From a virus: a stretch of 30,534 nt of DNA. This document shows, piece after piece, positions 1 through 30,534 of the stretch. The stretch spans positions 1 through 30,534 of IMG/VR virus record IMGVR_UViG_3300032087_002038, one strand, 5' to 3'. The stretch's first letter is position 1. Every line of letters starts with the position of its first letter. The position numbers and the translations under genes are program-made. A model generated the notes under the pieces. That model had not been told where the DNA came from. It was given only the letters and a program-made list of their open reading frames with translations, and searched no databases.

Positions 1-171
1 ATATCCATTGGTAGTAATCCACCTATCAAGTGATGAACTAGCCTTAGTGCTTAGATCTTCACATTCTCTTAGATCTCTTTGATAAAAGTTAGCTGATTTA
101 CTAACTCTAAGATCTGGAACTGGATTATAAGAACATCCAGTAAGTGCTATGATTATTAATAGTTTCTTCAT
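1..171 (-). CDS. Small lipoprotein, C-terminus cut by the window edge
   Basis: The reading frame starts at an ATG preceded by a strong AGGAG ribosome site and runs off the left edge. It begins MKKLLIIIALTGCSYNPVPD: a lysine pair, a short hydrophobic core and the lipobox LTGC, so Cys13 should be lipidated and the protein anchored in a membrane facing the periplasm. The mature part is charged (YQRDLRECEDL) and resembles glycine-zipper-type envelope lipoproteins at its start; that resemblance is from memory. It starts 3 bp after the upstream gene ends, so it is the last visible member of the leftward early operon. A lambda Rz1-like outer spanin is an alternative, but no inner-spanin partner is adjacent. 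Confidence 0.75.
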   Translation of the reverse strand, partial: MKKLLIIIALTGCSYNPVPDLRVSKSANFYQRDLRECEDLSTKASSSLDRWITTNGY

Positions 172-173
172 TA

Positions 174-371
174 TTATTCTCCTCTTTTAATACATTCACT
201 CATAATTAATTTATGATATGTTGGTTTCTTATGAAGCTGATACTCTATCAGTTTCAGTTGGCATTCTTTTTTTGTCTCAGCTTCCCAACTAAATCTATGT
301 GTAAAACATTCTTGTTTAGCTTCATTATTAGCTATCCAAACAGCACATATCAAAGCCATACCTTTAAACAT
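174..371 (-). CDS. Small protein of unknown function, possible signal sequence
   Basis: I do not recognise a family. The start at 371 is chosen because it overlaps the stop of the preceding gene by only 8 bp. An upstream ATG at 407 has an AGAAGG 11 bases away but would overlap the neighbour by 44 bp, so it remains possible. The 65-aa product begins MFKGMALICAVWIANNEAKQ, a short hydrophobic stretch that may be a weak signal peptide, and holds cysteines at roughly residues 9, 22, 36 and 59. It sits between another small Cys-containing gene and the lipoprotein, which suggests a group of envelope or periplasmic accessory proteins at the distal end of the early operon. Confidence 0.55.
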   Translation of the reverse strand: MFKGMALICAVWIANNEAKQECFTHRFSWEAETKKECQLKLIEYQLHKKPTYHKLIMSECIKRGE

Positions 372-549
372 CTCTATACATCCAATTTCTTTTCTTAACA
401 TTGTCATAAGAATAATTACCTTCTATTCCTCTAACAGAATTATAAACTCTAATAGTTTTTTTATTTATCTTAACTACTTCACCTTCAACCCAGACATTAG
501 TTCCAACACATCTAACCCAACATCTCTCTTTTTCTATAAATTTTACCAT
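364..549 (-). CDS. Small beta-rich protein of unknown function
   Basis: A 61-aa frame overlaps its upstream neighbour by 7 bp and its downstream neighbour by 8 bp, the same compact coupling seen along this operon. The sequence alternates short hydrophobic strands and charged turns (VWVEGEVVKINKKTIRVYN), which looks like a small SH3/KOW-type beta barrel. That fold guess rests on pattern only. There is no signal peptide or membrane segment. It may be an RNA- or protein-binding accessory factor, but no function can be assigned. Confidence 0.6.
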   Translation of the reverse strand: MVKFIEKERCWVRCVGTNVWVEGEVVKINKKTIRVYNSVRGIEGNYSYDNVKKRNWMYRDV

Positions 550-725
550 AATCTTCTATCCTTATTTACTTTTGTTAACCTACAAAAGCATTCATAGTTC
601 TTATCAGTTATTTCTTGATTGTTCAGCTTCTTAGCAAAATACTTACAAGTATTTACATTCTTAAAATCTAATTGTGAACTTACATCACCATTTAATAGGC
701 ATATTAATAAAAATGCAGGTTTCAT
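543..725 (-). CDS. Small exported Cys-rich protein, unknown function
   Basis: The 60-aa product has an N-terminal hydrophobic segment (MKPAFLLICLLNGDVSSQ) fitting a signal peptide with cleavage near residue 17. A small domain follows with conserved-looking cysteines (NVNTCKYFAKKLNN, then YECFCRLTKV), which could form disulfides in the periplasm. The start codon overlaps the stop of the replication gene by 4 bp (ATGA), so translation is probably coupled. I recall similar small exported proteins in marine phage genomes but no named function. Superinfection exclusion or envelope modification is a reasonable inference for an early secreted phage protein; nothing in the sequence proves it. Confidence 0.65.
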   Translation of the reverse strand: MKPAFLLICLLNGDVSSQLDFKNVNTCKYFAKKLNNQEITDKNYECFCRLTKVNKDRRLW

Positions 726-1513
726 ATGTATGTTATCTCCTCTAATGTTAATTTTCCTTGATTGACATATTCAGTTAATTGATGACCAAAATTGTTTATA
801 TAATATCTTTTTCTTGGTCTAGAAGCTGATCTAAATTCTTCTACAGTTACACCAGTAAATAGTTTTTCATTGTTTTCTTGTTTATTGACTTCCTCAACTG
901 TTTCCCATCTTCTTTGATTAAGCCAAGTAGTGCAATGTGGAATATATTGTGTTTCAGTTCCTTCTACCTTCTTATTAAACTTCTTTAATGCATCTAATAA
1001 TAATTGATGTGTTATATTCTTTTCTTTTAATATCTTAATATATTTATCTTTTGCCTTTTGCTTAGATCCATCTTTTCTTATGTAGTTTTTCCAAAATTCT
1101 TCAAATGCAAGTATATTATCATTAGATATATCTTTAATTATATTATTAGAGGACTCTTGGGAGTCCTTTCCAATAGGACTTAGCTGAGTCCTTTCCAATG
1201 GGACTGAGTTGAGTCCCCTACCTTCTTTTTCATATGGGACTACTGAGTCCCCTACCTTATTAAAATTAAACTTATATGCATTGGTTTTATTTTTTCTTTT
1301 TATCTTAGTAATAATGTTAAGATCACATAATATTTTTATTTTTCTTTGAACAGTTTTTTCACAAACACAATTTCTTTGTGCAATCCTTTTTTGTGAAGGA
1401 AAAGCAATATCATAATCCTCATTGTGATGATGTGCTAAATCAATCAATACAAGTTTAGCTAAATGATCTTCTAGTTCTTGCTCTAATACAAATGCCATAG
1501 CTTTAAAACTCAT
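722..1513 (-). CDS. Winged-helix phage replication protein (lambda O-like organisation)
   Basis: The 263-aa protein has an N-terminal winged-helix domain (about 1-86): an AFPSQKRIAQRNCVCEKTVQR turn, here the recognition helix region, then LNIITKIKRKNKTNAYKFN as the wing. This is the layout of phage replication proteins related to lambda O and DnaD/HTH_36 families. Residues about 88-122 form a hydrophilic linker that is encoded by an array of GGACT/AGTCC repeats. The C-terminal half (about 130-263) contains FEEFWKNYIRKDGSKQKAKD and YIPHCTTWLNQRRWE, a motif common in phage replisome organisers. It probably binds the repeats within its own gene and recruits a host helicase loader or helicase. 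No separate P-like or DnaC-like loader is visible next to it. It overlaps the upstream nuclease gene by 4 bp. Confidence 0.8.
   Translation of the reverse strand: MSFKAMAFVLEQELEDHLAKLVLIDLAHHHNEDYDIAFPSQKRIAQRNCVCEKTVQRKIKILCDLNIITKIKRKNKTNAYKFNFNKVGDSVVPYEKEGRGLNSVPLERTQLSPIGKDSQESSNNIIKDISNDNILAFEEFWKNYIRKDGSKQKAKDKYIKILKEKNITHQLLLDALKKFNKKVEGTETQYIPHCTTWLNQRRWETVEEVNKQENNEKLFTGVTVEEFRSASRPRKRYYINNFGHQLTEYVNQGKLTLEEITYI
1151..1256. repeat. Iteron-like inverted/direct repeats inside replication gene (candidate origin)
   Basis: Four units each contain an inverted repeat of the form GGACT-N(3-5)-GAGTCC. GAGTCC starts at 1161, 1186, 1211 and 1245, giving spacings of 25, 25 and 34 bp. The first two copies are followed by TTTCCAAT and the last two by CCTACCTT, so direct repeats are superimposed on the dyads. 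The array lies exactly in the part of the gene that encodes the linker between the two domains and is flanked by very AT-rich DNA on both sides. This matches the plan of the lambda origin, where iterons lie within gene O; function as an origin is inferred. Confidence 0.7.
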
Positions 1514-1929
1514 ATTGGAACTCTCCCTAATATTGTAAAACTATCTATTGGATAATGTGCTATTAATCCAAAATCATTCTTATCACCTCTATCTTTTCTA
1601 CCACCTAAAGCAATATCAAAATCTTCAGCAAAATCTATATGACCATAAACATCAGACCAGCAGACTAATAACAAAACTCTTTTCCTAGTAAGATCAAATA
1701 GTTCTTTAGCTTTCTGCACCTTGTTAAAACCAACAAACATTGATTTATATTGATCATGTTTAAACACTCTACATTTGACTTCAGCAAACCCTACAATCTT
1801 TTTATCAATGCATAAGGCATAATCTATTTGTTGTGTCATTGGTAGCTTCTGTTTTTCTAATTTATAGTGCTTACAAAATGCATCTATAACTTTAGTTTCT
1901 CTAATTAAATCTTCTTTAGTTTCATACAT
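1510..1929 (-). CDS. PD-(D/E)XK nuclease-like protein
   Basis: The 139-aa protein shows the core of a PD-(D/E)XK nuclease: Asp36 in QQIDYALCIDKK and Glu50-x-Lys52 in GFAEVKCR, with a helix containing Glu early on (about residue 8-16). A hydrophobic strand (VLLLVCWSD) follows about 35 residues later, as expected for this fold. It lies immediately downstream of the cytosine methyltransferase, overlapping by 8 bp, and overlaps the replication gene by 4 bp. It could be a phage-encoded restriction-type endonuclease, a DNA-repair or recombination nuclease, or a nuclease for degrading host DNA. Specificity cannot be read from the sequence. Confidence 0.65.
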   Translation of the reverse strand: MYETKEDLIRETKVIDAFCKHYKLEKQKLPMTQQIDYALCIDKKIVGFAEVKCRVFKHDQYKSMFVGFNKVQKAKELFDLTRKRVLLLVCWSDVYGHIDFAEDFDIALGGRKDRGDKNDFGLIAHYPIDSFTILGRVPI

Positions 1930-2680
1930 ATTTGTAAGTTTCCTTTATTGCTTGAAATATTTGAGCAGCTACTTGTGGGACAATACTATTGCCAAGAGAT
2001 TTCAATCTAAGCTTTCTAATTCTGTCCATCCCCTTGGATAACCCATCATCTCCTCTATAAACTCTGCTTTCACTTTGCCAATCTGATTGTCCATCTTTTC
2101 CAACCTCAAAATATCGCAAGTTAAAGATGTTTCTCTCTCCCATTCTGACGGGTACCCAGCTTCTATCTCTAGATGTGCAAGAGGTGTTGGCAATAATCCA
2201 TAATCTTTGTCTTGAATGATTTGCTCCAACGGACATAGCTGGAATATTGAATACTTGCGATTGATAGCCTTCACTCTCCAAACCCAGTAAAATCTGTTCC
2301 AATCCCATTGACTGCAGACCAACAACATTTTCGCCAATAATCCAATCTGCTTTGACCATCTTAGCGATCTCAAACATTTCATCCCATAAATATCTGTCAT
2401 CATCAAAGCCTTTTCTTTTTTCTGCTGACATAAGACTAAACGGTTGGCACGGGAATCCCCCGCATACAATGTTAACTCCTCTAAATCCATCTGCTTCATT
2501 TTTTAACTCCTTCACATCATCATAAATTGGAACATCTTTCCAATGCTTCCTTAGAACCTTTTGACAAAATTTATCAATTTCGCAAAATCCAACTGTTTCA
2601 AAACCACCTACTAATCTCTCAGCAGCGAAGCTAAAACCACCAATCCCACTAAAAAGATCTAATATTTTAATCTTTTCCAT
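1922..2680 (-). CDS. DNA (cytosine-5)-methyltransferase
   Basis: The 252-aa enzyme carries the ordered C5-methyltransferase motifs: motif I DLFSGIGGF (about 8-16, AdoMet binding), motif IV GGFPCQPFS with catalytic Cys78, motif VI ENV (117-119), motif VIII NHSRQRLWII (about 154-163) and motif X KSLGNSIVPQVAAQI (about 227-241). It transfers a methyl group from S-adenosylmethionine to C5 of cytosine in DNA. The target-recognition region between motifs VIII and IX is only about 55 residues, so the enzyme is shorter than typical Dcm-type proteins and its target site cannot be inferred. It overlaps nuclease genes on both sides by 8-14 bp. It may protect the phage genome from host restriction or pair with the flanking nucleases. 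Confidence 0.92.
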   Translation of the reverse strand: MEKIKILDLFSGIGGFSFAAERLVGGFETVGFCEIDKFCQKVLRKHWKDVPIYDDVKELKNEADGFRGVNIVCGGFPCQPFSLMSAEKRKGFDDDRYLWDEMFEIAKMVKADWIIGENVVGLQSMGLEQILLGLESEGYQSQVFNIPAMSVGANHSRQRLWIIANTSCTSRDRSWVPVRMGERNIFNLRYFEVGKDGQSDWQSESRVYRGDDGLSKGMDRIRKLRLKSLGNSIVPQVAAQIFQAIKETYKYV

Positions 2681-2975
2681 TTTTTACCAAATCACAAAAA
2701 TCATCTAAATCCATACATATGATAGGTTTTTTCCTATCAGCGCCAATAATCAAAGCATCAACATCTTTAGACCAATCATATATCTGTTTAAATCCATCTG
2801 CTCTTTTCTTTAATTCAAAAACAAATTCTTCATTATTGATCTTGGCTATGACATCACCTTTAAGCCAAGTTGCACCAGATAAAGGTACTCTTTTAGCTTT
2901 TATTTCATGTAGATCTAGTTGTTTAACTATTTCTCTTTCAAATCTAGCGCCTTTATCTCTTTGCATTTTACCCAT
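2667..2975 (-). CDS. Hjc-like PD-(D/E)XK endonuclease (probable Holliday junction resolvase)
   Basis: The 102-aa protein has the archaeal-resolvase-like layout: Glu14 in KGARFEREIVKQL, the RVPLSGA motif (29-35), Asp41 in LKGDVIA and Glu54-x-Lys56 in FVFELKKRADGF. These are the metal-binding and catalytic residues of the Hjc/PD-(D/E)XK resolvase family. Such small enzymes resolve branched replication intermediates before packaging, and here would fit with the replication gene and the recombination operon on the other side of the control region. The first ATG (2975) overlaps the HTH gene by 8 bp and has AGAGG about 10 bases upstream; an ATG three codons in is an alternative. A role as the endonuclease of an R-M-like pair with the adjacent methyltransferase is less likely. 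Confidence 0.8.
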   Translation of the reverse strand: MGKMQRDKGARFEREIVKQLDLHEIKAKRVPLSGATWLKGDVIAKINNEEFVFELKKRADGFKQIYDWSKDVDALIIGADRKKPIICMDLDDFCDLVKNGKD

Positions 2976-3156
2976 CTATCCAATCCTCTAAATCAACTGC
3001 TTCATTAGTAACTTTCTTGATCTCCAACACTTTTTTTAAGGATGGTGTTCTTTTCTCAAATATCCATCTGTTAACAGTTGCAGGTGCTACATTAATAGCA
3101 CTTGCAAACTGCTTTTGTGAGATATGATATTCTTTTAAATAATCATTCAGCTTCAT
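2968..3156 (-). CDS. Cro/XRE-family helix-turn-helix regulator
   Basis: A 62-aa protein starting MKLNDYLKEYHISQKQF. It contains a canonical XRE-type HTH: ISQKQFASAINVAPATVNRW, followed by a KRTPSLKKVLEIKKVTN helix. Its size fits a Cro-like single-domain repressor. The start at 3156 is chosen over one nine codons upstream because it has GGGAG nine bases ahead and because the 43-aa membrane protein ends in TAATG exactly at this codon. It probably binds the TTACCA/TGGTAA palindrome in the divergent region near 4749; that pairing is inferred. It lies well inside the leftward operon instead of next to its presumed operator, so it would act by feedback on its own operon. Confidence 0.8.
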   Translation of the reverse strand: MKLNDYLKEYHISQKQFASAINVAPATVNRWIFEKRTPSLKKVLEIKKVTNEAVDLEDWIDG

Positions 3157-3287
3157 TAGTAATAACTCCCGGTAATTGCCCATAAAAGAAGATATAAAGC
3201 ATACAAGCTACCAAAAACAACGAGTATGCCAATAAACTCTATAAAATAAACTCCATATTTTTTTATTAAATAAATTATAGTATCCAT
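3156..3287 (-). CDS. Small single-pass membrane protein (43 aa)
   Basis: A short frame fills what otherwise looks like a gap. The product starts MDTIIYLIKKYGVYFIEF and contains one long hydrophobic segment (about residues 14-40, ending LLLWAITGSYY). It is joined by TAATG one-base overlaps to the gene before it and the HTH gene after it, which is strong evidence of a translated, coupled frame. The topology predicts a single inner-membrane helix. Early phage membrane peptides often act in superinfection exclusion or membrane perturbation, but no family is recognised and the role is unknown. Confidence 0.7.
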   Translation of the reverse strand: MDTIIYLIKKYGVYFIEFIGILVVFGSLYALYLLLWAITGSYY

Positions 3288-3649
3288 TATAAACAATGCT
3301 CCTTACATAAAATATTAACTTTACTTGATTTATTTGGTTTTGCTTGACCACTTACATTAATATGACAAGCATAATGATTTGAATTAACACAACATACAAA
3401 TTTTGGATTTAAATCATCAAATTCTTCTTTAGTAATTTTAAAAATTGGATATTCAACTTTTTCAAAACAACTATAAACAGCTACTCCATCTGTGATAAAA
3501 ATGTATCCATCTTTTTCTATTGCCCAATTAATTCTAGAACCACCTTTATTGCTATGTCTGAAATTATCATAATTAACTTCATACATATTAGCATATTTCC
3601 AATCTTTATGTTTAGGTGCGCAACTTAATGCAAATCTAATGTGTTCCAT
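3287..3649 (-). CDS. Hypothetical early protein, Cys/His-containing
   Basis: The 120-aa product starts MEHIRFALSCAPKHKDWKYA. The ATG at 3649 is preferred to a TTG at 3664, because that TTGGAG is itself the likely ribosome site (GGAG about 10 bases ahead) and the ATG lies 2 bp after the previous stop. The protein is mixed alpha/beta with aromatic residues and several Cys and His in the C-terminal third (VCCVNSNHYACHINVSG, then NILCKEHCL), which could bind a metal. No known family is recognised. It is one of a run of unknown early proteins upstream of the HTH gene. Confidence 0.6.
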   Translation of the reverse strand: MEHIRFALSCAPKHKDWKYANMYEVNYDNFRHSNKGGSRINWAIEKDGYIFITDGVAVYSCFEKVEYPIFKITKEEFDDLNPKFVCCVNSNHYACHINVSGQAKPNKSSKVNILCKEHCL

Positions 3650-3651
3650 TT

Positions 3652-3924
3652 CTAAAATCTCCAAAATCTTTTATTATCATCAAACTTAGGAGAATACTCA
3701 GCATCACCATTATTACATGATCTGATCATACCAAGCATAAATCCATTTACATTCCAACCAAAATTGTTGCAATGGATTTGATCCCATAACTTACCATCAG
3801 CATGAAAGGTTTTAATGATAGCTACACCACCAATTTTTTTAACAGTTGCATAAACACCTGTATCATTATGAACCCAAGCACCTTTAATATTTCTAGTAAG
3901 ATTTTGCATACCATTTTTTCTCAT
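3652..3924 (-). CDS. Hypothetical early protein
   Basis: A 90-aa protein, rich in Gly, Asn and aromatic residues (GAWVHNDTGVYATVKKIGG and WNVNGFMLGMIRSCNNG), with a predicted beta-rich fold and no membrane segment. It starts in a one-base TAATG overlap with the upstream gene and ends 2 bp before the next start, so it belongs to the same coupled operon. A later start MQNLTRN (five codons in) is possible. No family recognised; function unknown. Confidence 0.6.
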   Translation of the reverse strand: MRKNGMQNLTRNIKGAWVHNDTGVYATVKKIGGVAIIKTFHADGKLWDQIHCNNFGWNVNGFMLGMIRSCNNGDAEYSPKFDDNKRFWRF

Positions 3925-4415
3925 TACATTGCTCCCATTCTAAATGTGTGTGAATGTCCATTCTCAAATGCTTCCATACCTCTATCAATAGAAACATTTT
4001 GCATCTTCTCAGCTTCAGAAGGTTTGATAAAATATTCCATCATATAACCATCTTTAGAGTCATGTGCTATATCAATCGCCTTATCAATTTTTACAGGAAC
4101 TAAAGGAATTGGTTTGCTTATATGTCTATATTGACCACCATCACAATCCATCCCCTCAGTAACCATTACAGTAAAGCCATCTTCAGAATTTTTTTTGTAA
4201 TATTCATAAGTTGATTGCTTCTCAGCTAACTTATCTTTTCTAGTATAAAATTTACTAACTGCTATAAATTCTTTTAGTTCTTTTCTTAAACTTGTTTGAT
4301 GTTTTCTTTGAAAAGCTTTTAGATCTTGATTTTTCTCAATATGATCATAGAACTTAACCAAAGAATTATATAATGAAGTTATATGTTTTCTTTGCTTTTC
4401 TTTTGTTATATTCAT
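3924..4415 (-). CDS. Hypothetical early protein with helical N-terminus
   Basis: The 163-aa product has a basic, helical N-terminal half (MNITKEKQRKHITSLYNSLV through about 75, rich in Lys, Glu and Leu), possibly coiled coil. A mixed C-terminal half follows, with a Gly/Asp/His-rich piece (EGMDCDGGQYRHISKPIP) and HSHTFRMGAM at the end. A GAGGAG ribosome site lies about eight bases before the start. The C-terminal His/Asp/Cys residues could bind a metal, but there is no recognisable catalytic motif. It is the second gene of the leftward operon, after the structured intergenic hairpin. Function unknown. Confidence 0.6.
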   Translation of the reverse strand: MNITKEKQRKHITSLYNSLVKFYDHIEKNQDLKAFQRKHQTSLRKELKEFIAVSKFYTRKDKLAEKQSTYEYYKKNSEDGFTVMVTEGMDCDGGQYRHISKPIPLVPVKIDKAIDIAHDSKDGYMMEYFIKPSEAEKMQNVSIDRGMEAFENGHSHTFRMGAM

Positions 4416-4448
4416 TAGTGTTTCTCCTCATTTAAGTTATGATCTACT

Positions 4449-4496
4449 AAGTAAATCTTGTAAGGCAGAACTATGTCTGCCTTAATAGGTTTACTT
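4449..4496. other. Long two-part hairpin between the first two early genes
   Basis: Two nested perfect inverted repeats share one axis. The inner stem TAAGGCAGA (4461-4469) pairs with TCTGCCTTA (4476-4484) around the 6-nt loop ACTATG. The outer stem AAGTAAA (4449-4455) pairs with TTTACTT (4490-4496), separated from the inner stem by matching 5-nt bulges. The element overlaps the stop codon of the first leftward gene and is not followed by a T-run on either strand, so it is not a simple terminator. It may be an mRNA processing or stability element, an antitermination site, or a protein-binding dyad. Confidence 0.7.
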
Positions 4497-4709
4497 TGTA
4501 AGTTCATAATATTTATCAATAATCTGATCTCTTCTCTTTTGCTCATCATGTAAAATATGACCTCTACCAAAATGTGCTTTATTAATCTCTTTAACCTCTT
4601 CATATTCTCTATAAGTTCCAAAAGATTTAGTTAATTGAAGTGCAACCTCTCCGTGTTGGTTATTATCTTCTAATTCTTCTATTTCTTTTCTTGTTATTTC
4701 TAAAAACAT
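4491..4709 (-). CDS. First gene of leftward early operon, hypothetical
   Basis: The start at 4709 (MFLEITRKEIEELED) is selected because the in-frame upstream ATG at 4724 is part of ATGAGGAGATACAAAATG, whose AGGAG is the ribosome site for 4709. The 72-aa product is charged and mostly helical (EEVKEINKAHFGRGHI, then QKRRDQIIDKYYEL), without Cys, membrane segment or known motif. As the first gene after the leftward promoter and operator it is expected to be made earliest and at the highest level. Takeover or regulatory roles are plausible but unsupported. Confidence 0.65.
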   Translation of the reverse strand: MFLEITRKEIEELEDNNQHGEVALQLTKSFGTYREYEEVKEINKAHFGRGHILHDEQKRRDQIIDKYYELTK

Positions 4710-4738
4710 TTTGTATCTCCTCATTTGTTTATACTAAG

Positions 4739-4766
4739 ATATTACCATATTGGTAACACTATGCAA
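4739..4766 (-). promoter_or_regulatory. Leftward early promoter (PL-like)
   Basis: On the minus strand a -35-like TTGCAT (4766 to 4761) is followed after 16 bp by a good -10 TAATAT (4744 to 4739). Transcription would start near 4732 and give a short leader ending in AGGAG and the ATG at 4709. The operator-like palindrome lies between and partly over the -10, so a bound repressor would block this promoter. Confidence 0.6.
4742..4756. promoter_or_regulatory. Operator-like palindrome TTACCA-TAT-TGGTAA
   Basis: A perfect 15-bp dyad with 6-bp arms and a 3-bp centre overlaps the -10 of the leftward promoter. The arm length and spacing suit a dimeric XRE/Cro-type repressor, and a Cro-like protein is encoded at 2968-3156 in the operon it would control. 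Only one clear copy is seen, unlike the three-site operators of lambda. Confidence 0.6.
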
Positions 4767-4792
4767 GCAAAAAAGTAAAAAAAAGTAAATAT

Positions 4793-4830
4793 TTCTTGAA
4801 ATAATGCATTTTTTCTATAATTTAGTGGTA
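4793..4830 (+). promoter_or_regulatory. Rightward promoter giving a leaderless mRNA
   Basis: A perfect -10 TATAAT (4816-4821) ends only 8 bp before the ATG at 4830, so transcription should start at or within about two bases of the start codon. No Shine-Dalgarno is present (TTTAGTGGT precedes the ATG). The -35 is weak (TTCTTG at 17 bp spacing, or TTGAAA at 14 bp). The first recombination gene is therefore probably read from a leaderless transcript. Confidence 0.6.
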
Positions 4831-5657
4831 TGAATGATCAAAAAATTACACATTTTTCAGCTTCTCAGCTATTACAACCTACTGCTTTATGGATGTTTAA
4901 GTATTTATATCTGCAAGAGGAAAGAAATCAGATCATATTTAGTGAGAATGCCGCAGTTGGTAAAGTTTGCCACGAATCAATCCAAATGGCATTATCTGGA
5001 TATGATTTAGCTGAAGCTTGTAAAGAAGGACAAGTACATTTTGATTTTGAAGATGCAAATAAAGATGAAGCTAAAAGAATTAAATTTAGAGGAATAATTC
5101 CAGATATTGTAAAAAATGGCTATGAGATATTAAAAGAAAATGGTTTTGACAATGCTCATACTGAAGTAGAAGTAAATTTTAATCTTACAGGCATAGATTA
5201 TCCAATATTAGGATATGTAGATCTTTTTGTAGAAAATAAGATGTTTTGTGAGATTAAAATAAAACCACCTAGAAAAACAAAGATAAAAAAAGATGGTACA
5301 CAAGGTTGGAGCAAACAAACTTTGCCTAAAGCACCAATGCATAATCATTTATTACAATCAGCTTTATACCATCATGCATTAAATGTTAGTCCTTGTATTT
5401 GCTATGTAAATGAAGCTGAAGCAGTTTTTTTTACTCCTTATAATTGTGATGAATTAAGATATGAGAATTTTAAGCATTACATTGAGGAAATGAGAAATAA
5501 GGCACTAATAAGGCAAAATCTATTAAAGTATAGTGATAAGCCAAAAGATCTAGCTAGGATTATAGATCCAGAATTTATAAGAGATGGCAGACCTAATTTT
5601 TATTGGGACATTGGAGAAGAATATTTAGAGGAAGCGAGGAAGTTATGGAAGTTTTAG
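4830..5657 (+). CDS. RecB-like PD-(D/E)XK exonuclease (phage recombination)
   Basis: The 275-aa protein has the RecB/Cas4-type nuclease signature: His48 in VGKVCHESIQ, Asp131 in GYVDLFVENK, Glu141-x-Lys143 in CEIKIKPP, and the Gln-x3-Tyr motif QSALYHHAL (176-184). It should degrade one strand from double-strand ends to expose single-stranded DNA for the annealing protein encoded next, in the manner of lambda Exo with Beta. It is the first gene of the rightward operon and lacks a ribosome site, consistent with leaderless translation. Its 3' end overlaps the ERF gene by 13 bp. No Cas1/Cas2 or CRISPR repeats are nearby, so a Cas4 adaptation role is unlikely. Confidence 0.85.
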   Translation: MNDQKITHFSASQLLQPTALWMFKYLYLQEERNQIIFSENAAVGKVCHESIQMALSGYDLAEACKEGQVHFDFEDANKDEAKRIKFRGIIPDIVKNGYEILKENGFDNAHTEVEVNFNLTGIDYPILGYVDLFVENKMFCEIKIKPPRKTKIKKDGTQGWSKQTLPKAPMHNHLLQSALYHHALNVSPCICYVNEAEAVFFTPYNCDELRYENFKHYIEEMRNKALIRQNLLKYSDKPKDLARIIDPEFIRDGRPNFYWDIGEEYLEEARKLWKF

Positions 5658-6274
5658 AAGATAAAAATAATAGTTTACCAAAAGCAAAAGTAGTTAAAGC
5701 AATAGCTGAGTTTAGGAGAGAGAATTTTATTAAAGCTACTGGTAAAAATCAAATGATTAGAAATAATATTGGTGGTATCAAATATGCTACTTTAAATGAC
5801 CTTTTAAAGGTGCTAGAAGGCACAAATAAATTTGGGATTGAATGGTATCAAAATTTTAATTCCCCTTATCTGATGACCACAATAATGCATTTAGATAGTG
5901 GTGAATTTATTGAAAGTGTGATAGAACTAAAAACTGAAAAAGAAACATATCATTCTTTTGGATCTGCAATCAGCTATTTAAGAAGATATAGCTTAATAAC
6001 TATGTTTGGTTTACAAGATTCTGATGATGATGGTAATATGACTTTAAGAGGTAAATCAGATAAAACCCTTGAAAATAATATTACCTCTAAGAATACTAGT
6101 GATGGTGGTGTATCCTCCTCATCCACCATTACTAGTTTAAAATCTGCACTAGCTGAGTGTAAAACAGTACAAGATGTAAATAAGTATTATCGAGAAAATT
6201 ATAAAGCATTAGGTAAAAATTTATCTGATGAAGAACAAGAGATATTCACAATTAGAAAAGGAGAATTATTATGA
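5645..6274 (+). CDS. ERF-family single-strand annealing protein
   Basis: The 209-aa product contains the ERF core: KYATLNDLLKVLEG (about 46-59) and the signature GSAISYLRRYSLITMFGLQD followed by SDDDGN (about 107-131). ERF proteins anneal complementary single strands during phage recombination and genome circularisation, working with a 5'-3' exonuclease. The start at 5645 (MEVLEDKNNS) is preferred over an ATG at 5603 because GAGGAAG lies just upstream and overlap with the exonuclease gene falls to 13 bp. A Ser/Thr-rich linker (about 147-163) is encoded by a strong DNA hairpin. A C-terminal segment (SLKSALAECKTVQDVNKYYR) follows. It overlaps SSB by 4 bp. Confidence 0.9.
   Translation: MEVLEDKNNSLPKAKVVKAIAEFRRENFIKATGKNQMIRNNIGGIKYATLNDLLKVLEGTNKFGIEWYQNFNSPYLMTTIMHLDSGEFIESVIELKTEKETYHSFGSAISYLRRYSLITMFGLQDSDDDGNMTLRGKSDKTLENNITSKNTSDGGVSSSSTITSLKSALAECKTVQDVNKYYRENYKALGKNLSDEEQEIFTIRKGELL
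6095..6136 (+). other. 14-bp hairpin with CCTCCT loop inside the ERF gene
   Basis: ACTAGTGATGGTGG (6095-6108) pairs with CCACCATTACTAGT (6123-6136), with 13 Watson-Crick pairs and one G-T. The 14-nt loop TGTATCCTCCTCAT exposes CCTCCT, which in RNA is the anti-Shine-Dalgarno sequence. It falls in the low-complexity linker of the ERF protein, where coding constraint is weak, so the DNA or RNA structure may be the selected feature. Confidence 0.7.
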
Positions 6275-6663
6275 ATGTTATATCATTTGATGGAAGGTTA
6301 ACAAAAGACGCTGAATTGAAGCAGTTACAAACTAATACTGTTTGTAATTTTGATGTTGCCTGTAATATTGGATATGGTGATAGAAAAAAAACAATTTATT
6401 TAAGATGTGATCTCTGGAATAAGAGAGCAGAAAGTTTACATTCTTATCTAAAAAAAGGTAATCAAGTTTTTATATCTGGTGAATTATCTACTGAAGAATA
6501 TACTGATAAAAATGGTGATATTAAATCTTCTCTTAAATGTAGAGTAAATGATTTATCTTTTGGTGCTGAAACTAGAAATAATGAAAAAATTCAACCTACT
6601 GAACAAAATAATGAAAAAATTCAACAAGATCCAACTATTGATGATGATGAGATACCTTTTTAA
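6271..6663 (+). CDS. ssb: Single-stranded DNA-binding protein (SSB)
   Basis: The 130-aa protein begins MNVISFDGRLTKDAELK and has an OB-fold (about 1-105) with the usual strand pattern (VCNFDVACNIGYGDRK, YLRCDLWNKRAESL, KKGNQVFISGELSTEEY). A short Asn/Gln linker and the acidic tip DDDEIPF follow. That tip is the hallmark of bacterial-type SSB and recruits replication and recombination partners. It coats single-stranded DNA during phage replication and recombination. The ATG overlaps the ERF stop by 4 bp. The linker contains an internal 10-codon tandem duplication. Confidence 0.93.
   Translation: MNVISFDGRLTKDAELKQLQTNTVCNFDVACNIGYGDRKKTIYLRCDLWNKRAESLHSYLKKGNQVFISGELSTEEYTDKNGDIKSSLKCRVNDLSFGAETRNNEKIQPTEQNNEKIQQDPTIDDDEIPF
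6576..6635 (+). repeat. 30-bp tandem duplication in the SSB linker
   Basis: Two consecutive 30-bp units (6576-6605 and 6606-6635) share their first 20 bases, AAATAATGAAAAAATTCAAC. Both encode Asn-Asn-Glu-Lys-Ile-Gln. The repeat keeps the frame and lengthens the flexible linker between the OB fold and the acidic tip, so it is probably a recent neutral duplication. Confidence 0.8.
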
Positions 6664-6665
6664 CT

Positions 6666-6884
6666 ATGAGTGATTTTGTAAATAGTCCACCACATTATAC
6701 AAAAGGTAAAATAGAAACTATTGAAGCTATTCAATCAGCTTTAGGTGATGGTTTTGAATTTTATCTTCAAGGCAATATTATGAAGTATATTTGGAGATAT
6801 TCACATAAAAACCAATTAGAAGATCTAGAAAAAGCACAATGGTATTTAAGTAAATTGATTGAATTTAAATCTAAAAATAAGTAA
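6666..6884 (+). CDS. DUF3310 protein
   Basis: The 72-aa protein matches the DUF3310 pattern: NSPPHYTKGKIETIEAIQSA near the N-terminus and NIMKYIWRYSHKNQLEDLEK followed by AQWYLSKLIE. The family is common in phages, often near nucleotide metabolism or replication genes, and is sometimes labelled as nucleotide-kinase-related although a biochemical role is not firmly established. It begins 2 bp after the SSB stop in the recombination operon. The length is normal for a stand-alone DUF3310 domain. Confidence 0.88.
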   Translation: MSDFVNSPPHYTKGKIETIEAIQSALGDGFEFYLQGNIMKYIWRYSHKNQLEDLEKAQWYLSKLIEFKSKNK

Positions 6885-6893
6885 TTTAAATGA

Positions 6894-7169
6894 GTGAGCA
6901 AAAAATATAAAAGATGTAATTTGTGTGAAAAACTATTTTTGCCAAATCCAAAACATAAAAAAATTCATAAGATTTGTGAAGATTGTAAAACTATTAGACT
7001 AAGTAGGAATGTTGAAGTTAGTAAAATATATAAAGATCTATCTAAAAATCCACCAATGCCTTCAGAAGATGAAATGTTTTTTGAAGATGATCCAAGAGCA
7101 TTAAAAGATAAAGACCATACTAGATATAAAAATAGAGTTAGTACATTTGTTCCTAGAAAAGATTTATAA
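6894..7169 (+). CDS. Small zinc-ribbon protein
   Basis: The 91-aa product starts at GTG (MSKKYKRCNLCEKLF) and has a CxxC-x19-CxxC zinc ribbon (CNLC at 8-11, CEDC at 31-34 approximately), followed by a basic helix and an acidic tail (SEDEMFFEDDPR). An ATG four bases earlier opens only a six-codon frame, so GTG is the start; no clear ribosome site is present. It is the last gene of the rightward operon and its end overlaps the convergent DUF7768-like gene by 6 bp. Small zinc ribbons of this kind are common in phages and may bind DNA or a polymerase, but the role is unknown. Confidence 0.65.
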   Translation: MSKKYKRCNLCEKLFLPNPKHKKIHKICEDCKTIRLSRNVEVSKIYKDLSKNPPMPSEDEMFFEDDPRALKDKDHTRYKNRVSTFVPRKDL

Positions 7170-7478
7170 TATTGTCCTTTTAAATATTGGTATATTATGT
7201 TTTACAGCTTGTTTAACACCTAACAGCATTCCTTTAGATATACCTAAATCAATGTAAAGAATCATTTGATCAGCAAACTGATACCATTCAAAAGCTTGGG
7301 ACATACCAAGCCATCTTTCTTTTTTATCTTTATCATTTAATACTTGAGTATAGAGTAAATGAGAAGCAAAAGGACATTCATCCCTTTCTAAGCTATCTCT
7401 AAGGCACTTTTTAGCATATTCTATATTCTTCTCTACATCCCCAGAATAAGGACTTTCTAGAATAGTTTTTTTCCTCAT
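7164..7478 (-). CDS. DUF7768-like protein, nucleoside 2-deoxyribosyltransferase-related fold
   Basis: The 104-aa protein has the ordered motifs of a small phage family related to nucleoside 2-deoxyribosyltransferase/DUF4406: LESPYSGDVEKNIEYAKKCL at the start, CPFASHLLYTQVLND, then a Rossmann-like second half MILYIDLGISKGMLLGVKQA. These proteins probably bind nucleotides or nucleotide sugars; the reaction is not established. It is the last gene of the leftward late operon and runs into the convergent zinc-ribbon gene with a 6-bp overlap, leaving no room for an ordinary terminator. Confidence 0.75.
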   Translation of the reverse strand: MRKKTILESPYSGDVEKNIEYAKKCLRDSLERDECPFASHLLYTQVLNDKDKKERWLGMSQAFEWYQFADQMILYIDLGISKGMLLGVKQAVKHNIPIFKRTIL

Positions 7479-7645
7479 TTACTTGCTGAAGTTTGACAAC
7501 AATCCTCTATAATTGTTTTGCACATAATACATTCTAAATGTCCATCAACAGAAACAGTTTGTAATGCAATTTGGCATCTAGGACATAATTTGCAATGGTC
7601 TTTAATCTCTAAAATAGTTTGATCTTTATTTAGATGGTTTTGCAT
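7475..7645 (-). CDS. Small zinc-ribbon protein downstream of holin
   Basis: A 56-aa product starting MQNHLNKDQTILEIKDHCK. Two CxxC knuckles (CPRC and CIMC, separated by 15 residues) plus CKL and DCC suggest a zinc ribbon. The ATG at 7645 overlaps the holin gene by 20 bp; longer versions of the frame would overlap by 80 bp and look like shadow. It overlaps the next gene by 4 bp. No known function. Confidence 0.55.
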   Translation of the reverse strand: MQNHLNKDQTILEIKDHCKLCPRCQIALQTVSVDGHLECIMCKTIIEDCCQTSASK

Positions 7646-8033
7646 TCTCTTGCTCTTTCTTTTTTGCAAAATTGAAACCAAGATTTTTAGCCGCTCTTTC
7701 CCCATACCAAAAGCCTAAAGATAATAAATTTAATTGCCATAACATTTCCATATTGTCATCAGAAACATTCCTAGTAAGAAATCCATAAATAAAAGCACCA
7801 GCTAATAAATAAGTTAAAACTGGTCTTACTGATCCTCTTAATATTTGTATAGTCCAATGGACTTGATCTCCTCTACCTTCATAAGCCACTACAAAATCTC
7901 TAAAAGATGTTTCAGCTTTCTGAACTTCTCTCTCCATCTCTCTTTTAGCCTTTTCTTTAGCTTTAGGATCTGGAATTAAATCTATAACCTTACTTATAGT
8001 TGGTTGTAATATTGGCAATAATGCTTGTAACAT
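7626..8033 (-). CDS. Holin of the 3-TM family (GTA_holin_3TM type)
   Basis: The 135-aa protein has an N-terminal amphipathic/hydrophobic segment (LQALLPILQPTISKVIDLI), a charged helical region typical of the family (KEKAKREMEREVQKAETSFR, then DQVHWTIQILRGSVRP), a membrane helix (VLTYLLAGAFIYGFL, about 72-86), a second hydrophobic helix (LWQLNLLSLGFWYG) and a basic tail. This matches 3-TM holins first noted in gene-transfer-agent release. It should permeabilise the inner membrane to release the endolysin encoded immediately upstream; the two genes abut. Confidence 0.82.
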   Translation of the reverse strand: MLQALLPILQPTISKVIDLIPDPKAKEKAKREMEREVQKAETSFRDFVVAYEGRGDQVHWTIQILRGSVRPVLTYLLAGAFIYGFLTRNVSDDNMEMLWQLNLLSLGFWYGERAAKNLGFNFAKKKEQENAKPSK

Positions 8034-8408
8034 TTAATAACTCCACATATTAGGTCTTGGTGATGGTTCAAATATATCTAGGTGTATAAACCTTCTTTTT
8101 CCACTTTGAGATACTCCTATCCCTGTAAAACCAAGATTAAAAGCTAATTTAACTATCTGATAAGCTTCTGATCCATTACAAGCTATATCGCAAGCTATTC
8201 CCCTAGTATGAACCCCGGGTGCATTCTTTTGTGCTTCTACAGGATGTCTTGGATCTCTAAAACCACTAGTGATCTTTAAAGGTTGTCCATAAGCTGTTCT
8301 TAATGCTTGTAGTTTGTCCATAAAATCTTTTCTCATCTCACATCTTTGTGTGTAAGTACAAGTAAACTCTTTTTCTTCAAAATTTTCATAATCATCCCAA
8401 TTAATCAT
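8034..8408 (-). CDS. Endolysin, peptidase M15 (D,D/L,D-carboxypeptidase-like)
   Basis: The 124-aa enzyme starts at ATG 8408, supported by a perfect AAGGAG seven bases upstream; a longer frame from 8441 lacks a comparable signal. It has the M15 zinc site: His67 and Asp74 in GVHTRGIACDIA, and His109 in RFIHLDI, with the substrate-binding motif ITSGFRDPRHP (46-56). It should cleave peptide cross-links of peptidoglycan to lyse the host. There is no signal peptide, so release depends on the holin encoded just downstream. Confidence 0.88.
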   Translation of the reverse strand: MINWDDYENFEEKEFTCTYTQRCEMRKDFMDKLQALRTAYGQPLKITSGFRDPRHPVEAQKNAPGVHTRGIACDIACNGSEAYQIVKLAFNLGFTGIGVSQSGKRRFIHLDIFEPSPRPNMWSY

Positions 8409-8433
8409 AATATCTCCTTCTTCTGCCAAACCT

Positions 8434-8862
8434 TTATCCACTTTTATTTTCTTTATAAAGATAGGCTAAAAATATAATAAAACCAATAATAGTAATACAT
8501 AAAAATGTAATAGCTATATAATTAATAATTTTTCTTCTTAACTCCCTTTGCTGATAAATTTGTTGTTGTCTTCTTTTCCTAATAGCACCTTCTTCCCGGA
8601 GTAAGTTCTCCCAAGCTTGCATCCCGGACATTCCAACAATATAATTTTTTAGTTGTAACCTATGATCATGTAACTTTTTCTTTGCCGCATAAATCTCTAT
8701 AGCTTCAGCTTCTATAGATTTACTATTCATAATCTTTTTAAATATTGGTGGATTTTGATTTTCCTTCTCTAGATTTGTGAGATCACTACAAGCACCTAAC
8801 CATCTTCCTAAATCTCCAGACATTGATTCAATATCTCTGCCCATAGCAAAACCTTGCTTCAC
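8434..8862 (-). CDS. C-terminally membrane-anchored lysis-region protein; N-terminus probably longer
   Basis: The conservative frame (GTG start) gives 142 aa: GFAMGRDIESMSGDLGRWLG, a long helical charged region (IRKRRQQQIYQQRELRRK) and one C-terminal transmembrane helix (IINYIAITFLCITIIGFIIF). The open frame continues upstream as IDPLTITSVIAVATKSFDLV, which resembles the usual N-terminus of this phage family as I recall it. It begins with ATA at 8919, directly after the upstream TGA and six bases after GGAG. The overlapping ATG at 8923 is out of frame and stops after 15 codons. A rare ATA start or a one-base indel is likely. It may be part of the lysis apparatus; spanin is uncertain. Confidence 0.75.
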   Translation of the reverse strand: MKQGFAMGRDIESMSGDLGRWLGACSDLTNLEKENQNPPIFKKIMNSKSIEAEAIEIYAAKKKLHDHRLQLKNYIVGMSGMQAWENLLREEGAIRKRRQQQIYQQRELRRKIINYIAITFLCITIIGFIIFLAYLYKENKSG

Positions 8863-8919
8863 TAAATCAAAGCTTTTAGTAGCTACTGCTATAACTGAAG
8901 TTATTGTTAATGGATCTAT

Positions 8920-9153
8920 TCATTTCTCCTTATTGGATAATACTCTATCAATCTTATCTTCTAATCTAATAAGAGATTGAACAATTCTATCAATGTCATC
9001 TTTTACATCATCCCTTCTAGCAAACTTTTCTCTAGTATCTGCTAAAACAAGCTGAAGTCTTTTTATTTCACCATACATTTTATTAAATGCCCAACCTACA
9101 GGAACTACAACCAATGTTAAAATTATATTCCAGAATGTCATTCCATCTATCAT
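8920..9153 (-). CDS. Small membrane protein with coiled coil (holin/antiholin-like)
   Basis: The 77-aa product has one N-terminal membrane helix (MTFWNIILTLVVVPVGWAFN) followed by a charged coiled coil (YGEIKRLQLVLADTREKF, then DDIDRIVQSLIRLEDKIDRVL). This type is frequent in lysis blocks of marine phages and could be an inner-membrane spanin-like or accessory holin protein. The first ATG follows the upstream stop directly. An ATG four codons in is possible. Its stop (TGA) sits inside GGAGAAATGA, which also serves the next gene. Confidence 0.65.
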   Translation of the reverse strand: MIDGMTFWNIILTLVVVPVGWAFNKMYGEIKRLQLVLADTREKFARRDDVKDDIDRIVQSLIRLEDKIDRVLSNKEK

Positions 9154-9723
9154 TTAAATCTCATCCGGGAAATTATAAATTGGTGCTTTTCCAGTAGGAT
9201 TACCATCAGAATCTGTAGGCACAACAAACATAGCTTGTAGGTCTGATAATGAACTACAGTTATTAATAGCTGTTTCAATCGTATTACAAGCTGTTCTAAC
9301 TGCATCTCTATAAGTAGATACATCACTATCAATATCAACATTATTCTCAGATTTCCTTACAATTTGCCAATCCCATTTAGATAAAAGTGAATTTGTTGTT
9401 TGTTTTGTTTTCTCTATCCATATTGTTTTAAGACCTTTAGTAACAACTTGGTCTCCATTTTCATCTAAAATTGGATTATCATCTTCATCAACTTCATTTA
9501 CATCTGTTAGGCTTCTTTCAATCAAAGTGCCATCTGCTTGCCTACCCCAATAAAAAGTAGAATCAAATGGTTCTTCACTTGCAGGTGCATCTTCCCATAC
9601 TAAACCAAAGTCTGTTTTATCTTGGTCTGACCAAGCACTTGCCCAATTATAAGGGTGTTTATAAGTGCCATCTGACCAACTCTTTCCCTCTTTTATTGTT
9701 ACTCCATTATGTTTCCAAACCAT
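9154..9723 (-). CDS. Tail fibre assembly/chaperone-like protein
   Basis: The 189-aa protein begins MVWKHNGVTIKEGKSWSDGT, a region seen in proteins encoded after phage fibre genes. It contains an acidic Asp/Asn-rich middle (DEDDNPILDENGDQ) and a C-terminal helical part (SKWDWQIVRKSENNVDIDSD, then YRDAVRTACNTIETAI) resembling tail-fibre chaperone/DUF4376-type domains. It lies directly downstream of the large fibre gene, as fibre chaperones do, and probably helps fold or attach the distal fibre. It could instead be a structural cap. Confidence 0.6.
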   Translation of the reverse strand: MVWKHNGVTIKEGKSWSDGTYKHPYNWASAWSDQDKTDFGLVWEDAPASEEPFDSTFYWGRQADGTLIERSLTDVNEVDEDDNPILDENGDQVVTKGLKTIWIEKTKQTTNSLLSKWDWQIVRKSENNVDIDSDVSTYRDAVRTACNTIETAINNCSSLSDLQAMFVVPTDSDGNPTGKAPIYNFPDEI

Positions 9724-9732
9724 AATTTTCTC

Positions 9733-12087
9733 CTATCTACTATTTCCAAATTTTGCTGTATTTCCATCTCCAAAAGCCATATAGATGTATGTTGAACCAC
9801 TTGCATTTTGTGAAGCATCTGTATTCCTAATTTTAAACCCACTACTAAGCATATCTATTCCATTACCACTTTCAGCATTTGACAAATCTGCATATAAATT
9901 TGCACCAAAAGAACTTGTTGGATTTGCAGGTGACCTTGCAGAATCATTCATGTACCAATTTCCAGTTGAATTAGTCCTTTTCGTCATAATCCAAGCAGGA
10001 CGGAAGCCTAGATGAATGTACGTGCCATCTGTTGAGCCATTGCCAGTGTATTCGCCTGCTTTAAAAAATCCAGAAACCTCACTAAAGCAGTACATAACAT
10101 ACGTTGCTGAACTTGTATTTACTGTGCTATCTGTATTAATTGTAACCACAGTTGAAGTTGGTGCTGTATTATTAAATGAACCACTATTTGTACTAAATGC
10201 TCCAGTATCAAAATAAAGTTGTCCAGTAAAACCATTCTTATGATGACCTACAACCCAATTTCCACTTGCACTTCTTTTTTTAATGATTACAACAGCAGGA
10301 GCGTTTGTTAGTCCGTGTCCAACTGTTCCTAAAGAACCAGTACCAGTATAAGTTACAATACTAAATCCTGCTTCTGTACTTGCTTGTACTGTTGATGTAA
10401 TCGTTCCATCTGTATTACTGCTAGTTGTTCCACCATTAGCAAGCCAGTTCCAAGAAACATAGGTTTGACCATTTTCATTTGTTGCACCACTTGAGCCTAC
10501 TGTAAAACCATCTGAGTCAAAACTTTGATGAATAGTTGTTGCTGTGCTTTCAGCTTGTGTAGAATGAGATACCAAAAATTTACTAGCACCTCTGTTTGAA
10601 TCTAATAAAACGTGACCTGATGTACTGCTTCTTTCTTTAATCCATAACCAATCTGGTTGAAATCCAACACCTGTTATAGCTTGTGTAGTTTGTCCATCTC
10701 CACTATAAAGTCTTGTGTTAAAATAATCACTAGCGTTTTCTGTCTGATTGGGAGAGAGTGTAGTGTCATCTAAGTTTGTTGATGATAATTCATATGTGCT
10801 ATCAACACCAGTAGGTGCTTGTGTCCAATCTTGTTCAGCAAATCTTAGTGTCATTCCTTGAGAAGCATTATCCATAGCAACATATGCAAATATTAATTTA
10901 CTTGTAGAAATTGATGATTGTACTGGAGTTTGTGCTACTCCATTTTTATAGGCTGTCATAGTGCCATTATCAAACAGTATTCCTACTATATCATTTGTAG
11001 TATAAGAAAAACCACCACTACTCGTATAACTTCCTGCTGTGTAATAAGCACCACCTTGTCCATAAGTTGTTAATCTTGAATCTGTTAACATATTTGGGTT
11101 TAAATCACTTGTATCTCCATCAGTTTCTAAAATACCTATAACTATCCAACTTGAAATTGAATCTATTTTAACTTCATAATAAAATTTTTGTGTTCCTCTA
11201 AATGCTATTGTTGATATTTCTGTAGCACCTGCTGAACCACTTATTTTTAGATTTCCCTCAGATAAAGTTGCTGTGCTTTCTTCATATAAAGGATTTAAAG
11301 TAGCAAGGTTGTTTGTAGGTGAATCAGTATACACATCTGTAGAAGCTAATCCACTAGATGTAAAATCATTTGTTGTACCACTTCTGTCAGATGTTTGATA
11401 ATCATAACCAATGTTACTGCTATCTGAAAATGGTAAATAAAATCCGTTTGTACCGAATGTAAAATTTTGGTCGTCAATATTCTTCCCCACCCAAACACCA
11501 TTCTTAAATTCCCCAAAATATGTTTCATCTAAATATTGACCATCTAAATGCACAAACTCAGCAATATATCCATCTAAAAATTGTGTATTACCCCAAGCTT
11601 GAGTTCCTATTGCTTGACTTGTTCCACTTCTATTCATGCCATAATCAAAATTTGTTGGATAAACACTTGTATTAGTTGATACTAATTCGCCATTTACCCA
11701 TATTTTATGTACTGTATTTACAGCATCAACTGCCCAAACAATATGATACCAATTTGTTGTATCACGAAACAACCTACCCTCACTTGTAACATCTCCAATC
11801 CTATTAGTAGGAGCATCATAATAGACATATAATTTATCAGAACTATGAAAATAAAGTGAAGCTATACCATCATTTCCAGAATAACTTGCACCAGACCATA
11901 TATAAGTTAAAATACCAAGTTCGCTTCTTTTTACCCACATACTAGATGTCCACTTTTTTTGATTGCCACTAGCCGTAGGAGTTCTTAATAACTTTGATGT
12001 ACTGCCATCAAATCGTAAAGATTGGTCTATAGTTTCTGGATAAAATCCAGTATCAGTAGCACTTAACCATTTATCAGAACTAAACAT
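9733..12087 (-). CDS. Large tail fibre with LamG, SPRY-like and DUF7483-like domains
   Basis: The 784-aa protein (ATG at 12087 overlapping the upstream TGA as TGATG; the apparent earlier start is a TTG) is a mosaic of binding modules. Residues about 25-200 form a LamG/concanavalin-like lectin domain (QSLRFDGSTSKLLRT, WYHIVWAVDA, VHKIWVNGELV). Residues about 275-420 look like a SPRY/B30.2 sandwich (KFYYEVKIDSISSWIVIGIL, NDIVGILFDN, MTAYKNGV). Residues about 455-785 hold two or more DUF7483-type repeats (GVGFQPDWLWIKER, HGLTNAPAVVIIKKR, HLGFRPAWIMTKR). It is probably the host-surface-binding fibre, and its modular lectin content predicts rapid turnover of host range. Confidence 0.82.
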   Translation of the reverse strand: MFSSDKWLSATDTGFYPETIDQSLRFDGSTSKLLRTPTASGNQKKWTSSMWVKRSELGILTYIWSGASYSGNDGIASLYFHSSDKLYVYYDAPTNRIGDVTSEGRLFRDTTNWYHIVWAVDAVNTVHKIWVNGELVSTNTSVYPTNFDYGMNRSGTSQAIGTQAWGNTQFLDGYIAEFVHLDGQYLDETYFGEFKNGVWVGKNIDDQNFTFGTNGFYLPFSDSSNIGYDYQTSDRSGTTNDFTSSGLASTDVYTDSPTNNLATLNPLYEESTATLSEGNLKISGSAGATEISTIAFRGTQKFYYEVKIDSISSWIVIGILETDGDTSDLNPNMLTDSRLTTYGQGGAYYTAGSYTSSGGFSYTTNDIVGILFDNGTMTAYKNGVAQTPVQSSISTSKLIFAYVAMDNASQGMTLRFAEQDWTQAPTGVDSTYELSSTNLDDTTLSPNQTENASDYFNTRLYSGDGQTTQAITGVGFQPDWLWIKERSSTSGHVLLDSNRGASKFLVSHSTQAESTATTIHQSFDSDGFTVGSSGATNENGQTYVSWNWLANGGTTSSNTDGTITSTVQASTEAGFSIVTYTGTGSLGTVGHGLTNAPAVVIIKKRSASGNWVVGHHKNGFTGQLYFDTGAFSTNSGSFNNTAPTSTVVTINTDSTVNTSSATYVMYCFSEVSGFFKAGEYTGNGSTDGTYIHLGFRPAWIMTKRTNSTGNWYMNDSARSPANPTSSFGANLYADLSNAESGNGIDMLSSGFKIRNTDASQNASGSTYIYMAFGDGNTAKFGNSR

Positions 12088-12704
12088 CAACTAAAAGCCA
12101 ACTGTGGTGTGCCAAGTAAAATAGAATTGTCTGCTTTTATTATATAAGGCACGACATCATAAGCACTATTTGTACTTGATAAAGTTAAACCACTTCCACC
12201 AACAGTTTCATAATCTGTGCCTAGTGATATTGTACCTGCAGAACCACTTGATGGCTGTATAACTATTAAAACCCCAGTTTGCCCTACATTTGAAGCTTCT
12301 GTAGTAGGATTAGCTAAAGTATTAGCACCAGAGCCAAGCGTTAAGATAAAATTCTGGTATGTAAGAAAATCTAGCGTTTTAGTTGTAGATATTGTAGCTG
12401 TTTCTGTTGATGGTATTTGTGCTTTTGTAAAAGTTTGTGTTGCATCTGAAACTATATTGGTTGTTGTATCAGCACTTTGGTCAAAACCCATTATTGTTAT
12501 ATATGCATCATTATCTTCATTTCTGAACTTTAAAAGATTGTTTGTTTGATCATAAAAAAAGCTGTTTGCATAATTATTAGCTGGTGTTGATGTTCCACTT
12601 TGACAAGTATAAATCGCTTCTAAAATTTCATTTAAATCTCCTCTAAAAGCAGGAAATCCTTGATTTGCAACTGACAAATCACCATTTGAACTAACTTGAC
12701 TCAT
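12087..12704 (-). CDS. Tail fibre/tip-associated structural protein
   Basis: The 205-aa protein has a short N-terminal anchor-like segment (NQGFPAFRGDLNEILEAIYT) that recurs in proteins lying between the tip protein and fibre genes of marine phages. A Thr/Ser-rich beta-structured remainder follows (LGSGANTLANPTTEASNVGQ). It resembles a collar or adaptor connecting the tip protein to the large fibre. It starts 11 bp after the tip gene and overlaps the fibre gene. The role is inferred from context. Confidence 0.6.
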   Translation of the reverse strand: MSQVSSNGDLSVANQGFPAFRGDLNEILEAIYTCQSGTSTPANNYANSFFYDQTNNLLKFRNEDNDAYITIMGFDQSADTTTNIVSDATQTFTKAQIPSTETATISTTKTLDFLTYQNFILTLGSGANTLANPTTEASNVGQTGVLIVIQPSSGSAGTISLGTDYETVGGSGLTLSSTNSAYDVVPYIIKADNSILLGTPQLAFS

Positions 12705-12715
12705 ATTTTACCTTT

Positions 12716-15700
12716 CTAACTTGCTATTTCACCAAAACCTTTTGCTACATAATCAAACCTTCTACCTACACCATTACCAGCACTATTTTTAAATTGTATA
12801 GTAAAACCTGTAGCACTTTCATTAGTTATAACATAAAAATCACCAGTTGTTAAGTTAGATGAACTTATTCCAATACCTTGAACATCTTTAAAACTTGGTG
12901 AATATGTAATTGCTTTTGTACCTGTTGAATTAGAATAACTTTCATAGGTTGGTAAAGTTGATGATTGTTGTACTTGTGCACCCCATAAATAAACACTTCC
13001 GGCATTCTCTAAATCATATTGATCTGGATATATATAAAAAACTGAAGTTGTTGTAAAAGTTACAGTTCCTATAATTGAACATCTATACCAACCATCTGTG
13101 CCAATTGCTGAAATAGAAGCTGTAACATTACTTGCACCACCTACAGAAGTTACCAAAGAAGAAGTTCCATTGCTTAAATTAAATACAGCCCTAAAGTATT
13201 GTGATAAATCTGCTTTTCCATATAATAAAGTAACAGTATTATTTGTATTTGCTTTTGCATAACATGAAACAGTGTATGTGCCTGCATCAGTATGAAAGGC
13301 ATATTTGTAAACTGCTCTAAAACTTACATTTGTTTTTGCTACTAAATCTGCTGTAACTTGACCATTTATAGGATTAGCAATTTGGTCTGCTGTAACTGTA
13401 ATATTTACACCACTACCATTATTAGACCAACTATTAAATTCTTCAGAGTTTGGAACTTGATTACCCCAACTTGCTATATTTCCTTCAGCATGAGTTCTAT
13501 CTGGCATATCTATTTCTACTGATAAAGCTGATATTTGATGTGTTGCTTCTGGATCTGTACTTGTCATGTTAACTTTAAATTTTAAACCTCTTGCTTTATA
13601 ATCACCAACATAAAATTTTCTAAACTCAGTATATGTTGGAAGTGTTGCTGTTATTAATTGATTTTGATATTGTCTTAATCCACCAGAGAAACCATATTTC
13701 CACCCTACATTTGGTTCACTTCCTCTTATAAAGATATAATTAGTACCATTGGCAGTAATAAATCCACCAAAATCACCACCTGCATAACTACCACTATAAC
13801 TTGCAGTAGTTGAACTACCCACTAAAACATCATCTACAAATATTCTGCCAGTTCCAGAAAGATTCACTTCTACTACCAATGTATGTAATTGTCCATCAGT
13901 AGGTAAATCTGTTTTTGGTACATCTACAATTACTTTACTATTACTTGGAGTATCATTAGCACCATCGCCAAAAGCCAATCTAAAAGTATCAGTATCGTGA
14001 AAACCAACTGTTAAACCCCTACCACTTGCTCCAACTTCAATTACAGTACAAGCAACATCAACAACTCTAGGAAATACAACTTCACAAGCAAAAACAACAT
14101 TTTGACTTATTGAAAAATTAGAATTAGCAAGACTTGTATTTGCTGATAACGTGCTTGTTAAGGTTAAACCACTTTCAACAGTAATAGTTGGATTATCTTC
14201 AGTAGTTGCAACAAGTAATTCAGCATTAGTATCATCAAATGCTTGAGCATCTCCATCAAATAAACCAGATCTATCGTCAAAATTACCTATTACATCATCA
14301 AATAAGTTAACATAATCAGTTCTAACTACATTTGTTGTAGCTGTAACACGACTTGTATAAATAGCACCTAAATCTATTGCATTATCAAATTCATAAGATC
14401 CACTTGATTGAATAGTTCCACCACCACCATCAAATAGACCAGTTCCATCATCAAAATTACCTGTTTTAGAATCAAATACTAAACTAGTATCTAATTGTAA
14501 TTTATTATCTACAACAACCATATTTGTTCTAGTTCCACTAAAAGAAGGATGTTGTGTAGATGTAGCAACTGCATTTAAGCCTTTAATGTCCTCTATTATA
14601 GCTACTTTAGAAGTAGCATTAGTTGAAGCATTACCTAATTTATCAACTGCTTTTATAAAATAAGTTCCTGTCATTGCCGGTGCAATAGCTGTATTTGCGG
14701 GTCTTGATACTTTAGTTAAAAGATCTATTGAATTAGCATAAGTACCACCAGTTGTTTCTCTACAATGTCTGATTCTATAATGAGATAAATCTAAATCAGT
14801 TACAGGTGTCCAAGATAAATGTGCTTCAGTATTTACAATATTAACACTAAAATTAGTTACATCTTGAGGTGGTGCAGTTTTACCTACTATTTGGTGTTGT
14901 GTTGTTGTAAAAGAAGATCCACTAATTCTAGTAATTGATCTTGCTCTAACATCATAAATTGCATCATCTTCTACATTAACTAATTCAAAACGATTGCCAG
15001 AAGCTTTTCCCAAGTTAATATAATTAGTATCAGTTGTTTTTTTAGCTTGTACTTCAAAATCAGTTACAAATTCATCATTTACAGTTAAATCAACTATTAA
15101 AACACTTATTGCTTCTTCATTTAATGCTCTTAATTCATCTGATACTGCCATAACAGGTTGTGCAACATCAAAAGGATTAGTTAAAGTTGTATTGTCTTGC
15201 TGAAAAGCTTTTTCATCTACAAGAGGTGTCCAATCATAAACTTGTTCATTTATTTCTCTAAGTGTTAAATCAACACCAATAACAGGATTACCACCATCAT
15301 CATTTTGTATTGCTAATCCCCATTCAGCTATTTCAAAAGGTTTTAAGCCAAAACCAAATCTATTATTATTGACTTGTACCACATCACCAACATCTAATTG
15401 AAAAGCTTTTAAAGAACAAAACATTGTCATTGTTACTTTTTGTCTATTTCTAAATAAAGCAATTTTAGATAATCTTTGTGCCATACTTTGAGAAGTTGTA
15501 AATGGTAAATCTAGATCTAGAAACTTTCTATCACCACCATCTTCAGTTTCAAAAGTAGAAGAAGTAAAAGCTGGATAATCAGCGGCAATAAAATTATTTG
15601 TAGGTGATGTAAAAATTCCTTTAACAGCATTATAATTATCTCTTTGGGATCTAGCTGTTTGTAATCCTATAGCACCTCTTACATCACTATCATCTAATGT

Positions 15701-16675
15701 AACAGTTGGAGAAACATATTTAGCCGCTTTTACTTTGAATTTTCCATTACTATAAACAACAATACCACCCATTGAAGTAAGCAAATTCTCTAAAGTTTGT
15801 TTTGGTGTTGAATTACTTTCAAAAGTTCCATTAAGAGTATATTTATTTTCAGTTCCACCTTCTCGAAGTGAGATACTTTCTTCACAAATATTTGCCACAG
15901 TTGTAAAAGATGTATCATCTATTTCATCTGAACTAGCACCAAATCCATACTTACTATCAGTTAAATAATCTCTTATACATAATGAAGGATTTGTAGAATA
16001 AGCTGTATTAGTTGTTCTAGGATCATATACTTTTTTCCCTTGAACTATTGCAGATATATTAGGCAATCCATTAGGAAAAGCATCTGCATCAAATTTTAGT
16101 CTTACATAAATATAAGCTATACCACTTAACTTATGATCATTAGTCCATTTACCATCTGATTCAGATACTAGATCACTATCAGCACTTTGATCATCAGTTC
16201 CTAAATGCTTTTTTATCCTAATTAAATTAGCATATTGACTAGGTGCAGTAGCATTTCCACTACCATCTAAAGTCAAAGCTTGATCATTGACATATAATGT
16301 ACCAATTTGATTAACTTCATGTGTGGCAAGTAAAACAACTATATGTAAATATTGATTATTATCAGTTGTTTCAGCAAATCCCATTACTCCAGAAACTCTT
16401 GTTTCACCATAAATTATTCTTCTTGGTACAGTTGGTTGTTTAATTAATTGTGTTCTTTGTTGTGATTGACTAGTAAAATCACTAAATGAAGGCAATTTAG
16501 GTTTAGGTGTTAATGTTTGTAGAGCGGCAGTTGCAACAGCAGTTATAGCATATGCTTTAGCAAATAAAACTAAACTACTTCCACCAGTTGCAGGAGCTAA
16601 AGCTACAGCGGCGATTGCTGATACAAGTGTTGCCGGGTTTGTTAATGCTCTAGTTAAGTTTTTAAAAAAACCCAT
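12716..16675 (-). CDS. Tail tip attachment protein (lambda J-like)
   Basis: This 1319-aa protein is the largest in the window. Residues about 10-55 are hydrophobic Ala-rich helices. About 70-500 is the J-type hub (PTVPRRIIYGETRVSGVMGF, VYDPR, NPSLCIRDYLTDSKYGFG, LDVGDVVQV). About 600-690 is a fibronectin III domain (APPQDVTNF, AHLSWTPVTDLDLSHYRI). About 738-813 carries two Asp-rich GNFDD-x2-GLFDG repeats. About 840-985 is a LamG-like lectin insertion (FACEVVFP, RIFVDDVLVGSS). About 1070-1250 is a carbohydrate-binding-like module (EFNSWSNNGSGVNITVTADQ, WYRCSIIGTVTF). It forms the central tail tip, contacts the host receptor and triggers DNA release. It overlaps the upstream gene by one base. 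Confidence 0.88.
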   Translation of the reverse strand: MGFFKNLTRALTNPATLVSAIAAVALAPATGGSSLVLFAKAYAITAVATAALQTLTPKPKLPSFSDFTSQSQQRTQLIKQPTVPRRIIYGETRVSGVMGFAETTDNNQYLHIVVLLATHEVNQIGTLYVNDQALTLDGSGNATAPSQYANLIRIKKHLGTDDQSADSDLVSESDGKWTNDHKLSGIAYIYVRLKFDADAFPNGLPNISAIVQGKKVYDPRTTNTAYSTNPSLCIRDYLTDSKYGFGASSDEIDDTSFTTVANICEESISLREGGTENKYTLNGTFESNSTPKQTLENLLTSMGGIVVYSNGKFKVKAAKYVSPTVTLDDSDVRGAIGLQTARSQRDNYNAVKGIFTSPTNNFIAADYPAFTSSTFETEDGGDRKFLDLDLPFTTSQSMAQRLSKIALFRNRQKVTMTMFCSLKAFQLDVGDVVQVNNNRFGFGLKPFEIAEWGLAIQNDDGGNPVIGVDLTLREINEQVYDWTPLVDEKAFQQDNTTLTNPFDVAQPVMAVSDELRALNEEAISVLIVDLTVNDEFVTDFEVQAKKTTDTNYINLGKASGNRFELVNVEDDAIYDVRARSITRISGSSFTTTQHQIVGKTAPPQDVTNFSVNIVNTEAHLSWTPVTDLDLSHYRIRHCRETTGGTYANSIDLLTKVSRPANTAIAPAMTGTYFIKAVDKLGNASTNATSKVAIIEDIKGLNAVATSTQHPSFSGTRTNMVVVDNKLQLDTSLVFDSKTGNFDDGTGLFDGGGGTIQSSGSYEFDNAIDLGAIYTSRVTATTNVVRTDYVNLFDDVIGNFDDRSGLFDGDAQAFDDTNAELLVATTEDNPTITVESGLTLTSTLSANTSLANSNFSISQNVVFACEVVFPRVVDVACTVIEVGASGRGLTVGFHDTDTFRLAFGDGANDTPSNSKVIVDVPKTDLPTDGQLHTLVVEVNLSGTGRIFVDDVLVGSSTTASYSGSYAGGDFGGFITANGTNYIFIRGSEPNVGWKYGFSGGLRQYQNQLITATLPTYTEFRKFYVGDYKARGLKFKVNMTSTDPEATHQISALSVEIDMPDRTHAEGNIASWGNQVPNSEEFNSWSNNGSGVNITVTADQIANPINGQVTADLVAKTNVSFRAVYKYAFHTDAGTYTVSCYAKANTNNTVTLLYGKADLSQYFRAVFNLSNGTSSLVTSVGGASNVTASISAIGTDGWYRCSIIGTVTFTTTSVFYIYPDQYDLENAGSVYLWGAQVQQSSTLPTYESYSNSTGTKAITYSPSFKDVQGIGISSSNLTTGDFYVITNESATGFTIQFKNSAGNGVGRRFDYVAKGFGEIAS

Positions 16676-17232
16676 TATCTACCCCATACAATTTCTTTAT
16701 CTTGTAAATCAGCTATAAATTCTAATCCTTTATCATTAGGAAAATCTATTTTTTGATCTTCAGATGTGTATCTTCTTTCTCTTGTTCTATCTAAATCTAT
16801 TAATCTACTTTCTGCTGAAACACTTATAGTACAGGTTTGACCACCATCATCTATATTCATTAAATCCATTCTACCACTAAATAAAAGATATGGATCTGAT
16901 ACAACAGCATTTGAACTATCTAATACTCCTAGAAAAACCTTACAAGATCTACCTTGATATGTTTCATTTAAAGCACTTGCAATTAAATCTGAAGGTATTC
17001 CAGATAAAGTTATTGTAAGATTATTAGCTTGTACTTCAGCATTTTCTATAACATTTGATACATTTAAAAAATCTCCACCACCTATATAAGTAGTTCCACC
17101 AAATGTTAGGTTACCATAACCAGTCCAAGCAACAAAATTGCCACCATCAAAAGCCAAATCAATCGCCACAAAAGGAGAAACACTATTGCTTTCAAATATT
17201 GTATTAACTGCACTTGTTACACTCCTACTCAT
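16675..17232 (-). CDS. Tail tip/baseplate hub protein (DUF2163-like)
   Basis: The 185-aa protein resembles the small hub proteins encoded between distal-tail and J-like genes. The central strands (LFSGRMDLMNIDDGGQTCTI, then SVSAESRLIDLDRTRERRYT) and the terminal SEDQKIDFPNDKGLEFIADL match the family ending in a tryptophan-rich IVWGR. It probably links the distal tail ring to the tip protein. It overlaps the distal-tail gene by 4 bp and the tip gene by 1 bp. Confidence 0.75.
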   Translation of the reverse strand: MSRSVTSAVNTIFESNSVSPFVAIDLAFDGGNFVAWTGYGNLTFGGTTYIGGGDFLNVSNVIENAEVQANNLTITLSGIPSDLIASALNETYQGRSCKVFLGVLDSSNAVVSDPYLLFSGRMDLMNIDDGGQTCTISVSAESRLIDLDRTRERRYTSEDQKIDFPNDKGLEFIADLQDKEIVWGR

Positions 17233-17858
17233 ATTGATTCTATCGCTCCAAATGTCATAGAATAAAAACTATCTTGACTAATAGACCATTGATGTTCTGG
17301 TGTATTAAGTCTAAATAATCCTTTAGCATCTGAAACTACTACAGTATCACCATCTGAAGGTGATGATCTAAGGTCTGGATATATTGTTAATGATACTTCA
17401 CCAGAACTATTAGAATTAGCATCATCTAGAACTTTGTATAATCTAGATGTTAACCCAGTACCTAATTGAATATAATCACCAGCTTTTAGATAACCTGTTT
17501 GACTTGTAGGAACTCCATCTATATTTAAAGTATCTCCAGTTTGACTTGCTCCATTAACAACTGGTGTTCCTGCTGAACTAGAAGCTGTTCCTCTTGGTAC
17601 TGAAGCATTTGGATCACCTAATAAGAATGTTCCAAATTGTCCATATAACTTTAGAAAAAAAGTATTCCATTGTTCAGCATCCTCTCTTTTCATTGGTGCT
17701 AAAGTTACATCAGCTTCAAATCTCTCACCTTGATTTCTAAATACTTGAGTTTCATAAGTAAAAGGTGATGTTGTTATTCCTGTAGAACTTCTAGCAATAA
17801 AATTTACTGAAGCTATTCCAGATACACTAGGTAAAGATAAAGGATATGTTATAGCCAT
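17229..17858 (-). CDS. Distal tail-like protein
   Basis: The 209-aa protein starts MAITYPLSLPSVSGIASVNF and contains EADVTLAPMKREDAEQWNTF with a following FFLKLYGQFGTFLLGDPNA, features of a distal-tail/minor tail family found just after tape-measure genes. A beta-rich insertion (GDTLNIDGVPTSQTGYLKAG, YIQLGTGL) resembles a small barrel. It likely forms the ring at the end of the tail tube. It lies 3 bp after the tape measure gene. Confidence 0.75.
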   Translation of the reverse strand: MAITYPLSLPSVSGIASVNFIARSSTGITTSPFTYETQVFRNQGERFEADVTLAPMKREDAEQWNTFFLKLYGQFGTFLLGDPNASVPRGTASSSAGTPVVNGASQTGDTLNIDGVPTSQTGYLKAGDYIQLGTGLTSRLYKVLDDANSNSSGEVSLTIYPDLRSSPSDGDTVVVSDAKGLFRLNTPEHQWSISQDSFYSMTFGAIESI

Positions 17859-17861
17859 AAT

Positions 17862-19448
17862 TTAAACTCCAAATGCAGAAGAAAATGCTCCACCTCTCCT
17901 CTTAGCATCTAAAACAGCACTTTTAGCCGCTTCTGATATTTGAGGAAGCATATTTAATACTTCTGTTCTAACTGTTTGAGATACTCCAGTTGATAGATTT
18001 ATTGTTTGATTAACTACTACTGGACTACCATTACCACCTAATTTATCATTTGGTACTATTGCACCACTTCTATTAGGAACAAATAATTCTGCACCTTTTT
18101 CACCTACTATATAAGGTCTGCCAGATGTAACATTTCCACCTTTTGCCATAAAGGTAGGTACTGTTGTGGCATTACTTGTAGGTGTCAAAAAAGATTGTAT
18201 CCCAGCAAATAAAGGTTCAGTAATTGATTTTCTTATTTGCATCCTTATTAAATCTTCAATAATTGAATTAGCCATATCTCTAAAAGCATCTGAAACTGAT
18301 TTTGTACCTTTAATTAATCCAACTAAACCATCTTCCATTGAAGATAATCCTCTACTAGCAACATTTTCTAATTCATTATCTAATTTTTTTGTTTCTTGAT
18401 TTAATTCAACTGTTTCAAATTTAAATTGTTGAAAAGAATTTGTAGCACCATTTAACCTTTTTGTTAAATTAGCCATTATTTTATCTTGTTGTGATGTTTT
18501 TTCATTTTGTTTTTTTGTATTTTCAACAATTAAACTTACATGACCATTCATATCCATAAATGCTTTTCCAGCATTTTCAATATTAAATGTAATTCTCTCT
18601 ATTTGCTTTTCAAATGCTTCACCAAAAGTAAATTTATTCATCTCAATACCGGCTTTTTTTGCAAGATCAACTATACCATTTAAAAAACCTCTTACTGCTG
18701 AAGATACTCCTGCAAGTCCTCTCATTATATTTACTGTTAAAAATTGTGATAATTTAGCTAATTTTGGCAAAACATTAGCTGTTATTTGTTGCCCAATACT
18801 TGAAAAAGTCCTACCTAATTTATCAAATAGATCATTAGCTTCTTCAACTGCTTTAGCTTGTTCTTGAGTAAGTGTAATTGTAACAGCATTAAATTCATCA
18901 CCTAATTGTTTAAGGTTTTTTGATCCTTGCTGTAAAGTATTGACTAAATTAACACCACTTCTACCAAATAAATCAAATGCAACTCTAACCCTATCTGCTG
19001 GATTTTCTATTTGTGTTAAAGCATCTGAAACTTCATCTAAAAGCTGTCTTGTAGGTTTTATATTATCAGAAGCATCAGTTATTTTTACTCCAAGCATCTC
19101 AAATGCTCTTAAACCAGTTCCAATTCCAGTATTTGCTTCTGATACTGCCCTTGAGAATCTAGTTAATCCTTTTTCTAATTCTTCAGAACTAGCACCAGTT
19201 TGACTAGCGGCAAATTGTAATGATTGAATTTGATTTACTGTAAGACCTAATCTAGCTGAAGATTTTGCTAATTCATCAATACTTTTTGCAAAACCTTTTA
19301 AAGCTACACCACTACCTAAAGCGGCTAATCCACCTTTTAAACTAAAAACTGCTTTACTAACTCTCTTTAATCCACCTTGAACAGAATTAAAAGCTTGTTG
19401 TGTTTTATTTAAAGCTGTAATTCTAATTTTTAGATTTGGATCTGCCAT
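17862..19448 (-). CDS. Tail tape measure protein
   Basis: The 528-aa protein starts with a basic helix and the phage tape-measure pattern (LKIRITALNKTQQAFNSVQG). Helical segments follow, including GLTVNQIQSLQFAASQTG and LFGRSGVNLVNTLQQG, a hydrophobic stretch around 225-255, and a lambda-H-like C-terminus (GGNVTSGRPYIVGEKGAELF, then VPNRSGAIVPN). It sets tail length and is injected with DNA. With about 0.15 nm per residue, 528 residues predict a tail near 80 nm, shorter than lambda; this is a rule-of-thumb inference. It overlaps the end of the frameshifted chaperone frame by 26 bp. Confidence 0.92.
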   Translation of the reverse strand: MADPNLKIRITALNKTQQAFNSVQGGLKRVSKAVFSLKGGLAALGSGVALKGFAKSIDELAKSSARLGLTVNQIQSLQFAASQTGASSEELEKGLTRFSRAVSEANTGIGTGLRAFEMLGVKITDASDNIKPTRQLLDEVSDALTQIENPADRVRVAFDLFGRSGVNLVNTLQQGSKNLKQLGDEFNAVTITLTQEQAKAVEEANDLFDKLGRTFSSIGQQITANVLPKLAKLSQFLTVNIMRGLAGVSSAVRGFLNGIVDLAKKAGIEMNKFTFGEAFEKQIERITFNIENAGKAFMDMNGHVSLIVENTKKQNEKTSQQDKIMANLTKRLNGATNSFQQFKFETVELNQETKKLDNELENVASRGLSSMEDGLVGLIKGTKSVSDAFRDMANSIIEDLIRMQIRKSITEPLFAGIQSFLTPTSNATTVPTFMAKGGNVTSGRPYIVGEKGAELFVPNRSGAIVPNDKLGGNGSPVVVNQTINLSTGVSQTVRTEVLNMLPQISEAAKSAVLDAKRRGGAFSSAFGV

Positions 19449-19919
19449 CTTCTACTATCCTAAAGTAACCATACCATTCATTTATTTCAGATAAAGTTAA
19501 ATGATCAACCTCATCTATTGTTTTGTGTAAGCGATCAGCCAAAGCATATAGGTTTAACTTTAGTTGATCGCCTTTTAGTTTTTTTCAGCTTCCTCAACAC
19601 TTGTAACTTCTCCAATAATACTAGCACCTATATTACTAAGTTTTATTGGATCAAAACCCCTAATAATAGGTTTATCAGCTACAGTAAAAGCTTTTTCTCC
19701 ATCTTCAGTTTCAAGTTTTCTTATAATAAGATCTATTACACCTTCTAAAGTCATCTCATTTAGAAAGTTTTTATACTTGTTTTGAAGATCAATAATATCT
19801 CTAGCAGTTAAAGGTTTTGAATATAGAACTAGAGGATCACCATTTTCACCCCAACCTTCTATCTCAATAACTTTTCTTTCTTTAACTGTTCTAGAAGCAA
19901 TTTCTTTTGCTAAAGACAT
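19423..19919 (-). CDS. Tail assembly chaperone GT-type fusion made by -1 frameshift
   Basis: The zero frame (114 aa, ending at 19575) is followed by a -1 frame that is open from the slippery site to a TAG at 19423-19425, adding 51 residues for a product of 165 aa. The extension includes LYALADRLHKTIDEVDHLTL and SEINEWYGYFRI. The last part closely matches the conserved tail of phage T-type chaperone extensions (L-S-E-I-x-E-W). In lambda and relatives the G:GT ratio controls tape-measure wrapping and tail-tube recruitment. The -1 extension has no own start with a ribosome site and would be untranslated otherwise. Confidence 0.85.
19531..19584 (-). promoter_or_regulatory. Programmed -1 frameshift signal: A AAA AAC plus downstream hairpin
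   Basis: On the minus strand the zero-frame codons GAA AAA AAC TAA contain the classical slippery heptamer A-AAA-AAC (19584 to 19578), and the stop follows directly. Six bases downstream (TAAAAG) is GCGATCA (19571 to 19565), which pairs with TGATCGC (19537 to 19531) to form a 7-bp stem with one further G-U pair. Position and spacing match stimulatory elements of -1 frameshifting. Confidence 0.85.
19575..19919 (-). CDS. Tail assembly chaperone G-like (zero-frame product)
   Basis: The 114-aa protein starts MSLAKEIASRTVKERKVIEI and has the fold pattern of phage tail chaperones (PLTARDIIDLQNKYKNF, then LEGVIDLIIRKLETEDGEKA). It ends EEAEKN with TAA immediately after the A-AAA-AAC heptamer. It lies between the tail tube and tape-measure genes, the expected location. 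It is not part of the finished virion in known systems and acts during tail assembly. Confidence 0.85.
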   Translation of the reverse strand: MSLAKEIASRTVKERKVIEIEGWGENGDPLVLYSKPLTARDIIDLQNKYKNFLNEMTLEGVIDLIIRKLETEDGEKAFTVADKPIIRGFDPIKLSNIGASIIGEVTSVEEAEKN

Positions 19920-19927
19920 AAATCACC

Positions 19928-20314
19928 TTAAACAGTAGTTTTAGTTAAACCACCAGATCCTTGAAAGCTTATTTCTGCTTCAACAATACCATCAAAAGAT
20001 GAATTTACATTAAATGCAGTAACAAAAGCAGTTCCACTATAATAAGTATCACCACTTGTATTGCCTTCTGGATAAACTTCTAATGTAATACTAGAACCAA
20101 CTGAACAAGCTACTTGCCCAGAATCTGTTTCATCCCAATTTACTGAAGCACTTCCATCAAATTGCTTTAATCCTAAAAGGTATGATCTTGCACTATCACC
20201 CATTTTAGTTTTCTCGATTGTATCAGCAGTTTCATTAATACTGAAACTTTTGATTTCTCCTAGAGTATCAGAACCAATTTTAATAGTTCCCTCTGATCCT
20301 GCGTGTGTAGCCAT
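19928..20314 (-). CDS. Major tail tube protein
   Basis: The 128-aa protein starts MATHAGSEGTIKIGSDTLGE and is beta-rich with the tube-protein layout: an N-terminal strand pair (IKSFSINETADTIEKTKMGD), a central region (FDGSASVNWDETDSGQ) and a C-terminal strand (AFVTAFNVNSSFDGIVEAEI). This resembles lambda V/phi13-type tube subunits without an extra Ig domain. Hexameric rings stack to form the tail tube. It lies directly before the chaperone gene, as in lambda-like tail modules. Confidence 0.82.
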   Translation of the reverse strand: MATHAGSEGTIKIGSDTLGEIKSFSINETADTIEKTKMGDSARSYLLGLKQFDGSASVNWDETDSGQVACSVGSSITLEVYPEGNTSGDTYYSGTAFVTAFNVNSSFDGIVEAEISFQGSGGLTKTTV

Positions 20315-20327
20315 AATTTATCTCCTT

Positions 20328-20771
20328 CTAAATAGCAGTTTCCACATCATTTTCTTTAGCACGATAAAGTGCTTCTATAGTAAATCTTCCTATAGCAATA
20401 GGCTGTTCACCTTCTCCACTATATTCAGATTCAAAGGATGTTATTTTGCTATCTTTAACAAGATTATTCAAAGTAACATCACCCGCTAAAGCTTCTTCAA
20501 CTTCAACAGATATATCATCTAATGTATTATCATAATCAGCAGTAGCTTTTACATATGCTTCTACACCAATCTCTAGTATCCTTGTAGTGCTTCTAGGAAC
20601 AGTTATTGTATCATAATCAGTTGTTTCACTCTTTGTAAAGATACATAAACCCGGAAGATCATTACTTTCTAATGGATAAATTCTTGATCTGAATACTCTT
20701 GATCCAGTAGTAGTTAATCCTGTTAAATCAGTTACTACTCTATCTCTTATCTGTTCTCTTAGATGTGCCAC
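20328..20771 (-). CDS. Tail terminator (lambda U-like)
   Basis: The 147-aa protein begins MAHLREQIRDRVVTDLTGLT and carries SRVFRSRIYPLESNDLPGLC, a typical start for tail terminator/gpU-like proteins. An alternating beta/alpha body follows (RILEIGVEAYVKATADYDNT, LDDISVEVEEAL). The family caps the tail tube when it reaches the length set by the tape measure and mediates joining to the head. It overlaps the upstream connector gene by one base. Confidence 0.8.
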   Translation of the reverse strand: MAHLREQIRDRVVTDLTGLTTTGSRVFRSRIYPLESNDLPGLCIFTKSETTDYDTITVPRSTTRILEIGVEAYVKATADYDNTLDDISVEVEEALAGDVTLNNLVKDSKITSFESEYSGEGEQPIAIGRFTIEALYRAKENDVETAI

Positions 20772-21082
20772 TAAACAACCTCTAATAAAAGATTAGTCAT
20801 CCCTGTTCCATCATCTTGAACTACTCTTATTTTATAAGCTACTGAATTTATTGTAATATCATCTCCTTCAGTTGCACTTGATACATCTGCTGTTCTGCAC
20901 ATAAATCTAGGCTGTTGAACTGAAACACCTACTGTGCCAGTTGCATCAACTTCAATATGTTCATTATCAAAAATGCCTTTAATATCAACTGCTGAACCAC
21001 CTTGAACAGTATAACTAGCTGTAGATCCAAAATCATCTACATCTAAAAATATTAATCTATCATCAGCAGTTTCTACAGCCAT
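20771..21082 (-). CDS. Head-tail joining protein (lambda FII-like)
   Basis: The 103-aa protein contains LIFLDVDDFGSTASYTVQGG near the start, and VDIKGIFDNEHIEVDATGTV followed by GDDITINSVAYKIRVVQDDG. These are the hallmarks of the FII/neck family sometimes annotated as an ATP-binding sugar transporter-like phage protein. It should form the interface between head connector and tail terminator. One-base overlaps with both neighbours indicate coupled translation. Confidence 0.78.
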   Translation of the reverse strand: MAVETADDRLIFLDVDDFGSTASYTVQGGSAVDIKGIFDNEHIEVDATGTVGVSVQQPRFMCRTADVSSATEGDDITINSVAYKIRVVQDDGTGMTNLLLEVV

Positions 21083-21276
21083 TATTCACCTTCTGGAGTT
21101 TTTAATTCTTTAATTGCTTTATTACTTAATTTTTTTGTTTTCTTTTGAGTGCTTTTTTCAGCATAACCTCTAGCTATAAGTTTCTCAGCTACTCTATCAT
21201 CAAGATCTACAGTTGTACCTTTATGAAGATTACCACCAGTTCCTACATAGCATTTTTCTAAAATTTTAACTTCCAT
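21082..21276 (-). CDS. Small head/connector-region protein
   Basis: The 64-aa product starts MEVKILEKCYVGTGGNLHKG and has a compact beta/helix N-terminal domain (VDLDDRVAEKLIARGYAEKS), with a basic Lys/Thr tail (TQKKTKKLSNKAIKELK). Similar small proteins lie between capsid and connector genes in many siphoviruses and are generally unassigned. AAAGG precedes the start. It lies just after the putative attenuator hairpin. Confidence 0.6.
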   Translation of the reverse strand: MEVKILEKCYVGTGGNLHKGTTVDLDDRVAEKLIARGYAEKSTQKKTKKLSNKAIKELKTPEGE

Positions 21277-21287
21277 AATAAACCTTT

Positions 21288-21318
21288 ATAAAATGGGGAG
21301 CAGTTTAATCTACTCCCC
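21288..21318 (-). terminator. Hairpin after capsid gene, attenuator or weak terminator
   Basis: On the minus strand GGGGAG pairs with CTCCCC (21318-21313 with 21300-21295), with two further inner A/G-C/T pairs after a single mismatch and a loop of about six. It is followed by ATTTTAT. It lies in the only real gap between the capsid and connector genes. The short U-rich tail suggests partial termination that would leave more capsid than connector mRNA. Confidence 0.55.
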
Positions 21319-21329
21319 TAATTACCTAA

Positions 21330-22649
21330 CTAGGCTGTTGATACCTCATTAGTGATTGCAAAAGATACTGCATTTCTAACTGCAACATCGACTTCTTGAT
21401 GTACATTTATTCTTACAGTTCCAGCTTTACCACCAGAATAAGGATCTACTAAGATTGATGGTGCTCCAAATAAGCCAATTAATAACTGACTAAAATCACC
21501 AAAAATCATTGCACTAGCATCTGTTCCACCATCACCCGGATTTAGGTTTGATGGCACATTTGTTGAAAATGCTATTGGATAACCATATATGCTATTCCAA
21601 GGATCATTTAACAACATAACACTATCAGTTGAAGCAACTCTTGATGTATTTGCTAACTTACTCTTTACCTTTGCATTTGTAAGGTAACCTAATGCATTAG
21701 CATTTACTACACCATTATCTTCCTCAACAAGCTTTGCAAGATCTGTTATATCTGCCCAAGTTAAAGCGGCTACATCTGTACCTGCTGATATATCTAAATC
21801 ATTAACACCAGATGTTTGTAAAATGCCTGTTGGATTTCCAGATGATCCACTACCATTGATAGCAGCTAATTCAATAGCATCTGCTACTGATCTTAGTAAG
21901 TCATCTTGAACAACTTGCTCAATTGCTGGGACACTTTCCATCATAAGTAGTCTAGAAATTTCTGCAAAAGCACCTAATGTTCTTGGTTGTAATGTAACAC
22001 CATCATCAGCTTGAGATTGATCAGATACATCACCTGCTTCTTCAACAAATCCAGCAGTTGCACCAGTTGATATTTTAGGCATTCTTATGCGATTTGTTAA
22101 ACCAGAAATATAAGTTGTTCCTAAACCAGATAGAACTTGTCTTGCTCTTAGTGCTTCAATAAACATATCTGGTCTTTGAATTGTTGGTACAAAGTTATCT
22201 GTTACAGCTTCACCAGATATAGCACCTGTTGCGGCTGTTGTCATAACTCCAGATCTTTGACCCCAAGCAAAACCCGGAACATAAAAACCATTTGGTTGTT
22301 TTCCTGTTCTACTTGCAATTTCATCAGAAAGTTCATGTTCATAACTTGCTTCTGATCTTTTACCAGTAATCTGAGATCTAATCATTCTACCTAAAGAATA
22401 CTCTCTTTTCTCTTTTAGTGGAGCATCAATAAGATCTGCTGGTGTTTCTAGTGGTTTATCATTGCCAATAGCATCTAATAACTCACCTCTAAATGCTTCA
22501 ATAGAAATACCTCTACCTAAAGCATCTTCACCTAGATCAGCCTTATTGTGCTTTCTTGCCAAAGTCATAATGTCTTTAGCATTTCTTGACGCAACTTTTT
22601 GAGCATCAGCTTCAATTTTTGCCACATCAATTTCATTTTTTTCAGACAT
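21330..22649 (-). CDS. Major capsid protein, separate product from internal start
   Basis: Inside the fusion gene an ATG at 22649 (MSEKNEIDVAKIEADAQKVA) is preceded seven bases upstream by AAAGGAGA, one of the strongest ribosome sites in the window. It lies just after the protease domain and gives a 439-aa protein of normal length for an HK97-type capsid subunit, with a helical delta-like N-terminal region (about 1-100) before the main fold. The cell can thus make many capsid subunits for each protease fusion, which would solve the stoichiometry problem of the fused gene. Translation from this site is inferred. Confidence 0.65.
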   Translation of the reverse strand: MSEKNEIDVAKIEADAQKVASRNAKDIMTLARKHNKADLGEDALGRGISIEAFRGELLDAIGNDKPLETPADLIDAPLKEKREYSLGRMIRSQITGKRSEASYEHELSDEIASRTGKQPNGFYVPGFAWGQRSGVMTTAATGAISGEAVTDNFVPTIQRPDMFIEALRARQVLSGLGTTYISGLTNRIRMPKISTGATAGFVEEAGDVSDQSQADDGVTLQPRTLGAFAEISRLLMMESVPAIEQVVQDDLLRSVADAIELAAINGSGSSGNPTGILQTSGVNDLDISAGTDVAALTWADITDLAKLVEEDNGVVNANALGYLTNAKVKSKLANTSRVASTDSVMLLNDPWNSIYGYPIAFSTNVPSNLNPGDGGTDASAMIFGDFSQLLIGLFGAPSILVDPYSGGKAGTVRINVHQEVDVAVRNAVSFAITNEVSTA

Positions 22650-24143
22650 AATATTATCTCCTTTAATCTGAATGGTTGATTTTAATGTTTCAGAAGTTGA
22701 TCTGCCCACACCCACCATATTTGACTGATCTGCTGGAATGCTAACAATACTTACTTCCATTGGTGTACTCTTAATTCTAACAATGTTATCATCATCATCA
22801 TCTTCAGTACGATCTATTTTGCCATCTACACGATAGCCTACAGAGATATTTTGTCTTATACCATCTGTAACATCATTGAACACTTCAGAAGCTTGTTCAC
22901 CTTTTCCAAAGCGAACTAATGCACGTAATCTACCTGCATCTTCATCAAGTTCTACTGATTCCACAACTCCAATTTGCTTTTCTAGATCATGATCTAGTAA
23001 CAAAGGTGCTCTACCAGAGTTTAAAAATTTTAAATCCATATGTTCAGCTTTATGGGACATTACTTCCATCCCAAAATCTCTTTTAACTGGTTCTTCAGAT
23101 GATACACCAACTCTAACTGTTCTGTTCATCTCATCTACAACCTCTTTATCAAAATGATAAGATCTAAAAGCTAAATCATCTTTTGAATATTGCTTTCTTT
23201 CCTTCATGCCTGCGTCATGATCTCCTATCTTTTCTTCTTCATGATCTGCTTTATCTTCTTCATCTTCTTCATGTCCACCACTTGTTTCCATTTCTTCTTC
23301 TTCATGATGTTTGGCAAAAGTGATTGTATACTTATCATCATCCTCTTGCACATCCACGATATGTCTTTTATCCATTTGATTATCCATTCTTGAATCTCCC
23401 TCATTTGAAGTTTCATTATCTTTCTCCACAAATTTAGCATAAAAATCTTCATTAGTTAATAGTTCACTTTTTTGTTCTGTTTCAGTTTTCATAGGATGTC
23501 CTTCTGGTAATAAATCTGTATCATGTTTCCCACTTCTATATCTTCCATTTCTTACAGCATATAAGAAACTGTTAACTCTTGCCATTGCCCATTGTTCTTC
23601 AGAACTTACATTAGGTCTAACTGATTGAGGATTGGTATTATATGCACCTACTCCCCTTTTATAAACTTTTGCTAACATACCTAAAGTAACTTTTTTAGAT
23701 TTAGCTGATCCGTGTTCTTCATTGTGTTCTTTAACTTTATTTTCTAAAGCAGTAATTGTTTTATCTGGAAATTCATCCTCTATTGCTCTAGTTTCACCTT
23801 CATCAATCTTATCAAGTTGTGCATCTTTACCTCTTGCCCAAGATTGACCCGCATCACCACCCCATAATGCCCAAGCAATGCGACCTGCTGAAGGATACCC
23901 ATCTTCACCTACATCAAATCCTTCACCCTCTTTATCAACTTCATGTCTACTAAAATAAGAATGCATCCTTCGTACTGTTCTTGGTGATAGTTCTTGTTTG
24001 TTTACTAATTGTCTTGCTCTAGCTACACCAACAGCAGTTCCACCTCTACCAAACTCTTTTCTCCAGTCTAATCCTTTTTGTGCTTCTTCTTTCATTCCAT
24101 CAGTAGGAATTAGATTTATTTCTTCTCCTTTATACTTCGCCAT
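21330..24143 (-). CDS. Fusion of N-terminal marine-phage domains, HK97-type prohead protease and major capsid protein
   Basis: A single 937-aa frame. Residues about 1-115 include DWRKEFGRGGTAVGVARARQ and GYPSAGRIAWALWGG. About 150-220 resembles DUF5824 (MLAKVYKRGVGAYNTNPQSV, EEQWAMARVNSFLYA). About 265-310 is a Glu/Asp/His-rich linker. About 325-480 is a U35 prohead protease, with candidate catalytic His in LLLDHDLEKQIG (about 385) and Ser in NISVGYRVDGK (about 434). From about 499 comes the HK97-fold capsid protein (GNPTGILQTSGV, ending RNAVSFAITNEVS). Of three tandem ATGs the third is chosen for its distance from AAGGGG. The N-terminal and acidic parts may act as scaffold and be removed by self-cleavage. 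Confidence 0.88.
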   Translation of the reverse strand: MAKYKGEEINLIPTDGMKEEAQKGLDWRKEFGRGGTAVGVARARQLVNKQELSPRTVRRMHSYFSRHEVDKEGEGFDVGEDGYPSAGRIAWALWGGDAGQSWARGKDAQLDKIDEGETRAIEDEFPDKTITALENKVKEHNEEHGSAKSKKVTLGMLAKVYKRGVGAYNTNPQSVRPNVSSEEQWAMARVNSFLYAVRNGRYRSGKHDTDLLPEGHPMKTETEQKSELLTNEDFYAKFVEKDNETSNEGDSRMDNQMDKRHIVDVQEDDDKYTITFAKHHEEEEMETSGGHEEDEEDKADHEEEKIGDHDAGMKERKQYSKDDLAFRSYHFDKEVVDEMNRTVRVGVSSEEPVKRDFGMEVMSHKAEHMDLKFLNSGRAPLLLDHDLEKQIGVVESVELDEDAGRLRALVRFGKGEQASEVFNDVTDGIRQNISVGYRVDGKIDRTEDDDDDNIVRIKSTPMEVSIVSIPADQSNMVGVGRSTSETLKSTIQIKGDNIMSEKNEIDVAKIEADAQKVASRNAKDIMTLARKHNKADLGEDALGRGISIEAFRGELLDAIGNDKPLETPADLIDAPLKEKREYSLGRMIRSQITGKRSEASYEHELSDEIASRTGKQPNGFYVPGFAWGQRSGVMTTAATGAISGEAVTDNFVPTIQRPDMFIEALRARQVLSGLGTTYISGLTNRIRMPKISTGATAGFVEEAGDVSDQSQADDGVTLQPRTLGAFAEISRLLMMESVPAIEQVVQDDLLRSVADAIELAAINGSGSSGNPTGILQTSGVNDLDISAGTDVAALTWADITDLAKLVEEDNGVVNANALGYLTNAKVKSKLANTSRVASTDSVMLLNDPWNSIYGYPIAFSTNVPSNLNPGDGGTDASAMIFGDFSQLLIGLFGAPSILVDPYSGGKAGTVRINVHQEVDVAVRNAVSFAITNEVSTA
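22657..22664 (-). promoter_or_regulatory. Internal ribosome-binding site for capsid protein
   Basis: AAAGGAGA on the minus strand, seven bases before the in-frame ATG at 22649. It encodes Lys-Gly-Asp in the fusion, and sits exactly at the domain boundary between protease and capsid. Most other in-frame ATGs in this gene lack such a site. Confidence 0.7.
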
Positions 24144-25614
24144 CATCATCCCCTTGTGTTATTTCAGCTTCTACAGGGAACTTTTGCCCAAAAGGTTCAA
24201 AAGCCATACTTAATCCATTTTGTGTTGCTATTTGCTTATCTTTTGCAATTTGTGAGAAGGTTTCTTCTACATCTCTACCATAGTGAGCCGCAACATCTTG
24301 ATGTGATAGTATTCCATTTTGTAAACCTACAACAGAAGCATTTATTTCTTTCAATGGATCTATCCAATTCCATCCACGACCTCTGAAAACAACATTATCA
24401 TTAAATTTATCATATTTGCTTGATGGTAATGGTATAGATCCAAAGTCCATAGATGATATGAGCCAATTTTGAAAAATTGGTTCTACAAAGTGCTGAATTA
24501 AGAATTGTTGCAATGCTCTATAATGATCTCTCTCATCTAATGCACCTTGCCTAATAGATGAGTAATTAACAGACGTTAGATCACTACTGAGAGCCGCATA
24601 AGATACATTTAGTCCACTAGCTATACCTTTTAAAATAGCACCCTCAAACTCTCCAAAAGAGGTATTTGGTCTATCTGGATCAAACATCTTAATATCATAT
24701 CCGGCAGGTAATTGATGAAAAGAACCCGGTTCAACATCTATAATTGGCTGAAAGTTTTCATGTAAATCATCACCCATATAATCATCTGAATGAGGTGTTG
24801 TAAGCATTCCCATTTTAGAAGCTGATATTCTAGCCGCAATTATTTCTGCTTCTCTATATGCACCTAACATTTTTAAACTAGATATTACTGAAGCCATAAA
24901 TGGTTCACCTCTAGTCTGATAAGTCCTAGAAGGCATAAAAACATGAATCATTTCTTCTGCTGGAACTCTTATATGCTTTTGTGCTACTTGTCTTGAATAA
25001 TGTTTATCTCCCGGATGTGTTGTAAGTACATGATAAGCTACTGGTTTATGAAATTTATCTAATTCAACTCCCATTCTAATTTGATTACCATTTGAAAGTA
25101 GTTCATTCTTCTTTTCATCAATCATATCTGGTTCTATAAGCTGAATAGCAAAATTATCTTTATATCTTCTACCAGAAAGCTTTTTTACAAATACTTCACC
25201 ATCTCTAACTAAAGTTTCAATGGCATATTTCTGACAATCCAACCAAGATAACCTTCCATCTACTGTAGGATTTCCTAATCTTCCCCAAGACTTAAAAGCA
25301 TTTTCTATAATTGTATTGCCCGGAGCATCTAAAGTTCCATCATCATTTGTTGCCTTAACTTGTAAATGAAAACCTTTATCACCAACTATATTTGTTTTCA
25401 TTAAGTTAACATATCTTCTAGCAAACTCATTATCTCTAACAAGTTCTCTTGATCTGTTTCTTAATACTTCTAAATTATATCTAAGCTGACTATCTGCACT
25501 AAATGATGATTGAATAAAATCACTAAATAATCTTCCACCTCTAGCACCAGCATAAGTTCTTTTCTTTATTTTTTTTGTTTCAGCTTTACCTTTTAGAAAA
25601 TCAAATAATCCCAT
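24130..25614 (-). CDS. Portal protein, lambda B family
   Basis: The 494-aa protein shows the lambda-type portal pattern: SADSQLRYNLEVLRNRSREL and DNEFARRYVNLMKTNIVGDK near the N-terminus, then WLDCQKYAIETLVRDGEVFV, LIEPDMIDEKKNE, and the ending PIFQNWLISSMDFGSIPLPS with HYGRDVEETFSQIAKDK. A dodecameric portal forms the DNA entry channel at one capsid vertex and docks the terminase. It overlaps the protease/capsid fusion gene by about 14-20 bp. The length is close to that of lambda gpB. Confidence 0.93.
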   Translation of the reverse strand: MGLFDFLKGKAETKKIKKRTYAGARGGRLFSDFIQSSFSADSQLRYNLEVLRNRSRELVRDNEFARRYVNLMKTNIVGDKGFHLQVKATNDDGTLDAPGNTIIENAFKSWGRLGNPTVDGRLSWLDCQKYAIETLVRDGEVFVKKLSGRRYKDNFAIQLIEPDMIDEKKNELLSNGNQIRMGVELDKFHKPVAYHVLTTHPGDKHYSRQVAQKHIRVPAEEMIHVFMPSRTYQTRGEPFMASVISSLKMLGAYREAEIIAARISASKMGMLTTPHSDDYMGDDLHENFQPIIDVEPGSFHQLPAGYDIKMFDPDRPNTSFGEFEGAILKGIASGLNVSYAALSSDLTSVNYSSIRQGALDERDHYRALQQFLIQHFVEPIFQNWLISSMDFGSIPLPSSKYDKFNDNVVFRGRGWNWIDPLKEINASVVGLQNGILSHQDVAAHYGRDVEETFSQIAKDKQIATQNGLSMAFEPFGQKFPVEAEITQGDDDGEV

Positions 25615-25615
25615 A

Positions 25616-26200
25616 TTAAAATCTCGTTACGATTGTTGCACCAGTTGGTTTATTGTGTTTGATTCTTTCTTTTCTATTATGCATAGTAACTTCTCTTTTG
25701 TAATAGTTTCTCCACTCAACTAATTCATTTGGACTCATTTTAGAAAGTGATCTTCCATTAATAGAATAAGATAAAACATCTGCATCTGCTCTACCTTGAA
25801 GAACTGTTTCTATTTTATCTAGCATTATCATAAAATGTTCTCTTGGATCAGCATTATTATCATCCAAATCAACTCTAATATCCCATTCACCAGTATTTAA
25901 AACAATTCTATTTGATGAAGATGTTTCAACTACCTCTAATTGCCAGTGATAATGACCATCATCATAACCAGTGCTTACAGCAGAAGTAATTGTAAAAAGA
26001 TAATCATCATCTATAGTTGTACTAGCAATCTTGAATTCACTAGTTCCACCACCTCTAATTCTAGCTACATATTCCATTGTATGAGTGCTATTAGGATAAT
26101 CAGTAGAGTATTCATCTAGTCTCCATTGAACAAAATCACCTTTTACAAATTCTAATGGTTCATCTAATGGAGCATTTGCAGAATTAAAAAGATTTGCCAC
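25616..26200 (-). CDS. gpW-like head-tail joining protein with extra N-terminal beta domain
   Basis: The 194-aa product starts at GTG (AAGGA nine bases upstream). Residues about 1-115 are a beta-sandwich-like domain (LEFVKGDFVQWRLDEYSTDY, WQLEVVETSSSNRIVLNTGE). The C-terminal part, about 120-185, resembles lambda gpW (MLDKIETVLQGRADADVLSY, INGRSLSKMSPNELVEWRNY, KREVTMHNRKE). gpW seals DNA in the head and helps attach the tail. Its location between terminase and portal matches lambda order. The N-terminal extension is not part of classical gpW and its role is unknown. Confidence 0.72.
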   Translation of the reverse strand: MANLFNSANAPLDEPLEFVKGDFVQWRLDEYSTDYPNSTHTMEYVARIRGGGTSEFKIASTTIDDDYLFTITSAVSTGYDDGHYHWQLEVVETSSSNRIVLNTGEWDIRVDLDDNNADPREHFMIMLDKIETVLQGRADADVLSYSINGRSLSKMSPNELVEWRNYYKREVTMHNRKERIKHNKPTGATIVTRF

Positions 26201-26241
26201 TTTTACAGTTCCTTTTTGAAAAAATTTTGCTTGTCAAGAGT

Positions 26242-26247
26242 ATTATA
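26242..26247 (-). promoter_or_regulatory. Possible promoter -10 upstream of head genes
   Basis: The 80-bp gap between terminase and the gpW-like gene contains a perfect TATAAT on the minus strand (26247 to 26242) in AT-rich DNA, about 42 bp before the GTG start. No convincing -35 is present at 16-18 bp (TAGTTA-like). It may provide extra transcription of the capsid and tail genes. Confidence 0.35.
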
Positions 26248-26280
26248 ACCTAAAATATTAAATTTAACTATAGTGTAAAT

Positions 26281-28137
26281 TTATCTCCAATTATTTATAA
26301 AATTTCTACCACTATAAACAGGTTTTCTTCTAATTGGTTGTGATATTTCTTCTTTTTCTACCTTTTTTTCTTTTTCCATATTAATTTTATCACTTATAGC
26401 ATTTAAATTAAGATTTAAGATACTAAATGCACCAATAGAGTACACTCTACAATCTAAAGCTTCATTTCTAGTTCTAGTTTTAACAAATTCTCTTCTAGGA
26501 AAGCCTTTATGGTACTTTGTTACTATTTTTTCACTACTTGCCAACTGTTTAAAATATTCATCTGGTCTATCATCTGGAAAATGACAGTAACCTGCACCAA
26601 CCTCAGTTATCTTTAATCTTGAAAAAACAAGTTCTTTAATATTATCAACACCTAAAGTAAATAATCTTATTTTTCCAATATTGTTTCTGGTTGGTCTAGA
26701 TACTATAGGTCTTGTTTCTCCAGCCATACCTTTGATAGCAAATATTCTTTTTCCTTCTCTTGGTCTTACAAAATTGTAAACAGCTTGAGTATAATGACCA
26801 CCACTATCAACACAAGTTGCCCTAATACCTATTGTTCTACCATCTTCAGTTTTATAGGTAGATTTTAGGATTGTATCTAGATCATTCCATAACTGAGGTG
26901 TAGAAGGATCACCATATAATGTCCTATAGTCAATGCTCCAACTTTCTTCTTCCCTTCCCCAACCTACAACTTCTAATTCAATACGATCATCTTGAACATC
27001 AACACCACAAGTAATAACTAAAATATTACTATCTAATAATTCTCCAAAAGGTTCTGATCTTTCAGCTACAGCAAAATCATCTACTCTCTCTCCTTGATCT
27101 TCCCAACTCTCAGCTAAATAAGTATTTGTCCACACTCTTAAAGTTTCTGTCATTTTTTTAGCTGATAAGAAATCTCTTACTCCATCTGCTAAAGGTGTCC
27201 AACTAGAATATAATCCAGATATATGAAATCCAGCTACACCTTTAAAATCTTCAGTAGCTTCCCATTTACCATTCCTAATTGCTCTAAATCTTTTAGCATC
27301 ATCCCAAATAGATCCACATCCTTCACAAACATAAGAAGCTGTTTCTGGTTTATCTTTTTCCCATTTAACATTAGACCATTTTAATTTCTGTTCTTCTCCA
27401 CAATCTTCACAAGAAACTAAATAATATCTTTTATCTGATTCTTCAAAAGCTTGTTCAATTCTACTAGCACCTTTATTAGTTGGTGTTGATACCATAACTA
27501 TTTTTCTATTCCAGAAAGTTGCAGATCTTTTTCTTGCTAATTGAATAGGATCACCTTCACTCCCTGCAGAAGGTGGATATCTATCAACCTCATCACATAA
27601 AACAATTCTTATAGGTCTAGAAGCTAATCCAGATGGTGAATTAGATCCTACTAAAGATACATGACCTCCGGGAAATACTTTATGTGTTGTAGTATTATTA
27701 GCATCTCTAGATCTAGGATCTTTTACTTTACCTTTTAAACAAGGTGTATCCCTCAACATTGGTGCAAGTCTATCTTTAGAAAAACTTTGTGCCATTTCTA
27801 AAGTTGGTTGCACAACTAACATAGGTGCTGGGTCTTGAGAGATATGGTATCCAACAATATTTAAAAGCATCTCAGTTTTGCCAACTTGAGATCCAGCCAT
27901 TATAACAATATCTTTAATTGATGGATCTGAAATACTATCCATTATGCCTTGCTGATAATTTGCCCTAGAAGTATACCATCTCCCCGGTTCAGCACTAGCT
28001 TCTGATGATAGTCGCCTTTCTTGGTCTGCCCATTGACTTATTTTTAACTTTGGTGGTGGCTTCAGTACTGCCATTGCTTCCACTACTGCTCTTTTCAGAC
28101 CTTGCTTGTTTTGTAGGTGTATAATTTGATAATTCAT
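26281..28137 (-). CDS. Terminase large subunit, GpA family
   Basis: The 618-aa protein has the GpA features in order: KPPPKLKISQWADQERRLSS, Walker A AGSQVGKTE (about 81-89), Walker B VLCDEVDRYP with DEVD at 182-185, coupling motif STPT (about 217-220), a zinc ribbon CEDC...CEGC (243-246 and 271-274), and a nuclease domain with Asp380 (CGVDVQDDRIELE), Asp444 (CVDSGGH) and LDCRVYSIGA near 569. It translocates DNA into the prohead and cuts genome ends. The first ATG overlaps the small-subunit gene by 143 bp; a later ATG (28074, MAVLKPPPKL) reduces this but would trim residues typical of the family. Confidence 0.93.
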   Translation of the reverse strand: MNYQIIHLQNKQGLKRAVVEAMAVLKPPPKLKISQWADQERRLSSEASAEPGRWYTSRANYQQGIMDSISDPSIKDIVIMAGSQVGKTEMLLNIVGYHISQDPAPMLVVQPTLEMAQSFSKDRLAPMLRDTPCLKGKVKDPRSRDANNTTTHKVFPGGHVSLVGSNSPSGLASRPIRIVLCDEVDRYPPSAGSEGDPIQLARKRSATFWNRKIVMVSTPTNKGASRIEQAFEESDKRYYLVSCEDCGEEQKLKWSNVKWEKDKPETASYVCEGCGSIWDDAKRFRAIRNGKWEATEDFKGVAGFHISGLYSSWTPLADGVRDFLSAKKMTETLRVWTNTYLAESWEDQGERVDDFAVAERSEPFGELLDSNILVITCGVDVQDDRIELEVVGWGREEESWSIDYRTLYGDPSTPQLWNDLDTILKSTYKTEDGRTIGIRATCVDSGGHYTQAVYNFVRPREGKRIFAIKGMAGETRPIVSRPTRNNIGKIRLFTLGVDNIKELVFSRLKITEVGAGYCHFPDDRPDEYFKQLASSEKIVTKYHKGFPRREFVKTRTRNEALDCRVYSIGAFSILNLNLNAISDKINMEKEKKVEKEEISQPIRRKPVYSGRNFINNWR

Positions 28138-28438
28138 TTAAAGCTTCATGTATTTGTTTTTCTATTATGTCCTGTATTATACTAACATCAGTTTCATTTG
28201 AAACAAGAGGTGCAGTTATTGTTGGTAAACTTAATAACTTTGCCCTCATACTTGATAATGCATTTATCCATTCATTCTTCACCTCATCAGTTGGAACTAA
28301 TTCACCTTTAGCTTTAAGTAATTCTAGTTCAGTTAACTCAGCATCTGCTTCCATTTTCCTTGCTCTAGCAAGATTATAGTCTGGATCAGTTATTGGTGGT
28401 CTGCCCATTTTTGTATTTATTTTTTCTGTTGCTTCCAT
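27995..28438 (-). CDS. Terminase small subunit (Nu1-like)
   Basis: The 147-aa protein carries the helical core of phage small terminases (ARARKMEADAELTELELLKA, GELVPTDEVKNEWINALSSM, RAKLLSLPTITAPLVS). It lies directly upstream of the large subunit. It recognises the packaging site and recruits the large subunit. Two GRP motifs (MGRPPI near residue 11 and MGRPRK near residue 138) look like minimal AT-hooks and may help bind AT-rich minor grooves; this is inference. The Ser/Thr-rich C-terminal tail is encoded in the region that overlaps the large-subunit frame. Confidence 0.82.
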   Translation of the reverse strand: MEATEKINTKMGRPPITDPDYNLARARKMEADAELTELELLKAKGELVPTDEVKNEWINALSSMRAKLLSLPTITAPLVSNETDVSIIQDIIEKQIHEALNELSNYTPTKQARSEKSSSGSNGSTEATTKVKNKSMGRPRKATIIRS

Positions 28439-28526
28439 AATTTTCTACTTTTTTTTAAAAGTCTGTCGCTAGAAATACTTTGCGATCACGAATTACCCAC
28501 AATAGTTTGCCCTAGTAAGTACCTTT
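28439..28526. other. 88-bp gap upstream of small terminase, possible packaging-site region
   Basis: This is one of the few non-coding gaps in the late operon. It contains a locally less AT-rich segment (GTCTGTCGCTAG, then GCGATCACGAATTACCC). Lambda cos lies next to the small terminase gene, so the gap is a reasonable place to look for a cos or pac site. No clear terminase-binding repeats or dyad are visible. Confidence 0.2.
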
Positions 28527-29306
28527 TTATCTAGCACTAGCTAAAGCTTCTCTTAATCTCTGCTCAAACCTTGCTCTAAATCCTTTTGTTCTGTTGTTTA
28601 CTAACTTCTCTACAATGGTAGGAAATGGAAATTTCTTATTATATCTTGCATCATCCTTATACTTGGCAACCATTCTAATCTTTTGATTATCTCCAGACCT
28701 TTCCCATATACCTTCATAAACTTCACCAAACCTACCTTTAGGTACGCCTTTAAAATATTTAGATTTATTATTTATAATATTAGATCTAGTTGCTCTAGTG
28801 ATGTTACCATATTTATTAACTCTTAATTTATTTGTAGGTATCAGTATAGCTTTTCTTTTAGGTTTCCTTACACCACCATCTACTTGAAACTTCATATATG
28901 ATCCTTGAAGCTTATCAATAAAAACAAATGCAGTTAAATAGTTTGTTGTTCCTTTTCTTTTATTAGACTTAATAAACTTAAATCCTCTCTTAGTAAAAGG
29001 TACAGCACCACCAGTAAATATTCTATCAGCAAATCTAGGAAGATCTTTTCTAGCTATACTAAAAGCTGTATCATTCAATGCCCTTGATGTAGCAAAAGGT
29101 ATTTGTCTTTTTTGTGTTCTACTTAGTTGTCTTGTAACTTCTTTTATATTAGCTGATACATTTATATTAAGACCTTGTATCTTACCTTTAACAGATGACT
29201 TTACTCTATCTCTTAAAAGATCATTACCTTTATTACCAGCAAGCAATCTTACTGCTGTAGTTCTAGCAACTGCTCCAGCAATAATAGGTATTAATGGTGC
29301 TACCAT
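28527..29306 (-). CDS. Minor tail/tail-completion protein (lambda Z-like)
   Basis: The 259-aa basic protein contains QLSRTQKRQIPFATSRALND followed by TAFSIARKDLPRFADRIFTG and RGFKFIKSNKRKGTTNYLTA, the pattern of lambda Z-type tail-completion proteins in marine phages. Later parts (YMKFQVDGGVRKPKRKAILI, then EGIWERSGDNQKIRMVAKYK) fit the same family. Such proteins act at the head-proximal end of the tail. Here the gene lies upstream of the terminase instead of with the tail connectors, an unusual position compared with lambda. A short hydrophobic N-terminus (VAPLIPIIAGAVARTTAVRL) precedes the domain. Confidence 0.7.
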   Translation of the reverse strand: MVAPLIPIIAGAVARTTAVRLLAGNKGNDLLRDRVKSSVKGKIQGLNINVSANIKEVTRQLSRTQKRQIPFATSRALNDTAFSIARKDLPRFADRIFTGGAVPFTKRGFKFIKSNKRKGTTNYLTAFVFIDKLQGSYMKFQVDGGVRKPKRKAILIPTNKLRVNKYGNITRATRSNIINNKSKYFKGVPKGRFGEVYEGIWERSGDNQKIRMVAKYKDDARYNKKFPFPTIVEKLVNNRTKGFRARFEQRLREALASAR

Positions 29307-29500
29307 TTAAATCCCAACTGATCTTTTTTTATCTCATTCATATCATCACTAGAATAATTTTTATTGTTGATTAAATCAATCTCTTTCATCATTTGTGCAT
29401 AATACTTGGGATCTTTTTTCTTAGCTTCTTTCATCAACTGTTCATATCTATGATCAAGTACAGCTTGTTGATGTGCATCTAATCCATTATCAAAACTCAT
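29300..29500 (-). CDS. Hypothetical small helical protein
   Basis: The 66-aa product is charged and helical (HQQAVLDHRYEQLMKEAKKK, DPKYYAQMMKEIDLINN), with no Cys or membrane segment. It overlaps the methyltransferase gene by 4 bp and the Z-like gene by 7 bp, so it is a coupled member of the leftward operon. No family is recognised. Confidence 0.6.
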   Translation of the reverse strand: MSFDNGLDAHQQAVLDHRYEQLMKEAKKKDPKYYAQMMKEIDLINNKNYSSDDMNEIKKDQLGFKW

Positions 29501-29907
29501 ACTTCATCACCCCAAGCATCCCAACCTAATTTTCTATCTCTTGCAAACATTTCTAATTTAGGAGATGGAGACATTTCATCTACAAGATCAAAAAAACAAT
29601 TTGGTTTTGTTGAATGCTTTCTTGGTGCATTTGTATTAATCCAATTTAATTTTCCACATTTTAAAAACTTTTGCATTGGTTTACCAAAAAATCCCAACAA
29701 ACAAAATTCAGTTGCAAATTTATAAGCAAAATTTGGTGTCATTCCATTATGTTTAGTCCACACCAAAGTTAAATGATAATTAACACACCATTCCTCAAAA
29801 ACATCAAATGTTTGTCTTAAAAATTTATTAGTTGTCCAACAATAAATATGACAACCTACATTAGCTATTTTATCTAATTTTATTTGTTTTATTTTATCTA
29901 AAGACAT
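29497..29907 (-). CDS. MT-A70 adenine methyltransferase, N-terminally truncated at a sequence junction
   Basis: The 136 residues match the C-terminal two thirds of MT-A70-type N6-adenine methyltransferases: CHIYCWTTNKFLRQTFDVFE, LTLVWTKHNGMTPNFAYKFA, NAPRKHSTKPNCFFDLV and the terminal KLEMFARDRKLGWDAWGDEV. The catalytic DPPW motif that should lie upstream is absent. The frame remains open above the ATG to a TAG at 29953-29955, reading QNLRKKQAQKLNYKTMSLDK, and KLxYKTMSLxxIK is the family sequence that normally follows DPPW by some 15-25 residues. So the real start has been lost and the remnant is probably inactive. The break coincides with the change in base composition. Confidence 0.8.
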   Translation of the reverse strand: MSLDKIKQIKLDKIANVGCHIYCWTTNKFLRQTFDVFEEWCVNYHLTLVWTKHNGMTPNFAYKFATEFCLLGFFGKPMQKFLKCGKLNWINTNAPRKHSTKPNCFFDLVDEMSPSPKLEMFARDRKLGWDAWGDEV

Positions 29908-29953
29908 TGTTTTATAATTCAGTTTTTGTGCTTGTTTTTTTCTGAGATTCTGC

Positions 29954-29961
29954 TAAACTAC
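29954..29961 (+). promoter_or_regulatory. TAAACTAC element before ORF at 29966
   Basis: TAAACT fits the -10 consensus TAnnnT and ends six bases before the ATG, so a transcript would begin at or next to the start codon. TTGTTT lies 16 bp upstream as a possible -35. No Shine-Dalgarno is present. The same 8-mer precedes the next two ORFs. Confidence 0.55.
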
Positions 29962-29965
29962 GTTC

Positions 29966-30091
29966 ATGAAAATAAAAAATGTATATCACTTCTACTCAAG
30001 CGATTGGATGTTCTCAGGCACTCTCGAAGAGTGTGAAGCATGGATCTCTAAGATGGACCCAAAAAATCTTGGGTGGTTCGTGATCGAATAA
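29966..30091 (+). CDS. Small protein (41 aa) in the GC-richer right-end segment
   Basis: The frame encodes MKIKNVYHFYSSDWMFSGTL followed by EECEAWISKMDPKNLGWFVI and E. The pattern strand-TLEECEAWI-helix-WFVIE resembles tiny phage or plasmid proteins with a beta-alpha-beta fold, without a known function. Codon choice (CTC, GAG, GGG, GTG, ATC) differs from the AT-rich genes to its left. No ribosome site is visible. Start selection rests on the conserved upstream element. Confidence 0.6.
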   Translation: MKIKNVYHFYSSDWMFSGTLEECEAWISKMDPKNLGWFVIE

Positions 30092-30133
30092 AAAAAGATT
30101 CTTTTTCTCTTTACAGAACACAAAAAAAATTAG

Positions 30134-30141
30134 TAAACTAC
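30134..30141 (+). promoter_or_regulatory. TAAACTAC element before ORF at 30146
   Basis: The second copy ends four bases before the ATG (six bases from the TAAACT hexamer). TTTACA lies 18 bp upstream of the hexamer and is close to the -35 consensus, making this the best promoter match of the three. Confidence 0.6.
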
Positions 30142-30145
30142 AGCC

Positions 30146-30331
30146 ATGGAAAAACAAAGAACCAATAAAGAAATCGCAGAAGCAGCAGCAAGAAATCTCG
30201 CTAAGTGGAATGAGGCAACTCGCGTTGAGAACAAGCCAAGCGAAGGAAGCTATGTCGAAAGAGTGATCGCAGCTCGCAAATGGGCAGCAGAAAAGGAAGC
30301 AAAGATCGCTGAGTTCATGCAAAAAAAATAA
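30146..30331 (+). CDS. Small Ala-rich helical protein (61 aa)
   Basis: The product (MEKQRTNKEIAEAAARNLAK, then YVERVIAARKWAAEKEAKIA) is highly charged and predicted to be entirely helical, possibly coiled coil. It has no Cys, membrane segment or known motif. Codons such as ATCGCA, CTCGCT and CGCGTT are unlike the AT-rich phage genes. It is followed by an A/T-rich gap without a convincing terminator. Function unknown. Confidence 0.6.
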   Translation: MEKQRTNKEIAEAAARNLAKWNEATRVENKPSEGSYVERVIAARKWAAEKEAKIAEFMQKK

Positions 30332-30363
30332 AAAATAAATCTTTTTAAAACCCCCAAAACCTT

Positions 30364-30371
30364 TAAACTAC
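30364..30371 (+). promoter_or_regulatory. TAAACTAC element before ORF at 30379
   Basis: The third copy, with the hexamer ending nine bases before the ATG. A C-run (AAAACCCCCAAAACC) lies in the spacer, and the -35 is weak (CTTTTT at 17 bp). The match to the other two copies is exact over eight bases. Confidence 0.5.
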
Positions 30372-30378
30372 TACCCAC

Positions 30379-30534
30379 ATGAAAGAACTACTAAAACTAC
30401 TCTTCCTCGCCTTTCTCCCGTACGCTGGAGTCGCAGCCCTTTGTCTCAATGAGATCGACAAGAGCAAAGAATTCAAGCAGCGCAACGAGGAGCAGCTCAG
30501 AAAGTACAACCAAGAACTCATGGAAAAAACCCAA
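30379..30534 (+). CDS. Membrane-anchored small protein, C-terminus cut by the window edge
   Basis: The visible 52 residues start MKELLKLLFLAFLPYAGVAA, a hydrophobic N-terminal segment (about 4-23) that is a membrane anchor or uncleaved signal. A charged helix follows (LNEIDKSKEFKQRNEEQL, then RKYNQELMEKTQ) with coiled-coil character. This layout resembles inner-membrane spanin-like or small secreted proteins, but the frame continues beyond the window and no family can be named. G+C-rich third positions (CTC, GCC, CAG, AAG) match the rest of the right-end segment. Confidence 0.6.
   Translation, partial: MKELLKLLFLAFLPYAGVAALCLNEIDKSKEFKQRNEEQLRKYNQELMEKTQ

Follow-up and report, generated by a model that had tools for sequence, protein, structure and literature searches.

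An MT-A70 methyltransferase gene cut at the junction of two phage sequences in a marine virus contig

Do the last genes of a virus contig belong to the genome to which they are attached? The question is raised by the window analysed here, which is the entire IMG/VR record IMGVR_UViG_3300032087_002038 (30,534 bases), so that position 30534 is the contig end. Close to this end, a leftward gene of the MT-A70 family loses its start, and an initial annotation, made from the letters alone, placed there a break that could be a prophage or island boundary, a point of recombination between phages or a chimeric assembly. The step in codon composition described in that annotation is borne out by the third-position GC, which is 0.50, 0.39 and 0.60 in the three right-end ORFs, whereas the other 43 ORFs range from 0.06 to 0.43, most of them lying under 0.25. 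With 40.4%, the tail has a high overall GC content, yet a cytosine methylase gene comes close to it with 39.9%, the highest value outside the tail. This C-5 cytosine methylase gene (window 1922-2680), which has the top GC of the phage part (~40%) and adjoins genes for a replication initiator and a PDDEXK nuclease, is likely to be a later acquisition. The right end of the window comprises the following features:

28485..28497, minus strand: putative cos site GGTAATTCGTGAT, between the terminase small subunit and minor tail genes
28527..29306, minus strand: minor tail protein gene (PHROG 1924, 1.9e-32), the last gene before the terminus
29300..29500, minus strand: 66-aa ORF, sharing 4 bases with the MT-A70 gene and 7 bases with the minor tail gene
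29497..29942, minus strand: 3' part of an MT-A70 family adenine methyltransferase gene, with ~44 N-terminal residues, including DPPW, missing
29928..29942, no strand assigned: junction block TGCTTGTTTTTTTCT, common to both parents with one T/C difference, with the switch inside it
29943..30534, plus strand: foreign tail, 592 bases, from an unrelated phage of ~41% GC
29966..30091, plus strand: foreign ORF1, hypothetical, 41 aa, with a promoter-like TAAACTAC box just upstream; 100% amino acid identity to contigs L033 and L034
30146..30331, plus strand: foreign ORF2, hypothetical, 61 aa, with a TAAACTAC box upstream; 68% amino acid identity to L032
30379..30534, plus strand: foreign ORF3, incomplete at the contig end; 59 aa in its relative

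The cut methyltransferase gene and its relatives

The leftward frame that ends at 29497 is open to a TAG at 29953-29955 and reads *QNLRKKQAQKLNYKTMSLDK; on the reach of this frame and the lack of DPPW, the translation and the Pfam match agree with the initial annotation. The product matches the Pfam MT-A70 profile (PF05063) with 5.2e-20 over profile positions 16-172 (72.5 bits against a cut-off of 23.9) and PHROG 359 with 2.6e-28. Because the Pfam match spans these positions, only the DPPW-bearing N-terminal part is absent from the protein; the catalytic motif is not found in the contig, the frame passing into foreign DNA before reaching it. As assembled, the gene is a fragment and not a functional member of the family. 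The tight overlaps of the 66-aa ORF with both of its neighbours argue that the methyltransferase gene is part of the left genome.

When IMG/VR was scanned for the 136-residue protein, 29 MT-A70 loci were obtained, in 27 of which the upstream frame is readable. Of these 27 relatives, 26 continue into the DPPW or DPAW region, or into the same region with TGA at the tryptophan codon; in the remaining one, L018, the contig begins inside the motif, leaving just the last proline and the TGA. The window protein is 83-93% identical to those of L002-L007, all six of which enter DPPW or its TGA variant, and the codon differences from L002 comprise 31 synonymous and 10 nonsynonymous ones. DNA identity to these relatives stops (BLASTN) at 29943 for L002, L003, L005, L006 and L007, and at 29939 for L004; past this point, KNI, SMSGK and DPPW are encoded in the relatives but not in the window. 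Among isolated phages, tblastn with a composite query (the start of a relative followed by the remainder from the window) gave only hits below 60% identity, and a search of bacterial genomes with a DPPW-region pattern gave nothing.

In four of the relatives (L003, L004, L018 and L022), belonging to at least two diverged clades, the tryptophan codon of DPPW is TGA (CCA TGA), and the reading frames on both sides of it are conserved where present. Upstream of the TGA, L003, L004 and L022 still encode MT-A70 sequence (KKYNTIVLDPP) and not foreign DNA. An alternative genetic code in which TGA specifies tryptophan was considered for these four contigs and rejected: their other genes contain no homologue-conserved in-frame TGA, and the other in-frame TGA matches are antisense or lie beyond gene ends. 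A search for tRNAs on the four contigs found none. Recurrent inactivation, read-through or, perhaps, conversion to an inactive partner subunit are possible explanations of the TGA; tandem MT-A70 paralogues are present in L014, L015, L022 and L023.

A second phage and the point of switch

Compared separately by BLASTN, the right end turns out to have a parent of its own. Window 29923-30534 aligns with 90.2% nucleotide identity, over 624 columns, to positions 7095-7711 of L033 and 7060-7676 of L034 (IMGVR_UViG_3300023180_007779 and 3300018424_001068, respectively), which encode the same three ORFs with the same promoter-like boxes, and the scans with ORF2 and ORF3 and with a degenerate ORF1 pattern retrieved these two IMG/VR contigs only. 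The two are 100% identical over their 5,952-base overlap and thus represent one virus population. Unlike the window, they come from a phage with genes for a sigma-70 region 2 protein, PhoH (~35% identical to that of roseophages such as CRP-4 and SIO1) and DUF932; neither carries MT-A70, and the match sits in the middle of both contigs, preceded upstream of the switch by a non-coding and repeat-rich stretch of ~400 bases that has no relation to the window. ORF3 is 100% identical at the protein level across the 52 residues present, and the codon differences in ORF1 and ORF3 are 11 synonymous and 0 nonsynonymous. Searches of isolated phages with window 28500-30534 (BLASTN) and with ORF1 and ORF2 (tblastn) detected no relatives; the BLASTN hits of the tail in this set were dismissed as short chance matches.

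The TAAACTAC boxes are located at window positions 29954, 30134 and 30364 and at L032 positions 3817, 4810, 4989 and 5225. In the foreign phage, three small ORFs in succession have such a box 4-8 bases 5' of their start codons; the fourth box of L032 is farther from its ATG, and one box has TTTACA 18 bases more upstream. Promoter-like boxes so near the ATG suggest that these genes may be nearly leaderless.

By homology, the left parent can be followed as far as 29943 and the right parent from 29923 onwards. These limits place the switch within the shared block 29928-29942, slightly to the left of the break at ~29941-29955 that had been proposed initially. The block is a T-rich 15-mer that reads TGCTTG[T/C]TTTTTTCT; across it, the left relatives have TTTTCTGCTTGTTTTTTTCTTTTAATATT, the window TTTTTGTGCTTGTTTTTTTCTGAGATTCTGC and the right relatives TTTTTTATGCTTGCTTTTTTCTGAGATTCTGC. 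When the 15-mers of L002 and L034 were compared, only 10 of 53 million pairs matched with at most one mismatch (~2e-7 per pair), so close a match being so rare that its position at the break is no accident and the join must have used the shared word. On both sides, purifying selection is still visible up to the break, with no decay, which leaves an artefact or an extremely recent event as the origin of the junction. In IMG/VR, the exact 33-base junction word matched the window alone, this exact-match scan being insensitive to sequence variants and to any near-identical records withheld from the collections.

The left phage, its terminus and its probable continuation

The left 29.9 kb of the window belong to an AT-rich relative of the CRP-822-type roseophages, a group defined by the isolates CRP-811, CRP-831 and CRP-406 (Wu et al. 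2025, PMC12629253). The large terminase subunit, TerL, is 59-62% identical to those of the Roseobacter phages CRP-811, CRP-82x, CRP-831 and CRP-406, and over 9154-28438 the gene order is collinear with CRP-811 and CRP-406 (tblastn), with homologous TerL, portal, capsid and tail proteins; judging by this collinearity and identity, the window would have its affinity with the CRP-822-type group. Like the members of the group, with their genomes of 29-33 kb, it proceeds from lysis through tail, capsid and portal to terminase genes and, like CRP-406, it has the minor tail gene upstream of the gene for the small terminase subunit, TerS. The GC content of the window is 32%, compared with 43-53% in the isolates (PMC12629253) and, unlike these, the window as assembled has a cut MT-A70 gene, a foreign tail and no helicase that could be seen, DNA helicase being a core gene of the group (PMC12629253).

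Homologues of the minor tail protein adjoin the terminus in L040, L041, L042 and CRP-406; the IMG/VR scan with the window's own minor tail protein found no relative. The TCTAGCGACAGA motif is matched at 54 terminase loci, and 23 contigs start precisely 24 bases ahead of the motif, their first letters being GGTAAC or a variant thereof. Contig L045 starts with CGCTCTTCCGATCT, which we take to be the end of an Illumina adapter, directly followed by GGTAATTCGTGAT, and the right ends of L040, L041 and L014 stop on a related 13-mer, GGTTATTCGCGAC; the same 13-mer follows the first base of L044, which forms the left end of the L040 contig. Such a distribution of contig ends is most readily compatible with a cos site whose 13-base 5' cohesive ends were filled in during library preparation. 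The window runs across this site, which implies that the sequenced DNA included molecules with joined ends. The present analysis would thus map the cohesive ends of the CRP-822-type group, and the main text of PMC12629253 contains no mention of cos or cohesive ends.

Among the window ORFs checked, no helicase was found, the contig being incomplete exactly where its relatives carry this gene, and the helicase regions of CRP-811, CRP-406 and L040 had no match among the window proteins. The record IMGVR_UViG_3300037963_000715, which contains the loci L015, L040 and L044, resembles the window in its succession of MT-A70, further genes, minor tail, cos, TerS, TerL, portal and capsid, and differs from it in that the MT-A70 gene is intact (180 aa, with DPPW) and preceded by a tandem paralogue and a primase-helicase; the order in L040 is nuclease, primase-helicase, MT-A70 paralogue and intact MT-A70, before the minor tail gene. 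The place of the foreign DNA is taken in L040 by the primase-helicase and the first 44 residues of MT-A70. From this gene order and the missing helicase, we infer that the true sequence to the right of 29942 is probably the MT-A70 start followed by a replication segment that rejoins window position 1. Two other records derive from the same phage as the window, namely IMGVR_UViG_3300031841_000216 (L045; 99.93% DNA identity over 12,214 bases), which stops at the cos site (28497), and IMGVR_UViG_3300031841_004028 (L125; 100% over 8,023 bases), which stops at 1086; both are without MT-A70 and the tail.

Origin of the junction

The two parts of the contig have separate, mutually exclusive relatives and meet at a word of 15 bases with one difference between the relatives of the two parents. 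Among the options offered by the initial annotation, these observations support a chimeric assembly: with a probability of roughly 0.88, the contig is a technical chimera of two unrelated phages, made in assembly or library preparation. To the left of ~29935, the genome of a CRP-822-type marine phage would have been assembled across its joined cos ends up to a stop inside MT-A70; to the right, a 592-base piece of another phage would have been attached, with the near-identical T-rich word serving as the bridge. Conceivably, the assembler followed this short word at a low-coverage contig end; alternatively, the template may have been switched during amplification. The real path would lead through the DPPW-containing start of MT-A70 into the replication genes, including the helicase not found in the window. 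In simulated virome assemblies, chimeric contigs arise commonly (PMC3901335), and we infer that the join arose in the tube or the computer and not in the cell. Against such an origin, it can be held that a 15-base word may be shorter than the k-mers of the assembler, that the near-identical strain contigs L045 and L125 stop short of the MT-A70 gene, and that illegitimate recombination at short homologies does occur in phages.

A genuine and very recent event of illegitimate recombination, in which two unrelated marine phages met in one cell, is, accordingly, the alternative to be taken most seriously, even if it appears improbable. Its product would be a mosaic genome with a dead MT-A70, the catalytic end of which has been replaced, and three transplanted small genes. 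The coincidence of the switch with a microhomology is what illegitimate recombination produces, the three genes retain their upstream TAAACTAC boxes, and a dead or altered MT-A70, with TGA at the catalytic tryptophan codon, occurs in four relatives. Nevertheless, the technical chimera is much favoured over a mosaic because the foreign piece is just 592 bases at a contig end, the join lies in the shared word, the MT-A70 gene is cut through its catalytic core, there is no decay, and the junction occurs in no other record; moreover, beyond the shared word, no relatedness was detected between the two phages, and the expected replication genes are missing too.

A stable natural arrangement, in which related phages of this lineage share both a short MT-A70 and the right-end genes, is hardly credible. 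The TGA codons imply that short or altered MT-A70 products may exist, but three of the four relatives concerned keep MT-A70 sequence upstream of the TGA, and the right-end ORFs are present at 0 of the 29 MT-A70 loci, so that the relatives sharing the whole stretch, which had been named as the sign of a genuine arrangement, did not turn up. The compositional step that brought a prophage or genomic island boundary into consideration is real, but the window is a whole virus record, an integrase is reported to be missing in almost all members of the group (PMC12629253), and a peptide scan of 84,980 bacterial and archaeal species genomes found no relative of ORF3. Since the DNA on either side is that of a phage and has phage relatives of its own, this option falls away almost entirely.

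Given the evidence that favours a technical chimera, the right-end genes are very probably foreign to the left genome. Window 29943-30534 should be taken out of the virus record, the three genes it contains should not be counted among those of a CRP-822-type phage, and the short MT-A70 should be regarded as a cut gene, not as a new form of methyltransferase. The case also shows how, in a virus database, a contig end of chimeric origin can be marked by a shared word of 15 bases.

Another switch is seen near the other end of the window, close to the point at which L125 stops (1086): a further contig, L126, is 95% identical to the window over 245 bases (L126 1-245) and then changes at window 1085. 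Past this point, L126 encodes podovirus-like tail genes on the other strand, and the switch sequence codes for FEEFWKN; in a different sample, window 1085-1086 thus probably represents a second point prone to chimeras.
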